Assembly: GCF_003339775.1 (NCBI RefSeq)
Contig: NZ_CP031088.1
Span: 62,001 to 126,000, forward strand
DNA: 64,000 nt
From: Spiroplasma phoeniceum P40
GTDB lineage: Bacteria; Bacillota_I; Bacilli_A; Mycoplasmatales; Mycoplasmataceae
Reading direction: 5' to 3'
The notes below the pieces were generated by a model that was not told the origin of the DNA, did not search any database, and saw only the letters and a list, made by a program, of their open reading frames with translations. The position numbers were made by a program, and so were the translations under genes. Positions 1 through 64,000 of this stretch are shown one piece after another. How positions within the stretch are numbered: the first letter of the stretch is position 1; each line of letters begins with the position of its first letter.

Positions 1-138
1 TTGAAAATCTTCTTTATATAATATTTGTTGTTTTAATTCTGTAAGTTCTTCTTTAAGTACATCATTATCACAAAATAAACAATAATCAGAGTTAATTTGA
101 TTAACAGGGCATTGACATTTTTTACAATATTTTGCCAT
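1..138 (-). CDS. zinc-ribbon/coiled-coil small protein, 3' end cut by window edge
   Basis: The visible 46 residues start MAKYCKKCQC and carry two CxxC-type pairs (KYCKKCQC and YCLFC), as in a zinc ribbon, followed by a Lys/Glu-rich helix (LKEELTELKQQ). A GAGGAG ribosome-binding site lies just upstream. The helix matches the protein at 39,821-40,120, where it is followed by a second Cys cluster, so this gene probably continues the same way beyond the window. It belongs to a minus-strand run of microgenes. Function unknown. Confidence 0.6.
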   Translation of the reverse strand, partial: MAKYCKKCQCPVNQINSDYCLFCDNDVLKEELTELKQQILYKEDFQ

Positions 139-153
139 TATTTATCCTCCTCA

Positions 154-360
154 CTAGCAATATGAAATAAGGCAATTAGCACATACATAATGCAATTTAG
201 CTTTAAAATTTTGTCTTAATTCTCTAGCAGAACATTCGCTAACAATAAAATCAATTTCTTTTTGTGTATATCTTTCATCTGAAAAAGACCAATAATAACC
301 ATCATAAGGAATATTAAATCCGTCTTCTTGACAATCTTCACAATATTTTCTTTTTCCCAT
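154..360 (-). CDS. 68-aa Cys-rich hypothetical protein
   Basis: Starts MGKRKYCEDCQEDG and ends CANCLISYC, so CxxC pairs sit at both termini, which suggests a small zinc-binding fold. The start overlaps the stop of the upstream pentapeptide gene in a TAATG junction, with an AAGGAGG site ahead of it, so the two are translationally coupled. Function unknown; inferred to be part of the accessory microgene operon. Confidence 0.6.
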   Translation of the reverse strand: MGKRKYCEDCQEDGFNIPYDGYYWSFSDERYTQKEIDFIVSECSARELRQNFKAKLHYVCANCLISYC

Positions 361-668
361 TATTCATCCTCCTTAATAACAGTTAATTGGTCTAATTGTT
401 TTTTTGTAATTCTAGCACCTAATAAACAAGCATTTTCTAAATTAGCACCTACTAAACAAGCATTTTCTAAATTAGCACTTCGTAAATTAGCATATTCTAA
501 ATTAGCACATCATAAATCAGCACATCATAAATCAGTACCTTGTAAATTAGCACTTCGTAAATAAGCACCTCGTAAATCTAATGTTTTAATTGCTAAATAT
601 TTACTGATTTGATTTTGTTCAACATCAATTCCTGTTAAATCTTTAATTAAATCTTGTAATGTTTTCAT
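360..668 (-). CDS. pentapeptide-repeat protein
   Basis: 102 aa. The N-terminus MKTLQDLIKDLTGI is shared with copies at 40,120 and 51,870. The middle has about ten A(D/N)Lxx-type pentapeptides (for example CANLEYANLRSANLENACL), which predict a right-handed quadrilateral beta helix. The C-terminus ends ITKKQLDQLTVIKEDE. Two repeats contain TGA-coded Trp (LWCADLWCANL), so code 4 is required. Pentapeptide proteins include DNA mimics that act on gyrase, but nothing here shows that activity. Coupled to its neighbours by TAATG. Confidence 0.85.
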
Positions 669-669
669 T

Positions 670-807
670 TTATAATTCCTCCAAATTCTTTTCTGCAATT
701 AAAGTATCAATATAGTCATAAGCACTTTCTTCTGAATGACATTCTTCTAATGCTTCATTAAATAAATCTTCTTTTGTGTAAACTTTGCCATCTTCATCTT
801 TTCACAT
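670..807 (-). CDS. 45-aa acidic hypothetical protein (MWKDEDGK family)
   Basis: MWKDEDGKVYTKEDLF..., with Trp2 coded by TGA. A close homologue at 51,731-51,868 also lies directly before a pentapeptide gene, so the pair is a conserved unit. The protein is very acidic and probably helical. The stop lies one base before the next start. Function unknown; conservation in two places argues that it is a real gene. Confidence 0.65.
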
Positions 808-808
808 A

Positions 809-1144
809 TTATTTATTCTCCTTTAATATAAGTTCTAATAATTTAATAGTTTTTTTATGATTTTCAATGCTTTCAGTATATGGTTTACACATATTTAAAC
901 TTTTTTTAAGATATCCATTAAGATTTTCAATGCTTTTTTCCCTATTTTTTATTAATTCATTTATTGATACATAGTCGTCGCTACTTGATATTTCTAACAA
1001 GAAATTACCATCATTATCAATAATATTAATAGCGGTATCTTTATTTTGTTCTTGTGATGAAATTTTATAGCAGTACTCATCATCTAATTTATTAATAATT
1101 TCTTTTTGAAATTCTGATAATTGTAAATTTCTAATTTCTTTCAT
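809..1144 (-). CDS. 111-aa hypothetical protein
   Basis: MKEIRNLQLSEFQKEI..., hydrophilic, with a helical C-terminal half (LIKNREKSIENLNGYLKKSL) that could form a coiled coil. An AAGGAGATAAATAAT leader precedes the ATG. It follows the upstream gene without a gap and belongs to the microgene operon. No family recognised. Confidence 0.55.
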   Translation of the reverse strand: MKEIRNLQLSEFQKEIINKLDDEYCYKISSQEQNKDTAINIIDNDGNFLLEISSSDDYVSINELIKNREKSIENLNGYLKKSLNMCKPYTESIENHKKTIKLLELILKENK

Positions 1145-1145
1145 A

Positions 1146-1316
1146 TTATTTATCTCCTTGTCATTTAATATTTTCGTTTTCTAAATCAATAATGGTTGTT
1201 AATCATTCATTTTCATTTTCAACACTAGCAGTAATTTTTGCTTCTTTTAATGTATAAAACGATTTAGTTAGAACTTCATTTTCAAATTTCATTACTAATA
1301 AGTATCTTTTTTCCAT
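1146..1316 (-). CDS. 56-aa hypothetical protein (MxKRYLL family)
   Basis: MEKRYLLVMKFENEVLTKSFYTLKEAK..., ending IKWQGDK. It is homologous to the 52-aa protein at 34,336-34,494 and to a frameshifted copy at 51,517-51,716. That comparison fixes this start, even though it overlaps the upstream gene by 53 nt. A GAGGAAATAAATT site precedes it. The pattern (strand, helix, Trp) looks like a small alpha/beta fold. Function unknown. Confidence 0.6.
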
Positions 1317-1521
1317 AATTTATTTCCTCCGAATATTCTTTTATAGTTATGCCACTATGTCTATGTTCCGTAATGCCACAATAACTATTAAATTTAAATG
1401 TCATTTCAAAATGACCATGTATTTTAATTTTTTTTAAAGTTTCTAAGGGTTTATTTTTAATTTCATAATCACTAGGAAGGTATATTCTTCTACATTGATT
1501 ACAATGTTTATAACTTGCCAT
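1264..1521 (-). CDS. 85-aa Cys-containing hypothetical protein
   Basis: MASYKHCNQCRRIYLPSDYE..., with an N-terminal CxxC. Under code 4 the frame reads through two TGA codons to a TAA at 1264-1266. The 53-nt overlap with the next gene is long but both frames look real. Function unknown. Confidence 0.5.
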
Positions 1522-1530
1522 TTTTTTCTC

Positions 1531-1650
1531 CTAATTCTTTCTAGTATTTAATGCTCAATGTTCATCAGTAATTTCATCTTTTGAAACTAGATAACTTCTA
1601 AGCATTAATTCATTTATTTTTTTGATGGTTTTTTTATTTAACTTTTTCAT
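1531..1650 (-). CDS. 39-aa basic hypothetical protein
   Basis: MKKLNKKTIKKINELMLRSY..., ending DEHWALNTRKN (Trp = TGA). Near-identical proteins occur at 39,715-39,837, and a decayed one lies at 34,508-34,634, so this microprotein is conserved across the cassettes. Its ATG lies a few bases after the stop of the membrane-protein gene, which itself ends in an AGGAGG that serves as this gene's ribosome-binding site. Confidence 0.6.
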
Positions 1651-1652
1651 CT

Positions 1653-2192
1653 TTACCTCCTTAAATTTCCTTGGTTAATTTTTTTTATTATTTTGATACT
1701 TAATAAATAAAAAGTTGGTAAGCATATTGTGTTTACAATTAAAACTCCGATTATTATTTGTTCTATATTTAAAATTCCAAGATTTAATCAAAAAAGTATA
1801 AAATCAATTGGAAAATAAATTATTAAATTTATTAATAATAGTAGGATAATTTTTCAGAAATTATGACATTTTATTAAATAAATAATCCTTAATAAAATTG
1901 CTAATAAACCAGTTCCTAAATTTCAACATAATGATCCTAGCGTAAAACCTCATAATGATAAATCAACTAATAAATGACCAACAAAACCAATAAATAAACA
2001 TCAATATCAATTTAAAATAAAAGTACTAATAAAAACTGGAATTAAAAATAATGGAATTGATGTTCTTAAAATAATTTGTATTCGCATTACTTGGGATAAT
2101 ACAACCATCATCGCAATTAAAACTGCTATATAATTTATGTTTTTAATTAATAAAAAATAATTATTGTTTTTGCATTTTTTTATATTTAGCAT
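1653..2192 (-). CDS. polytopic membrane protein, possible ECF transporter S component
   Basis: About 179 aa with five or six hydrophobic helices. A single open frame exists only under code 4. The pattern AVLIAMMVVLSQVMRIQ, then RTSIPLFLIPVF, a long Gly-containing helix (FIGFVGHLLVDLSLWG) and GSLCWNLGTGLLAIL recalls vitamin-uptake ECF-S subunits, which need an EcfAA'T module encoded elsewhere. The start is uncertain: MLNIKK (2192) is chosen, although the frame stays open to 2255, and the 5' end overlaps the upstream gene. The family call is by pattern only. Confidence 0.5.
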
Positions 2193-2394
2193 AACTAAGG
2201 CCCAATTTTTTAGCTTGTCGTTTATCTTTTTGTTTTTGTTTATATTCTTCATCAATTAAATTAATGTTGTTTAATAATTCTGTTTTTTGTAAGTCAGACA
2301 AACCACAATTAGATAATGCAATTAAATAAAGTTTTTGTTTTTCTTGTTCTAATTCTATTTTTTCTAACTTAGTCAAAATTGAAGCAATATTCAT
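2161..2394 (-). CDS. 77-aa charged helical protein
   Basis: MNIASILTKLEKIELEQEKQ..., almost wholly charged helix with a Lys/Gln-rich tail (KQKQKDKRQAKKLG). A GAGAAAGGAAAG ribosome-binding site precedes the ATG. It lies between the methyltransferase and the membrane protein. The composition suggests a coiled coil or a nucleic-acid-binding tail. No function recognised. Confidence 0.6.
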   Translation of the reverse strand: MNIASILTKLEKIELEQEKQKLYLIALSNCGLSDLQKTELLNNINLIDEEYKQKQKDKRQAKKLGLSYAKYKKMQKQ

Positions 2395-2411
2395 TTTTTC
2401 TTTCCTTTCTC

Positions 2412-3143
2412 TTAAAATTCAAATTTAAACTGAATATCTTTTAATCTTTTTTTAATTATTTTGTAATATTCATTATTTATTTCACAACCCAATCACTTTC
2501 GTTTTAATTGTTCACAAGCATACGCGGTTGTGCCACTTCCCATAAAACAATCTAAAATTAAATCATTTTCTTTACTATATTTACTAATTAATCGATTAAA
2601 TATATATAATGGTTTTTCTGTTGGGTGTCTCGTTAATTTTTTTCCGATTGAATAATTAAAAATTGTTTTTTTACTTTCATAATCATTTTTATAATTCGGA
2701 ATTCGATGTTTTTTAGAATAAATTATCATACAATATTCTTTATCTTGATAAATATGATTATTAGTTGGCATTGGATTTGTTTTGTTTCAAAGGATAAAAT
2801 CATAAAGCATATCTTTTTTACGAACTCAATCTAAATAATCTATAATTTGTTGTCTATTCATTCAAATTAACATAAATTTATTTTTTGAAATTCGATAAAA
2901 CTCATCTAAATAAGTATTTATATCAAATGAATTATGTAAATTATTATCATAGATAGCATTAATATATTTATTTATGCTTTTGGTTATATTGCTTTTTTCA
3001 TTTTTTTGTTCGTTTTCTCTTTTTGATAAATTATATAAATAGGGCGGATCAGTTAATATTAAATCAACGCTATCGTTTTCTAATGTCTTTATAAATTCCA
3101 AAGCATCTCCATTTATTAATTTTCCTAAATTTGTTTTAAACAT
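2412..3143 (-). CDS. DNA methyltransferase, N6-adenine/N4-cytosine type, beta-class order
   Basis: 243 aa when UGA is read as Trp. Catalytic motif IV is DPPY at residues 32-35 (DLILTDPPYLYN), preceded by KLINGDALEFI. The SAM-binding motif lies at the C-terminal end (LDCFMGSGTT). Motif IV before motif I is the beta-class arrangement seen in HinfI/CcrM-type enzymes. The TRD would be the central 100 residues, including the RHPTEKP segment typical of motif X. No restriction gene adjoins, so it looks like an orphan methylase of the mobile element. A decayed relative lies at 62,184-62,961. Confidence 0.85.
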
Positions 3144-3295
3144 TTTTTCACCCTTTGCCTTTCGCTTCACTTTAAAGGTGAACGCAGGCACTATACTATT
3201 GTGTTTTAAAATATGCAGTGAGCTTTATATGTTATGTCTATTTAATATATAATCTTAAAACTTTGTATATTATTTAAAACTTTTTTGGGAATATT
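3144..3295. other. intergenic stretch upstream of the methylase
   Basis: Contains a small GC-richer patch at about 3,163-3,190 with a short imperfect inverted repeat around TTTCGCTTCACTTTAAAGG, then AT-rich sequence. No gene seen. It is probably the junction between the accessory cassette and the plectrovirus fragment. Confidence 0.3.
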
Positions 3296-3730
3296 TTAAT
3301 TTAAACTTTTTAAGTCTTTAATTAATTGTTCTTTTTTTTCAACACTTAAATTTGTTAAATTATTTTTATTTGTTTTTACTTTTTTAGGTTCACTTGAAAA
3401 TAATGCTTTTTTCATATTAGTAGAGTAATTTTGTTTATATTGATTATATAAATTAATTAATTCCGTTCCAGTTAAACTCTTTCAAATATTACGCTTTAAA
3501 TTTTCATCATATTTTAGAATAGGATAAGAATTATCATAAATTAAACCGATTGCTACTTGATTACAATTTTTTTCACTCTGATAAATAAACTTATTACTCA
3601 ATCAAAAACCAATATGACGATTATGATTAGGTAAATTTATAAAACTTGCTTTTTCTGTTGCAAAAGATATAAAATTCTTACTAATAAAACAATTTTCTAT
3701 ATTCTTATTTTTCTTAACAAAATTAATCAA
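3296..3730 (-). CDS. plectrovirus-type 144-aa protein (xNFVKKN family)
   Basis: Reads (M)[19 protein letters not shown]... with a conserved [17 protein letters not shown] block and a Lys-rich C-terminus. Homologues are intact at 30,819-31,259 and truncated at 23,037-23,258. All three begin at TTG 9-10 nt after a GGAG-like site, so TTG 3730-3728 is taken as the start; it overlaps the upstream gene by 8 nt. Known from context as part of an SpV1-like phage; biochemical role unknown. The frame looks intact. Confidence 0.65.
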
Positions 3731-3992
3731 TTTTATCAAAATCTTTCTTTTTTTTACTTTCTTCTATTGTTCTTTTAAATTCTTTAATTTGTGATATATG
3801 CTTTTTAACTTCATAAAATAAAATAATAAATAATAAAAATAAATGTAAAGAAAGAAATAAAATATCGTATATTGTTCTTTTATTTGAAATAAAACCGAAA
3901 ATAATTAAAATAAAACTAATTAAAGATAAAAAATATACAAAAGAATATAATAAATTATTAATAATAAACTGTTTTTTATTTTGTTTTTTCAT
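3723..3992 (-). CDS. plectrovirus-type 89-aa membrane protein
   Basis: [21 protein letters not shown]..., with two hydrophobic helices and a basic tail ([15 protein letters not shown]). It has the same position and architecture as the 113-aa protein at 30,485-30,826, which is also followed by the xNFVKKN gene. A TTAGGAGG site precedes it. Probably a phage inner-membrane protein. Confidence 0.6.
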
Positions 3993-4018
3993 TAGTTAAA
4001 ACCTCCTAACTAAATATT

Positions 4019-4283
4019 TGTTTAATAAACATTGTTATATTTAATGTTTATCTATTGTTTTTTTTAATGTTTTTATATTGTTTATCTATAGTTTATTTAT
4101 TGTTTAATAAACATTGTTATATTTAATGTTTATCTATTGTTTTTTTTAATGTTTTTATATTGTTTATCTATTGTTTATTTATTGTTTAATAAACATTGTT
4201 ATATTTAATGTTTATCTATTGTTTTTTTTAATGTTTTTATATTGTTTATCTATTGTTTATTTATTGTTTAATAAACATTGTTA
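4019..4283. repeat. 82-bp tandem repeat with palindromic iteron
   Basis: The unit is 82 bp and starts with the perfect palindrome TGTTTAATAAACA, at 4019, 4101, 4183 and 4265, so there are three complete units plus the start of a fourth. The copies are nearly identical. The array lies immediately upstream of the leftward plectrovirus genes. Non-tandem versions of the same region at 22.9-23.03 kb and 30.3-30.47 kb keep only scattered TGTTTATT motifs and one palindrome (TGTTTATTAAACA). It looks like replication or transcription iterons. Confidence 0.75.
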
Positions 4284-4434
4284 TTAACATTATTAAAAAT
4301 ATAAAATAGTAAAAATTGGCACACTGAAAAATACTATTAACAAGTTTAATAAAAGAAATATAAAATTAAAATTAATAAATCAAATAACATAACTAGTGTG
4401 CCATAGATGAGTTATTCATCTTGTTATATTAGAA

Positions 4435-4680
4435 TTATTTAATTTTACTAAAAAAGATTTTTAAATACCCAGTTTTTCAATCAACTTCTATCCTTGAATT
4501 TTCCAAATTATTATAAAGTCAAATTTTTTCTTTGTTTATATACTTAATTTGATTTAATAAAACTTTGTGATTTTCACAAGTTCATAAAATTTTATTTGTT
4601 TCAAATTCTTCGGTGATAAATGATGATAATTTATAACAATTAATAACATCACATATTTTTTGTTGTTTAATAATTTTCAT
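4435..4680 (-). CDS. 81-aa CxxxxC...CxxH small protein
   Basis: MKIIKQQKICDVINCYKLSS..., with ICDVINC and WTCENHK forming a C-x4-C...C-x2-H pattern that suggests zinc binding. It ends in DWKTGYLKIF. Relatives are a frameshifted copy at 35,187-35,410 and a divergent one at 51,167-51,346 (CQRINC...CEEHW). Trp residues are TGA-coded. Function unknown. Confidence 0.6.
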
Positions 4681-4701
4681 TTTTATAAATCAAATTTAAT
4701 A

Positions 4702-4815
4702 TTAACCATAATAAATATCTTCAAATCATTCTGTTTTTCCGCGATGTTTAACTTTATGAATTCGCTTTGGCATTCCGCATTTACTGCATTTAATCATAAT
4801 GTTGATTTTTTCCAT
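4702..4815 (-). CDS. 37-aa CxxC microprotein
   Basis: MEKINIMIKCSKCGMPKRIH..., with a zinc-knuckle-like CSKCGMPKRIHKVKH. A GGAG site lies 9 nt upstream. Too short to assign. The spacing and CxxC pattern resemble the other zinc microproteins of these cassettes. Confidence 0.45.
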
Positions 4816-4829
4816 TTTTAGTTTCTCCA

Positions 4830-5127
4830 ATCTAATATTTAACGATTGATTTATTAATATAACTAAGTGAAACAAAACAAGGACAACACCTTTACTAAGT
4901 TAGTATGTGTATTATTTACTAATTTCTTAATTTAATATGGTTTTTTTCAGAAAGGAAACAACTTTTTTATTATTTTAAAAATTATAAATATATAAAGATG
5001 CTGTCCTTGTTTTGAATCAATTAGTTATTTTAGGTTTTTTCAAATAAAAAAACCATTTTAGTAAATGGTTTAATTATTCTTATTTAATTTCTTTATATTT
5101 TTATACCCTACTTTTTTTTATACAGTC
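4830..5127. other. noncoding spacer with distant inverted repeat and a terminator-like hairpin
   Basis: No gene seen. AAAACAAGGACAACA near 4,876 and TGCTGTCCTTGTTTT near 5,001 form a 15-nt inverted repeat (one mismatch) closing about 140 nt. A simple hairpin AACCATT/AATGGTT follows at about 5,052-5,072. The right end is the junction with phage sequence. Confidence 0.35.
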
Positions 5128-5129
5128 TA

Positions 5130-5864
5130 GATTATTTTTATTCTAATGTTTTAAGAGTTATATTTGATATTTCTAATTTTAGAGAATTTATTTATTTTAC
5201 ATCTAATAATGGTAATTTAGGTTTTGTGTTTTTTGTAAAAAATGGTTTTTTATTATATCCAAAATCAATGGTTTTTAATATTTTAAGATTTCCTGATACA
5301 GATATTTATTATTTAAAACCACGAGTGCAATTATATAATGCCTATACGATAAATAGTACTAATGATTATTTTTCTTATTATTCAAATTGAGATTATAAGA
5401 CTAATATTTTACCTTCTAATAATGATAAATATACTCAATCAATAAAATTATTAGATATGACAGATAGGTCAAAATATCAAGGTTTTAATTTAATTAGATT
5501 TAGTACAACTACATTAATAGAAAATAGATCTATTTCAATTAATGGTTTTAATTTTAGTCTTTATAATGCTACTGATTGAAATGGTGAATTTAATGATGGA
5601 AAAATTTGACAATTACCTTATAAAAAAGGTGCTTGATACCGTTTAGATATTCATATTGAAAATGCGGCAATTTGGATTGTAAATAATTTGCCTGGTATGA
5701 AAGAAATTTATAAATTTGTTAATGGGATAGTACATGTGTTTAGTAATGTTTCTGAATTGTTTAATAATATTGGTAATTTGTTTGCTTTTGATATTACATT
5801 TAAAATTATGTTAAGTTCTATTTTAGTTTTAGCAATGGTTAACGGACTTTTACGCTATTTTTAA
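5130..5864 (+). pseudogene. 3' fragment of plectrovirus adhesin-like gene
   Basis: 245 codons, almost base-for-base the same as the C-terminal half of the 468-aa gene at 11,272-12,678, but starting abruptly inside the reading frame (DYFYSNVLRVIF). The abrupt start shows truncation of a third tandem phage copy on the left. It retains the C-terminal hydrophobic anchor ending NGLLRYF. Not expressible as a complete protein. Confidence 0.9.
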
Positions 5865-5891
5865 TAGTAAAAATAATGTTGTTGGTAAAAA

Positions 5892-5974
5892 AAGTAAGGT
5901 GGTGTGGTGGTTTATCCACGCACCACCTTACTTAAAGGGGTAAAAGTCGCGGAGCGACTTAGGGGCGAAGCCCC
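5892..5974. repeat. plectrovirus hairpin cluster (copy 1 of 4)
   Basis: Three consecutive hairpins follow the adhesin gene: a 13-bp stem (AAGTAAGGTGGTG/CACCACCTTACTT), GTCGC-GGA-GCGAC and GGGGC-GAA-GCCCC. The last contains GCGAAGC, a mini-hairpin known to be exceptionally stable in ssDNA. The cluster recurs at 12,706, 20,894 and (inverted) 24,403. The GC-rich block is out of character for its surroundings. Likely a terminator plus a replication or packaging signal of the ssDNA phage (inference). Confidence 0.75.
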
Positions 5975-6091
5975 TTTCCTTGATTAAGTAACACAACTGT
6001 CCCAAAGGATTTTTAAGGACATTAAAAGTTTAAAAATTGACAACTAATCAAAAATAAATATAATAGAAATTAGAAATAAAAAGGAGGGAAA

Positions 6092-6370
6092 ATGATTATT
6101 TTAAAAACTATTTTAGAATTTGGAGTTGCTTTTGCAACTATTACTGGATGAAAAAAATCAGATGATTTTAGAAAAGAAATGGATGCCTTATATGCTCCGC
6201 TTAACCAAACATTAAAAAAAGATAATGAAAAATATTGAGAACAAAAATATAAAGAATTAGATGAAAAAATTAAAAATCCAATTGAAAAAAGTACTTCAAT
6301 TTCATACGATGATTTTATAGAACAAACAAAAGCAAAAATTCAAGGTAATAATAATACTGAGGATAAATAA
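6092..6370 (+). CDS. 92-aa cargo protein with N-terminal membrane segment
   Basis: MIILKTILEFGVAFATITGWKK..., one hydrophobic N-terminal helix followed by a charged helical domain (YAPLNQTLKKDNEKYWEQ). A strong AAGGAGGG site precedes it. It occupies the slot between the hairpin cluster and rep, which in the next phage unit holds the KAP NTPase. Trp codons are TGA. Could be an envelope-acting superinfection or immunity factor, but that is inference from position only. Confidence 0.65.
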
Positions 6371-6396
6371 AAATTAGTAAATAAATTAGAATAAAA

Positions 6397-6457
6397 AAAC
6401 ATTTATCCAAATGTTTAATGTATTCAAACCAATAAAGGTTTTCAGCCAGGAAACTTT
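6397..6457 (+). promoter_or_regulatory. two hairpins in the rep leader; second loop CAGCCAG
   Basis: The first is AAACATTT-ATCC-AAATGTTT (6397-6416). The second is AAAG-G-TTTC...GAAA-CTTT (6434-6457), whose loop holds CAGCCAG at 6443-6449. Rep starts 50 nt downstream. The same stem and loop recur at 7,707-7,730, and the loop alone sits on another stem at 7,517-7,523. In the next phage unit the equivalent loops are CTTCTGAC. Likely a binding site for a phage protein or a replication signal. Confidence 0.6.
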
Positions 6458-6506
6458 AAATATAAGTAAATGTTTTTTTATTTTTGTTTTAGAAAGGAAA
6501 TAAAAA

Positions 6507-7514
6507 ATGAATGTAAATATAAATCCTTATAATCGTTTGACTGGAGAAGTTCTATACAGACCTTATATTGATAGTAGTAATTTTGTTAATCAAAAATATT
6601 ATGTTAAAAAAGTATATTATGGTCCTTATATTAAAACGATTGTATTACCGTTAGAATGTATTAATAAATTTGGTAATGGCAATCCAACTGGTATTAAAAA
6701 TACTGGTGAAAATGAAACTAAATTAGTAAATAGTCGTGTTCGTTCTCAAGCAAATTGTATTCGTAAAGCAATTCATAATTTTAGTGGTTGTAAAAATATG
6801 AGTTTTTTAACTTTAACTTATGCTGAAAATGTCCAAGATATTAAAAAAGCAAACCATCATTTTAGATTATTTATTCGAAGATTAAATTATTATTTTTCTA
6901 AATATAAAAAAAATAAATATAAAGACTTAAAATATTTAGTTGCTTATGAATATCAAAAAAAAGGAAGAATACATTTTCATATAATATTTAGTGAATATAT
7001 CCCTAATAAAGTAGTTAGAAAATGTTGACCTTATGGATATAATAAAAATTTACCAGTTAAAACTGGTACAAATGAATTTGTTAGTAAATATGTTGCTAAA
7101 TATATTGTAAAAGCACAAAGCGAAGAAAAAAGTAAAAATATTTATGACTTAAATATCAAAGCATATCGTTTTAGTACAAATTGTACTGACCCACTTATAA
7201 AGGTTGGTGTTATTGAAATGTGCGAAATGGAATTAATTGCATCTTTAAAAGGAACGAAACATAATTTTATGTTTAATAATAAAGATGGTTATTTAATGGG
7301 TGTTAGTATTGATAGTGATTGAAATAAAGATTATTTTTGACAAATGGAAGAATATGTTCCGTATGATAAAAAAATATTCCGGTTTTTTAATAAAATAACG
7401 GATATTGGCATATATAAAACACGAAAAAAATTAGATAAATACCTTAATTTAGGTAAACAAAGGTATATTAAAAAAAGTACCTTCCAAATGGAAAGTACTA
7501 ATTGTGTAGCATAG
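6507..7514 (+). CDS. HUH-type rolling-circle replication initiator (plectrovirus Rep)
   Basis: 335 aa. HUH motif 2 is visible as GRIHFHIIF, and the catalytic Tyr/Lys motif 3 as FVSKYVAKYIVKA. A conserved LTLTYAENV motif 1 lies upstream, so the three rolling-circle Rep motifs are in the usual order. An AGAAAGGAA site precedes the ATG. It nicks the phage origin and drives replication of the filamentous ssDNA genome. Intact under code 4. The C-terminus (STNCVA) differs from the copy at 14,821 because the loop motif CAGCCAG/CTTCTGAC lies across the stop. Confidence 0.85.
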
Positions 7515-7530
7515 TTCAGCCAGAACCTAT
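7511..7530 (+). promoter_or_regulatory. hairpin at rep 3' end with loop CAGCCAG
   Basis: ATAG-TT-CAGCCAG-AA-C-CTAT forms a short stem spanning the rep stop codon. The loop (7517-7523) is identical to the loops at 6443 and 7716 and differs as a set from those of the second phage unit. A poly-A tract of about 16 follows at 7,551. Confidence 0.5.
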
Positions 7531-7625
7531 ACCACATAACTAATTAAAACAAAAAAAAAAAAAAAAACAAGGTGAGTATATAAATTTATAAATAAATTTA
7601 TTTTTTGCTTTGAAATATGTACTAG

Positions 7626-7653
7626 TTGACATATTGATTTTGTTATGTAAAAT
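7626..7653 (+). promoter_or_regulatory. promoter for the phage structural operon
   Basis: TTGACA (7626-7631), a 16-nt spacer and TAAAAT (7648-7653). The same promoter lies at 15,947-15,974 in the second unit. It precedes the leader hairpin and the ssDNA-binding-like gene. Confidence 0.6.
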
Positions 7654-7691
7654 TAAATTAGAATATTATATATAACATTTAGTTATATTTA

Positions 7692-7730
7692 AGTATTCAA
7701 ACCAATAAAGGTTTTCAGCCAGGAAACTTT
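7692..7730 (+). promoter_or_regulatory. leader hairpin with loop CAGCCAG
   Basis: Repeats the sequence found ahead of rep: TATTCAAACC, then AAAG-G-TTTC, the loop CAGCCAG (7716-7722) and GAAA-CTTT. The region from 7,531 to 7,891 holds no gene apart from the poly-A tract, the promoter and this element. Confidence 0.55.
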
Positions 7731-7891
7731 AAATATAGGTAAATGTTTTTATTTTGCATTTATATTTACATTCATTTTGTATTAATTTTTTATTAAATTA
7801 GTTTTTATTTTTTAACATTTATTTTATTTAAAGTTTTAAACCTTGTGAAACCTTTATTTACATATATGTAAATGAAAGGAATTTTTTAGTT

Positions 7892-8206
7892 ATGTTTAAA
7901 GTTTATTTAAGTGATATTAAGTACAATCAAGTTATTAAAGATAAGTCAAATAAAGAAAATTATTATGATGTATATACATTTTTACGAGTTGAAGGTAAAA
8001 AAATAGTTGGTAAAGAATACCAAGATAAATGAGTTCGTAAAGATAGTGAATTTCAAAATAGTTTGCCTGAAATGATTGAAGGTAGTTTCTATAATGTAGA
8101 AATTGGTTTTAACGGTAAAATATCAAAAATATTGCCTTATGAAACCGAACAAGATTTTATTAATAAATATTCTAATAATTCAACAATAACAGAAAGCAAT
8201 AGTTAA
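7892..8206 (+). CDS. phage ssDNA-binding-like protein, 104 aa
   Basis: MFKVYLSDIKYNQVIKDKSN..., rich in alternating strands (YYDVYTFLRVEG, YNVEIGFNGKISKILP) with basic patches and an acidic/polar tail (NKYSNNSTITESNS). Its size, beta content and position right after rep parallel the gene V-type single-strand binding proteins of filamentous phages. That assignment is inference, since no diagnostic motif is visible. The second unit has a virtually identical copy. Confidence 0.5.
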
Positions 8207-8207
8207 T

Positions 8208-8339
8208 ATGCAACAACAGTTATGTATGGTTTGTATTAATGATATTGTTTGAGAAAATGGGTCTCGTTATTGTTGGAATTGTGTTAATGAAAATGTTGTT
8301 TTAATTAATCAATATTATTCTAGGTTAGATAATGACTAA
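8208..8339 (+). CDS. 43-aa zinc-finger microprotein
   Basis: MQQQLCMVCINDIVWENGSR..., with two CxxC pairs (LCMVC and YCWNC), so a four-Cys zinc ribbon is likely. It starts one base after the preceding stop, and its 3' end overlaps the next gene by 8 nt. Conserved at 16,529. Phage accessory protein of unknown role. Confidence 0.6.
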
Positions 8340-8418
8340 GAAAAAATCAGATTGTTATTTATGTAATAGACAAGATATTATTTGTCCTAAACATAAAAAA
8401 ATTATTAAGGTTAAATAA
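8332..8418 (+). CDS. 28-aa zinc-binding microprotein
   Basis: MTKKKSDCYLCNRQDIICPK..., with the Cys/His set C8, C11, C18, H21, a plausible single zinc site. It overlaps both neighbours (ATGAC; TAATG). The second unit keeps the Cys/His core but ends five residues earlier. Confidence 0.5.
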   Translation: MTKKKSDCYLCNRQDIICPKHKKIIKVK

Positions 8419-8534
8419 TGACAAAAAATAAAGATAAATTAAATATTAATTGAGACTGAATTATTTTTATAGTTTCTTGTTTATTGTTAGTTATTTGGTT
8501 TATATTGTTTTTTGTTTATGTTGGATTTTTTTAA
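8418..8534 (+). CDS. 38-aa single-pass membrane microprotein
   Basis: MTKNKDKLNINWDWIIFIVS..., a basic N-terminus plus one long hydrophobic helix. Coupled on both sides by TAATG. It is entirely missing from the second phage unit, where the 73-aa gene follows directly, so it is dispensable. Confidence 0.55.
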
Positions 8535-8755
8535 TGAAAAAGCAAACTAAGTTATATAAACAGCGATTAGAGTATTTAGTTAATGTTATACATCAATGTT
8601 TACCTACTAAAATACCATTATTTATGTTAAGAAAAGCAATTAAATTGTATCTTAGTCATAAAGTTATTAATATTGGTGTTATGGAAGAACAACATTTTAA
8701 ATTATTAGTGGAGCAAGTCAAAAATTATATGTTAAATATAGAAAGCAAAAATTAA
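8534..8755 (+). CDS. 73-aa phage protein
   Basis: MKKQTKLYKQRLEYLVNVIH..., basic N-terminus and predicted helices, no membrane segment. The upstream TTTTTTTAATGAAAAAG junction couples it to the previous gene. It is 90% or more identical to 16,726-16,947. Role unknown. Confidence 0.6.
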   Translation: MKKQTKLYKQRLEYLVNVIHQCLPTKIPLFMLRKAIKLYLSHKVINIGVMEEQHFKLLVEQVKNYMLNIESKN

Positions 8756-8774
8756 AAAAAGGTGGTGATAATTA

Positions 8775-8957
8775 ATGACCGTTTTTGCAACAATTATTTT
8801 AGTAATTGCAATGTTAATGTTATTGATTTTTTTAACAGTTAATACAATATTTAGGTTTAAAAATAAGTATTTAATTTGTCCGCATTGTTCTAAAAAAGTA
8901 GAATTTAAAGAATGGGGAAAACGAAAAATTAAAAAAGCAGATAAGTCTGTTGAATAA
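8775..8957 (+). CDS. 60-aa membrane protein with C-terminal CxxC
   Basis: MTVFATIILVIAMLMLLIFL..., an N-terminal transmembrane helix, then CPHCSKKVEF and a basic tail. An AGGTGGTG site precedes it. Likely located at the assembly site. The antisense open frame over this gene (8,732-8,968) is ignored. Confidence 0.6.
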   Translation: MTVFATIILVIAMLMLLIFLTVNTIFRFKNKYLICPHCSKKVEFKEWGKRKIKKADKSVE

Positions 8958-8974
8958 GTTAATATCAATCAAAT

Positions 8975-9048
8975 ACCTTCGCAAGTATAAAAATTGATTT
9001 TAGTTTTTAGTGTTAATTACTAAAATCAAGGTTAGAGTATGCGAAGGT
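8975..9048 (+). promoter_or_regulatory. nested hairpin between early and coat genes
   Basis: The outer stem is ACCTTCGCA (8975-8983) with TGCGAAGGT (9040-9048). The inner stem is TTGATTTTAGT (8994-9004) with ACTAAAATCAA (9019-9029). It is followed by TTTTATTATT, so it could terminate or attenuate. The 3' arm of the inner stem is also the first half of a 20-nt repeat that pairs with 9306-9325 beyond the coat gene. Confidence 0.65.
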
Positions 9049-9088
9049 TTTATTATTAATAGAAAGTATTTTAAATGAGGTGTTATTA

Positions 9089-9292
9089 ATGAATTTAAAT
9101 TTATTAGCGGGCGACGCTGATGTTATTAAACAAATAGGCGATTTTGCTGCAATTCTTGCTGATTGAGCGATTGCTTTTACTAACTGATTTATTACTTTTT
9201 TAGGGTCACATATGTTATTAATTATTCCGTTAGTTTTAATGTTTGTGGTTTTGGGAATTGAAACAATCAGAAAGTTAATTCACGGAGTTTAA
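9089..9292 (+). CDS. major coat protein of plectrovirus (probable)
   Basis: 67 aa: an amphipathic N-terminal half with acidic residues and two Trp (TGA), one hydrophobic segment (MLLIIPLVLMFVVLGI) and a basic C-terminus (ETIRKLIHGV). That is the architecture of inovirus coat proteins, with an acidic outside, a membrane helix and a basic DNA-facing tail. It has a GAGGTG site and its own flanking structures, as expected for a highly expressed gene. The assignment is by architecture. Confidence 0.7.
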
Positions 9293-9305
9293 TATTTAAT
9301 AATAA

Positions 9306-9325
9306 ACTCTAACCTTGATTTTAGT
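9306..9325 (+). repeat. 20-nt inverted repeat arm downstream of coat gene
   Basis: Exact reverse complement of 9019-9038, so the coat gene is enclosed by a potential 20-bp stem. The second unit has the same arrangement (17,211-17,230 and 17,498-17,517, one mismatch). Confidence 0.8.
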
Positions 9326-9354
9326 AGTTAACATTTAGGAAAGGAATAAGAAAA

Positions 9355-9513
9355 ATGCAAAGTGTATGAGATTTATATTATGAATTTATGACAATTATTT
9401 TCGGAGTTAATCATCCTGTTATTTTAGATATTGTTATATTTGTTGTATTTTTAATACTTGTTTTTGGTATGTTATTTTTAATTTTAAGTTGTATTTTTAG
9501 GTGGATAAAATAA
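9355..9513 (+). CDS. 52-aa phage membrane protein
   Basis: MQSVWDLYYEFMTIIFGVNH..., one long hydrophobic helix and a basic end (RWIK). A GGAAAGGAA site precedes it. It aligns by pattern with the frameshifted gene at 31,260-31,410 in the other phage subtype. Probably a minor coat or assembly subunit. It overlaps the next start by TAATG. Confidence 0.6.
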
Positions 9514-9722
9514 TGGATTGAAATACTTTTTTGCAACGAGTATATCAAGGTCTTTTACAAATTTTTTATTTTATTCCGAAAACTGAAATTGATAACTTTG
9601 TTGGTAGTTCTATTGATAATATTACTTATGCAGTGATTATGATAGGTATTTGATTAGTTGTTTTTTTTCTAATTTGGTTATCAATATTTATTTTATATAA
9701 AACAATTAGATTGGTGGTGTAG
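9513..9722 (+). CDS. 69-aa phage membrane protein
   Basis: MDWNTFLQRVYQGLLQIFYF..., hydrophilic head and a C-terminal membrane helix (VIMIGIWLVVFFLIWLSIF). Equivalent to the nonsense-mutated gene at 31,413-31,616. Likely a minor virion or assembly protein. Confidence 0.6.
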
Positions 9723-9726
9723 ATAT

Positions 9727-10737
9727 ATGTTTAAAAATTATTTTAATTTATTTAGAAGACAAAAAAATATTAAGGTTTCTTATTGATATGTAAATTGATT
9801 TATGGCAAATATTTTGTTCTATTTTTTTATTGTTTGTTTTAATTTACAGTTTATATATTTTAGTTCTACATCAGTTATAGATATTATCTTTTTTATTTTT
9901 TTAGTAATTTTTAATATTATTTTCTTTTGGTCTTTTTTTAGTGATTTTTTTCAAACACGGAAATTAATTAAAATTGTTAAAAGTAGTCCAATATCAATTA
10001 TTAACGGTGCTTTGGGTACTGGTAAAACTTTATTGATGACTTATTTATCACAAATTGCTAAATTTGATAATGTTTATTCTAATTATTTTATTAATGATGA
10101 AAAAATTGGAGTTTTAGGTTTAAACCACTTAGATTTTAAAAATAAAAATTATAAGATACCGTCAAATGATAGTTTAATTTTATTTGATGAAATATTTTTG
10201 TATATGAATGGTGCTAAACCCGAAGAAAACAATAAAAAGTTTAGTGGTTTAATTCCATATTTTTTATTATGTCGTCAGTTTGATAATAACATTGTTTTTG
10301 CTGGACAACGAATTAATCAGAATTGAGTGGAATATAGAGAAATTACTAATATGATTATTGTTCCTATGCAATGTATTCCACCTAGTATATTTTTTCCTTA
10401 TTTTAAAATGAAAATAGGTTTCTTTGATGATTTAGATGATTATTTAGTATGAAAAACGGAAACAGTTAAACGAACAGCAAACGGGAAAAGAGTTCGTAAA
10501 AAATCTAATAAAGATATTGGTATTAATTTTGTTAAGATAACAATTCCTTTATCTATTGCAATGCAATATGATAGTAAATATTTAAAATTTGTGCGTGATT
10601 TAAAAAATGATAAAGTACCAAGTTATATTAAACAAAATTGACCTAGTATTGTTAAAAAAGATATTACGCTTAATGAATTACGAGAGATGGGGATGGAACA
10701 TTTATTAAAGAATTTGGGAGAGTTAGAAAATGATTAA
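9727..10737 (+). CDS. Zot-like phage assembly ATPase (pI-like)
   Basis: 336 aa. One or two membrane helices at residues about 25-70, then Walker A GALGTGKT, Walker B-like SLILFDEIFLY, and a CRQFDNNIVFAGQRINQNW segment typical of Zonula occludens toxin/pI-family inovirus ATPases. It drives export and assembly of the filament through the membrane. Intact only with UGA = Trp. It overlaps the next gene by 8 nt. Confidence 0.85.
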
Positions 10738-11023
10738 TTTACTTGCTAATGATGTATGAAATGGTGCTATTAATGTTGTGGTTGATATTTTTATGAAAAT
10801 AATGGATTGAATGTGAACTTTAAAATTGCCAGGTACAAATATTCCTTTATTTGTAATTTGAGTAATTGGTGGTGTTATAAATGTCATTATGTTATTGGTT
10901 AATAGTTCTCGTGGTTTAAGTTCAGTTTCTCGTTCTTCTTTACAAGCAAGAAAGCAAATATCTAATGGAGTTAAAAATATAAGTAATAATTCTAAAAGTA
11001 ATAATAAGGATAGTGATAAATAA
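10730..11023 (+). CDS. 97-aa phage membrane protein
   Basis: MINLLANDVWNGAINVVVDI..., two hydrophobic segments then a Ser/Asn/Lys-rich tail (SNGVKNISNNSKSNNKDSDK). Homologue of 32,622-33,017. Translationally coupled to the Zot-like gene and to the following gene (TAATG). Confidence 0.6.
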
Positions 11024-11259
11024 TGTTAAAGTTAATATTTTTCTTTGTTATTGGTTTAACTGTTGGATTTGGTTTTATTGCTAATATTGTTGTGGCAACA
11101 GATTTAGGTTTTTCTACTGTTAAAAATTATTTGGAGTCTGCTAATGATTTTTATAAATTAGTAGCACAGTTATTTATTATTGCGACACATCCTATTTTCC
11201 AGTTATATATGGCGTTTGGAATTATTATTATGGGTATTAGAATTATTTTTATTGTTTAG
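11023..11259 (+). CDS. 78-aa phage membrane protein
   Basis: MLKLIFFFVIGLTVGFGFIA..., two hydrophobic helices separated by a short polar loop (STVKNYLESANDFYK). Equivalent to 33,017-33,253. Position before the terminal adhesin-like gene suggests a minor coat or assembly subunit. Confidence 0.6.
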   Translation: MLKLIFFFVIGLTVGFGFIANIVVATDLGFSTVKNYLESANDFYKLVAQLFIIATHPIFQLYMAFGIIIMGIRIIFIV

Positions 11260-11271
11260 GGGGTCAAAACA

Positions 11272-12678
11272 ATGCGAAAACGATTATTAGATATATTTAT
11301 TATTTTTTATTTAATATTTGGTTGAATATTTCTTTTTTGTAGTGCTACAACTATAAATTATATTAGTAATGTTTGTAAAGTAGAAACAAGAAATAATGAT
11401 AATTTTAGTGATTTAACTTATGCAAAAGCAAATGAATATGATTTTCAGTCTACTTTAATGTTGCGACAAGATTATTTTATGCAAGGTTTAGACCCTAGTA
11501 ATTATGCATTTAGTTTTGGTGTTGAAACTCCTTTTATTCCAAATGTAAGTGCTGATAAAAATGATAGTAATTTTTGATTTAATAAAATTAAAAATACTGG
11601 TTGAAGTTATTTATTAAGTTGAAACCCAAAAGATATTTCTGAGGTGGGTTCTTTGGGTAGATTAATAATAGATTATAAAACGCCAAATAAATTGTTAGAT
11701 ATTTTTATTTATAAAAACAATATAAAATATGAATTTACTTTTAATTGAGAAATTATACAATATTTATTTATGCCAATTATTGCCAATCAGAGTTATAAAC
11801 ATTTTGATATGAATTATTTAGTTTTAAATTTTAATTATAAAGAATTGCTTAATATGGATATTCTTAAAAAATCTAACAGTAATTATTTTGTTAATGATGT
11901 TAAACAAAATTTTTATTCGTTGGATAATTTATTTCAAGTTTTAGATTATTTTTATTCTAATGTTTTAAGAGTTATATTTGATATTTCTAATTTTAGAGAA
12001 TTTATTTATTTTACATCTAATAATGGTAATTTAGGTTTTGTGTTTTTTGTAAAAAATGGTTTTTTATTATATCCAAAATCAATGGTTTTTAATATTTTAA
12101 GATTTCCTGATACAGATATTTATTATTTAAAACCACGAGTGCAATTATATAATGCCTATACGATAAATAGTACTAATGATTATTTTTCTTATTATTCAAA
12201 TTGAGATTATAAGACTAATATTTTACCTTCTAATAATGATAAATATACTCAATCAATAAAATTATTAGATATGACAGATAGGTCAAAATATCAAGGTTTT
12301 AATTTAATTAGATTTAGTACAACTACATTAATAGAAAATAGATCTATTTCAATTAATGGTTTTAATTTTAGTCTTTATAATGCTACTGATTGAAATGGTG
12401 AATTTAATGATGGAAAAATTTGACAATTACCTTATAAAAAAGGTGCTTGATACCGTTTAGATATTCATATTGAAAATGCGGCAATTTGGATTGTAAATAA
12501 TTTGCCTGGTATGAAAGAAATTTATAAATTTGTTAATGGGATAGTACATGTGTTTAGTAATGTTTCTGAATTGTTTAATAATATTGGTAATTTGTTTGCT
12601 TTTGATATTACATTTAAAATTATGTTAAGTTCTATTTTAGTTTTAGCAATGGTTAACGGACTTTTACGCTATTTTTAA
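11272..12678 (+). CDS. plectrovirus terminal adsorption/adhesin-like protein
   Basis: 468 aa. N-terminal signal/anchor (IFIIFYLIFGWIFLFCS), a large Asn/Tyr/Phe-rich extracellular region, and a C-terminal membrane anchor (IMLSSILVLAMVNGLLRYF). This is the layout of a pIII-type host-attachment protein at the end of the structural operon. Code 4 removes many TGA breaks. Pieces of the same gene occur at 5,130, 24,513 (inverted) and 26,631/33,265/33,398 (other subtype). Confidence 0.7.
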
Positions 12679-12705
12679 TAGTAAAAATAATGTTGTTGGT
12701 AAAAA

Positions 12706-12788
12706 AAGTAAGGTGGTGTGGTGGTTTATCCACGCACCACCTTACTTAAAGGGGTAAAAGTCGCGGAGCGACTTAGGGGCGAAGCCCC
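12706..12788. repeat. plectrovirus hairpin cluster (copy 2 of 4)
   Basis: 13-bp stem 12706-12718/12735-12747, GTCGCGGAGCGAC at 12760-12772, GGGGCGAAGCCCC at 12776-12788. Identical to the other copies while neighbouring DNA diverges just beyond, so it marks the fixed left border of the cargo slot. Confidence 0.75.
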
Positions 12789-13127
12789 TTTCCTTGATTA
12801 AGTAACACAACTGTCCCAAAGGATTTTTAAGAATATTAAAAGTTTAAAAAATTAGATAAAATTGACCGAGTCCAGTTTAATATATAAAATAATATATAAA
12901 TTAATATTAATAAAAAATAATTAAATAAAAATAATAGTTTAGTTGAAATTTATATTATGTAATTAAAATTGTTTATTGACATAATCATTAATATTTTTTT
13001 GTTTTTAAAAAATAATGAACTTAGTAATATCATTTTTATCCTCTTTATACCTATTATAAATATTCTTATAAGGGTTTTAAAAAAATGGTATAATATTTGC
13101 AACTAATAAATTTATAAGGAGAAAAAA
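12789..13127 (+). promoter_or_regulatory. cargo-slot leader before the KAP gene
   Basis: Shared phage sequence runs to about 12,845 and is then unique and very AT-rich. A TATAAT -10 box lies at 13,089-13,094, with only weak -35 candidates. AAGGAG precedes the ATG at 13,128. The cargo therefore seems to have its own promoter. No other gene seen. Confidence 0.5.
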
Positions 13128-14582
13128 ATGACATATAACACAGAAAATATAATAACTTTTATTGATAAATTTTTTAAAATTAAAGATAAAGAAAATAGTA
13201 ATGTACAAAATAAAGAATATACCAACAACTTAAATATTAAAGGACAATGGGGGAGCGGAAAAACAACATATATTCAAAAATTAGAAAAAGAGTTAGAAGA
13301 AAAAGAATATCAAGTAAAAATATTTAATGTTTGAGAATATGAAATTTCTGACAATATTTTTGTAAGTGTACTATGTGATATATTAAGATTTTTCAATTAT
13401 AAACCTAAAAATAAATTTGCTTTAAAAAAATTTGTAAAAAGTTTGATAACTGTTAGTGGTGAATATGCTATTAATTTTGCAAGTTATTATTTAAAAATTG
13501 AATCACCTTTAAAATATATCAAAAAAATAATTCATAAATCAAAAGACAAGGAAGATAATTTATTACAATTTAATAATTACAATGAGGCAATTAATGAAAT
13601 TATTAGGCAAATAAATTTATATACTCAATATTCAAAAAATATCTTTATTTTTGATGAACTTGATAGATGTACTACACCGAAAATGATTGAATTTTTAAGT
13701 ATTATTAAAAATATATTATTTAGATTAAATAATTGTTTTTTTATTGTTAGTTGTGATTCAGATAGAATAAACAAAATGCTTATCCAAAATGAAAATAATA
13801 ACAATGAAATCCAAAATGAAAATAATAACAATGAAAGTTATACTGATAAGATTTTTTATAATACTATAAATATTGAAAATTTAAATTATTTTGATGAAGC
13901 AATTATTTGTACAAATAATGTAATGATTAAAAGTCATTTATTAAAATTTATTTTAATAAATGATCTAAAAAATGATTATAGAAAAGTAAACAAAGCAATT
14001 AATCGTGCCAACAATTTTATATTATCTTTTAAAAATAATGATAATAATTTTAATTGAGAACTTTTTGAATTTATTGCTTTTTGAATTTATTATAAAAATA
14101 TTAATTTATTAAAAATTAATGGAAATTTATCAGATTTAAATTTATACTTATTATTTAGAAAATTTAATAATTCTACTAAAAATAATTTTTTTGAAAAAAA
14201 TAAAGATTCAACTAAAAAAGAGGCAAATGAACTTTTTGAAATTGTAAATATTGATAGAAATTGTTTTATAAGAGTTTATAATGAAAAAAATATAAGTATA
14301 CCGTTCGGTCTTTTTGCTCCATTTATAAAAGATATTAATAACTTTGATTTTGAAAATTTATGCAATATTACTGATATTGAAGACCCAGATAAATACTTAA
14401 GCAATAAAAAAAAATATTTAGGAGATTATTTAGAATATAAAAATATATATAAATATTTAGACAAAGACGGCCAAGAATTATTTGATAAAATTTTTAGTTA
14501 TTGTTATTATAGAAAATGAATATATATAGAATTAGATATAAGAACTAAAAAATACTTTGAATATATGCAAAATATAATATAA
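13128..14582 (+). CDS. KAP-family P-loop NTPase (phage cargo)
   Basis: 484 aa under code 4. Walker A GQWGSGKTT at residues about 39-47 and Walker B IFIFDELDRC at about 172-181, followed by a sensor-like FFIVSCDSDRI. These are the hallmarks of KAP NTPases, a family that includes the F-plasmid phage-exclusion protein PifA. The usual KAP membrane helices within the NTPase domain are weak here (a mild hydrophobic patch around 105-125). A 27-nt direct repeat (IQNENNNNE twice) sits after the sensor region. It lies alone in the cargo slot between two phage units. Exclusion of other phages is an inference. Confidence 0.85.
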
Positions 14583-14734
14583 ATAAAATTTCTTATTTGT
14601 ATTTTTTTCAATTTTTATAAGTGGGTAGATAATAAAAAATTAATTTAAAATTAAAAAAATTGTTTTATTTTTAAGTTAAAAAATTTATAATTTAAATTAG
14701 AAGAAAAAAACATTTATCCAAATGTTTAATGTAT

Positions 14735-14772
14735 TCAAACCAAAATAAACGGTTTCTTCTGACGAAACTTTA
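14735..14772 (+). promoter_or_regulatory. rep leader hairpin of unit 2, loop CTTCTGAC
   Basis: Same position and stem as 6434-6457, but the loop is CTTCTGAC (14,756-14,763) between GGTTT and GAAAC. An upstream hairpin AACATTT-ATCC-AAATGTT is also kept. The stretch 14,583-14,820 holds no gene. Confidence 0.6.
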
Positions 14773-14820
14773 AATATAAGTAAATGTTTTTTTATTTTTG
14801 TTTTAGAAAGGAAATAAAAA

Positions 14821-15858
14821 ATGAATGTAAATATAAATCCTTATAATCGTTTGACTGGAGAAGTTCTATATAGACCTTATATTGATAATAGTAATTTTGT
14901 TAATCAAAAATATTATGTTAAAAAAGTATATTATGGTCCATATATTAAAACGATTGTATTACCGTTAGAATGTATTAATAAATTTGGTAAAGGCAATCCA
15001 ACTGGAATTAAAAATACTGGTGAAAATGAGACTAAATTATTAAATAGTCGTGTTCGTTCACAAGCAAATTGTATTCGTAAAGCAATTCATAATTTTAGTG
15101 GTTGTAAAAAAAATATGGGTTTTTTAACTTTAACTTATGCTGAAAATGTCCAAGATATTAAAAAAGCAAACCATCATTTTAGATTATTTATTCGAAGATT
15201 AAATTATTATTTTTCTAAATATAAAAAAAATAAATATAAAGATTTAAAATATCTAGTTGCCTATGAATATCAAAAAAAAGGAAGAATACATTTTCATATA
15301 ATATTTAGTGAATATATCCCTAATAAAGTAGTTAGAAAATGTTGACCTTATGGGTATAATAAAAATTTACCAGTTAAAACTGGTACAAATGAATTTGTTA
15401 GTAAATATGTTGCTAAATATATTGTAAAAGCACAAAGCGAAGAAAAAAATAAAAATATTTATGACTTAAATACAAAGGCATATCGTTTTAGTGCTAATTG
15501 TACTGACCCGATTGTTAAAGTTGGCGTTATTGAAATGTGTGAAATGGAATTAATTGCTTCATTAAAAGGTACAAAACATAATTTTATGTTTAATAATAAA
15601 GATGGTTATTTAATGGGTGTTAGCATTGATAGTGATTGAAATAAAGATTATTTTTGACAAATGGAAGAATATGTCCCATATGATAAAAAAATATTTCGGT
15701 TTTTCAAAAAAATATCTAATTTAGACATATATCGAACGCGAAAAAAACTTGATAAATACCTTAATTTAGGTAAACAAAGGTACATTAAAAAAAGTACCTT
15801 CCAAATGGAAAGTACTAGTTTTTTGCAGTATAGTCTTCTGACAACCTATACCACATAA
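14821..15858 (+). CDS. HUH-type rolling-circle Rep (second phage unit)
   Basis: 345 aa, about 95% identical to the 6,507 copy, with GRIHFHIIF and SKYVAKYIVKA intact. The C-terminus is longer (ending SFLQYSLLTTYTT) because the loop sequence near the stop is CTTCTGAC instead of CAGCCAG. Intact and presumably functional. Confidence 0.85.
15828..15851 (+). promoter_or_regulatory. hairpin at rep 3' end, loop CTTCTGAC
   Basis: GTATAG-T, loop CTTCTGAC (15,835-15,842), then CTATAC at 15,846-15,851. Same place as 7,511-7,530, with the loop changed together with the other two loops of this unit. Confidence 0.5.
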
Positions 15859-15946
15859 TTAATTAAAACAAAAAAAAAAAAAAAAAGCAAGTTGAGGATA
15901 TAAATTTATAAATAAATTTATTTTTTTGCTTTAAAATATGTAGTAG

Positions 15947-15974
15947 TTGACATATTTATTTTGTTGTGTAAAAT
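15947..15974 (+). promoter_or_regulatory. promoter of structural operon, unit 2
   Basis: TTGACA (15,947-15,952), 16-nt spacer, TAAAAT (15,969-15,974). Conserved with 7,626-7,653. Confidence 0.6.
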
Positions 15975-16013
15975 TAAATTAGGATATTATATATAACATT
16001 TAGTTATATTTAA

Positions 16014-16055
16014 GTATTCAAACCAATAAAGGTTTCTTCTGACGAAACTTTAAAT
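16014..16055 (+). promoter_or_regulatory. operon leader hairpin, loop CTTCTGAC
   Basis: Third member of the unit-2 loop set, loop at 16,036-16,043 on the AAAGGTTT/GAAACTTT stem. No gene is seen between the rep end and 16,213 apart from the poly-A tract, promoter and this element. Confidence 0.55.
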
Positions 16056-16212
16056 ATAGGTAAATGTTTTTATTTTGTATTTATATTTACATTCATTTTG
16101 TATTAATTTTTTATTAAATTAGTTTTTATTTTTTAACATTTATCTTATTTAAAGTTTTAAACCTTGTGAAACCTTTATTTACATATATGTAAATGAAAGG
16201 AATTTTTTAGTT

Positions 16213-16527
16213 ATGTTTAAAGTTTATTTAAGTGATATTAAGTACAATCAAGTTATTAAAGATAAGTCAAATAAAGAAAATTATTATGATGTATATACAT
16301 TTTTACGAGTTGAAGGTAAAAAAATAGTTGGTAAAGAATACCAAGATAAATGAGTTCGTAAAGATAGTGATTTTCAAAATAGTTTGCCCGAAATGATTGA
16401 AGGTAGTTTCTATAATGTAGAAATTGGTTTTAACGGTAAAATATCAAAAATATTGCCTTATGAAACCGAACAAGATTTTATTAATAAATATTCTAATAAT
16501 TCAACAATAACAGAAAGCAATAGTTAA
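16213..16527 (+). CDS. ssDNA-binding-like protein (unit 2)
   Basis: 104 aa, differing from the 7,892 copy at essentially one residue (DSDFQ versus DSEFQ). Same context and reasoning as that entry. Confidence 0.5.
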
Positions 16528-16528
16528 T

Positions 16529-16660
16529 ATGCAACAACAGTTATGTATGGTTTGTATTAATGATACTGTTTGAGAAAATGGGTCTCGTTATTGTTGAAAT
16601 TGTGTTAATAAAAATGTTGTTTTAATTAATCAATGTTATTCTAGGTTAGATAATGACTAA
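16529..16660 (+). CDS. 43-aa zinc-finger microprotein (unit 2)
   Basis: Same four-Cys protein as 8,208-8,339. A third Cys appears near the end (INQCYSRL). The second Trp of the CWNC segment is TGA here but TGG in unit 1. Confidence 0.6.
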
Positions 16661-16724
16661 GAAAAAATCAGATTGTTATTTATGTAATAGGCAAGATATT
16701 ATTTGTCCTAAACATAAAAAATAA
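16653..16724 (+). CDS. 23-aa zinc-binding microprotein (unit 2)
   Basis: Keeps C8, C11, C18, H21 and ends CPKHKK. The stop comes earlier than in unit 1 because the following 38-aa membrane gene has been deleted, joining it to the 73-aa gene. Confidence 0.5.
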   Translation: MTKKKSDCYLCNRQDIICPKHKK

Positions 16725-16725
16725 A

Positions 16726-16947
16726 ATGAAAAAGCAAACTAAGTTATATAAACAAAGATTACAATATTTGGTTAATGTTATTCATCAATGTTTACCTACT
16801 AAAATACCTTTATTTATGTTAAGAAAAGTAATTAAGTTATATCTTAATCATAATGTTATTGATATTGGTGTTATGGAAGAACAACATTTTAAATTATTAG
16901 TGGAGCAAGTCAAAAATTATATGTTAAATATAGAAAGCAAAAATTAA
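16726..16947 (+). CDS. 73-aa phage protein (unit 2)
   Basis: Homologue of 8,534-8,755 with scattered synonymous and conservative changes, which shows purifying selection rather than a recent duplication or an assembly error. Confidence 0.6.
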   Translation: MKKQTKLYKQRLQYLVNVIHQCLPTKIPLFMLRKVIKLYLNHNVIDIGVMEEQHFKLLVEQVKNYMLNIESKN

Positions 16948-16966
16948 AAAAAGGTGGTGATAATTA

Positions 16967-17149
16967 ATGACCGTTTTTGCAACAATTATTTTAGTAATTG
17001 CAATGTTAATGTTATTAGTTTTTTTAACAGTTAATACAATATTTAGATTTAAAAATAAGTATTTAATTTGTCCGCATTGTTCTAAAAAAGTAGAATTTAA
17101 AGAATGGGGAAAACGAAAAATTAAAAAAGCAGATAAGTCTGTTGAATAA
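16967..17149 (+). CDS. 60-aa membrane/CxxC protein (unit 2)
   Basis: As 8,775-8,957, with one Ile/Val change in the membrane helix. CPHCSKKVEF retained. Confidence 0.6.
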   Translation: MTVFATIILVIAMLMLLVFLTVNTIFRFKNKYLICPHCSKKVEFKEWGKRKIKKADKSVE

Positions 17150-17166
17150 GTTAATATCAATCAAAT

Positions 17167-17240
17167 ACCTTCGCAAGTATAAAAATTGATTTTAGTTTTT
17201 AGTGTTAATTACTAAAATCAAGGTTAGAGTATGCGAAGGT
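17167..17240 (+). promoter_or_regulatory. nested hairpin before coat gene (unit 2)
   Basis: ACCTTCGCA at 17,167-17,175 pairs with TGCGAAGGT at 17,232-17,240. The inner TTGATTTTAGT/ACTAAAATCAA stem is kept. Nucleotides 17,211-17,230 also match the arm beyond the coat gene at 17,498-17,517. Confidence 0.65.
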
Positions 17241-17280
17241 TTTATTATTAATAGAAAGTATTTTAAGTGAGGTGTTATTA

Positions 17281-17484
17281 ATGAATTTAAATTTATTAAC
17301 GGGCGACGCTGATGTTATTAAGCAAATAGCGGATTTTGCTGCTATTCTTGCTAATTGAGCGATTGCTTTTACTAACTGATTTATTACTTTTTTAGGGTCA
17401 CATATGTTATTAATTATTCCGTTAGTTTTAATGTTTGTGGTTTTAGGAATTGAAACAATCAGAAAGTTAATTCACGGATATTAA
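17281..17484 (+). CDS. major coat protein (unit 2, probable)
   Basis: 67 aa, with a few substitutions relative to unit 1 (LTGDAD, ADFAAILANW, terminal GY). Same architecture and GAGGTG site. Confidence 0.7.
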
Positions 17485-17497
17485 TATTTAATAATAA

Positions 17498-17517
17498 ACT
17501 CTAATCTTGATTTTAGT
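17498..17517 (+). repeat. inverted repeat arm downstream of coat (unit 2)
   Basis: Pairs with 17,211-17,230 over 19 of 20 positions. The single change (C to T opposite G) keeps a G-U pair in RNA, which supports an RNA-level role. Confidence 0.7.
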
Positions 17518-17546
17518 AATTAACATTTAGGAAAGGAATAAGAAAA

Positions 17547-17705
17547 ATGCAAAGTGTATGAGATTTATATTATGAATTTATGACAATTATTTTCGGAGTT
17601 AATCATCCCGCTATTTTAGATATTGTTATATTTGTTGTATTTTTAATACTTGTTTTTGGGATGTTATTTTTAATTTTAAGTTGTATTTTTAGGTGGATAA
17701 AATAA
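17547..17705 (+). CDS. 52-aa phage membrane protein (unit 2)
   Basis: As 9,355-9,513, with Val to Ala in the NHPVIL segment. Minor coat or assembly subunit by position. Confidence 0.6.
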
Positions 17706-17914
17706 TGGACTGAAATATTTTTTTGCAACGAGTATATCAAGGTCTTTTACAAATTTTTTATTTTATTCCGAAAACTGAAATTGATAACTTTGTCGGTAGT
17801 TCTATTGATAATATTACTTATTCAGTAATTATGATAGGTGTTTGATTAGTTGTTTTTTTTCTAATTTGGTTATCAATATTTATTTTATATAAAACAATTA
17901 GATTGGTGGTGTAG
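17705..17914 (+). CDS. 69-aa phage membrane protein (unit 2)
   Basis: As 9,513-9,722, with minor substitutions in the membrane helix. TAATG coupling retained. Confidence 0.6.
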
Positions 17915-17918
17915 ATAT

Positions 17919-18929
17919 ATGTTTAAAAATTATTTTAATTTATTTAAAAGACAAAAAAATATTAAGTTTTCTTATTGATATGTAAATTGATTTATGGCAA
18001 ATATTTTGTTTTATTTTTTTATTGTTTGTTTTAATTTACAATTTATATATTTTAGTTCTACATCAGTTATAGATATTATTCTTTTTATTTTTTTAGTAAT
18101 TTTTTATATTATTTTCTTTTGGTCTTTTTTTAGTGATCTTTTTCAAACACGGAAACTTGTTAAAATTGTTAAAAGTAGTCCAATATCAATTATTAACGGT
18201 CCTTTGGGTACTGGTAAAACTTTATTGATGACTTATTTATCGCAAATTGCTAAATTTGATAATGTTTATTCTAATTATTTTATTAATGATGAAAAAATTG
18301 GAGTTTTAGGTTTAAACCATTTAGATTTTAAAAATAAAAAATATAAAATACCGCCAGATGATAGTTTAATTTTATTTGATGAAATATTTTTATATATAAA
18401 TGGTACAAACCCTAAGGAAAATGATAAAAAATTTAGTGGTTTAAAAGCATATTTTTTATTATGTCGTCAGTTTAATAATAATATTATTTTTGCCGGACAA
18501 CGAATTAATCAAAATTGAGTCGAATATAGAGAAATTGCTAATATGATTATTGTTCCTATGCAATGTATTCCACCTAGTATATTTTTTCCTTATTTTAAAA
18601 TGAAAATAGGTTTTTTTGATGATTTAGATGATTATTTAACATGAAAAACGGAAACGGTTAAACGAACAGCAAACGGAAAAAGAGTTCGTAAAAAATCTAA
18701 TAAAAATATTGGTATTAATTTTGTTAAGATAAAAATTCCTTTATCTATTGCAATGCAATATGATAGTAAATATTTAAAGTTTGTACGTGATTTAAAAAAT
18801 GATAAAGTACCAAGTTATACTAAGCAAAATTGACCTAGTATTGTTAAAAAAGATATTACGATTAATGAATTACGAGAGATGGGGATGGAACATTTATTAA
18901 AGAATTTAGGAGAGTTAGAAAATGATTAA
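17919..18929 (+). CDS. Zot-like phage assembly ATPase (unit 2)
   Basis: 336 aa. Walker A is GPLGTGKT (GALGTGKT in unit 1), and Walker B-like SLILFDEIFLY is identical. Substitutions cluster in the 120-150 region around NGTNPKENDKKFSGLKAYF. Intact. Confidence 0.85.
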
Positions 18930-19215
18930 TTTACTTGCTAATGATGTATGAAATGGTGCCATTAATGTTGTAGTTGATATTTTTATGAAAATAATGGATT
19001 GAATGTGAGCATTAAAATTGCCGGGTACAAATATTCCTTTATTTGTAATTTGAGTAATTGGTGGTGTTATAAATGTTATCTTTTTGTTAGTTAATAGTTC
19101 TCGTGGTTTAAGTTCAGTTTCTCGTTCTTCTTTACAAGCAAGTAAAAAAATATCTAATGGAGTTAAAAATATAAGTAATAATTCTAAAAGTAATAATAAG
19201 GAGAATGATAAATAA
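18922..19215 (+). CDS. 97-aa phage membrane protein (unit 2)
   Basis: As 10,730-11,023. Two membrane segments and the Ser/Asn/Lys-rich tail are conserved. Confidence 0.6.
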
Positions 19216-19451
19216 TGTTAAAGTTAATATTTTTCTTTGTTATTGGTTTAACTGTTGGGTTTGGTTTTGTTGCTAATATTGTTGTGGCAACAGATTTAGG
19301 TTTTTCTACTGTTAAGCATTATTTGGAGTCTGCTAATGATTTTTATAAATTAGTAGCACAGTTATTTATTATTGCAACACACCCTATTTTCCAGTTATAT
19401 ATGGCGTTTGCAATTATTATTATGGGTATTAGAATTATTTTTATTGTTTAG
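19215..19451 (+). CDS. 78-aa phage membrane protein (unit 2)
   Basis: As 11,023-11,259, with three substitutions. TAATG coupling to the previous gene. Confidence 0.6.
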   Translation: MLKLIFFFVIGLTVGFGFVANIVVATDLGFSTVKHYLESANDFYKLVAQLFIIATHPIFQLYMAFAIIIMGIRIIFIV

Positions 19452-19463
19452 GGGGTTAAAACA

Positions 19464-20867
19464 ATGCGAAAACGATTATTAGATATATTTATTATTTTTT
19501 ATTTAATATTTGGTTGAATATTTCTTTTTTGTAGTGCTACAACTATAAATTATATTAGTAATGTTTGTAAAGTAGAAACAAGAAATAATGATAATTTTAG
19601 TGATTTAACTTATGCAAAAGCAAATGAATATGATTTTCAGTCTACTTTAATGTTGCGACAAGATTATTTTATGCAAGGTTTAGATCCTAGTAATTATGCA
19701 TTTAGTTTTGGTGTTGAAACTTCTTTTATTCCAAATGTAAGTGCTGATAAAAATGATAGTAATTACTGATTTAATAAAATTAAAAATACTGCTTGAGATT
19801 ATTTATTAAGTTGAAACCCGAAAGATATTTCTAAGGGTCCTTTGGGTAAATTAATTATTAATTATGAAACCCCAAATAAATTGTTAGATATTTTTATTTA
19901 TAAAAACAATATAAAATATGAATTTACTTTTAATTGAGAAATTATAGAATATTTATTTATGCCAATTATTGCCAATCAGAGTTATAAACATTTTGATATG
20001 AATTATTTAGTTTTAAATTTTAATTATAAAGAATTGATTAATATGGATATTCTTAAAAAATCTAACAGTAATTATTTTGTTAATGATGTTAAACAAAATT
20101 TTTATTCGTTGGATAATTTATTTCAAGTTTTAGATTATTTTTATTCTAATGTTTTAAGAGTTATATTTGATATTTCTAATTTTAGAGAATTTATTTATTT
20201 TACATCTAATAATGGTAATTTAGGTTTTGTGTTTTTTGTAAAAAATGGTTTTTTATTATATCCAAAATCAATGGTTTTTAATATTTTAAGATTTCCTGAT
20301 ACAGATATTTATTATTTAAAGCCACAAGTGCAATTGTATAATGCTTATACGATAAATAGTACTAATGATTATTTTTCTTATTATTCAAATTGAGATTATA
20401 AGACTGATATTTTACCTTCTAATAATGATAAATGAACTCAATCAATAAAATTATTAGATATGACAGATAGGTCAAAATATCAAGGTTTTAATTTAATTAG
20501 ATTTAGTACAACTAGATTAACAGAAGATAGGTCTATTTCAATTAATGGTTTTAATTTTAGTTTTTATAATGCTACTGATTGAAGTGGTGAACTTAATGAT
20601 GGAAAAATTTGACAATTACCTTATAAAAAAGGTGCTTGATACCGTTTAGATATTCATATTGAAAATGCGGCAATTTGGATTGTAAATAATTTGCCTGGTA
20701 TGAAAGAAATTTATAAATTTGTTAATGGGATAGTACATGTGTTTAGTAATGTTTCTGAATTGTTTAATAATATTGGTAATTTGTTTGCTTTTGATATTAC
20801 ATTTAAAATTATGTTAAGTTCTATTTTAGTTTTAGCAATGGTTAACGGACTTTTACGCTATTTTTAA
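19464..20867 (+). CDS. terminal adhesin-like protein (unit 2)
   Basis: 467 aa, with the same signal and C-terminal anchor as 11,272-12,678. Most differences from unit 1 lie in the 150-175 region (KDISKGPLGKLIINYET), while the C-terminal third is nearly identical in all copies. Intact under code 4. Confidence 0.7.
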
Positions 20868-20893
20868 TAGTAAAAATAATGTTGTTGGTAAAA

Positions 20894-20976
20894 AAGTAAG
20901 GTGGTGTGGTGGTTTATCCACGCACCACCTTACTTAAAGGGGTAAAAGTCGCGGAGCGACTTAGGGGCGAAGCCCC
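20894..20976. repeat. plectrovirus hairpin cluster (copy 3 of 4)
   Basis: Same three hairpins as 12,706-12,788. Immediately after the shared GTCCCAAAGG tail, the sequence changes to the Panacea-like gene at 21,015. Confidence 0.75.
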
Positions 20977-21014
20977 TTTCCTTGATTAAGTAACACAACT
21001 GTCCCAAAGGGTTT

Positions 21015-21496
21015 TTAAATTCTAAATATTATTATATTTAAATCGAATAATGTATAGTGATTTAAATTCAATAATTCAGATAAATTATTAGAGTAATAAT
21101 TTATAATTTTTTCATCACTAATATATTCATTTTTTGGCGTTTGTTTTCATGGTTCACATTCATGTGAAAGATTAGCTAGTCCAAATGCTGAAAATTTATT
21201 TAATTCAAACAGTAATGAATCTAATTCTAATATTTCTAAATTAGTTAGTTCATTCAATTTTATTTTTTTTTCGGAATTTCAATAGGATTTTTTTCATATT
21301 TTTTATATTTATCATAAACATCTTTAATTACTGGACCATAATCTCATCTTTGAAATTTATCATTAAAAATCTTTTTTTGTTTGTTAACTAAAAAATATAC
21401 ATATATAAAATAAAGACTTTTTTGTAATTTTAATTGTGTAATTGCATCTTCATAAATACGCTGTATTATATACTCGCTTAATTTACATGCTTTCAT
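21015..21496 (-). pseudogene. Panacea (DUF4065/SocA-like antitoxin) domain protein, frameshifted
   Basis: Reads MKACKLSEYIIQRIYEDA..., then KLQKSLYFIYVYFL, FNDKFQRWDYGPVIKDVYDKYK and, after a one-base slip, LANLSHECEPWKQTP. The KLQKLxYF, W.YGPV..xVY and LSHxxPWxxT blocks are typical of Panacea-domain proteins, which neutralise various toxins or anchor phage/TA modules. The two halves are in different frames, joined at the A9 run near 21,263-21,271. As written, translation stops at 21,260 (78 aa). No partner toxin is visible. It sits in the third cargo slot, opposite in orientation to the phage. Confidence 0.7.
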
Positions 21497-21638
21497 ATTT
21501 TCCAACCCCCTTTAAGTTAATATAATTATACAATAAAAAAATAAAATGGTTGCATATATTTTAATTTTTAATATTGTTGTTGATTATTTTTATATCCGTT
21601 CTAATTTAATTATTTTATTATTAATTAATAAAGTAAAA

Positions 21639-21704
21639 GGGCTATACAACCCCAATATGTACGCCTGCATTTCAGCAAGCGAGCCTCCAACAGTCTAAAC
21701 TGAG
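21639..21704 (-). ncRNA. candidate structured RNA ending in a terminator-like hairpin
   Basis: A GC-richer island. On the minus strand it holds CAGT-TTAG-ACTG, then CGCTTGC-TGAAAT-GCAGGCG (7 bp with one G-U pair) and GGG...CCC followed by TTTTACTTT. It lies about 145 nt upstream of the Panacea gene on the same strand. No known riboswitch or tRNA pattern recognised. Could equally be a plus-strand or DNA-level structure. Confidence 0.35.
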
Positions 21705-21816
21705 GATTAAGTATATTATACATAAATATAATTGCTTGTAAATACCTTTATTACTTGTTTTAAGGGATATATTAGCAATTAAATATATTAAGTTTAGTAT
21801 TTATATATAAAAAGTA

Positions 21817-21844
21817 TTGTATTGGTAAAATAATAGTGTACAAT
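21817..21844 (+). promoter_or_regulatory. promoter for the 21,965 gene
   Basis: TTGTAT (21,817-21,822), 16-nt spacer, TACAAT (21,839-21,844). The following leader of about 115 nt has small hairpins (TTTAAG/CTTAAA; CTTGT/ACAAG) and an AGAGAGG site. Confidence 0.45.
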
Positions 21845-21964
21845 AAAGGTAATGGTTTAATCTTTTGTTAAAAAAGCGTATTTCCGGTTTAAGCTTTCCG
21901 CCTTAAAAAGAGTTTATGCTGACTTGTTAATCGGACAAGAATAAAAAAAGAGAGGTTTATAAAA

Positions 21965-22360
21965 ATGGCAATTACAAAAGAACAATTAATCGAACAAGGT
22001 TTAAGTGCTGAAATAGCAGATAATATATTAAATGAATTTAATAATGAAGCGAAACAAATTAGAGAAAGTTTGCAAAAAAGAACAGATACTATTTCAAAAG
22101 AAGAGTATTTAAAAGTTGCTAATGAATTAGATGAATTAAAAGCTTTTAAAGATGTTCCATCTACTAAAATTGAAGATATTAAAACTAATTTAGATAAAGT
22201 TAGTGGTAATTCTTTAACTGAAAGAATGCAAACTTTAAAAGAATTAAAACCTGATTTGTTTGTGCAAGAACAACCATCAGTTTCACCAACTAATTTTATT
22301 AAAGATATGATTGAAAAATCAACTGAAAATAAAAATGATGAAATTGAAACTATTAAATAA
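21965..22360 (+). CDS. tailed-phage scaffold-like (GP20-like) protein
   Basis: 131 aa, soluble and helical: MAITKEQLIEQGLSAEIADN..., KEEYLKVANELDELKAFKDV. The EEY..V..EL..LK coiled-coil pattern and acidic composition recall phage minor structural GP20/scaffold proteins. It may come from the same tailed-phage relic as 45,144-47,009. The 3' end abuts a plectrovirus fragment at about 22,371, so the original C-terminus may be lost. Low certainty on function. Confidence 0.45.
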   Translation: MAITKEQLIEQGLSAEIADNILNEFNNEAKQIRESLQKRTDTISKEEYLKVANELDELKAFKDVPSTKIEDIKTNLDKVSGNSLTERMQTLKELKPDLFVQEQPSVSPTNFIKDMIEKSTENKNDEIETIK

Positions 22361-22370
22361 AAGGGTGCAT

Positions 22371-22444
22371 ATACCCTCAGTCATAGTTTTAGGTGTAGGT
22401 GCTGTTAAAAAATTAAACGCTGTTGTTAAATACATACCTAGCAT
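22371..22444 (-). pseudogene. coat protein N-terminal fragment of a second plectrovirus subtype
   Basis: Starts MLGMYLTTAFNFLTAPTPKT and is cut after MTEGI by the junction with the scaffold-like gene. A longer version lies at 35,400-35,703. The ATG overlaps the preceding stop (TAATG). Confidence 0.7.
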
Positions 22445-22593
22445 TATTTATTACTCTCCTTTCTTTCAATTTCTTTTTTTTCTTTTTTCTTTCCTCGAAT
22501 TTGTTTAATTTTTTGATAAATTGATAAACCAATTCAAGCAAAAATCCCTAATATAATAACAACACTAAATATTGTCGTTAATAAAGTTGGCAT
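22444..22593 (-). CDS. 49-aa membrane protein of SpV1-type phage
   Basis: MPTLLTTIFSVVIILGIFAW..., one membrane helix then a strongly basic tail (KIKQIRGKKKEKKEIERKE). This copy is open, while copies at 35,704-35,853 and 61,454-61,563 are frameshifted or lack the ATG. Located just before the coat gene. Likely a virion or assembly protein. Confidence 0.6.
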
Positions 22594-22696
22594 ATTACAT
22601 CTCCTCTCTAAAAATATTGCGGCACGCTTCGCGTGTTCGCTACGCTCAAAATAAACAATATTGAATAAATTACCGCTAATAAATTACGCGGATAAT

Positions 22697-22810
22697 TTAT
22701 TCATTTTCTTTTACATTATTAATTACTATTTTATTTACAGTATTAATAACAATATCTTTTCCATATTTAGTTACTAGGGACCGCAAAATAAAATAATGTT
22801 TTCTTTCCAT
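22697..22810 (-). CDS. 37-aa phage protein (MERKHYF)
   Basis: MERKHYFILRSLVTKYGKDI..., ending NNVKENE. An AAAGGAGTTGATT leader forms a CAACT...AGTTG hairpin over the ribosome-binding site. Homologues at 35,963-36,076 and 61,241-61,336 are nearly identical. Possible small DNA-binding regulator (basic, helical), by inference only. Confidence 0.55.
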   Translation of the reverse strand: MERKHYFILRSLVTKYGKDIVINTVNKIVINNVKENE

Positions 22811-23036
22811 TAAAAAATCAACTCCTTTCAAAGTTGATTTGTTGCACTTCGATTACAAAATGCATTTTAATAACTATTGTTAAAAATTAAATAGTATTTT
22901 TCAGTGTGCCAATTTTTATTATTTTTATATTTAACAATGTTTATTAACAGTGTTTATTAAAAATTAAATAAACAATATATTAGCATTATGTATAACATTG
23001 TTTATTAAACAAATATTTAGTTAGGAGATGATAAAA
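22811..23036. promoter_or_regulatory. divergent phage control region with iteron-like motifs
   Basis: Separates leftward (22,810) and rightward (23,037) genes. It contains repeated TGTTTATTAA motifs and the palindrome TGTTTATTAAACA just before the AGGAG of the rightward gene, plus TTTTCAGTGTGCCAATTTTT, which recurs at 30.29 kb and, reversed, near 4.31 kb. Equivalent to the 82-bp array region. Confidence 0.45.
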
Positions 23037-23258
23037 TTGAGTAATTTTGTTAAGAAAAATCAGAATGTAGAAAATTATTTTATTAGTAAGGAATTTATAC
23101 CTTTTACAACAGATAAAGCAAGTTTTATTAATTTACCTAATCATAATCGTCATATTGGTTTTTGATTGAGTAATAAGTTTATTTATCCGAGTGAAAAAAA
23201 TTGTAATCAAATATCAATCGGTTTGATTTATGATAATTCTTACCCTATTGATGATTAG
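23037..23258 (+). pseudogene. 5' fragment of the xNFVKKN phage gene
   Basis: TTG start, then [19 protein letters not shown]... through NSYPI, where it joins the rep fragment running the other way at about 23,250 and stops at TAG. About half of the 144-aa family length. Confidence 0.8.
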
Positions 23259-23601
23259 CCTGTTTTACATCTTGCATATTTTCTGCATAAGTTAAAGTCG
23301 TAAAACCCAAATTTTGACAACCATTAAAGTTATGAATTGCTTTTTGAATACAATTTCTTTGTGAACGAACACGACTATTTAATAATTTAATTTCATTTTC
23401 CCCAGTATTTTTAATCCCAGTTGAATTTTCTTTTCCAAAACTATTAATACACTATAACGGTAAAACAACTGTTTTAATATATGGACCATAATATACTTTT
23501 TTAACATAATATTTTTGATTAATATAACAATCAGGGTTTATATAAGGTTTATATAAATTTTCCCCAGTTAAACGATTATATGCATTTATATTTACATTCA
23601 T
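23245..23601 (-). pseudogene. 5' fragment of plectrovirus rep, with internal TAG
   Basis: MNVNINAYNRLTGENLYKPY... aligns with the intact Rep through about QDVKQANHQ, but codon GAA of LPLEC is TAG and the gene ends before the HUH motif. Divergence is greater than between the two complete units, so it is an older copy. Its leader (23,610-23,680) still has the GTTTC/GAA hairpin, with a shortened loop. Confidence 0.85.
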
Positions 23602-23724
23602 TTTTATTTCCTTTCTAAAACAAAGTTCGAAGAAACCGTTTATTTTGGTTTGAATACATTAAACATTTAAAAAAATGTTTTTTATTCTAATTTAAATTAT
23701 ATTTTTTATTTTTTAGTTGTCAAT

Positions 23725-24264
23725 TTAATTTTTTTGATCAAATATATGAATAATTCTTCCATTTTTATCTTCATTTTCATCTTCATTTATAATAATTCCA
23801 ACACCATTATTATTTTTTATTAAAGGTTTTGAAAAAATTTCAGGAATATCTAAATAAAAATTATTATAAAAAATTTTATCTGAAAGTGATTTTCTATTCA
23901 TTTTTGATACAAATTCATTAACATCATCATTAGAATTATTTGTTGCTACTTTTTGGATTATAAAATCTATCATTTGGTCTGATTTTTGAGCATGTAATAT
24001 TGAATCATTAGTTGAAATTTTATTAAGATTTTGAATTGTTTCTGAAGATAAATAAATAATTCAAGGTGCAAAAAAAGTTTTTTTTGTTTTATCAACTGTA
24101 TATATACTATTTTTTAATATTTTATCTTCTCCCCGAACAACAGAACTACTGCTTTCTCCTATTGAAAAATTTTGATTTTTATTATTTGGCATCATTGCCA
24201 TTAATGGGGTTACTCCACTTGTTGTTATAGCAGTTGCTCCGATTAAACTTATTATTTTTTTCAT
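23725..24264 (-). CDS. secreted cargo protein, 179 aa
   Basis: Signal peptide MKKIISLIGATAITTSGVTP..., with a probable cleavage site near LMAMM, then a hydrophilic domain ending NGRIIHIFDQKN. One internal TGA (FAPWIIYL) shows code 4. It lies in the cargo slot of an inverted phage fragment (between the hairpin cluster at 24,403 and the rep leader) and has its own promoter. No catalytic motif recognised. It could be a surface or insect-interaction factor, but that is speculation. Confidence 0.7.
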
Positions 24265-24316
24265 ATATATTATTCCTTTCTTTTTATTTATATGTATTTA
24301 ATAAATACATAATTTA

Positions 24317-24345
24317 ACTATATTTAATTATTTTTATCTTGTCAA
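24317..24345 (-). promoter_or_regulatory. promoter of the secreted cargo gene
   Basis: On the minus strand: TTGACA (24,345-24,340), 17-nt spacer, TATAGT (24,322-24,317), about 50 nt before the ATG. Near-consensus. Confidence 0.65.
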
Positions 24346-24402
24346 ATATTCTTATTTTTCCGTTTCTCCCGTTATGCTAGTTAATCTAGTTAATCAAGGA
24401 AA

Positions 24403-24485
24403 GGGGCTTCGCCCCTAAGTCGCTCCGCGACTTTTACCCCTTTAAGTAAGGTGGTGCGTGGATAAACCACCACACCACCTTACTT
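24403..24485. repeat. plectrovirus hairpin cluster (copy 4, inverted)
   Basis: Reverse-complement copy of the three hairpins. Fixes the orientation of this phage fragment (leftward) and the border of its cargo slot. Confidence 0.75.
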
Positions 24486-24512
24486 TTTTTACCAACAACA
24501 TTATTTTTACTA

Positions 24513-25304
24513 TTAAAAATAGCGTAAAAGTCCGTTAACCATTGCTAAAACTAAAATAGAACTTAACATAATTTTAAATGTAATATCAAAAGCAAACAAA
24601 TTACCAATATTATTAAACAATTCAGAAACATTACTAAACACATGTACTATCCCATTAACAAATTTATAAATTTATAAATTTCTTTCATACCAGGCAAATT
24701 ATTTACAATCCAAATTGCCGCATTTTCAATATGAATATCTAAACGGTATCAAGCACCTTTTTTATAAGGTAATTGTCAAATTTTTCCATCATTAAGTTCA
24801 CCACTTCAATCAGTAGCATTATAAAGACTAAAATTAAAACCATTAATTGAAATAGACCTATCTTCTGTTAATCTGGTTGTATTAAATTTAATTAAATTAA
24901 AACCTTGATATTTTGACCTATCTGTCATATCTAATAATTTTATTGATTGAGTATATTTATCATTATTAGAAGGTAAAATATCAGTCTTATAATCTCAATT
25001 TGAATAATAAGAAAAATAATCATTAGTACTATTTATCGTATAAGCATTATACAATTGCACTTGTGGTTTTAAATAATAAATATCTGTATCAGGAAATCTT
25101 AAAATATTAAAAACCATTGATTTTGGATATAATAAAAAACCATTTTTTACAAAAAACACAAAACCTAAATTACCATTATTAGATGTAAAATAAATACATT
25201 CTCTAAAATTCGAAATATCAAATATAACTCTTAAAACATTAGAATAAAAATAATCTAAAACTTGAAATAAATTATCCAACGAATAAAAATTTTGTTTAAC
25301 ATCA
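24513..25304 (-). pseudogene. 3' fragment of adhesin-like gene, inverted copy
   Basis: Matches residues of the 467/468-aa adhesin from about FYSLDNLFQVL to the end, but has an 8-nt duplication inside a TTTATAAA run (about 24,660-24,676) that shifts the frame. Truncated at about 25,304 by the next phage fragment. Confidence 0.85.
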
Positions 25305-25417
25305 ATTTAAAGCAAAATGAATATTTAACTTTGATGGTTGGTGTTTGAATTGTGATTTTGTTTTTAACTTGGTTTTTCTTGTGAATGGTTTTTAAAATAG
25401 TTGGGTATTTTAAATAA
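25304..25417 (+). pseudogene. 3' fragment of 69-aa-type phage membrane protein
   Basis: NLKQNEYLTLMVGVWIVILF... ending GYFK, with a TAATG junction to the Zot-like gene. It is the C-terminal part of the gene at 31,413-31,616. The 5' part was lost at the junction. Confidence 0.75.
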
Positions 25418-26349
25418 TGAAAAAATTTATATTTTTCTTTAAAAACTATTGTTATATTAGTGGTTCAATGCTTTTGTTTAGTTTAATTGATTTATTACTT
25501 TGGATAATTTCTTTGTATTGTGTTGGTTTAGTATTTTGATTGTTGTTTGCTTTGAAGTGTGTTTATTTTGTGTGATGATTGTGAAAAAATATTTTTTATC
25601 AGTTAAACGCTTTTTGGTTAGTAAATTTTGTTTGAGATAATCCGTTATCGGTAATTATTGGTAAGTTAGGAACTGGTAAAACATTACTTTTAACTTATTT
25701 GTCGCAAACTATGAAATTATTGACAGATAAAATTTATAGTAATTATCCGTTAGAAGATGATAAAGTTAAAGTTTTAACATTTAAAAATTTAGATTTTACC
25801 GATCAAACAAAACCAGCCCCACCCGATGATAGTCTTATTTTATTTGATGAAAGTTATTTGTATATTGATGGAACTAGTCCTCACGATGAGAAAAAAGTTC
25901 ATAGTGGTAAAATACCGTGAATTGTTTTAGCGAGACATTTTGGACACCGTGCTTTATTTACAGCTCAGCGTGAGGGTATGATTTGAAATAATATTCGCCA
26001 GTTAGCAAATGAAATTATTATTCCAATTTCATTGAAAAAACCCGTTGCTAAGAAAGGATTTAATTTTTTTAATCGTTTCTTTATTATGCGAATTGGGATT
26101 TTCCAAGATATTACAGATTATGAAATTTGAAAAACAAAATCAGTAGAACGAACAGCAGAAGGTAAAAGAGCAAAACATAAGTCGGATGTTGGATTAGGAA
26201 TTCGGTTTTTTAAAATAATAATTCCACTTGAATTCGCTAATAAGTATGATAGTGAATGGTTAAAATTTGTGCGTGATTTAAAGAATGATGAAATTATTGA
26301 TAAAAAATATTATTATTGGTCGGAAATTACAAAATTAAGTGTTAAATAA
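25417..26349 (+). CDS. Zot-like assembly ATPase, second subtype, C-terminally truncated
   Basis: 310 aa: N-terminal hydrophobic region, Walker A GKLGTGKT, Walker B-like SLILFDESYLY, then ARHFGHRALFTAQREGM. A GAA to TAA change after LSVK removes the last 27 residues that the 31,616 copy retains (KERLKLFDIDILKKN). Possibly inactive. It belongs to an internally deleted phage fragment. Confidence 0.8.
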
Positions 26350-26422
26350 CGATTAGAATTGTTTGATATTGATATTTTGAAAAAGAATTTAAAACCTAAA
26401 AAAGAGAAAGGAAATGGTAAAG

Positions 26423-26656
26423 ATGATTAATTTATTAGTTGAAAATAATAATAGTAATTGAGACAAGATTTTTAGTTTTGTTTTTGATATATTTTTGTTT
26501 ATTTTTGATGTAATTTGAAATACAAAATTACCGATGACAAATACATCGATTGCTTATTTTTTAATCTTTTTTATGGTTATTAAGTTATATATTTATGCAA
26601 TTCATGGCACATCAAAATTGAATTATGTAAAATGAAGTGCAACATATAACTCCTAA
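26423..26656 (+). pseudogene. 97/131-aa-type phage membrane protein, fused at deletion junction
   Basis: [20 protein letters not shown]... matches 32,622-33,017 to about IHGTS, then departs (KLNYVKWSATYNS, stop) where a deletion joins it to the adhesin 3' end. Confidence 0.8.
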
Positions 26657-26891
26657 AGGTTGATGAGATTTAGAAACTCATATTAAAAATGCGGTGATTT
26701 GAATTGTCAATACTATTCCTGGTGTTAAACAAGTTAATGAGTTAGCGAGTGGTGTTGGAAAGGTTTTTGAAACAGTATATAGTTTTTTTAGTCAAATATT
26801 TGAGGTATGAAAATTTAATCCAGCATTGTATAGTACAATAACAAATATCTTTTTATTAATTATTTTTATGAAATTTGTACGATTAATATAA
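26631..26891 (+). pseudogene. 3' end of second-subtype adhesin gene
   Basis: GWWDLETHIKNAVIWIVNTI... and the C-terminal anchor ending MKFVRLI. Parallel to AIWIVNNLPGMKEIYKFVNG of the first subtype. All of the N-terminal part is deleted here. Confidence 0.8.
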
Positions 26892-26892
26892 A

Positions 26893-26926
26893 AAAAGGAA
26901 CTTGTTATTAATTAAGTTCCTTTTTG
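26893..26926. terminator. bidirectional terminator
   Basis: AAAAAGGAACTT - loop - AAGTTCCTTTTT, a 12-bp perfect stem with T-tracts on both strands, between the phage 3' end and the convergent lipoprotein gene. Confidence 0.85.
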
Positions 26927-27381
26927 TTCTTTTCAATCATTAATTTCACCGGTTTTTTTATCTATAGTTGGTGTTTCGGGTTCACCATCCCCATCTCAAC
27001 GATATAATCAATTAATTCAATATAATTCACCTTTTAAAGAAATATTAAAATTACCTCGATTACCTAAACTTCATAAATCATTAATATCATTATTTTTAAA
27101 TTTAATAAAATCAAAATTATTAGTATTACGTTTTTTTGCAAACATTATATATCATTTATTTTTATTGTTAGAAAATTCCTTATTTCTTGATATTCAAATA
27201 GAACTATTTATATCAATTAATTTTCAATTACTACCTTCTGGTGGTTGTTGTGGATTATATTGTGGTTCTGGTTTATTACCCCCCCGTTTTCATTATTATT
27301 TTCTTTTTTACAACTGATTAATGTTGTTGTGCTTGTTGCGGTTAATCCAATTGCTCCTATTATGCTAAGTATTTTTTTCAT
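26912..27381 (-). pseudogene. lipoprotein gene interrupted at a poly-G tract (phase-variation candidate)
   Basis: Lipoprotein signal MKKILSIIGAIGLTATSTTT then LISCKKENNNENGG. The lipobox LISC is clear. A run of seven G (27,282-27,288 region) puts translation out of frame; eight G would restore a 156-residue protein ending DWKEQKGT with Pro-rich (PEPQYNPQQPPEG) and Trp-rich segments. Ribosome-binding site AAAAGGAGC. It occupies the place after the phage adhesin/terminator, the same relative spot as the cargo genes of the other phage subtype. Confidence 0.75.
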
Positions 27382-27497
27382 ATAGATTGCTCCTTTTATT
27401 GTTTTATATATAATTGACTTTATTATATATCAATTATATATCAATTATTTTGTATTAAATATTAATTTTATAAGTTAATGAAAGGTATATAAATGTT

Positions 27498-28469
27498 ATG
27501 TATAGTCATTTGAGTTTTATGGATAAAGTTAAATTAGAACAATTATTATTATCAAAAATGTTTTTAAAAAAGAATGGTAAACAGAATATTTCTGCAATCG
27601 CTAAATTTTTGAATAGACATCGTAGTACTATTTTACGAGAAATTAAGCTTTTTAAAACTACTGATGAATATAGTTGCTTATAAGTCAAATAAAATGTATT
27701 ATGAGAAAAGAAAAAAGAATAATAAAAGATGTAAATTTACGGAAGAGCAGATTAATTTTATGAAAATTGTCTTAATAAATATTGTGATTCTCCGAGAGAA
27801 TTTATTTATTGTCATTTTTTAAAATTTGGTGTTAAATTCCCGGTTTGTGTTAAAACATTGTATAAATGAATTCGTTTAGGTTTTTATGGTTTTTTAAAAC
27901 AGAATTTGCGACATCGTGGTAAAAAATATAAAAGAAAAGGAAAATTTGATAATCGTGGTAAATTAAATGATTTTAGATCAATTTGAGATATTGAAAATAA
28001 AGTTTCTAATGTTGGATGATTTGAAATGGATACTGTTGTTGGAAAAAACCATCAATCTAGTTGTTTAGTTTTAGTAGAACAATCAAGTAAAAAATATTTT
28101 GCAATAAAATTAGAAAATCATACTGCTAGGGAAGTTGAGAAAAAGATTAAAGATATTGTTATAAATAATAATTTAATTGGAAAAATAAAAGGAATAATAA
28201 CAGATAGAGGTAAAGAATTTAGTGAATGACGAGAAATGGAAATATTTGCTGAAACACAAGTATATTTTTGTGATGCTGGTAAACCTCGTCAAAAACCTTT
28301 AATTGAAAATATAAATGGTGAGTTTAGAAAATGATTTCCTCCTGAAACTGATTTTAATAATGTTAGTCAAAAACAAATTGATTGAGTAGTTAATAATGTA
28401 ATAAATGAAAAACTCCGACCGTGTTTAAATTGAATAAGTGCTAAAGAAATGTTTTTGCAGAATATATAA
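27498..28469 (+). mobile_element. IS30-family transposase, frameshifted
   Basis: Helix-turn-helix N-terminus (SAIAKFLNRHRSTILREI) and a C-terminal DDE domain: EMDTVVG, IITDRGKEFSEW and LIENINGEFRKWF supply D, D and E. Two or more frameshifts (near 27,676 and 27,770) break the frame, so it is inactive. IS30-type transposase genes are known inside SpV1-type genomes. The distal end is marked by TTTTTTAGTGTGCTTAA near 28,559-28,575. Confidence 0.85.
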
Positions 28470-28575
28470 ACAATAAATATTTAAAAATGTATATTAAATT
28501 ATAAAATATGTCATTAAAATAATAAGATATGTATTTATTAATTAAAATTAATAAATTATTTTTTAGTGTGCTTAA

Positions 28576-29001
28576 GCTTTATCAATTTTATATCATACAC
28601 CATTTTTAAGTTTATATGTTTTATTTTTTACTAGTTTACATTTTAATTGAATACCAAATTTAGAACCAGTTAAAGAGTTTATGTTTGGTCAGCACAATAT
28701 AACTGATGGTGGTTTTTTTGGATATGCTGGGATTGTTATATCATATCCAATATTACATGGTACTGCTTGATTAACAACAAAAATACCTAAAATACCAGCA
28801 ATTAAATTACCAATTGGTAAATGTTTAGAACAAATTTATAAAATACCAAGTTATATATTATATTTAATATTATTGGGTTGATTAATATTTCGTAAATATC
28901 TTAAAAAACATAATGTTAATATTTGTCATAATTGTAAACAAACAATAGAACAAGTTAAAAGTTGAAATGAATACTGTTTGAAAAAAAGATGAAATAAATA
29001 G
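28576..29001 (+). pseudogene. 5'-truncated membrane protein
   Basis: Open frame entering from the IS30 end: ALSILYHTPFLSLYVLFF..., NLEPVKEFMFGQHNITDGG, another membrane helix (SYILYLILLGWLIF) and a C-terminal CHNC plus YC. Code 4 needed. The start is lost to the IS. Family not recognised. Confidence 0.55.
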
Positions 29002-29049
29002 ACTATATAGGGGTGGTAGATATTTTTGGGTGGTTATATAGTCTATTTT
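28996..29049 (+). terminator. stem-loop at end of the truncated membrane gene
   Basis: AATAGACTATATA...TATATAGTCTATT encloses a G-rich loop and is followed by TTATAAATT. The stem overlaps the TAG stop. Confidence 0.6.
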
Positions 29050-29116
29050 ATAAATTATTTTGTTCTGAAAGAATAGATGGCCACTGTTTTAGTAAGGATA
29101 GAAAGGAAATAAAAAA

Positions 29117-29413
29117 ATGAATATTTCAACAGATACATTAATGATTGTTTTAATTGTATTAGCGGGTTCAGTTGGAACTGGTAGTCTTGGTGTTCTTGGT
29201 TTATCTGCTAAAAAAATTAAAAAATATAAAGCAGAAATTAGAGAATTACGAACTGCTGTAATTGCACATGAAAAGCATTTACGCGGTGCTGAAAGTGCAA
29301 CAGAATTAGCAATTAAAACTGGACAAATTAAAAATGTAAAAAAACAAGTTAAAATTAACGATAAAGAATATTCTAAAAAAGAAGCGATTGAAAAACTTAC
29401 AAATAGCATTTAA
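29117..29413 (+). CDS. 98-aa membrane-anchored coiled-coil protein
   Basis: MNISTDTLMIVLIVLAGSVG..., one N-terminal membrane helix with Gly-rich continuation, then a long charged helix (KYKAEIRELRTAVIAHEKHL). A GAAAGGAA site precedes it and its own terminator follows. Size and topology resemble small phage membrane proteins; a holin-like or accessory role is a guess. Confidence 0.55.
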   Translation: MNISTDTLMIVLIVLAGSVGTGSLGVLGLSAKKIKKYKAEIRELRTAVIAHEKHLRGAESATELAIKTGQIKNVKKQVKINDKEYSKKEAIEKLTNSI

Positions 29414-29415
29414 AA

Positions 29416-29445
29416 AAAATAACCTTAATTGGTTATTTTTTATTT
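29416..29445. terminator. intrinsic terminator
   Basis: AAAATAACC - TTAATT - GGTTATTTTTT. Serves the 29,117 gene and possibly the convergent 29,440 gene. Confidence 0.75.
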
Positions 29446-29646
29446 TTCTTTATTGTGTTTTATATAAAAATTAATAAAGTATTCTACTTTTTCTGAAAAA
29501 GTATAGTTTTGGGGTAAATTATTTCATATTTTTTCTTGTTTTTGATTCAAATACAAATTAACTGTTTTTCGAATAAAGCTAGAATAATATATTTTCCGTT
29601 TTTGATTATATTTATCTTTTTTTATAAAATTATTAAATCCTTTCAT
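29440..29646 (-). CDS. 68-aa basic protein, paralogue of 61,912
   Basis: MKGFNNFIKKDKYNQKRKIY..., with a core VNLYLNQKQEKIWNNLPQNY and VEYFINFYIKHN shared with the 56-aa protein at 61,912-62,082. Resembles ribbon-helix-helix/anti-sigma-sized DNA binders, but no motif is firm. It overlaps the end of the RuvC-like gene by 14 nt, so it is co-transcribed with it. Confidence 0.55.
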
Positions 29647-30103
29647 AATTAGCAATAATAATTGCACCTCGTAAATGATTACTTATTTTTTGATTATTAT
29701 AAAATCAACCTTTACCATATTGATAAGTTAAATTAGTATCTTTTTCAAATTTTCATAAACAACTATCATTATATTTACTTAAATTTTTAATATTTTTAAC
29801 AACTGATTTAGTATATTTTGGTGATACTCAATTAATGTCACCTCAAAACTGTTTTTGTAAAACACCTAATAATCTCAATAAAACATCGCGGTCTTTTGAA
29901 CCATTAGCACTTGTTGGTAAACAATCTTCAACATTAATAATCTCGCCTGATCGCTGATATTCTCAAATAATCTCAATAATATAATTATCATGATATTTTC
30001 AATCTTTATTTGTAAAATCTAGTTTTTTAATTAATTTATTATCTTCATATACAACAATAGCAGTAGTACCAGTTCCTGATGGGTCAATACCTATTTTTAT
30101 CAA
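29633..30103 (-). CDS. RuvC-like (RNase H fold) Holliday-junction resolvase homologue
   Basis: 156 aa from a TTG start with GAGGAG upstream. Motif 1 is KIGIDPSGTGTT (Asp7), the middle acid is in IINVEDC, and the C-terminal block is NHLRGAIIIANYE. In the paralogue at 62,951-63,288 that block reads NYLRDAIIIANYE, where the Asp is the expected fourth metal ligand of phage RuvC-like resolvases, so this copy has Asp to Gly at about residue 146. Probably weakened or inactive. Likely from a mobile element. The family assignment rests on motifs. Confidence 0.6.
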
Positions 30104-30484
30104 GTTGCTCACTCCTCATCATTATTAACTGCTGGTACTACCTAGGAAGTTTTAGTGAAATAATTGTTTTAATTGGTGATACCATTCATGATAATCAAAA
30201 AATAGATGGTATCACATTTGTAAAAAATGAATTTATTAAATAGAAAAATGAACTTATTATATTTACTATTAAAGTTCTTAATAGTTATTTTCAGTGTGCC
30301 AATTTTTATTATTTTTATATTTAACAATGTTTATTAAAAATGTTTATTAAACATTAAATAAACAATATATTAGCATTATATATAACATTGTTAATAATCA
30401 GTGTTTATTACAATTAAAAAACATTATATAAACATTATTTATAACATTGTTTATTAAACAAATATTTAGTTAGGAGACTATATT
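30104..30484. promoter_or_regulatory. intergenic control region
   Basis: Contains an inverted repeat GTGATACCAT/ATGGTATCAC (about 30,176-30,214), then the phage control sequence with TTTTCAGTGTGCCAATTTTT, several TGTTTATTA motifs and the palindrome TGTTTATTAAACA before TTAGGAG. No gene seen. Confidence 0.45.
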
Positions 30485-30826
30485 ATGGATATGAAATTTA
30501 AAACAACTAAGGAATATAAAAAATTAAAAAAAGAATTTATTATTATGAATTTTGTTTTTGTTTCTATTTATTTTGCTATATTAATTATTTCTGGTCTTTG
30601 TATTGTTTTTATAATTTGGTCTTTAAATGTAGGAGATATTATAGGTATTTCAGGTTGTTTAATGCTTTTTGTTGTACTTTTACCATTTGTAATTATGGAG
30701 CATATATCAGAAGTTAAGGAATTTAAAGTTACAGTATTTAAGAAGCAATTATTACCGTTAGAAAATATAGTTGGAAAATTATGAGAAGGTAAAATGCTAA
30801 GAAGTGGAGATGATAAAATTGAGTAA
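30485..30826 (+). CDS. 113-aa plectrovirus membrane protein
   Basis: [20 protein letters not shown]..., two hydrophobic helices, then [18 protein letters not shown]. Under code 4 it continues past TGA to [14 protein letters not shown]. It overlaps the TTG start of the next gene by 8 nt. Matches the 89-aa protein at 3,723-3,992 in position and tail sequence. Confidence 0.65.
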
Positions 30827-31259
30827 TTTTGTTAAGAAAAATCAGAATATAGAAAATTATTTTATTAGTAAGGAATTTATCCCTTTTACAACAGATAAAG
30901 CAAGTTTTATTAATTTACCCAATCATAATCGTCATATTGGTTTTTGGTTGAGTAATAAGTTTATTTATTCGAGTGAAAAACATTCGGAACAAGTAGCAAT
31001 CGGTTTGATTTATGATAATTCTTATCCTATTGTAAAATATGATGAAAATTTAAAGCGAAATATTTGAAAATATTTAACTGGAACAGAATTAATCAATTTA
31101 TATAATCAATATAAACAAAATTATTTTACTAAAATGAAAAAAGCGTTATTTTTAAGTGAACCTAAAAAAGTAAAAGCAAATAATAACAATAATAATTTAA
31201 CAAATTGAAGTGTTGAAAAAGAAGAACAATTAATTAATGATTTAGAAAGTTTAAATTAA
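30819..31259 (+). CDS. 146-aa plectrovirus protein (xNFVKKN family)
   Basis: TTG start, [19 protein letters not shown]..., [17 protein letters not shown], and C-terminal [20 protein letters not shown]. Complete version of the family seen at 3,296 and 23,037. The AGTGGAGATG leader provides the ribosome-binding site 9 nt before TTG. The polar, Asn-rich linker and acidic tail might suit a nucleic-acid-binding protein. Role unknown. Confidence 0.65.
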
Positions 31260-31410
31260 ATGAGTTTATATGATTATTGAGTTCAATTTGTTAGTTATAT
31301 TATTGGTTCAAATGCCCCCTGAGTTTTTATATGTTATATCGTTTGTGTTATTTATTGTTTTGTTTTTTGGAATGTTTTTTAAACTTATTCAAAAAATGTG
31401 GAGTTTTTAA
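31260..31410 (+). pseudogene. 52-aa-type phage membrane protein, frameshifted at C5 run
   Basis: MSLYDYWVQFVSYIIGSNAP in one frame and EFLYVISFVLFIVLFFGMFF...KMWSF in the next. Five C at 31,316-31,320 where four would give a continuous frame homologous to 9,355-9,513. A shorter open frame from ATG 31,270 (46 aa) remains possible. Confidence 0.6.
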
Positions 31411-31412
31411 AA

Positions 31413-31616
31413 ATGCAAAATGATTGATAAGAATTCAAAGAGTTTTTTATTTATATCTTTTTGTTTATAGATAAGGCGAATGTTGAAAGTATTACAATGT
31501 GGAATTTAACGCAAAATGAATATTTAACTTTGATGGTTGGTGTTTGAATTGTGATTTTGTTTTTAACTTGGTTTTTCTTGTGAATGGTTTTTAAAATAGT
31601 TGGGTATTTTAAATAA
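31413..31616 (+). pseudogene. 69-aa-type phage membrane protein with early TAA
   Basis: MQNDW then TAA then EFKEFFIYIFLFIDKANVES... ending FKIVGYFK. A single CAA to TAA change would explain the stop. Otherwise it parallels 9,513-9,722. Internal restart at a TTG/ATG is possible. Confidence 0.65.
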
Positions 31617-32629
31617 TGAAAAAGTTTATATTTTTCTTTAAAAACTATTGTTATATTAGTGGTTCAATGTTTTTGTTTAGTTTAATTGATTTATTACTTT
31701 GGATAATTTCTTTTTATTGTGTTGGTTTAGTATTTTGAATATTATTTGCTTTGCAATGTGTATATTTTGTGTGATGATTGTGAAAAAATATTTTTTATCA
31801 GTTAAATGCTTTTCGGTTAGTGAATTTTGTTTGAGATAATCCGTTATCGGTAATTATTGGTAAGTTAGGAACTGGTAAAACATTACTTTTAACTTATTTG
31901 TCACAAACTATGAAATTATTGACAGATGAAATTTATAGTAATTATCCGTTAGAAGATGATAAAGTTAAAGTTTTAACATTTAAAAATTTAGATTTTACCG
32001 ATCGAACAAAACTAGTCCCACCCGATGATAGCGTTATTTTATTTGATGAAAGTTATTTGTATATTGATGGAACTAGTCCACATGATGAGAAAAAAGTTCA
32101 TAGTGGTAAAATACCGTGAATTGTTTTAGCGAGACATTTTGGACATCGTGCGTTGTTTACTGCTCAGCGTGAGGGTATGATTTGAAATAATATTCGCCAG
32201 TTAGCAAGTGGGATTATTATTCCAATTTCATTGAAAAAACCCGTTGCTAAAAAAGGATTTAATTTTTTTAATCGTTTCTTTATTATGCGAATTGGGATTT
32301 TTCAAGATATAACGGATTATGAAATTTGAAAAACAAAATCAGTAGAACGAAGAGCAGAAGGTAAAAGAGTAAAACATAAGTCGGATGTTGGGTTAGGAAT
32401 TCGGTTTTTTAAAATAATTATTCCCCTTGAATTTGCGAATAAATATGATAGTCAATGATTAAAATTTGTGCGTGATTTAAAGAATGACGAAATTGTTAAT
32501 AAAAAAGAATATTATTGGTCGGAAATCACAAAGTTAAGTGTTAAAGAACGATTAAAATTGTTTGATATTGATATTTTGAAAAAGAATTTAAAACCTAAAA
32601 AAGAGAAATGAAATGGTAAAGATGATTAA
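31616..32629 (+). CDS. Zot-like assembly ATPase, second subtype, full length
   Basis: 337 aa: membrane region within residues 1-80, Walker A GKLGTGKT, Walker B-like SVILFDESYLY, ARHFGHRALFTAQREGM and a complete C-terminus (KERLKLFDIDILKKNLKPKK). Full-length counterpart of 25,417-26,349. Its flanking genes are damaged, so the whole unit is probably defective. Confidence 0.85.
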
Positions 32630-33017
32630 TTTATTAGTTGAAAATAATAATAGTAATTGAGACAAGATTTTTAGTTTTGTTTTTGATATATTTTTGTTTA
32701 TTTTTGATGTAATTTGAAATACAAAATTACCGATGACAAATACATCGATTGCTTATTTTTTAGTCTTTTTTATGGTTATTAAATTATCTATTTATGCAAT
32801 TCACGGTACATCAACACAATATAATAATTTAGGTTCGACAGTTAATAATGGTGTTTCGCAAGTATATTCGTCAACTGTACGAAAAGGTATTAATGTTGGT
32901 AAAAATGTTTATCAGAATAGTAATAAGCAGCAAGTTAAAAAAGAACTTAAACGACAAAGTATTAGATATCAAGCGAAAAATATTAGAAGTACTAAATTTA
33001 AAGGAGATAAAAAGTAA
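32622..33017 (+). CDS. 131-aa phage membrane protein
   Basis: [20 protein letters not shown]..., two membrane helices, then a basic, Gln/Asn-rich tail ([18 protein letters not shown]). Longer counterpart of the 97-aa protein of the first subtype. Confidence 0.65.
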
Positions 33018-33253
33018 TGATTAAATTAGTTTTATTGGTGGCGGCGATTGCGATATTTGGTACTGGTTTTATTACTGTTATTATTAATCAATTTACATCA
33101 GCAAAAAATATTATTATGGATTTATATAATTCTGATACTTGGTTGATTTGATTATTTGGTAGAATGGCAGTTTTGTTTAGTCATCCGTTAATGTTAACGA
33201 TATCAAGTTTATATATTGTTGGGTTTATTGTTTCAAAAACATTGTATAGTTAG
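33017..33253 (+). CDS. 78-aa phage membrane protein
   Basis: [20 protein letters not shown]..., two helices around a polar loop, equivalent to 11,023-11,259. TAATG-coupled to the preceding gene. Confidence 0.65.
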
Positions 33254-33264
33254 GAGTTGAGTTT

Positions 33265-33528
33265 ATGAAAAAATCGTTATCTTTATTTGCCATATTTATT
33301 TTAAGTTTTTTGGGTTTGGTTATTCCATTTATTACTTTAACGGCGTTTAGACCCTTAAATGAGGAGCATTATATGCTTAAACAAGAGAATATAGTATTGA
33401 CAATTCAAATCACCGCATTTTTAATATGAGCACCAAAATCTCATCAACCCTCTGGCGTTACATATTGCACTTGTCATCATTGTTTATCGGGAAACAACCC
33501 ACCATTATTAATCTCTTGTCAGTTATAA
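33265..33528 (+). pseudogene. 5' end of second-subtype adhesin gene, cut by inversion
   Basis: Signal sequence MKKSLSLFAIFILSFLGLVI... and about 44 native residues (to LKQENIV). Beyond this the DNA is the reverse complement of the gene's own 3' part, giving a nonsense tail. Confidence 0.8.
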
Positions 33529-33806
33529 ATTCCAAAATTAAAATCATAATATCGGTACATATCATTCTCTTTTTGTGCTTGCAATTCAAAAACATTATAA
33601 CCGATTTTTTGTTCTTCAATTTTTTTATATTGCAAACCATATTTATTTTGTAAATTACCGCCAAAAACATAACCAGAATTTAATTTAATATTATAATTAT
33701 TAGCAACCGAAAAATCATAATTAAAAACACTACCATAATTATTAATCGTATAAAACCGATTTTTAAATGCTGAATATAATTTAATATCTAACTGTTCGAT
33801 CTCCAC
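33398..33806 (-). pseudogene. inverted internal/3' segment of the same adhesin gene
   Basis: Reads on the minus strand YSAFKNRFYTINNYGSVF..., ...QWWQVQYVTPEGWWDFGAHI and KNAVIWIVNTI, matching 26,660-26,710. It lies back to front relative to 33,265-33,397. No long repeats flank it; only a few shared bases (ATAGTATTGAC) are visible at the left junction. Confidence 0.8.
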
Positions 33807-33812
33807 AGTTAA

Positions 33813-33980
33813 ACGGTAAGATTGAAAGATTTCATATTTGAAGAAAAAATATTAAATGCAGTTAGTTTACAGAATAAATTAAATGATTATTATTATTTTT
33901 ATAATTTTGAAAGAGTACATAAGTCTTTAAATTTTCAGACACCATTTAATTTTTTGAATAGTTTAAGTTTAATTAAATAA
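33813..33980 (+). pseudogene. IS3/IS481-like transposase C-terminal fragment
   Basis: NKLNDYYYFYNFERVHKSLN then FQTPFNFLNS, matching the YN..RPH..L...TP end of rve-type transposases. Everything upstream is missing. Confidence 0.6.
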
Positions 33981-34150
33981 TTTTAAATTATTAAGTTTTT
34001 GTGTTTAAACTAAATAAGTTTATTATATTTTAATTAATTAATAATATGTAAATTAACTCATAAAATATGTTATTAAAATAATAAAATATGTATTTATTAA
34101 TTAAAATTTAATAAATTATTTTTTAGTGTGTTTAATTTTATATTTTTTAT
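33981..34150. other. relic of IS30 distal end
   Basis: No gene. Nucleotides 34,050-34,133 repeat the sequence that follows the transposase at 28,495-28,575 (TATTAATTAAAATTTAATAA, then TTTTTTAGTGTG). Confidence 0.5.
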
Positions 34151-34159
34151 TTATTTATT

Positions 34160-34330
34160 TTATGATATTTTTTTATTATAAATAAATATTTTTATTATTT
34201 TTGTTATTTTCTTGTAATCTTTAAAATGTGTGTGGTATACTACACTTATAGTGTTTTGCCCATATCCATCAAATTCACCATCATTTATTGAAATTAATAA
34301 TTTAGCAATATTTCTTTTTATTTTTTCCAT
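34160..34330 (-). CDS. 56-aa basic hypothetical protein
   Basis: MEKIKRNIAKLLISINDGEF..., ending FIYNKKIS. An AAAGGTAAATAAT leader supports this start over the upstream in-frame one. The 3' half recurs, reversed, at 61,180-61,235. Function unknown. Confidence 0.45.
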   Translation of the reverse strand: MEKIKRNIAKLLISINDGEFDGYGQNTISVVYHTHFKDYKKITKIIKIFIYNKKIS

Positions 34331-34335
34331 ATTAT

Positions 34336-34494
34336 TTACCTTTTTCATTCAATATCTTTTAAATCAATAATTGCCGTTGATAAGCCATAATTATTATTTT
34401 CAATTTTTTCTCGTACTTTTGCTTTTTCTAGTGTGTAATAAGCATAAGTAGATAAATATTCATTTTTAATTATTAATAAGTATCTTTTATTCAT
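34336..34494 (-). CDS. 52-aa hypothetical protein (MxKRYLL family)
   Basis: MNKRYLLIIKNEYLSTYAYY..., ending IEWKR (TGA Trp). Homologue of 1,146-1,316; both are preceded by a GGAGG-type site. Confidence 0.55.
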
Positions 34495-34507
34495 AATTTA
34501 ATTCCTC

Positions 34508-34634
34508 CTAATTCTTTTTATTTAATGCTCAATGTTCATCAGTAATTTCATTGTGTGTAATAATATATTTATTTTGTTTATCACATTTAAAGAAATAACC
34601 TCAGTACCTTTGTTTAAGACAGATTTTTTTTCAT
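34508..34634 (-). pseudogene. decayed copy of the 39-aa basic microprotein
   Basis: Begins MKKNLS, stops at once, and retains the tail EITDEHWALNKKN found in 1,531-1,650. Internal sequence scrambled. Confidence 0.6.
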
Positions 34635-34639
34635 ATAAA

Positions 34640-35186
34640 CCTCCTAGTTTTAACTCGCTGGCACTCACTCGCAAGTGAAAGTGCCGAAGCGAGAATTAGT
34701 TATATAAGTATTTATCTATTTATTTACTACGCCATCCGCTTCACTGGGGGTGAGCGGTGGCGGTATGTTAATTGTTCTATATTTTGTATTTTGTAAATAT
34801 ACAACTATTTTTATTTGTTTTCCACCAGACATATATTGTCTTCCTTCTTCCGTTCCCTTTTCAGGGATGCAACGCTCAGTTTTTGAAATTAAATTTACTT
34901 GCATCCATATGAAGGACCGAATGCTATCTTTTTTTTAAACTCCAACCAACCACACATTTCGCAAATTTAATTATTTAAGTCACTATCTCAATATTTATTG
35001 TCGTTCGATATTAACCTTGGACTTATCACGACTATGGCTTAGTTATTAACCAGCCCCGATTTTCCTTTTTTCTCATACACTATTTCAGTACTTGCCTCGG
35101 ACGGATGTGGGAATGAGTATAAACTCATGTTCTTATGGAAGCACTTAGTTATTTAAAATAACCGTCCCACTCTGCATTAAGTTTTA
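34640..35186. other. GC-richer noncoding island with strong hairpins
   Basis: 34,654-34,693 is a long hairpin (CTCGCT, GGCACT and CACT pairing with AGTG, AGTGCC and AGCGAG). 34,730-34,762 is a second (CGCC..CCGCTTCAC with GTGAGCGG..GGCG) whose equivalent lies at about 40,451-40,483. Short open frames across it look accidental. The right part (35,100-35,180) repeats reversed at 51,060-51,130. Probably a replication, transfer or RNA locus of the accessory element. Confidence 0.4.
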
Positions 35187-35410
35187 TAAAATCAAAGTTT
35201 TAAAAAACCAGTTTCATAATCAAAGATAATTTTTAAATTTTCTAGTTTTTGATAAAATTGCTTTTATGTTTTATCTTTTACTTTATTCAATAAATTTCTA
35301 TGTTTTTCACAAGTTCATAAAACTTTATTTGATAAAAATTTTTCAGTAATGAATGATATTACTTGATAACAATCATTAACATCACATATTTTTTGTTGTT
35401 TAATTATCAT
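35187..35410 (-). pseudogene. frameshifted CxxxxC...CxxH small protein
   Basis: MIIKQQKICDVNDCYQVISF..., stop after KVKDKT (48 aa). The lost C-terminus (DYETGFLKL) is still readable in another frame to about 35,190. Compare 4,435-4,680. Confidence 0.7.
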
Positions 35411-35703
35411 TACCTCCTTTTAGGAGTTGTTTTATTTCAAATAAAAAAACAACCCTAACAAGAGTTGTTTTTTTGTCGCTTCATCGTACATTATACATAC
35501 AAAATATAGCAAATGGAATTAATATAATTCACGCTTCACCTAAGAAAACCATTATCTCAGGTAAAATATTTGTTATACCTTCTTTAACTTTTCATAATGC
35601 ACTAGTCAAACCAGTTCAAATCCCAGTCATACCCTCAGTCATAGTTTTAGGTGTAGGTGCTGTTAAAAAATTAACCGCTGTTGTTAAATACAATACCTAA
35701 CAT
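35400..35703 (-). pseudogene. second-subtype plectrovirus coat gene, frameshifted
   Basis: Coat-like sequence YLTTAVNFLTAPTPKTMTEG, MTGIWTGLTSALWKVKEG, ILPEIMVFLGEAWIILIPFA. One extra T in codon 4 (ATTGTA versus ATGTA at 22,432) shifts the frame. The 3' end runs into terminator sequence (CAACTCTTG repeat near 35,445-35,475), so the native C-terminus is also lost. Confidence 0.75.
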
Positions 35704-35853
35704 TATTTTTTATCCTCCTTTATTTCAATTTCTTTTTTTTCTTTTTTCTTTCCTCGAATTTGTTTAATTTTTTGATAAATTGATAAACCAATTCAAGCAA
35801 AAATCCCTAATAATAATAACAACACTAAATATTGTCGTTAATCAAGTTGGCAT
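35704..35853 (-). pseudogene. frameshifted 49-aa membrane protein
   Basis: As 22,444-22,593 but with an extra base in the ATTATTATT tract, giving RDFCLNWFINLSKN and an early stop. Confidence 0.7.
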
Positions 35854-35962
35854 AATATATCTCCTTTCAAAATTTTTAAATATCGCGTCACGCTCTGCGT
35901 GTTCGCTAAGCTCAAAATAAACAATATTGAATAAATTACCGCTAATAAATTACACGGATAAT

Positions 35963-36076
35963 TTATTCATTTTCTTTTACATTATTAATTACTATTTTAT
36001 TTACAGTATTAATAACATTATCTTTTCCATACTTAATTACTAAGGACCGCAAAATAAAATAATGTTTTCTTTCCAT
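35963..36076 (-). CDS. 37-aa phage protein (MERKHYF)
   Basis: MERKHYFILRSLVIKYGKDN..., near-identical to 22,697-22,810, with the same hairpin-embedded AAAGGAG site. The longer in-frame upstream start (36,181) is spurious, since it crosses a junction with Zot-gene sequence. Confidence 0.55.
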   Translation of the reverse strand: MERKHYFILRSLVIKYGKDNVINTVNKIVINNVKENE

Positions 36077-36264
36077 TAAAAAATCAACTCCTTTCAAAGT
36101 TGATTTGTTGCACTTCATTTTACATAATTCAATTAAAAATTTAGATTTTACAGATCGAACAAAACTAGTCATTTTATTCATAATAATTTTTTTTATAATA
36201 CATTATTAATAGTTTAAATTTAGTTGAACTATTAGAAAATTAGAAAGGAAAAAACAATATTAAA

Positions 36265-36687
36265 ATGAAAAAACTGTTTATATTATTAACATCTTTCTCA
36301 ATATCAACTTTAAGTACAATTTCAATGATAGCTTGTGGTTGTACTTATCCTAAAAATAACCAATTGGAAGAAGAAACAAAACTAGAAGATACAACTGATG
36401 ATAAACCAGCAGAACCAAACAAGAATAAAAAAATAGATATAAGTAAAATAGAAATAATAAATTCACCAGAAAGAATACTAGCAAAAAATCCAACATGTGT
36501 TAGTAAAGATGAATGATGAGAACAAACGAAAATTAAAGTATATGAAGCACTTCATAATATTGATCAATCTTTAACAAAAGATGATATTAAAATACAAAAT
36601 GCTGGTTATATTAAAAATTTTGAAAAAGATTTTCAACCATGTTATTTAAATAAAAATGTTTCTGAAAAAAATACTATATTAATTTAA
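36265..36687 (+). CDS. spiralin-like lipoprotein, probably truncated
   Basis: 140 aa. Lipoprotein signal MKKLFILLTSFSISTLSTIS with lipobox MIAC, an acidic linker, then KKIDISKIEIINSPERILAK and KIKVYEALHNIDQSLTKDDI. The I(D/N)xxPxxILAxxPT...VYEAL..ID...DDI layout recalls the repeated domain of spiralin-type surface lipoproteins. The frame ends at TAA within what looks like continuing homology, so the C-terminus may be lost. AGAAAGGAA site. Confidence 0.5.
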
Positions 36688-36954
36688 CAGAACCACGCAC
36701 CATCCATTTGCAACTTGTAGGATAAAATCGTGCTACTGGTAAAACTAAAATAATAAACATTCTTTTACCAAAAGCAATTAAAAAGAATTAAATAAATTAT
36801 TTCTAAAATTTTTAATTTTAGATGATAATTTACGATAAATATGATAATCTATAAAATGTATATGGTTTTAAAAATATTAACTATATTTTTAAATAAATGA
36901 CTTTAATTAATTATTTTATTAGATTAATTAAACATAGAAAAAGAATAATTTAAG
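36688..36954. other. AT-rich intergenic
   Basis: No convincing gene. A short patch at 36,690-36,760 (ACAGAACCACGCACCATCC) is more GC-rich and may be a remnant. Confidence 0.25.
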
Positions 36955-37554
36955 ATGAAAATTACATCAAAAATTAAAGGATATTTAAAAGAATCTTATC
37001 GATCAATTAGAAAATCAATTAAGACAATGTTAACAAAACTTGGTCTTAATAAAAGTCAGGTTCAACAAGCAACAACACGAACTTTGAATGCAGTAGAAGT
37101 TGAAATAAGTAAATTTTTAAATGAAGAAATGCAAAAAGTTGATTTGTTATCTACACCAAATCCAGAAATTAAAGGTTTAGTAGAACCATTAAAACCGGAA
37201 CAATTAAAATCAAACATTGATTTGTTATCTACACCAAATCCAGAAATTAAAGGTTTAGTAGAACCATTAAAACCGGAACAATTAAAATCAAACATTGATT
37301 TGTTATCTACACCAAATCCAGAAATTAAAGGTTTAGTAGAACCATTAAAACCACAAGTAAAGAAAACATATGGTAATGATCAAACAGAAGCTAATAAATA
37401 TAAAGCTATGCTAACCGAATTAAATAGTTTTTTAGCAGAAGAAAAACAATCATCATTAAAAACAGTAGCAAAAGCACCAGTACCATTACCACGAACAAAA
37501 TTTAATCAAAATTTAACAACAGAAACTGAAGAAGATGAATCATATGGTCGATAG
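36955..37554 (+). CDS. 199-aa internally repeated protein
   Basis: Basic helical N-terminus MKITSKIKGYLKESYRSIRK... (similar to 38,665-38,832), then three tandem 26-residue repeats DLLSTPNPEIKGLVEPLKPE, which continue QLKSNI, and a polar tail (KAPVPLPRTKFNQN). No membrane segment or signal. The repeats are nearly identical at the DNA level, so copy number could vary. Pro-rich spaced repeats suggest a binding or scaffold protein. No family recognised. Confidence 0.6.
   Translation: MKITSKIKGYLKESYRSIRKSIKTMLTKLGLNKSQVQQATTRTLNAVEVEISKFLNEEMQKVDLLSTPNPEIKGLVEPLKPEQLKSNIDLLSTPNPEIKGLVEPLKPEQLKSNIDLLSTPNPEIKGLVEPLKPQVKKTYGNDQTEANKYKAMLTELNSFLAEEKQSSLKTVAKAPVPLPRTKFNQNLTTETEEDESYGR
37141..37355 (+). 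repeat. 78-bp coding tandem repeat, about 2.75 copies
   Basis: Units begin at 37,141, 37,219 and 37,297 (GATTTGTTATCTACACC) and encode the 26-aa repeat. The antisense open frame here is a by-product. Confidence 0.85.
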
Positions 37555-37574
37555 TAAAAAACAAGATTTCTTTT

Positions 37575-37618
37575 TTATTAAAAATCAATTTTTTAATTGA
37601 TTTTTTTTTTTTTTTTTT
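37575..37618 (+). terminator. intrinsic terminator
   Basis: AAATCAATT-TTTT-AATTGATTT followed by an uninterrupted T run of about 17. Confidence 0.8.
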
Positions 37619-37723
37619 AGAATAGTATTGCGAGAAATGATTAAATATTGTATTATTTCTTTAGTATATGACTTTTATTATAAGTAAATAACTTAAAAAA
37701 TTATAGAAAGTAATGCAAGAAAT

Positions 37724-38485
37724 ATGGCAAATAAAGATGAGAAAAAATTTTACAAAACTTCTTTTTTTATTTGTTCTTCATTTATATTTGGTCCGTTAGG
37801 TGCTTTAATTTCATGATTAATTTTAAAATTTCAAAAAAATAAAAAACTTAAAAATAAACAAAATGAAGAGCAATTGTTAGAAAAGTTAGCACTTTTAAAA
37901 AATAACAATCTTGAAAATGATTATAGTAAAGACGAAATTAATAATCAAAAACTTATAGAATTTTATAAAAATATTCTTGCTGAATTTGATACTTTATTTT
38001 CAAAGCAAAGTAAAGATGTACCAGACGTTAAAAATCAAAATACACAAACAACAGTTGTATCAAATCAAATTTTAGAACAATCAAAAACTAATGATTTATT
38101 AGGAGAAATTATGAGAGTAAAAAATAATTTAAGAAAAACAGAAATAAAATCAGAGAATCTTACTAAAAATACTAAAACTAATGATTTATTAGGAGAAATT
38201 ATGAGAGTAAAAAATAATTTAAGAAAAACAGAAATAAAATCAGAGAATCTTACTAAAAATACTAAAACTAATGATTTATTAGGAGAAATTATGAGAGTAA
38301 AAAATAATTTACGAAAAGTGGAACCAAAACCAAGAAGTTTTACAAACAGAATAATTCCCAATCCTACCATTAAACCAAACTTATCAAATTGACAAAAAGA
38401 ACAAATTAAATCAGTTAATGAACAATTAAATTCAATAGGACACGAAAATGAAAATAATAAAAATATTGATGAGAATACAAGATAA
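37724..38485 (+). CDS. 253-aa membrane-anchored protein with 30-aa repeats
   Basis: N-terminal membrane segment (FFICSSFIFGPLGALISWLI) preceded by a basic head, then a coiled-coil-like region and three repeats beginning KTNDLLGEIMRVKNNLRKTE. Under code 4 the ATG at 37,724 is in frame and TGA codons read as Trp. It ends IGHENENNKNIDENTR. It neighbours another repeat protein, and the pair may be co-evolving surface or cytoskeletal proteins. Function unknown. Confidence 0.6.
38084..38317 (+). repeat. 90-bp coding tandem repeat, about 2.6 copies
   Basis: Units start at 38,084, 38,174 and 38,264 and are almost base-identical. The second gene in this locus with recent in-frame expansion. Confidence 0.85.
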
Positions 38486-38664
38486 AATAAAAATTAGGTA
38501 TTTTTTATATATAATTAATAAATTGCTGCAGCAAAAAACTAGTTTGTTTATCATTAAATATAAACTTTACAAAAAATATGGTAGAATAAATTTATTATAT
38601 ATGATTTTAAAATATTATTTAATATTTTAAAATAAATGACTTTTTATTAAAAGAAAAATTTAAT

Positions 38665-38832
38665 ATGAAAGTAAAAAACAAACTAAAAAGAGTAAGTTGG
38701 AAAGTGATTGGTGATCTATCACAAGTTTTTAAAGTAGCGCGTGGTGCAATTAATCATGTTTTAATTAAAATGGGTTTTGACAAAACTGAAACTATTAAGA
38801 GATCAGAAAATTTTATTCATCTCTTAAAATAA
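38665..38832 (+). CDS. 55-aa basic protein, paralogue of the 36,955 N-terminus
   Basis: MKVKNKLKRVSWKVIGDLSQ... and LIKMGFDKTETIKRSENF correspond to KIKGYLKESYRSIRKSIKTM and LTKLGLNKSQVQQ in the 199-aa protein. Either a single-domain relative or a truncated gene. Function unknown. Confidence 0.5.
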   Translation: MKVKNKLKRVSWKVIGDLSQVFKVARGAINHVLIKMGFDKTETIKRSENFIHLLK

Positions 38833-39127
38833 TAAATAGGGTAGTATTCATTATTCTTATGTTTTTAATAAAATTAAGTAATTAGAAACAAATTAAGTTT
38901 TGCTTATGACAAATGATAACAAAATTTATAAAAAATTCAACTTTTTAAAAAAAATAATTTTTAATTAGATAAATAATTTTATAAAATTATGAATTTTACA
39001 ACAATAAAAAGTACTTTTTAAAGTTATTACTAATTTTAAAAAGTTTTTTATAAAGATAAAAATTGGTTTTGTCTTTTATTTAAATAAAAAATATTAAATT
39101 TAATTTTTTCTTTATTTTGAATATTTT
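38833..39127. other. AT-rich intergenic
   Basis: No gene seen. A weak stem (AAAGTACTTTTTAAAG / CTTTATAAAAAAC region, 39,008-39,052) may terminate transcription. Confidence 0.25.
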
Positions 39128-39700
39128 TTTAAACTTTAACTTCATTAATTTTGCTATTAAGTCTTAACATTGAAGCAAATAACATATTATTAAATGTTTA
39201 TTTACAATATATTTTTGCATCACGATCTTTAACAGCCTTAATATATTGTGAAACATCGCCCTCCATATGACAACCAATATTATATTTTAATGCTTGATTT
39301 TCAATACCATCTTTATTATTTTTAATTAATTCAATAGTTTCTAATAAAAATTTCTTTTTGTTGTCAATAACATAGGGTAAATAACAAATTAAAAAATCTA
39401 ATAAGGCTTCATAATTTCCAATAAAAAAATATATTTTTGCTAATTTATATTTTAATCTATGAATTTTGTTTCTATTTCGATATGGGAATAAGTCTTTAAA
39501 TCTTTTTACTAAATGAAATTTATCGAAACTATATAATACAAGTGTTATTTTTATATTTTTTTTATGGCTTTGTAAATTTTTTTAATTTGTTTTTCACCAT
39601 CACTTAATACTAATATAATAGGTTGACAATTAACTCAATCAAATGATGTTGTTATTTCATCTCAAGTTTTATTAATATACAAACTTTTATATTCTGTCAT
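39128..39700 (-). pseudogene. UPF0236/ISLre2-like transposase fragment
   Basis: Readable blocks: WDEITTSFDWVNCQPIILVL, LYSFDKFHLVKRFKDLF, GNYEALLDFLICYLP, IGCHMEGDVSQYIKAVKDRD and ASMLRLNSKI. The GCHxEGxVSH-like and D.FH segments are typical of this family. Several in-frame stops and no N-terminal third, so it is inactive. Confidence 0.7.
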
Positions 39701-39714
39701 TTTATCTATACTCC

Positions 39715-39837
39715 TTAATTCTTTTTGCGTAAACCTAATGTTCAGTGTTCATCAGTAATTTTGTCTTTTGAAACTGGATAACTTCTAAGCATTAATTCAT
39801 TTATTTTGTTAATAGTTTTTTTATTTAACCTTTTCAT
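39715..39837 (-). CDS. 40-aa basic hypothetical protein
   Basis: MKRLNKKTINKINELMLRSY..., ending DEHWTLGLRKKN. Homologue of 1,531-1,650. Its start overlaps the upstream gene by 17 nt. Confidence 0.55.
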
Positions 39838-40120
39838 ATTTCACATCCTTACTAAGTAATTTGTTATATTTTGAATTATCTTTTAAATCAATTATTCTTT
39901 TTCAACCACAATTTCTGCACCGATCAAAAGATAATTCATCTCCACAATTAATACAATAATAAAATTCTTTAAAATCTTCTTTATATAATTTTTGTTGTTT
40001 TAACTCAGCAAGTTCTTTTTTAAGTGCTTCATTTTATTCTTTAAGTGTTCGTATTTTGCTATTAAGTGCTTCATTTTCTTTTTCTAACTTTTCATATTTA
40101 ATTCATTCTGTTATATTCAT
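39821..40120 (-). pseudogene. zinc-ribbon/coiled-coil protein with internal TAA
   Basis: MNITEWIKYEKLEKENEALN..., TAA after RTLKE, then NEALKKELAELKQQKLYKED and a four-Cys ribbon (YYCINCGDE...RCRNCGWK). Otherwise intact relative of the left-edge gene. The stop replaces a Gln/Glu/Lys codon in the coiled coil. Confidence 0.7.
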
Positions 40121-40353
40121 TATTCATCATCCTCAATAACAATTAATTGGTCTAATTGTTTTTTAGTGATTTTAATATCTTTTAAATCAGCATCTCGTAA
40201 ATCAGCAAAAGATAAATTAACACCTCTTAAATCAGCATCTTGTAATTTAGCACATTGTAAATCTAAAAATTCTCTGCTTAAATATTCATTTATTTTTTGT
40301 TCTTCAACAGTAATATCTGTTAAATCTTTAATTAAATCTTGTAATGTTTTCAT
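40120..40353 (-). CDS. pentapeptide-repeat protein
   Basis: 77 aa: MKTLQDLIKDLTDITVEEQK, about six pentapeptides (LQDADLRGVNLSFADLRDAD) and ITKKQLDQLIVIEDDE. Shorter than the 360-668 copy, having lost repeats. TAATG-coupled to the next gene. Confidence 0.8.
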   Translation of the reverse strand: MKTLQDLIKDLTDITVEEQKINEYLSREFLDLQCAKLQDADLRGVNLSFADLRDADLKDIKITKKQLDQLIVIEDDE

Positions 40354-40439
40354 TTTATAATTTTCTTTCTGTAAAAAAACATAGTATTCCTTTATTGGTT
40401 AATATTTTGATATTTAGTAGATAATTTATTTTAGTATTT

Positions 40440-41085
40440 AATTACTTCGCCGCCCGCTTCACTTCGGGGGTGAGCGGGGGCGGATAGGATATTTTGATAG
40501 AGTTTACCCCCCACGGAAATAAACAAAAAAACAGTTTACCCAGTTATTAATTACGCTTCATCCATCCCTACACAACTTTATATAAAGAAAATAACCTTTT
40601 GGAGCTCCTCCCTCTTGTTTTTTAGTGTCCGATATTGTTTTTTTCGGTTTAACAGCACTCTTTTTATGAAGCAAGCAAAAACACACGCTCTGACATTTCG
40701 CGGGCGACTAACCCCGCCGAGAATTAAAGAAATAAATAGGAGTAGTAAATCCAATCGCTTTCACACTTTTTTAAGGCTTCGTGCCATAGATGAGTTATCC
40801 ATTTTTAAGCATCAAAATATTAAGTTTTAGATTGCATTATTCATCAGATAATACCTTTATTAAAAATGATATTATTAGTTGTTAAACCGAAAAAATATAA
40901 TAAATCACAGAAAGGAAATTATAAAAATTAACTAATTTGTAGGGAAAAATAGGTTAATTTTTAATTTTAAAGATACTATCTAATGAATAATGCAAATAAA
41001 AAAATCGCTTTAATAAGCGATTACTTTAATTTGTATTTAATTACTTTATTTATATTTTTTATAAAACCTAAGCTTTTTTCTTACT
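40440..41085. repeat. noncoding element, inverted partner of 63,290-64,000
   Basis: GC-richer, with a strong hairpin (CCGCCCGCTTCAC/GTGAGCGGGGGCGG) at about 40,450-40,485, an AGTGTCCGATATTG block, a GTGCCATAGATGAGTTATCC block and a hairpin AATCGCTT/AAGCGATT near 41,005. From about 40,500 to 41,085 it matches the reverse complement of the window's right end. No convincing gene; the 71-aa open frame across it lacks support. Confidence 0.6.
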
Positions 41086-41323
41086 ACCAGAAATAGCAGA
41101 ATATAAAGAACATATTGAAGGTTATAAAGAATTAGTCAATAATTTAAAAACGACTAATGCTGAATTAGAAAAACAATATTATGAAGCCCTTGCTAAAATA
41201 GCAAAAGAAAATGGGGGAGATTTTGTTTTGCGAGAAAAAAAGATAAAATCTAATATTCCAAAACAAGACGAAATTGATAATATTGATGAAGGATATGTAT
41301 CAGATAAAGAACATGAAATATAA
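41072..41323 (+). pseudogene. 5'-truncated coiled-coil protein
   Basis: LLPEIAEYKEHIEGYKELVN... ending SDKEHEI, acidic and helical. The 5' end is cut at the repeat-element border (41,085). Resembles phage scaffold or tail-assembly helices, but unassigned. Confidence 0.5.
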
Positions 41324-41324
41324 A

Positions 41325-41360
41325 AAATAAAAACAACAACATTGTTGTTGTTTTTATTTT
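41325..41360. terminator. bidirectional terminator
   Basis: AAAATAAAAACAACAACA pairs with TGTTGTTGTTTTTATTTT, a perfect stem between convergent genes. Confidence 0.8.
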
Positions 41361-42157
41361 CTTTTTCTTTGATAATTGTAAACCGATGTTAATACTCAAT
41401 TTTGGGGACTTCATTTTGTTAATTTTTTTACAATTTTATTAACACTACCTGTTACAATATAATTTTTTCTTTTTACTTTTAATCCTTTTAGTAAACTTTT
41501 TCGAGCATAAGTAGATGTCTTCATAACTTTCACTGTTGAATGATATTTTGCGTCTTTCTGGTTACTACTTCGATTTCAGAAATCAGTTTTTAACGGTCCT
41601 GGACATAAGGTAATAACTCGAACTGGTGATTTTGTTTTTTTCAATTCCGTATTAATCGCCACTCCCAAACTTCAGACATAAGATTTTGAAGCATAATAAC
41701 TAGCAAAAACTGGGGCTGGCGTAAATGCCGCTAAACTACCAATGTTTAAAACACGTCCTTGTTGTTGCACTATAAAACGTTGTACAAATAATTTTGTTAA
41801 AATATGGAGCACTTTAATATTTAAATCAATCATATTCATTTCTTGCTCTAAACTAGATTCATTAAAATAACCTCATACACCATATCCAGCATTATTAATT
41901 AAAATTGTTACATTATCTTTTGCAACATCATTAAATAATTTTTCACAATTTTCTAAATTACTTAAATCATAATTAATCATTTTAATTGTTTGTGTTGGAT
42001 ATTTTTGTTGTAAAGCAGTAACAGGGGTTGTATCACGAGCAACAGCAACAACATTATAACCAAGTTTTAATAATTCTTCGCAATAACAATATCCTAATCC
42101 TTTACTAGCACCAGTAACAACAGCTCATTCTAAACTATTACTATTTGTTTTTTTCAT
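41354..42157 (-). CDS. short-chain dehydrogenase/reductase (SDR)
   Basis: 267 aa. Cofactor motif TGASKGLGY at residues 16-24, NNAGYG after the fourth strand, catalytic Ser in NIGSLAAF and YxxxK as YYASK. All four classical SDR features are present, so an NAD(P)H oxidoreductase of unknown substrate. The start overlaps the pgsA 3' end by 17 nt (co-transcribed). Chromosomal, with no sign of decay. Confidence 0.9.
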
Positions 42158-42851
42158 TATTTTCTTGACCATTTTCTAATTTTGGTTTTTTAATAACTGT
42201 CATATCAAATAATGTTTTACGATTTAAGAAAATATAATTTCCTGCTGCCGCTAATGATAATACCGTTGCTAAATACATTGGAATCATAATAATTTGGTTT
42301 ACTCAACCAAATTCATCTCATTGGCCTGTTTTTAAAGAATGACCATTAAACATACGAAAACCAATAAAAAATAAAATTGTCATTCCAAACATCTCCATTG
42401 CTGCTCGCACACGTCCTAATTGATTAGCAGCCATCACCACTTTTTGTGTTGCTAAAATTTGGCGAACAACATCAATTACAAAATCGCGAGCAATTAACAA
42501 TACAACCATTCAAACTGGAATAATGTTTGCACAAGCAAAGACAATTAAAACAGTATTTGTTAGTAATTTATCGGCGATTGAATCAAAAAATTTGCCAAAT
42601 GTTGTGACTTGATTGTAGCGACGAGCAATAAAACCATCTAATAAGTCAGTTAAGCTAGCAATAATAAATAAAATCCCAGCAATTAAATAACTAATTGGTA
42701 ATGAATAAGTAAAATTATCTCCTTCAATTGTTAATCATTGATCTCATCCATTATATAAGGAACTATTTTCAAATGTAACAATTACCATTAAAGCAATAAT
42801 AACTGGGATTAAAAAAATCCGAATTAATGTAATACGATTAGCTCAATTCAT
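42141..42851 (-). CDS. pgsA: CDP-diacylglycerol-glycerol-3-phosphate 3-phosphatidyltransferase
   Basis: 236 aa with about five membrane helices. The CDP-alcohol phosphotransferase signature D-G-x2-A-R-x8-G-x3-D-x3-D is present (DLLDGFIARR...GKFFDSIADK). N-terminal MNWANRITLIRIFLIPVII is typical of PgsA. Makes phosphatidylglycerophosphate in the membrane, the first step of PG/cardiolipin synthesis. Essential lipid gene; intact under code 4. It lies next to cinA/recA, as in many Firmicutes and mollicutes. Confidence 0.95.
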
Positions 42852-42961
42852 TTTAAGTCCTCTTTTCTAAAAATATCTTATTCTTGATATGTTAATATTA
42901 CTTACATATTATATTATACAAATGTATAATATTAAAGAAAGTTTATGAGGTGAGGGGAAAA

Positions 42962-43224
42962 ATGATTAAAGAACTAGTACAATTACTTCAACAAAAACAA
43001 ATGACAATTGCAGCATATGAATCAATAACATGAGGTCTTTTTAGTCATTATATAACTAATGTTCAAAATGCTAGTCATGTTTTTTAGGCAGTATTGTTAC
43101 TTATACTAATGACATTAAAATTAAACTTGGTAATGTTTCCCAATCAATAATTACTACAACAATAATTAAACATTTACAACAAATTTTAGAAAAAGAACAA
43201 GGAATTAGTAGTAAAAAAAGATAA
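42962..43224 (+). pseudogene. cinA: CinA/PncC-type gene remnant
   Basis: MIKELVQLLQQKQMTIAAYE then SITWGLFSHYI, NASHVF, a frameshift/TAG near 43,086, and GSIVTYTNDIKIKLGNV in another frame, followed directly by a C-terminus. YES(I/C)T.G and the Y...K..LGV segment are PncC-domain marks. The middle is deleted. Upstream neighbour of recA, as usual. Confidence 0.75.
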
Positions 43225-43250
43225 AAATAAACAGAAAGGAGAATAAAATA

Positions 43251-44265
43251 ATGGAAGATAATAAACCAGTTCCTCCTGAAAAAAAACCTTTGACCAAGAT
43301 GAAATTTTAAAAACAGTAATGAAAGAAATCGAAAAAACATATGGTAAAGTCTCTATTATGAAATTAGGGGATAAAAGCAACCTAACAATTGAAGCTGTAT
43401 CAACTGGAAGTTTATTACTTGATGAAGCAATTGGAGTTGGTGGTTATCCTAAAGGGCGAATTATTGAAATTTTTGGGCCAGAATCATCAGGAAAAACAAC
43501 TCTATAATTACATGCTATTGCTGAAGTACAAAAAAATGGTGGGAGAGGAGCCTTTATTGATGCTGAACACGCTTTAGATCCAAATTATGTTAAAAAACTT
43601 GGTGTTAATATTGCTGAATTAATTATTGCCCAACCTGATTCAGGTGAACAAGCATTAGATATTTTAGAAACACTTGTTAAATCGAATGCAATTGATTTAG
43701 TTGTCATTGATTCTGTTGCCGCATTAGTGCCCAAAGTAGAATTAGAGGGATAAATGAGTGATGTAACAATTGGCGCACAAGCACGTTTAATGAGTAAAGC
43801 TTTACGAAAATTAAACGGAGTAATTAATAAAACAAATTCAATCGTTATTTTCATTAATCAAATTCGCTAAAAAGTTAGTGTTTTATTTGGTAATCCTGAA
43901 ACAACAGCAGGGTGGCGTGCTCTTCCTTTTTTTGCTTCTGTCCGATTAGATGTTCGTCGTACTGAAACACTAACAACAGCAGGAGTAGCAACCGCCAATA
44001 AAGAAGTAAAAATTAAAGTGGTTAAAAATAAGGTCTCACCGCCTTTTAAAACAGCTCTTGTTGATATTAATTATAATGAAGGAATTGATAAATATTATGA
44101 ATTAATTGATTTAGCAGTAAAATATGATATTTTAGCAAAAACCGGGGCATGATATGCTTATCAAAATAATAAAATTGGTCAAGGCCGAGAACGTGTAAAA
44201 GAATATTTAAAAATAAATCCAGAAGTTTTTTTGGAAATTCAACAACAAATTATTAATAACGTATT
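43251..44265 (+). pseudogene. recA: recA, multiply interrupted
   Basis: Walker [11 protein letters not shown], then [30 protein letters not shown] and FINQIR are all readable, so near full-length RecA remains. A frameshift near 43,310 precedes KEIEKTYGK, and in-frame TAA occurs at 43,505, 43,751 and 43,868 (two replace the Glu codons of ELEGEMSD and NQIREKV). The 3' end joins IS30-flank sequence near 44,265. Nonfunctional. recA decay has been reported in S. citri-group spiroplasmas. Confidence 0.95.
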
Positions 44266-44432
44266 ATGTAAATCTAAACTCCAATTAATCTCTTGTTATT
44301 TTGATAATAACATCATTTTTAATAAATGCAACTCTTTTTTTAAAAAATTAAAATATTTTATAAATATAGCTTAATTTAACCATATTTAATCACACTAAAA
44401 AGCATTTATTAAAATTTTAATTAATAAATTCT

Positions 44433-44963
44433 TTAAATATTCTGTAAAAACATTTCTTTTGCACTTATTCAATTTAAACACGGTCGGAGTTTTTCATTTA
44501 TAACATTAACTACTCAATCAATTTGTTTTTGACTAACATTATTAAAATCAGTTCCAAGAGGAAAGCGTTTTCTAAATTCACGGTTAATTCTTTCAATTAA
44601 TGGTTTTTGATTAGGTGAACCTGGGTCACAAAAATATACTTGTGTTTCAGTAAATATTTCCATTTCTCTTCATTTACTAAATTCTTTCCCACGGTCAGTT
44701 ATTATTCCTTTAATTTTTCCAATTAAATTATTACTTATAACAATATCTTTAAACTTTTCTACAACTTCATTAGCAGTATGATTTTCTAATTTCATAGCAA
44801 AGTATTTTTTACTTGATTGTTCTACTAAAACTAAAACAGCAGATTTATGGTCTTTTCCAACAACTGTATCCGCTTCAAGTCATCCAACATTAGAAACTTT
44901 ATTTTCAATATCTCAAATTGACTTAAATCTTTCATCTAATTTGCCACGATTATCAGGTCTTTT
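44433..44963 (-). mobile_element. IS30-family transposase, C-terminal half
   Basis: DDE residues all present: EADTVVGKD, IITDRGKEFSKW, LIERINREFRKRFP. The frame is continuous under code 4 to TAA at 44,433, but the 5' half is missing beyond 44,963. Distal end TTTTTAGTGTGATTAAA lies to the left, close to the recA break. Confidence 0.85.
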
Positions 44964-44966
44964 ACT

Positions 44967-45140
44967 GAATATGATAATATTGATGAATTAGAAGCAACAA
45001 AATATTTTGAAAAAATTGAAAAATACTGAGATAAAATACAAACCAAAGAAATAGAACATAATAATAAATTACTAGAATATGATGAAACTGGTAATAATAA
45101 AAATGCTATCCAAGGTAGAACAGAAATAAAGGAGGATTAA
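44967..45140 (+). pseudogene. 3' end of an upstream tailed-phage gene
   Basis: EYDNIDELEATKYFEKIEKY... ending RTEIKED. Acidic. It enters from the IS30 border, with its stop 3 nt before the next ATG and an AGGAGG inside it. Probably the gene preceding the capsid-like gene in the parent phage. Confidence 0.55.
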
Positions 45141-45143
45141 CAA

Positions 45144-47009
45144 ATGAGTAGAATTAGTCCAGGTGTTATGGAAGAATTAAGAAGACAAGCCCACGATACT
45201 TTAATGGATATAAGAGAAGACATCCGAAATAATCGTCATTGAATGGTATTTCCTTTTAATGTTTATAGTTCATATATTCCTGATACTGAAACAGGGTGAA
45301 AACCTAATAATGCTAAACCTAGTGATTATGGTAGTTATACAAGAATATTTGATAATATGGAAAGTACTATTGCTCAATGACAAGGCAGTTTAAAAATAGT
45401 TCAAAAATATAAAGGTGAAGAAATTAATATTTTAACTATTGATGATTTTAAAAATCAACCAGTTAATTCAACGATATGAGCCAATAATGAAAAACCTTTT
45501 GCAATAAAATTAAAAGATGAAAATGAAAATAATTATTGAAAATTAATTGATGGTGAAAATATTTATGATATTAATAAAATGTTAGAATACTTAAAACAAT
45601 ATAAATTAAGTTATTTTATGAATAATGATAATAAAAATAATGATAATAAAGCAGATAATTTTTATACAAAAGAAGTTAAAGTTGGTAAATATTGAGATGC
45701 TTATATGATTGATGATAGAAGTTCTATTCAATTTGGTGAAGCAAAATTTGAACAAGTATTTACTCAACAATCAACAGAACGACAATATACTTTATTAATT
45801 TTAGATGAAGATGCTGATAAATTAAATATTAATGATTATTATAATTTTTATACTGTATTTAATGACCGTGGTTTAAATATTGGTGGTGGTGATATTAATT
45901 CTTCTCCCCAAGATAGACAATGATTATATCCCTCAAATGTTATTAATTATTATTCACCTTATGATGGTAGTTTTTTATGACAAGAAATTACCTTTTCAAG
46001 TATTAATGATAAAATTAGTCATAGTGGTTTATCAGTACGACAATTTATACAAACAAGTGCCCCAGGTGAGGGTTATTGTTTTCCTAAAATAACTTATGAT
46101 GAAAAATTAAATAAAGGTATTGTTGAATTAGATGAGATTTTATTAAAAGACCCAGGTGTTAGAGCAATGGCAGTTAAATTTTATGGTAATCCTATTTTAT
46201 TTGATATGCCTGTTATTGGGCGACCAATTATTAAGGGTGAATTTAATAAAAAAGTAATGAATTCAAGAGATTTATTAATGTATAATATGTTTCCTACACC
46301 ACCTGATAAAATAAATACTTATGCATCACCCGAAGTAAGTTGAAATAACATTCAAGGAATTCAACCAACAATTATTACTGGTTATAAAGATTGAAAAGAA
46401 CATATTCAATCAATGTCTGATTTTTGAATTGAAAAAAATAATGAAGGTATGATAATAACAGATAAAACAACATCAACAGCAACTAATCCAACTGTTGGAA
46501 CAACTATTAGTGAAGAGGGGGCAAATTCTAAACCTTATTGGTCTAAAAGTTGAAAAATAACACTACCAAATAAAGTAAAAGTAAATAGTGGAACTATTAA
46601 TAATATTATTAGTACCCAAGCATCATCTTATTTTAGAAGAAAAGATGAATTTGGTAATACTATTGGTCAAGTTCAAATTGAATATAATAAAATGGGTTCA
46701 TGTAATATTTGAGATATTTTAAATATGAATAATTTTATTAATCGCCAAATTACCGTATTACCTTTAAACTATACGCAAAAATTAGTTTTTAATCCTTTTA
46801 CGATACCTGCTATTGGAAAGTTTTTAAATTTTGTTTCGTTTGGTATTCCTTGGGACTGAATTGGTAATTTAACAATTACACAAGATGATAAATGACCTAA
46901 TTTTCCATGACTTAATGGGTTTATGAGTGCTAACCCAATTGCTTGGGATTTAAGTTGTTCAAAATCGCTGGCATTGCCCACAAATTTAGTAATGGTAAGG
47001 TTATTATAA
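45144..47009 (+). CDS. large phage structural-type protein, 3'-fused to antisense dapB
   Basis: 621 codons under code 4: MSRISPGVMEELRRQAHDTL..., WMVFPFNVYSSYIPDTETGW, ...IDDRSSIQFGEAKF..., DRQWLYPSNVINYYSPYDGS. Not clearly assignable; size and style suit a tailed-phage capsid or tail-tube-region protein. From about 46,943 the frame continues into the complement of dapB (DLSCSKSLALPTNL), so the last 20 or so residues are not native. Confidence 0.5.
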
Positions 47010-47074
47010 TTGATAATTTCATTAATAAGTTTCTGACCCAATTTACCTTGAGCCCCAATCAATAAAATTCTCAT
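46943..47074 (-). pseudogene. dapB: dapB 5' fragment
   Basis: MRILLIGAQGKLGQKLINEI... with the dinucleotide-binding G-x-x-G-x-x-G near the N-terminus, about 44 native residues, then fused to inverted phage DNA. Dihydrodipicolinate reductase is the best match by pattern (M(K/R)I.(V/L).GA.G(K/R)(M/L)G). Inactive. Confidence 0.6.
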
Positions 47075-47238
47075 ATTTTACTCCTTTACTAATATCTTAA
47101 CATATTTATTTTTTCTAGAATGGATAAATTAATAACTAAATTTTTTTCAAAAATCTTTATTTTATTGGCATCTTTAAAAAAGAAAAAATTATTTTTTTAA
47201 ATCTTTTTTATAAAATAATTTGTTAAATTAAAAAATAC

Positions 47239-47267
47239 TTGCAAAATTTTTGCAAATAAAATATAAT
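47239..47267 (+). promoter_or_regulatory. strong promoter of a putative ncRNA
   Basis: TTGCAA (47,239-47,244), exactly 17 nt, then TATAAT (47,262-47,267). The predicted start is near 47,274. Confidence 0.7.
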
Positions 47268-47273
47268 AACAAT

Positions 47274-47558
47274 GTAGTTAAAACAGGTTGCATAAAGACT
47301 AATTAGTTATTAATATGGTCCAATCTTAGTAATTAATTATGTTTTTAATTATATGTTTCCTTTGTAAAAAACTACAAAATGAAACCAACATTGCAAATAA
47401 GCACTCTTTATAATTGTATAATCATTTAACGGTCCAAAATATTACTTTTAAAGTAATTGTTTATAAAATTATTTAATAATAATAACTAATTGCAATGTTG
47501 GTGGAAAAAATCTATATGTTGCCTTTGGGCGTTTTACTGTTAGTAAAACGCTTTTTTT
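47274..47558 (+). ncRNA. unidentified noncoding RNA, about 285 nt
   Basis: Promoter-to-terminator unit with no open frame. Contains a perfect 12-bp long-range stem CCAACATTGCAA (47,385-47,396) with TTGCAATGTTGG (47,490-47,501), inner hairpins UUUGUA-AAAAAC-UACAAA and AUUACUU-UUA-AAGUAAU, and a terminator at the end. I looked for RNase P, tmRNA, SRP, T-box and common riboswitch signatures and saw none. It could be a 6S-like RNA, a Spiroplasma-specific RNA, or a leader for the downstream operon. Confidence 0.5.
47529..47558 (+). terminator. intrinsic terminator
   Basis: GCGTTTTAC-TGTTA-GTAAAACGC followed by seven T. Textbook form, 70 nt before the next gene. Confidence 0.9.
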
Positions 47559-47626
47559 ATAGCAAAATTAACTAGATAAGTTTATAATTATAATAGAGTA
47601 TAAACAACAGAGGGGAATTATTTTAC

Positions 47627-48874
47627 ATGCAAAATGGATTAGAAAAGCAGTTGGAAGATACGTTTAAAAGTTCCGAGCAAGAAATGTTTGATGCTTTATT
47701 AAAAAGTTATTATTTAGATGATGATCAATTAGATTATTTGCATAAACATTATCGACCAATTTTTACTTTTGATGATAATGAAGCATGTATTTGTTTAAGT
47801 AATGAGCAATATGCAAATTGTTGCAAAACGAAGGTATTAAATTCAACTAAAAATCGTGCTCAATATATTTCAATTTTACAAGCAGTAGGGGACTTAACAT
47901 TAAAAGAACAATATATTGAACAAGAAACAAAGCATTATCAACAAGTTTTAAAAAAATGTATTAAACAAAAATGTATTTTACAAGAATGTAATAATAAAGT
48001 TGGTCAGCATAATCTTTATTCGCTTGATATTAGTAAAAATCATTATTATTTAAATCGTTATCATTCTAAACATTTTTTTAAAAATATTAAAACATCTTTT
48101 TTAGATTTAAAATCAACAGAGAAAGTACCTTATTTTTTTAATGTTTTTTGTCAAAAACATTTGAATGAATATCTTCAGTCAAACAAAACGCTTGTACCGC
48201 AGTTAGAAGCATTATTAATGAATATTAACGATAATTTAGTGGATCATCAAGAAGTTTATGAAACATATATTAATTATTATTATAGTTTAAGTGTTGCTGA
48301 ACAAGTGATTTTAACAATTAAACTTCGCCGAATTATGAAATTAGCGTTAGTTTATCAATTAGAATTATCACGTTTATTAAATGATTTAGATAATCAACAA
48401 CATAACTATGTTGTTAAAAAAATAACTTTGCCAAAAGAAATTCATTCAATTGTCTGCAATGATATTCTATTAGCACAATTAACTCCAATCACTTTTCAAG
48501 CAATTAATTCACCGAATAATCCGTTTTTACCAAATAAAATTTTATACACAAGATTAGTTAATAATGCGAAAAAAGGGGAAATTCATTTTATTTATCATAA
48601 AAATAATCGGATTTTAAATACTTACTTTGCTGAATGAGAAGAAAAAAATAAAAATGAAAAACAATGACAAAATTATTTATCAAGTATTATCCTTAATCAA
48701 GGAACCCATTTTTTAATTAAAAAAAAATATTATGATAAACTAAATCAAAAAACAAAAGATTTAATTAATATTTATTATTATAATAGGTTTGAACAACCAC
48801 GAAATTCAGCAGAAGAATTAATGCTCCAAACTTTTATTAATAATTTTAATAATGGCATTAATATTTTAAAATAG
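47627..48874 (+). CDS. 415-aa SEC-C-like motif protein
   Basis: N-terminal half includes ACICLSNEQYANCCKT, a CxCxSxxxYxxCC arrangement like the SEC-C zinc motif of SecA. The rest is helical and Tyr/Asn-rich with no membrane segment. Three TGA Trp codons near the C-terminus. AGAGGGGA site. It is first gene of a four-gene chromosomal operon with membrane proteins. Role unknown; no SecA motor domain. Confidence 0.65.
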
Positions 48875-48887
48875 GAAGTTGATGAAA

Positions 48888-49484
48888 ATGACAATCTTAG
48901 GATGAATTATAATTGGAGTTTTTCTTAGTTTATTATTTATTTTTATTGGTTTTTTAGGATGATTTTATCAAAAAAAACAACAACTTTTTTTTCAAATTTT
49001 TAAACAACTAGAAGTTGAAAATCAAGAATATATTAATAATAATTTATTAAAATTAACTTTGCAAGAAATTAACGTTAAATTTAAATTAGAGCCAGGTGAA
49101 AAAGTATTTAGTAATATTCCTGTTACTGTTTATCTTCAACATAAATTAAAAAATAATCAAACTCATTCCAAATATACAATTCCATTTGAAAATGGAATTA
49201 GTGTTGGTTATGGGCAAGGTAAAAGAATTAAAGAAATGTATCAAATTCCATTTCAAAATGGTCATATGTTTATTACAAACCAAAGAATTTTAATTATAAA
49301 TGAAGACATTACTACAACTTGACCATTAAGTGAAGTTAATAATCTTGAATTAAGTATTTTTCGAATTAATAATATTCTATATCAAGGCTTTTATTTATAT
49401 ACGGAACAAAAACGTTTTATGATTATTGTAAAAGGTTTAGAAACGCCATATCTAATTTATAAGGTGTGAAAGCATGAATCATAA
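48888..49484 (+). CDS. 198-aa membrane-anchored protein
   Basis: MTILGWIIIGVFLSLLFIFI..., one membrane helix, then a domain with MFITNQRILIINED...WPLSEVNNLELS, a GRAM/PH-like strand pattern (TNQRI..., then W.L..V). Start at 48,888 preferred over 48,882 by spacing from AGGAAG. The 3' end overlaps the next gene by 11 nt. Confidence 0.6.
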
Positions 49485-50085
49485 TTATTTAATTGGAATT
49501 ATTTTATTTAGTACTATTTTAGGTGTTGCAATAATTATTGTTGCTATTTTAGCTTTATACCAGCAAAAAAAAATAAAACATTTTAGACAAAAGAAAAATG
49601 AACTACAAAAAATGATTGATAACAATCAAACATTGTTAAATTATAATTTAGTCGTAATTAAAATTAAATATGAATTGCCAAAAAATGAAATTTGTTATTA
49701 TCAAGCACCAATTATTGGCTATGAAATAACAAAACCAAAAGAACTTCAACAAAATATCTACTACTTAACTCAACAAATGAAAGAGCAATATTATATTGAA
49801 TACTTGGATGGTTATTTAAATCTTACTACTAATAATGGTAAGGAAACAATTAATGGAACCATTTATGCTACAAATTACCGCTTAGTTTTTGAGACTAAAG
49901 ATCAAAATCTTATTATTTGATTAAAAGATATTAATTTTGTTTTACCAAGTATTTTTAATCTTAATGGTTTTTATCAAATCGGTTTTTTTATTAGTACTAC
50001 TGAAAAAATTTATCGTTTTATTACAAATGATGTTAAAATATCAATGACAATTTTTAAAACATGACAACAAAATAGGGGAGACTAA
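49474..50085 (+). CDS. 203-aa membrane-anchored protein, paralogue of the preceding
   Basis: MNHNYLIGIILFSTILGVAI..., one membrane helix, then INGTIYATNYRLVFETKDQN...WLKDINFVLP, again the NxRLVF/W.L pattern of a PH-like domain. Paralogous layout to 48,888-49,484. TGA Trp codons. Confidence 0.6.
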
Positions 50086-50092
50086 GTAAACA

Positions 50093-50614
50093 ATGAAAAT
50101 GCATATTATTTTATTTTTTTCATTAATCTTAATGTTAGCTTTATATACTTTTCATACTTTATTTTTTATTCATTATCAAAAACAAAAAGAAAATAATAAG
50201 GAAATTAAAGAATATAAATGAAAAGCAATGATATTTTTTATCTTTATTACCACCTATCTGCTTTTAACTCCACTTAATATTTTTATTATTATTGATTATA
50301 TTTTATTAATGACTTTATCAAATATCTCAAATACATTTGCTTATTTATTTGTAATTATGGCAATTTGTAATTATGGCTTAATTTTAAGTTATTTAATTAT
50401 TCAAACATTAGTTAATAATAGTTTATGAATTAAAGTAAATGATGAAACCATTTTCTTTTTAGATGAAGAAATTATCTTATCGCAAGTGATTGGTATTGAT
50501 ATCAATGGTTTGTTTAATAAAGTTATTTATAAAGTTGATGGAGAAATTGAAAAAAAAGTTATTGTTGGGAAAAAAACATTTGAATTTTTAGAACAAATTA
50601 AATTAACAAATTAA
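50093..50614 (+). CDS. 173-aa four-helix membrane protein
   Basis: MKMHIILFFSLILMLALYTF..., three or four hydrophobic helices, then a short cytoplasmic domain (DETIFFLDEEIILSQVIGID). Last gene of the operon, 7 nt after the previous stop. Function unknown. Confidence 0.6.
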
Positions 50615-50657
50615 AAAGCAATCAACTGGTTTTCCCAACAGGTTGATTGCTTTTTTT
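50614..50657 (+). terminator. operon terminator
   Basis: AAAGCAATCAAC - loop - GTTGATTGCTTTTTTT directly after the last stop codon. Confidence 0.9.
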
Positions 50658-51166
50658 CTGTTTGGGTAACAAAAATAATTATGTTGGCGAAATAAGGATT
50701 TATGTAAATTATTTTTTTATGTTAACTTAAATGTTAACTTAATTAGTTAACTTAATTAATAAAAAGAAAAGATAAGAGATAACCTAAAGGGGAGAGATAG
50801 TAGTAGTGTAATTATAAATCCTTTATATAATTATTCTGTTTACTTTAGAGATTTAGGAAAAATACTTTTCCTTACCCATAGTATACTATTAATATTAAAA
50901 TAATACAATATTTTTTTTATTTTTTAATAAAATAAAATATTTTTCCAAATGTATAATGTACGATGAAGCTCCAAAAAAACAACTCTTGTTAGAGTTGTTT
51001 TTTTATTTGAAATAAAACAACTCCTAAAAGGAGGTAATGATAATTAAACAACAAAACTTAATGCAGAGTGGGACGGTTATTTTAAATAACTAAGTGCTTC
51101 CATAAGAACATGAGTATTAACTCATTCCCACAGCATTAGGTAAAAAGAATTAGGATTAAAAAATCT
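50658..51166. other. intergenic and mobile-element border
   Basis: 50,719-50,757 has three spaced copies of GTTAACTTA. 50,951-51,060 repeats the 35,400-35,500 sequence (hairpin CAACTCTTG/AGAGTTG, then AGGAGGTAATGATAATTAAA), the start of the CxxxxC-protein gene, which breaks off after a few codons. 51,060-51,130 matches 35,100-35,180 reversed. No intact gene. Confidence 0.4.
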
Positions 51167-51346
51167 ATGAAATGTCAAAGAATTAATTGTAATAATAAAA
51201 ATGCTTATTTTGGAAATAATTATATTGAAAAAATTAGTGATAAATTAGAGTGAAATTTAGGTTATAAAAAAGAAATTATATTATGTGAAGAACATTGATT
51301 ACAAACTTATCAATTAGAAAATTTAATTATAAATAAAAAAAATTAG
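51167..51346 (+). CDS. 59-aa C-x4-C...C-x2-H protein
   Basis: MKCQRINCNNKNAYFGNNYI..., ILCEEHWLQ. Same Cys/His spacing as 4,435-4,680 with a divergent body. TGA Trp twice. Confidence 0.5.
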
Positions 51347-51358
51347 GGGAAATATAAA

Positions 51359-51513
51359 ATGTTAAAAAATGAAATTAATTATAAAAATGATTGATTAACA
51401 ATTGAAAAGATAATTCTATTGAAATATTTACATTATCAGAATTATATTTTAATTTTAAAAATACAAGTGAATTAAATAATTTATTACGAGTAAAAATGAT
51501 TAAGGAGGATTAA
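51359..51513 (+). pseudogene. frameshifted small protein
   Basis: MLKNEINYKNDWLTIEK in one frame, NSIEIFTLSELYFNFKNTSE...MIKED in the next. Ends with AGGAGGATTAAATTATG leading to the following gene. Confidence 0.5.
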
Positions 51514-51516
51514 ATT

Positions 51517-51716
51517 ATGACTAAAAAATACTTATTAATAATGATATTTTATCTAAATCATTTTATACATTAGAAGAAGCAAAATTTAAAACCAGTCAAA
51601 CTGACATTGATACTATTTGAGAAAAAAGTGACGAAGATATTAAAAAAGCAATAGATGAAGTTGTAAATAATCCATTATGAAATCAACTATTTAAGAATTT
51701 ATCAAAAAATGATTAA
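51517..51716 (+). pseudogene. frameshifted MxKRYLL-family protein
   Basis: MTKKYLLI then, one base out, NDILSKSFYTLEEAKFKTSQ...WNQLFKNLSKND. Parallels 1,146-1,316 (TKSFYTLKEAK). Confidence 0.65.
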
Positions 51717-51730
51717 AGGAGATAAATAAT

Positions 51731-51868
51731 ATGTGAAAAGATGAAGATGGCAAATTTTATACCGAAGAAGATTTATTTGAAGAAGCATTAGAAGAATGTT
51801 ATTCAGAAGAAAGTGTTTATGACTATATTGAAAAATTAATTATGGAAAAGAATTTGGAGGAATTATAA
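51731..51868 (+). CDS. 45-aa acidic protein (MWKDEDGK family)
   Basis: MWKDEDGKFYTEEDLFEEAL..., intact homologue of 670-807, AAGGAGATAAATAAT leader, one base before the pentapeptide gene. Confidence 0.6.
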
Positions 51869-51869
51869 A

Positions 51870-52058
51870 ATGAAAACATTACAAGATTTAATTAAAGATT
51901 TAACAGGAATTAGTGTTGAAGAAGATAAAATAAATGAATATTTAAAAAACGAACGATTAGATTTACGAGGTGCTGATTTAAAAGGTGCTTATTTATGTGC
52001 CACTAATTTAAAGCATACTTATTCATTTTTCCATAATGTTAGTTATTTACCTTTATAA
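51870..52058 (+). pseudogene. pentapeptide protein N-terminus fused to photolyase flank
   Basis: MKTLQDLIKDLTGISVEEDK, then LDLRGADLKGAYLCATNLK, where the sequence switches to the downstream flank of the photolyase gene (HTYSFFHNVSYLPL, stop). Marks the left border of the 52-57 kb palindrome. Confidence 0.8.
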
Positions 52059-53341
52059 ATTTCTAACGCTTTTTTAACAGACATTTTGTAATCAACAATT
52101 TTATTAATTGTGGGGCGCGGTTTTTTAAAAACTTATTACAATATTTTGCTGTTGGATCATATTTTTTTTGTTGTAACTCAGGATTAAAAATTCGAAAAAA
52201 TGGTTGAGCATCAAATCCCGTCCCTGCTACTCATTGTCATGAGCATTGATTTATAATAGGGTCATAATCTATTAACTGTTGAGCAAAATATTGTTCGCCC
52301 TTACGTCAATCAATTTGTAAATTCTTAACTAAAAACGAAGCACAAACCATTCTTGCTCGATTATGTAATAACCCTGTTTCTTTTAACTCTTTCATTCCAG
52401 CATCAATTAAATCATAACCAGTTTCACCATTTTGCCACTTTTGTAATCATTCTGGATTATTTGTCCAGTCAATTGTTATTTTTTTATTTCAATTTTCACT
52501 AAAAGATCATTGTTGATGTAATTGCGCATTATAAGTTACTTGATAATAAAAATCTCGCCATGCTAATTGGCGCGCAAAAGCGTTATCAAAAACACCAAAT
52601 TTTTCAATGCTTCAAAGATAACATTGTCGAATTGAAATAACACCAAATTTTAAAGCAGTACTAATTTTTGCTGTACTAGTTTCTAAATCAACAAAATCAA
52701 GAGTTTGATGATAGTTTTGATCTAACTGAAAAATTGCTGTTTTAAGTTTTTTCAGCTACTAATGGTAAATTAAAATCACTAGATTTAACATTTGTAATGT
52801 CTTGTAAAATCTCAATATTTTTTAATTGTTGGGGCAAAAAGGATTTAACCTTATAAGGAACAATCTTATTATCGTTAAAATGTCCTTTTAATTTATTTCA
52901 AAATGGTGTAAAAACAGTCAAGGTTATAAAATTAATAAAATATATACAAACCGTGATTATACAACATTTGCTCTTAACCGAAGTAAAGCAATGCGTCAGT
53001 TATCAAAAGAATATAATTTTATTTATCGTGAATTTGATGATTATGTATTAATATAACCATTAACAATAAAAACTACTCAAAATGGATATTTGGTCTAATA
53101 AAAATTTAATTCCGGTTTGTTCATTTTCACTTTTTAGAAAATTAACATGAACCTTTTTGCTTAATTGTTTTAAACAATGAACCATTGCTTGAAAACTACG
53201 AGGTAAAAAATAATTATTTGCTTTTATTTGTTCTTTTGTAAAAATAAATAATAAATAAATTTTATCTTCTTCATTAGCCAACTGAGCAAGACCAAGATTA
53301 TCTTCAATTCTAAAATCACGATGAAAAATAAAAATGTTCAT
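52043..53341 (-). pseudogene. phr: photolyase, inverted decayed duplicate
   Basis: Mirror copy of 55,563-56,858, starting [21 protein letters not shown] central piece of about 165 bp (52,919-53,083) is flipped in place, a frameshift lies near 52,745 (extra T in GTTTTTTCAG), and one Glu codon is TAA. Not functional. Confidence 0.9.
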
Positions 53342-53488
53342 TAATTACAACCACTTTCTAATTTATTTTTTATCATTATACTATAAATATGCTGTCACAT
53401 AAAAAAGGATTAAATTTAATCTAATACACATTTATTCCAATTTAAGTTATAATTATATATAGATATTAAAGAGAAGCGGGGAGTTAGA

Positions 53489-54184
53489 ATGGGAGTACCA
53501 ACATTTTGTCCAATTCATTTAAAAATTCATGAATGTTCAAAAAATAGTAATAAAGCTATTTCAAGAGCAACTGAAAATAAGATTAAAGCAAAAATGAATC
53601 GAATGCTAAATCCAACTAAAACTAGTAATGAACCTATTAAACCAGCAGTAGTTGAAAAGGGAACAATTCAATATATTTTAGAAAATGCTAAAAAAAATAA
53701 TGAAAACATTAAACACAAATTAAAAATTCCAAATGAAGATGGAAAAGCGATTGGTGTTGATGAAAATGATATTAAAGCAAAAATGGCTCGTTTACGTGCT
53801 GCAGTTACTAACCAACAAGAAGTAGGTGAAAGAAATAATAATAATTTATCTTCCCCTACTCGTACTAGTAAAGTTGAACCGACTATTATCTTAACTGCAA
53901 CAGAAATTGAAGCTTTAATTGAAAAAGCTGTTGTTAAAGCAATCGCAAAAGAAAAAAATAATGAAAAGAAAAGGGGAATTAAATCTTTTTTTATTCTCCC
54001 CTTTTCTTTTCATTGTTATGATTGAATATATTTCGTTTGGCTATGTAATAAGTATTTTATTTCTTTTAATTTTTGATCATTTAATAACACATCTTGGTGG
54101 TATTTTTTATTAATTTCCTTAATTAATTTATTTGTTTTTATTTGTTGTAGTATCTGGTTGTTTAATATCTTCATAATCAATTAA
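53489..54184 (+). CDS. MGVPTFC protein, palindrome left arm, 3' end altered
   Basis: Same first 163 residues as 54,921-55,415 (two substitutions), but the terminator loop after KRG is reversed, so instead of a stop the frame reads IKSFFILPFSF and runs on to 54,184 (231 aa, hydrophobic nonsense tail). N-terminal Cys/His (CPIHLKIHEC) suggests metal binding; the rest is helical and charged. Function unknown. Confidence 0.6.
53960..54014. terminator. 18-bp terminator hairpin (left arm)
   Basis: AATGAAAAGAAAAGGGGA - loop - TCTCCCCTTTTCTTTTCATT. The loop orientation is the same as at 54,890-54,944 although the genes run in opposite directions. Confidence 0.8.
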
Positions 54185-54823
54185 GTCATATTCAAAATTT
54201 GTTTCATTACCAATTTGTTTTAATTGATTATGTTCAAAAGTTAGCTAAATCTTTAATCGTATGAATTCCAATTTCTTTTAAACGATGAGTTGCTTGTTTA
54301 CCAATCCCAAATATTTTATTAACCGGTAATGGTTGAACTAAGTCAGTAACATCTTCTGGCCGAATTAACGTAATTCCCATTGGTTTTTTCATATCACTAG
54401 CAATTTTCTAGTGATTTATTATATGAAATACCAATACTATTTGGTAATCCAATATTTTAAATAAATATCAGTTACATCAATATAACACTCATCAATTGAA
54501 GCCACTTCAATTTTATCAGTATAATGCATACTAATAAAATCAAATAATTTTTGCGCAAAATCAACGTATAAACCAAAATCTTGCTTAACAATTTCAAGGT
54601 CCTGGCAAATTTCTTTTTCCTTATATAGCGGCATTGGATTATTAATGCCTAATTGTCGTGCTTCATAATTCGCTGTTGTTACAACTGCTCGCCGTGAAGA
54701 ATTAGCAACAACAAGTGGTTTTCCTTGAAAGTGGGGATTAGCAACTTGATGACAACTAGCAAAAAACTATTCATATCAATATGAAAAATAACTTTCATTC
54801 TTTCTCTCCCCTATTTTAATTAA
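54090..54823 (-). pseudogene. dinB: dinB (DNA polymerase IV) remnant at centre of palindrome A
   Basis: Start at 54,798: MKVIFHIDMNSF, a frameshift at a T6 run (seven T at the 58-kb copy), then LEIVKQDFGLYVDFAQKLFD, SIDECYIDVTDIYL (catalytic Asp-Glu), a deletion, and KPMGITLIRPEDVTDLVQPL, INKIFGIGKQATHRLKEIGI. Y-family motifs are clear but the fingers/palm core is deleted and the frame is broken. Flanks are not part of dinB (54,090-54,160). Confidence 0.85.
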
Positions 54824-54889
54824 CTGATCAAAAATTAGAAGAAATAAAATACTTATTACATAGCCAAACGAAATATATTCAATCATAAT

Positions 54890-54944
54890 AATGAAAAGAA
54901 AAGGGGAATTAAATCTTTTTTTATTCTCCCCTTTTCTTTTCATT
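54890..54944. terminator. 18-bp terminator hairpin (right arm)
   Basis: Same sequence as 53,960-54,014 in the same top-strand orientation; here it follows the natural stop of the minus-strand MGVPTFC gene. Confidence 0.8.
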
Positions 54945-55415
54945 ATTTTTTTCTTTTGCGATTGCTTTAACAACAGCTTTTTCAATTAAAGCTTCAATTT
55001 CTGTTGCAGTTAAGATAATAGTCGGTTCAACTTTACTAGTACGAGTAGGGGAAGATAAATTATTATTATTTCTTTCACCTACTTCTTGTTGGTTAGTAAC
55101 TGCAGCACGTAAACGAGCCATTTTTGCTTTAATATCATTTTCATCAACACCAATCGCTTTTCCATCTTCATTTGGAATTCCTAATTTGTGTTTAATGTTT
55201 TCATTATTTTTTTTAGCATTTTCTAAAATATATTGAATTGTTCCCTTTTCAACTACTGCTGGTTTAATAGGTTCATTACTAGTTTTAGTTGGATTTAGCA
55301 TTCGATTCATTTTTGCTTTAATCTTATTTTCAGTTGCTCTTAAAATAGCTTTATTACTATTTTTTGAACATTCATGAATTTTTAAATGAATTGGACAAAA
55401 TGTTGGTACTCCCAT
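54921..55415 (-). CDS. 164-aa MGVPTFC protein
   Basis: MGVPTFCPIHLKIHECSKNS..., repeated (I/N)KIKAKMxRM-type helices (ENKIKAKMNRML and ENDIKAKMARLR) and a C-terminal ATEIEALIEKAVVKAI, ending KRGE. This copy ends naturally within the hairpin stem and is probably the ancestral form. Divergent from phr, 147 nt apart. No family recognised; charged helices suggest a cytoskeletal or nucleoid-associated protein. Confidence 0.65.
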   Translation of the reverse strand: MGVPTFCPIHLKIHECSKNSNKAILRATENKIKAKMNRMLNPTKTSNEPIKPAVVEKGTIQYILENAKKNNENIKHKLGIPNEDGKAIGVDENDIKAKMARLRAAVTNQQEVGERNNNNLSSPTRTSKVEPTIILTATEIEALIEKAVVKAIAKEKNNEKKRGE

Positions 55416-55562
55416 TCTAACTCCCCGCTTCTCTTTAATATCTATATATAATTATAACTTAAATTGGAATAAATGTGTATTAGATTAAATTTAATCCTTT
55501 TTTATGTGACAGCATATTTATAGTATAATGATAAAAAATAAATTAGAAAGTGGTTGTAATTA

Positions 55563-56858
55563 ATGAACATTTTTATTTTTCATCGTGATTTTAGAATTGA
55601 AGATAATCTTGGTCTTGCTCAGTTGGCTAATGAAGAAGATAAAATTTATTTATTATTTATTTTTACAAAAGAACAAATAAAAGCAAATAATTATTTTTCA
55701 CCTCGTAGTTTTCAAGCAATGGTTCATTGTTTAAAACAATTAAGTAAAAAGGTTCATGTTAATTTTCTAAAAAGTGAAAATGAACAAACCGGAATTAAAT
55801 TTTTATTAGACCAAGGTTATAAAATTAATAAAATATATACAAACCGTGATTATACAACATTTGCTCTTAACCGAAGTAAAGCAATGCGTCAGTTATCAAA
55901 AGAATATAATTTTATTTATCGTGAATTTGATGATTATGTATTAATAGAACCATTAACAATAAAAAGTACTCAAAATGGATATTATACTGTTTTTACACCA
56001 TTTTGAAATAAATTAAAAGGACATTTTAACGATAATAAGATTGTTCCTTATAAGGTTAAATCCTTTTTGCCCCAACAATTAAAAAATATTGAGATTTTAC
56101 AAGACATTACAAATGTTAAATCTAGTGATTTTAATTTACCATTAGTAGCTGAAAAACTTAAAACAGCAATTTTTCAGTTAGATCAAAACTATCATCAAAC
56201 TCGTGATTTTGTTGATTTAGAAACTAGTACAGCAAAAATTAGTACTGCTTTAAAATTTGGTGTTATTTCAATTCGACAATGTTATCTTTGAAGCATTGAA
56301 AAATTTGGTGTTTTTGATAACGCTTTTGCGCGCCAATTAGCATGGCGAGATTTTTATTATCAAGTAACTTATAATGCGCAATTACATCAACAATGATCTT
56401 TTAGTGAAAATTGAAATAAAAAAATAACAATTGACTGGACAAATAATCCAGAATGATTACAAAAGTGGCAAAATGGTGAAACTGGTTATGATTTAATTGA
56501 TGCTGGAATGAAAGAGTTAAAAGAAACAGGGTTATTACATAATCGAGCAAGAATGGTTTGTGCTTCGTTTTTAGTTAAGAATTTACAAATTGATTGACGT
56601 AAGGGCGAACAATATTTTGCTCAACAGTTAATAGATTATGACCCTATTATAAATCAATGCTCATGACAATGAGTAGCAGGGACGGGATTTGATGCTCAAC
56701 CATTTTTTCGAATTTTTAATCCTGAGTTACAACAAAAAAAATATGATCCAACAGCAAAATATTGTAATAAGTTTTTAAAAAACCGCCCCACAATTAATAA
56801 AATTGTTGATTACAAAATGTCTGTTAAAAAAGCGTTAGAAATTTATAAAGGTAAATAA
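55563..56858 (+). CDS. phr: class I CPD photolyase, intact copy
   Basis: 431 aa. N-terminal alpha/beta antenna domain ([12 protein letters not shown]...), FAD-binding signature W-x2-G-x-T-G ([18 protein letters not shown]), [16 protein letters not shown] and [18 protein letters not shown], all typical of photolyase. Uses blue light and FADH- to split pyrimidine dimers. TGA Trp codons throughout. With recA and dinB broken nearby, it is the only intact DNA-repair gene in this strip. Confidence 0.95.
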
Positions 56859-57076
56859 CTAAAATTATGGAAAAATGCTAGCAAAGTTAATATTTTTATT
56901 TTGTATCGTGTATATTCAAGTTCCAAATTTATATCTCTTGTTAATCTGATGATAACATCATTTTTAACAAATGCAACTCTTTTTTTAAAAAAATAAAATA
57001 TTTTATAAATATAACTTAATTTAACCATATTTAAGCACACTAAAAAAATAATTTATTAAATTTTATATTAATAAAT

Positions 57077-57198
57077 TTATTTAATATTCTGTAAAAATAC
57101 CTCCTTAGATGTTTTTCAATTTAAACACGGTTGGAGTTTATCATTTATTACATTATTAACTACTCAATCAATTTGTTTTTGACTAAAATTATTAAAAT
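57077..57198 (-). mobile_element. IS30 transposase 3' fragment
   Basis: Reads DFNNFSQKQIDWVVNNVIND..., then LQPCLNWKTSKEVFLQNIK. The IS distal end (TTTTTTTAGTGTGCTTAAA) is at about 57,028-57,047. Sits exactly between palindromes A and B. Confidence 0.75.
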
Positions 57199-57200
57199 CA

Positions 57201-57287
57201 GCAATAGTTAAAGAACGATTACAAAAAGTTAAAACTTGGGAGATTGAATTAATTGAAGAAACAATTCTTACAAAAGATAACAATTAG
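57201..57287 (+). pseudogene. 3' fragment of the 344-aa protein (arm of palindrome B)
   Basis: AIVKERLQKVKTWEIELIEE then TILTKDNN, matching the C-terminus of 59,836-60,870 in opposite orientation. Confidence 0.85.
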
Positions 57288-57405
57288 AGTAAAAGGAAAA
57301 GAAAAAATATTTTTTAGCACAATAACCTATTAATGTTTACACTTTCAAGTTATAATATAAGGAGTATCAGTTTATTTTATTATTTAATAGTAGAGGATGA
57401 TTACG

Positions 57406-58194
57406 ATGATATTAGGAAATAGTGAAATAGCCTTTATTTTAATTGGATTTTTTATTGCGATTAATATTATTATATTAATTTTTTTAATTTTATCTTACCG
57501 AAATATTTTAGTTCCAATTCCAAATTTAAATAATGCTCCAAGTCAATCAATGATTTCATTAGAAGTAATTGATCGCTATTTAACGAAAAAGAAAATTACT
57601 GGTTTAAAAGTTGTTCGTAAACAGGTCCAAGTTTTAATTACACATTCTTATAAAAAGAAAACATTTTATATTAATGATTTACAATTATTTAATCAGTCTT
57701 ATTTTTTATCAGGGATGGGATTAGATTATGTTTTAGGGCGAACATTTTTTGCAACCCAATTATATTTAAAAAATAAACATGTTCAAACAATGCATTTCTT
57801 ATTATATTTGGCTCCACCATTATTATTGTTATTCTTTCTTATCGTCTCATTATTTACAATTATTTTTATTGCTATTCTAAAAACTAATCCCGCCTTGTTA
57901 GACCATAACAATTTCTTTTACTTTATTAATCGCTATGGAGTCTTAAATTTATTATTAATTTTTATTATTGCAGCATATTTAATTTTATTAAGTTTTAATG
58001 GCCATTTTAAGCAAAATTTAGAAAATTGATATGAAACAGAAATGCGACCATTTGTTAAAAAACAGTTTCCGGAGTTATATGATGATTGAATTATTGCTCG
58101 TAGTTATTCACGGAGTATTCAGTTTACATATATTTTTGGTTATAATTTTATTTTTAAAAAAATTTATAAATATACAGGACCCTTTGGCCTTTAG
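57406..58194 (+). CDS. 262-aa membrane protein (left arm of palindrome B)
   Basis: MILGNSEIAFILIGFFIAIN..., a membrane helix, a soluble segment (ISLEVIDRYLTKKKITGLKV, KTFYINDLQLFNQSYF), then two more helices. Layout recalls YugP-type membrane zinc peptidases, but no HExxH is present. Start chosen by spacing from AGAGG; the frame is open from 57,397. The natural end KYTGPFGL/TAG is at the border of the dinB centre. Duplicate at 58,929. Confidence 0.6.
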
Positions 58195-58928
58195 TAAACA
58201 TCTTGGCGGTATTTTTTATTAATTTACTTAATTAATTTATTTGTTTTTATTTGTTGTAGTATCTGGTTGTTTAATATCTTCATAATCAATTAAGTCATAT
58301 TCAAAATTTGTTTCATTACCAATTTGTTTTAATTGATTATGTTCAAAAGTTAGCTAAATCTTTAATCGTATGAATTCCAATTTCATTTAAACGATGAGTT
58401 GCTTGTTTACCAATCCCAAATATTTTATTAACCGGTAATGGTTGAACTAAGTCAGTAACATCTTCTGGCCGAATTAACGTAATTCCCATTGGTTTTTTCA
58501 TATCACTAGCAATTTTCTAGTGATTTATTATATGAAATACCAATACTATTTGGTAATCCAATATTTTAAATAAATATCAGTTACATAAATATAACACTCA
58601 TCAATTGAAGCCACTTCAATTTTGTAAGTATAATGCATACTAATAAAATCAAATAATTTTTGCGCAAAATCAACGTATAAACCAAAATCTTGCTTAACAA
58701 TTTCAAGGTCCTGGCAAATTTCTTTTTCCTTATATAGCGGCATTGGACTATTAATGCCTAATTGTCGTGCTTCATAATTCGCTGTTGTTACAACTGCTCG
58801 CCGTGAAGAATTAGCAACAACAAGTGGTTTTCCTTGAAAGTGGGGATTAGCAACTTGATGACAACTAGCAAAAAAACTATTCATATCAATATGAAAAATA
58901 ACTTTCATTCTTTCTCTCCCCTATTTTA
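58195..58928 (-). pseudogene. dinB: dinB remnant at centre of palindrome B
   Basis: Second copy of the 54,090-54,823 segment. Here the N-terminal 120 residues are in frame from ATG 58,908 (FHIDMNSFFASCHQ, SIDECYIYVTDIYL, with DV changed to YV), followed by the same internal deletion and frame break. Inactive. Confidence 0.85.
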
Positions 58929-59717
58929 CTAAAGGCCAAAGGGTCCTGTATATTTATAAATTTTTTTAAAAATAAAATTATAACCAAAAATATATGTAAA
59001 CTGAATACTCCGTGAATAACTACGAGCAATAATTCAATCATCATATAACTCCGGAAACTGTTTTTTAACAAATGGTCGCATTTCTGTTTCATATCAATTT
59101 TCTAAATTTTGCTTAAAATGGCCATTAAAACTTAATAAAATTAAATATGCTGCAATAATAAAAATTAATAATAAATTTAAGACTCCATAGCGATTAATAA
59201 AGTAAAAGAAATTGTTATGGTCTAACAAGGCGGGATTAGTTTTTAGAATAGCAATAAAAATAATTGTAAATAATGAGACAATAAGAAAGAATAACAATAA
59301 TAATGGTGGAGCCAAATATAATAAGAAATGCATTGTTTGAACATGTTTATTTTTTAAATATAATTGGGTTGCAAAAAATGTTCGCCCTAAAACATAATCT
59401 AATCCCATCCCTGATAAAAAATAAGACTGATTAAATAATTGTAAATCATTAATATAAAATGTTTTCTTTTTATAAGAATGTGTAATTAAAACTTGGACCT
59501 GTTTACGAACAACTTTTAAACCAGTAATTTTCTTTTTCGTTAAATAGCGATCAATTACTTCTAATGAAATCATTGATTGACTTGGAGCATTATTTAAATT
59601 TGGAATTGGAACTAAAATATTTCGGTAAGATAAAATTAAAAAAATTAATATAATAATATTAATCGCAATAAAAAATCCAATTAAAATAAAGGCTATTTCA
59701 CTATTTCCTAATATCAT
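58929..59717 (-). CDS. 262-aa membrane protein (right arm of palindrome B)
   Basis: Protein identical to 57,406-58,194. Both copies are open. Which is ancestral is unclear, but this one is followed upstream by the full-length 344-aa gene, so this side looks like native context. Confidence 0.6.
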
Positions 59718-59835
59718 CGTAATCATCCTCTACTATTAAATAATAAAATAAACTGATACTCCTTATATTATAACTTGAAAGTGTAAGCATTAATAGGTTA
59801 TTGTGCTAAAAAATATTTTTTCTTTTCCTTTTACT

Positions 59836-60870
59836 CTAATTGTTATCTTTTGTAAGAGTTGTTTCCTCAATTAATTCAATCTCCCCAGTTTTAACTTTTT
59901 GTAATCGTTCTTTAACTATTGCTGATAAGGATAGTAAACTACCATTATTTAATTTTATTTGTAACAATTTTTTTCGTTCTTCATTATTGGTGTCAGCTGC
60001 TAATTTTAATAAACGCAAACGTTGTTCATAATTTAAATTATTGGGATCTAGCACATCCTCATCTTTAATAAAGATTGCTTCTTTTTTACTTGCATCAATA
60101 TTTATTTTAGCATTTTTTAAGATATTGCTCATTGTTAATGGTTCATTGTCTAAGATTTCATCTGAAATTAGCGGTATTCCATCATTACTATTAGATAAGT
60201 ATAAATTATCATTATTTTTACCCTGTACTTTTGAAAGTAAAACTGTATTATTAAAATATTTTTGGTCAGGATAAACCTCATCACCGCCAACGCATGGAGT
60301 GGCATCTAGTACAACTTGAGCTGGTTTATTTAATAATTCTTCTAATGATTTAGGAGCATAAAAACTATATTTTCGGCGTCCTTCAATCCGTTGTTCTTGA
60401 ACTCGGTTTCGTAGAACATCTAATTTACGCGTAATTAAATTAGCTTTTGATTTTTGCCAAAGATCATAAATTTGATTAAAATCAAGTGCTGGAGTAACCA
60501 TATCATTTTCATTAAATGGAACAAATTGATTCTTATTATTTAAATTTAATTCATCTAAATCAGTTAATTCTGTTACTTGCTTAATTTCTGCCCCTTCTAT
60601 TGGTTGAAATTCAGAATAATCTAATTTATCATAATTATCATTGTGATCAAAAACATCATTTTGAACATTATTTTGTTTAACATTAAATTTATTATTGTAA
60701 TATGAATATGTCTCAAATTCATTTGTTAATCTAATAATTTTATCAACAGAATTTTGATTATTATTTAATATCGTTTTATCTTGCAAAATTGAAGTTGGTC
60801 GTTTTGCTGGATCAAATTCATTTGGGTCATAATCATCTCAATAATCAATTACTTTTTTATTATTTTCCAT
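59836..60870 (-). CDS. 344-aa acidic hypothetical protein
   Basis: MENNKKVIDYWDDYDPNEFD... Under code 4 it starts at 60,870, not at the internal site near 60,786. No membrane segment. Asn/Asp-rich N-terminus, then regular helical blocks (IYDLWQKSKANLITRKLDVL, RLRLLKLAADTNNEERKKLL). It resembles large acidic spiroplasma cytoskeleton-associated proteins only in composition. Function unknown. Confidence 0.6.
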
Positions 60871-61240
60871 TATTAAAACCCCCATACTTTTTTTACCTAT
60901 TTATTATACTATAAAATTAAGGTAAAAAAAGGGTTCAGATAGATCTCATTAATAAAATATCTGGTTTTTAAATAATCATTGATTAAGTCATTAATTAGTG
61001 CTATACTATGAATGTTATTAAACTTATATCAAATTATCAAAACTATATTAACAATGTTACTAGAAATACGAGTGTTAAATATTTATGTCTGTTACTGTTT
61101 TTTTACATACCAAATATCTTAAGTTGTTTAAATTCGAGTACTAACCACCTCTGTGCTTTATTTTCATTTTTTTATATCAAATATATTATACCACATACAT
61201 TTTAAAGATTACAAGAAAATAACAAAAATAATAAAAAAGA
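60871..61240. other. intergenic, phage junction
   Basis: Holds TACCTATTTATTATACTATAAA (promoter-like on the minus strand for the 344-aa gene) and, from 61,180, a reversed copy of the 3' part of the 34,160-34,330 gene. The 65-aa open frame here has no support. Confidence 0.3.
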
Positions 61241-61336
61241 AAACATTATTTTATTTTGCGGTCCTTAGTAATTAAATATGGAAAAGATAATGTTATTAAT
61301 ACTGTAAATAAAATAGTAATTAATAATGTAAAATAA
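61241..61336 (+). pseudogene. MERKHYF phage protein without its start
   Basis: KHYFILRSLVIKYGKDNVIN... ending NNVK with GAA to TAA at the end. The 5' codons are lost at the junction. Confidence 0.7.
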
Positions 61337-61453
61337 AATGAATAAATTATCCGCGTAATTTATTAGCGGTAATTTATTCAATATTGTTTATTTTGAGCGT
61401 AGCGAACACGCAGAGCGTGACGCGATATTTAAAAATTTTGAAAGGAGATATAT

Positions 61454-61563
61454 TATACCAACTTGATTAAAGACAATATTTAGTGTTGTTATTATATTGG
61501 GGATTTTTGCTTGAATTGGTTTATCAATTTATCAAAATATAGACAATTTTAAAATTGTATTGT
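61454..61563 (+). pseudogene. 49-aa membrane protein without ATG
   Basis: (ATA)PTWLKTIFSVVIILGIFA..., then diverges to YQNIDNFKIVL and stops. Start codon ATA, basic tail lost. Confidence 0.6.
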
Positions 61564-61728
61564 AAAGATGCAATTAGGTCAATCAACCCTTATTAATTTG
61601 ATAATATACCATTTATCAAAAAATGCAATATTTTTTCAAAAAAAAATTATTTTTTTAAATATAAGTTAATATTTAAGCACGACAAAAAGAAAAGTTTGCT
61701 ACAAATATATAATTTATATTTAAAAAAA
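61564..61728. other. AT-rich spacer with IS30 end relic
   Basis: No gene. ATATTTAAGCACGACAAAAAG resembles the IS30 distal end in degraded form. Confidence 0.3.
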
Positions 61729-61866
61729 TTAAATATTAATATTTTGTAAAAATACCTCTTTGGAGGATAATCAACCTAAACTCGGTCGCGGCTTTTCATT
61801 AATAATTTTCATAACTTTATTAATTTCTTTTTGAGTAACAGTATTAAAATCAGTTCCCTTAGGTAA
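61729..61866 (-). mobile_element. diverged IS30 transposase 3' fragment
   Basis: LPKGTDFNTVTQKEINKVMK..., RPSLGWLSSKEVFLQNIN. Same C-terminal layout as the other copies but clearly a different lineage. Confidence 0.65.
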
Positions 61867-61911
61867 TTACACGGGCGATTACCGCTTACAGAACGATAAC
61901 ATAAAATATAT

Positions 61912-62082
61912 TTATTCATTTTTATTATCTCCTTTATTATTTACAATATAATAATTAATAAAGTGCTGTACTCGTTGGTTATGTGTATATAATTTAGGTA
62001 ATTCATTTCATATTTTTGCTTGTTCTTTATTTAAGTAAACATTAATATTTCTAATTACAACTTGATGATTTTTTGTTTTCAT
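61912..62082 (-). CDS. 56-aa basic protein, paralogue of 29,440
   Basis: MKTKNHQVVIRNINVYLNKE..., KIWNELPKLYTHNQRVQHFI. Shared core with 29,440-29,646, where it follows the RuvC-like gene directly; here a methylase and a CxxC protein are inserted between. Confidence 0.55.
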
Positions 62083-62209
62083 TTTTAAATAACCTTTTAT
62101 AACAAACATAATGCATTACTTTATTATTTTTAGAAACAATATTACCATAATTAATATTTTTATTACATTCATTACATTTTATTTTAATAGAATAATGTTG
62201 GTTGAACAT
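62051..62209 (-). CDS. 52-aa CxxC protein
   Basis: MFNQHYSIKIKCNECNKNIN..., MHYVCYKRL. A CxxC plus later Cys pattern suggests zinc binding. Overlaps both neighbours (32 nt into each). Confidence 0.45.
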   Translation of the reverse strand: MFNQHYSIKIKCNECNKNINYGNIVSKNNKVMHYVCYKRLFKNENKKSSSCN

Positions 62210-62961
62210 ACTTTAATCGCTCCTTTGTTAATTTATAATATTTTTCATTAATTTCTATTCCAATTCAACGCCGATTTAATTGTTCACAAGCAACTGCTGT
62301 TGTACCACTTCCTAAAAAACAATCTAATACAATATCTCCAACTTTACTATGCTTATTTATTTGTAATTTAATTAAATTAATATCTTTAATAGTAGGGTGT
62401 TTTATATTTTCTATAAATTGATTATTACTATTAGTAATTTGATAAATAGTTTGCATATCTTGATTTCAAACATTACTATAACTAATTGGGTTTTTGTAAA
62501 TATATAAACATAATTCTTTATCTTTACGATAGACACTATTACTAGGTGCATCATTTGTTTTTTTTTTGTAAATTATTAATTCAAACTTTAAATTATAATT
62601 TTCTATTTCAATTAAATAATTCTTTTAATTGTTGTTTTGATAAATAAATTATAAAATTTGGTTTTTTAATAATTCGTATTCACTCCTTAAAATATGATGG
62701 TATATCAAAACTACTAATAAACTCACCTTGTAAAAATTCAAGTTCTCTTTTACGGATTTGATATTGAATATTAGAACAATTAGGATCCTGTATTTTTTTT
62801 AAATTATATTTAATATGTTTTTCTTTATTTTCTAATTTTTTAGCAATATTAGGGTAAAGGTAAGGTGGAACAGTTAATATTAAATCAATACTTTTGTCAG
62901 ATATTGTTTTTAATATTTCTAAACTATCACCGAAATATAACTGACCTAATTTAGTTTTCAT
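62184..62961 (-). pseudogene. DNA methyltransferase, frameshifted, catalytic motif altered
   Basis: Relative of 2,412-3,143: GQLYFGDSLEILKTISDKSI, then LILTVPPYLYPN, where the motif IV Asp is Val (GAC to GTT-type change). A frame break follows near 62,625, and LDCFLGSGTTAVACEQLNRR (SAM motif) is in the second frame. Both lesions point to loss of function. Confidence 0.8.
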
Positions 62962-63288
62962 AATTAGCAATAATAATCGCATCTCGTAAATAATTACTTA
63001 TTTTTTGATTATTATATTTTCAACCTTTACCATATTGATAAGTTAAATTAGTATCTTTTTCAAATTTTCATAAACAACTATCATTATATTTACTTAAATT
63101 TTTAATATTTTTAACAACTGATTTAGTATATTTTGGTGATACTCAATTAATGTCACCTCAAAACTGTTTTTGTAAAACACCTAATAATCTCAATAAATCA
63201 TCGCGGTCTTTTGAACCATTAGCACTTGTTGGTAAACAATCTTCAATATTAATAATCTCGCCTGATCGCTGATATTCTCAAATAATCT
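62951..63288 (-). pseudogene. RuvC-like resolvase, 5'-truncated, catalytic Asp retained
   Basis: From IIWEYQRSGEIINIEDCLPT to NYLRDAIIIANYEN. The N-terminal Asp-bearing strand is missing because the sequence joins the inverted repeat element at 63,289. Comparison copy for 29,633-30,103. Confidence 0.7.
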
Positions 63289-64000
63289 GGTAGTAAGAAA
63301 AAAGTTGAGTTTTTATAAAAAATATAAATAAAGTAATTAAATACAAATTAAAGTAATCGCTTATAAGAGCGATTTTTTTAATTGCATTATTCATTAGATA
63401 GTACCTTTAAAATTGTTGAATTATTTTTTCTAATTCAACAATTCTACTAGATAAATTTGTATTATCTATAATTAATTGATTTTTTGTTTTATTAGTTATT
63501 TCAATTAAAAATTAACCTATTTTCCCTACAAATTAGTTAATTTTTATAATTTCCTTTCTGTGATTTATTATATTTTTTCGGTTTATTAATAGAGATAATG
63601 AGATATTTAAACAACTAATAATATCATTTTTAATAAATGTACTATCTGATGAATAATGCAATACTAAAACTTAATATTTTGATGCTTAAAGATGGATAAC
63701 TCATCTATGGTACGAAGCCTTAAAGAAAGTGTGAAAGCGATTGGATTTACTACTCCTATTTATTTATTTAATTCTCGGCGGAGTTAGTCGCCCGCGAAAT
63801 GTCAGAGCGTGTGTTTTTGGCTTGTTTCATAAAAAGAGTGCTGTTAAACCGAAAAAAAACAATATCGGACACTAAAAAACAAGAGGGAGGAACTCCTCCA
63901 AAAGGTTATTTTCTTTATATAAAGTTGTGTAGGGATGGATGAAGCGTAATTAATAACTGGGTAAGATGTTTTTTTGTTTATTTCCGTGGGGGGTAAACTC
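63289..64000. repeat. noncoding element, inverted partner of 40,440-41,085
   Basis: Reverse complement of 40,500-41,085 with small indels, including about 100 bp extra at 63,405-63,515 that encodes a short coiled-coil-like remnant on the minus strand (NLSSRIVELEKIIQQF). Continues to the window edge, so its full length is unknown. Confidence 0.6.

What the first reader, a model, noticed from the sequence alone, without database searches (positions are those of the whole stretch)
13128..14582. KAP P-loop NTPase carried between two ssDNA phage genomes
Walker A (GQWGSGKTT) and Walker B (IFIFDELDRC) are clear, and the gene is intact at 484 codons under code 4. The KAP family contains PifA-type phage exclusion NTPases. 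A 1.5-kb gene is a heavy load for a filamentous genome of about 7-8 kb, so it should be useful, perhaps in superinfection exclusion between plectroviruses or against tailed phages. The role is inference.
Basis: partly seen in the sequence, partly recalled or inferred. Interest (0 to 1): 0.72.

Follow-up and report, generated by a model that had tools for sequence, protein, structure and literature searches.

The report
Defence-like ATPase in plectrovirus cargo slot
A very small single-stranded-DNA phage living in a Spiroplasma chromosome carries, in a slot where related phages each carry a different extra gene, a gene for an ATP-driven protein whose relatives sit among bacterial anti-virus genes, so it may help the infected cell keep other viruses out; this has not been tested.

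Summary
Observation confirmed. 13128-14582 (+) is an intact 484-aa gene under code 4, and Pfam KAP_NTPase is the clear best match (E 3.5e-20). It lies inside an 8,189-bp plectrovirus repeat unit, between the adhesin-like gene ORF1 and rep, in the interior of a tandem provirus array.

That position is a cargo slot. Plectrovirus copies in three Spiroplasma genomes and SVGII3 carry mostly different single genes there, or none. A second KAP-bearing plectrovirus remnant in the same genome shows the same order.

The two KAPs are mosaics: a near-identical NTPase core (93% identity) joined to diverged ends (44% in the C-terminal half), both still open.

The protein is soluble and is not PifA. Its relatives in Mollicutes sit on an integrated conjugative element, plasmid-like elements, or beside IetAS, GmrSD, type III and type IV restriction genes. 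Soluble KAPs (PADLOC PDC-S20) are also prophage cargo. The model's best structural matches are RdrA of RADAR.

Best reading: an accessory defence or superinfection-exclusion ATPase with a variable C-terminal sensing part (about 0.6). Function is inferred.

In passing: each intact citri-clade plectrovirus (also SVTS2 and one other genus) carries its own 8-nt sequence exactly three times around rep.

The parts
13128..14582 (+). KAP-family P-loop NTPase, 484 aa, genetic code 4 (the finding)
   Evidence: Pfam PF07693 E 3.5e-20
13242..13268 (+). Walker A, GQWGSGKTT (residues 39-47)
   Evidence: invariant W41 G42 G44 K45 in 39 KAPs
13641..13670 (+). Walker B, IFIFDELDRC (residues 172-181)
   Evidence: D176 E177 L178 D179 R180 invariant in 39 KAPs
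13089..13121 (+). own promoter-like -10 (TGG-TATAAT, 13089-13094) and ribosome binding site AAGGAG (13116-13121)
   Evidence: read from the sequence; no -35 of note; inferred function
12702..12830 (+). left edge of the cargo slot: hairpin-rich repeat after ORF1, the same in all units
   Evidence: (D8)
14680..14820 (+). right edge of the cargo slot: conserved leader of rep with hairpin
   Evidence: (D10, D12)
14821..15858 (+). plectrovirus rep (REP_ORF2-G2P), 345 aa, unit B
   Evidence: (PF23343 E 1.9e-19)
17919..18929 (+). ORF2, assembly ATPase-like (Zot-like, weak), 336 aa, unit B
   Evidence: tested on the unit A copy; Zot E 0.03, below cut-off; position as ORF2 of SVGII3
19464..20867 (+). 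ORF1 (adhesin CoaA-like), 467 aa, unit B
11901..12830 (+). direct repeat bounding unit B on the left (with 20090-21018, 98.3% over 930 bp): a crossover would release an 8,189-bp circle holding KAP and a full gene set
   Evidence: excision is inferred
20090..21018 (+). direct repeat bounding unit B on the right
6092..6370 (+). 92-aa ORF occupying the same slot in unit A (6507-12678)
   Evidence: no Pfam match
23725..24264 (-). 179-aa protein with signal peptide-like N-terminus in the same slot of a third, decayed plectrovirus on the minus strand (ORF1 tail at 24516-25303, rep start at 23248-23601)

Best explanation
An accessory (moron-type) gene of a Spiroplasma plectrovirus, occupying a cargo slot between ORF1 and rep. 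It encodes a soluble, probably ring-forming P-loop ATPase of the KAP family. From its own promoter in the resident provirus it probably acts as a defence or superinfection-exclusion factor: the conserved NTPase core (about residues 30-250) is the motor or switch, and the fast-changing C-terminal half senses a component of an incoming phage or other mobile element. ATP-driven assembly then stops the invader or the cell. Shown here: family, slot, intactness, mosaic evolution, genomic company of relatives, fold of the core. Inferred: expression, ring formation, sensing and effect.
For: KAP profile E 3.5e-20; candidate-defence profile PDC-S20 2e-16. Same slot in two plectrovirus copies of this genome. 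Relatives in Mollicutes stand beside IetA/IetS, GmrSD, type III Mod genes, a PLD-helicase type IV enzyme, MutH/Sau3AI plus a methyltransferase, and a Z1-domain system. Ten random windows of such genomes gave few restriction-type matches among the listed families. Sporadic: 24 of 198 genomes of the order. Soluble KAPs are cargo of tailed prophages. Model's nearest folds are RdrA of RADAR, Z 14-15.4, E 1.8e-4 and first 11 ranks. C-terminal half 44% identical with pN 0.34 and pS 0.33, core 93% with pS 0.05, while the frame stays open, which neutral drift would not allow.
Against: No test of function exists for this gene or for a close relative; PDC-S20 is a computed candidate class, and no paper on it was found in the library. 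The neighbourhood argument rests on ten loci and relatives at 25-36% identity, and PADLOC also gave generic hits in control windows. The model is of middling confidence (pLDDT 66, C-terminal part mostly under 60). No partner gene lies beside it in the phage, whereas RADAR and Qat need partners. Among slot cargos it is the only one with clear defence kinship; most others look secreted.
Confidence: 0.6

Rival explanations
1. A phage-own regulator or replication helper: an AAA+ initiator-like ATPase that helps Rep or ORF1-to-rep control, and happens to sit beside rep.
For: It stands directly upstream of rep in both copies. Cdc6/Orc, TnsC and RFC folds also appear in the fold search.
Against: Most plectrovirus copies, SVTS2 and SVGII3 have no KAP and other genes or nothing in that place, so it is dispensable. 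Relatives occur on elements without Rep.
Confidence: 0.12
2. A hitchhiker or maintenance gene: cargo picked up from a plasmid or integrated conjugative element and kept briefly, with no service to the phage.
For: Nearest kin are on an ICE-like island and plasmids, one of them decayed. dN/dS in the C-terminal half is near 1.
Against: Both frames are open after about 34% nonsynonymous change, where simulation without selection leaves practically none open. The gene has its own ribosome binding site. It recurs in two phages.
Confidence: 0.15
3. Host-conversion cargo acting on the insect or plant host, like the secreted or lipoprotein-like genes in the same slot of other copies.
For: The slot mostly carries proteins with signal peptide-like starts, and SVGII3 has a propeller protein annotated as a P89 pseudogene there.
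Against: KAP has no signal peptide or transmembrane segment and belongs to an intracellular ATPase family.
Confidence: 0.05
4. PifA- or Tmn-type membrane exclusion NTPase.
For: Family kinship: PifA profile E 7.1e-7. Tmn is a KAP with anti-phage action (PMC11846954).
Against: No transmembrane segment: best 19-residue hydropathy 1.45, against 2.87 and 1.95 in a membrane KAP and 2.94 in the phage's ORF2. Too short and only locally alike.
Confidence: 0.08

Closest known systems
PDC-S20 (PADLOC candidate single-gene defence, soluble KAP about 450 aa; also carried by tailed prophages)
   Same: KAP core with DELDRC, length 450-490 aa, no transmembrane segment, carried by phages and bacterial genomes
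   Different: The window protein scores 58.6 bits over residues 30-309 only; full members tested score 235-562 bits. It lies in an ssDNA phage of Mollicutes, in a separate clade.
RdrA of RADAR
   Same: Closest solved fold of the core and following helices (Z 14-15.4; up to 316 aligned residues in the top rows)
   Different: RdrA has about 800 residues and works with RdrB; no RdrB-like gene is beside the KAP; identity 10-18%
PifA / Tmn (KAP-family exclusion NTPases)
   Same: Same Pfam family; Tmn inhibits T2, P1 and others (PMC11846954)
   Different: Tmn has two transmembrane domains; the window protein has none and matches PifA only over the core
Spiroplasma phage SVGII3 (AJ969242)
   Same: Same phage family, rep 85-86% identical, same slot between ORF1 and rep filled with an extra gene
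   Different: Its slot holds a truncated propeller protein annotated as a P89 pseudogene, not a KAP
KKP of Pf prophages (Pseudomonas filamentous phages)
   Same: A filamentous prophage carrying an accessory anti-phage module (PMC11341870)
   Different: Kinase-kinase-phosphatase module, unrelated protein; Inoviridae, not Plectroviridae

Membership tests
KAP_NTPase (Pfam PF07693) | profile score above the curated cut-off, as best family | tested here: met
   72.9 bits vs 20, E 3.5e-20; next family 4.5e-5
KAP_NTPase (Pfam PF07693) | Walker A GxxGxGK[ST] and Walker B hhhhDELDR | tested here: met
   residues 39-47 and 172-181, key residues invariant in a 39-sequence alignment
PifA / Tmn-type membrane KAP | transmembrane segments inserted in or near the NTPase domain | tested here: not met
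   best hydropathy 1.45 against 1.95-2.94 in membrane controls
PifA / Tmn-type membrane KAP | full-length match to the PifA profile | tested here: not met
   residues 35-220 only, E 7.1e-7, profile 720 positions
PDC-S20 | full-length match at the level of known members | tested here: not met
   58.6 bits over residues 30-309 vs 235-562 bits in members tested
QatA / Qat system | NCBIfam QatA cut-off and qatBCD beside it | tested here: not met
   28.4 bits vs 600; neighbours are phage genes
RADAR (RdrA) | RdrA-like fold | tested here: met
   Z 13.9-15.4, ranks 1-7; ranks 1-11 of Foldseek; core and nearby helices only
RADAR (RdrA) | adjacent rdrB deaminase and about 800 residues | tested here: not met
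   484 aa; flanks are ORF1 and rep; no RdrA profile hit in PADLOC
Plectroviridae (carrier unit) | Rep of REP_ORF2-G2P type, ORF1/ORF2/ORF5/ORF9 order, 4.5-8.3 kb, code 4 | tested here: met
   range from PMC8295915
Plectroviridae (carrier unit) | packaging of the KAP-bearing genome in virions | not testable with these tools
   needs DNase-treated virion DNA

The most novel reading that the evidence does not exclude
A minimal ssDNA phage carries a one-gene immune receptor: a RdrA-like KAP ring ATPase whose C-terminal sensor is exchanged by recombination between resident phages while the motor stays constant, giving each provirus its own specificity in a contest among the many plectroviruses of one cell.
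Probability: 0.2. Interest if true: 0.8.

Novelty: new variant of a known kind. Interest (0 to 1): 0.5.

Why it matters
Phage-borne defence genes are well known in tailed phages and in Pf filamentous phages. Here a plectrovirus of wall-less bacteria devotes a fifth of its genome to a KAP ATPase in a slot that other copies fill with other genes. If it excludes competitors, it would show that even the smallest phages keep an interchangeable armoury. It would also give a tractable one-protein member of a family (KAP) whose mechanism is still open, since PMC11846954 states that how Tmn works is unexplored.

Tried and rejected
PifA-type membrane reading: no transmembrane segment, weak profile. A phage-wide distribution: no ssDNA phage record or viral contig with a close relative; the only hits in phage records are a 41-kb unannotated phage and a Salmonella genome record. 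PDB by sequence: nothing. First structure model from 11 sequences was poor; the second from 39 sequences was usable for the core only. PADLOC counts over control windows were noisy because housekeeping kinases and helicases match it, so I rely on the named restriction and IetAS matches, not on counts. Pure selection as cause of the uneven divergence of the two KAPs was rejected because synonymous sites differ too (p 8e-7 between core and C-terminal half): recombination is needed. A chance ORF was rejected. Matches below RdrA in the fold searches are generic AAA+ proteins.

Full report
What is there. The ORF at 13128-14582 (+) is real and intact under code 4. It is a KAP-family P-loop NTPase by a wide margin. 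It has a good ribosome binding site and a TGG-TATAAT element just upstream, so it can be its own transcription unit. Shuffled DNA of the same composition has a longest stop-free run of 54 codons on average and 131 at most.

Where it sits. The region 5128-21018 is a tandem array of two plectrovirus units with about 0.9-kb terminal redundancy (5128-6036 vs 11942-12850 at 99.8%; 11901-12830 vs 20090-21018 at 98.3%; backbones 95-97% alike). Unit B is 8,189 bp and holds KAP and a complete-looking gene set: rep, ORFC, small membrane proteins, an ORF2 with only weak Zot likeness, ORF5, ORF9 and ORF1, in the order of SVGII3. A crossover between the repeats would release a circle with KAP; this is inferred. 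ICTV gives 4.5-8.3 kb for the family (PMC8295915).

A cargo slot. KAP lies between a hairpin-rich stretch after ORF1 and the leader of rep. In unit A the same place holds a 92-aa ORF. In a third, decayed copy in this window (minus strand, 23.2-25.3 kb) it holds a 179-aa protein with a signal peptide-like start. In copies from two other Spiroplasma genomes it holds various 133-185-aa proteins with such starts, one with a caudovirus prohead-protease domain (PF04586, E 7e-11), a 173-aa protein without a match, or nothing (about 240-370 bp, also in SVTS2). In SVGII3 it holds a propeller protein annotated as a P89 pseudogene. So KAP is one of several interchangeable cargos, and this kind of phage does not need it.

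A second KAP phage. The only other KAP in this genome (C1:786928-788388, 487 aa, intact) stands in the same order: left-edge remnant, KAP, rep, ORFC; an IS30-like element has broken its left side. The two KAPs are mosaics. Residues 60-213 are 93% identical (pS 0.05), residues 1-59 57% (pS 0.39), residues 214-484 44% (pS 0.33, pN 0.34). The rep genes beside them show pS 0.16 and pN 0.02. Synonymous divergence differs between core and C-terminal half (p 8e-7), so recombination, not selection alone, made the pattern. The open frame in the C-terminal half would be lost without selection, and pN/pS near 1 there, against 0.15 in rep, fits fast or diversifying change. With only two sequences this cannot be tested further.

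Relatives. KAPs are scattered: 24 of 198 genomes of the order. The nearest to the phage copies is in a Spiroplasma without plectroviruses, in an island with VirB4-like and VirD4/TraG-like genes and methyltransferases (labels read by eye); a tree puts it as sister with strong support, inside a Mollicutes clade. A decayed copy is on S. kunkelii plasmid pSKU205, where a fragment is annotated as a hypothetical protein. Others stand beside IetA/IetS and RmuC, RmuC alone, DUF2130 with a PemK-like gene, four type III Mod-like genes, GmrSD and a PLD-helicase type IV enzyme, a Z1-domain system, or GmrSD with MutH/Sau3AI and a methyltransferase (some labels read by eye, the key ones by Pfam or PADLOC). 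Control windows listed scattered generic matches with one type II methyltransferase. In dsDNA virus contigs, soluble KAPs of the PDC-S20 class are common cargo, several close to contig or prophage ends.

Fold. The model with 39 sequences has a confident NTPase core (pLDDT mostly 80-94 over residues 31-90 and 161-220) and a weak helical C-terminal part. The best solved matches are all RdrA of the RADAR defence system (Z up to 15.4, generic AAA+ proteins at 12-13; Foldseek E 1.8e-4 with RdrA filling the first 11 ranks). TM-scores over the whole chain are low (0.3-0.4), so this speaks for the core and nearby helices only. The protein has no transmembrane segment by hydropathy.

How it probably works. 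Family, slot, mosaicism, company and core fold are shown. That it protects the infected cell from other phages or mobile elements, that it forms a ring, and that the variable C-terminal half senses the trigger, are inferences. Filamentous prophages with anti-phage modules are known (KKP in Pf, PMC11341870; inovirus genes excluding other phages, PMC6813254), so the idea is not without precedent; a KAP in a plectrovirus was not found in any phage record searched. Novelty: a new variant of a known kind.

The host is a citri-clade Spiroplasma: its plasmids match S. citri plasmids at about 95%. I did not name the species.

A separate observation may be worth more than the KAP. Each intact plectrovirus copy of the citri clade has an 8-nt sequence of its own at exactly three places: in a palindrome about 60-90 nt before rep, at the 3' end of rep between different inverted arms, and in a third palindrome about 190 nt further on. 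The 8-mer is the same at the three places of one phage and differs between phages whose flanks and Rep are nearly identical (unit A TCAGCCAG; unit B CTTCTGAC). The rule also holds in SVTS2 and in a different genus (CCTACCAT three times, CCGCCTAA three times, with closely matching flanks), and was not seen by an exact-repeat search in several more distant families. It may be a virus-specific Rep site (like geminivirus iterons) or the spacer of a recombination site (like lox); what keeps the three in step is unknown.

Noticed in passing
window 6442-6449, 7516-7523, 7715-7722 (TCAGCCAG); 14756-14763, 15835-15842, 16036-16043 (CTTCTGAC); L004, L180, L181 and others: A phage-specific 8-nt sequence stands at exactly three places round rep, each time between inverted arms; identical within a phage, different between phages with near-identical flanks and Rep. 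Seen in all intact citri-clade copies looked at, in SVTS2 and in another genus, not in more distant families. Unexplained.
   Followed up: partly
L047:4596-5135 (-): A plectrovirus slot gene encodes a caudovirus prohead-protease domain behind a signal peptide-like start (PF04586, E 7e-11).
   Followed up: no
L113:649-6858, L114:5496-8014: RmuC-family gene directly upstream of a KAP gene in two Mollicutes, once next to IetA/IetS; DUF2130 upstream of a KAP in a third (L115). A possible two-gene unit.
   Followed up: no
L177 (pSKU205 of S. kunkelii CR2-3x), locus 557-1360: Decayed KAP gene on a plasmid, a fragment annotated as hypothetical protein.
   Followed up: partly
window 4018-4284: Three near-identical 82-bp tandem repeats about 0.8 kb from a DNA methyltransferase-like ORF (2412-3191, minus strand).
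   Followed up: no
window 23.2-25.3 kb and 25417-26349: Further plectrovirus remnants on the minus strand and an ORF2 of another plectrovirus subfamily on the plus strand: at least four phage-derived blocks in 22 kb.
   Followed up: partly
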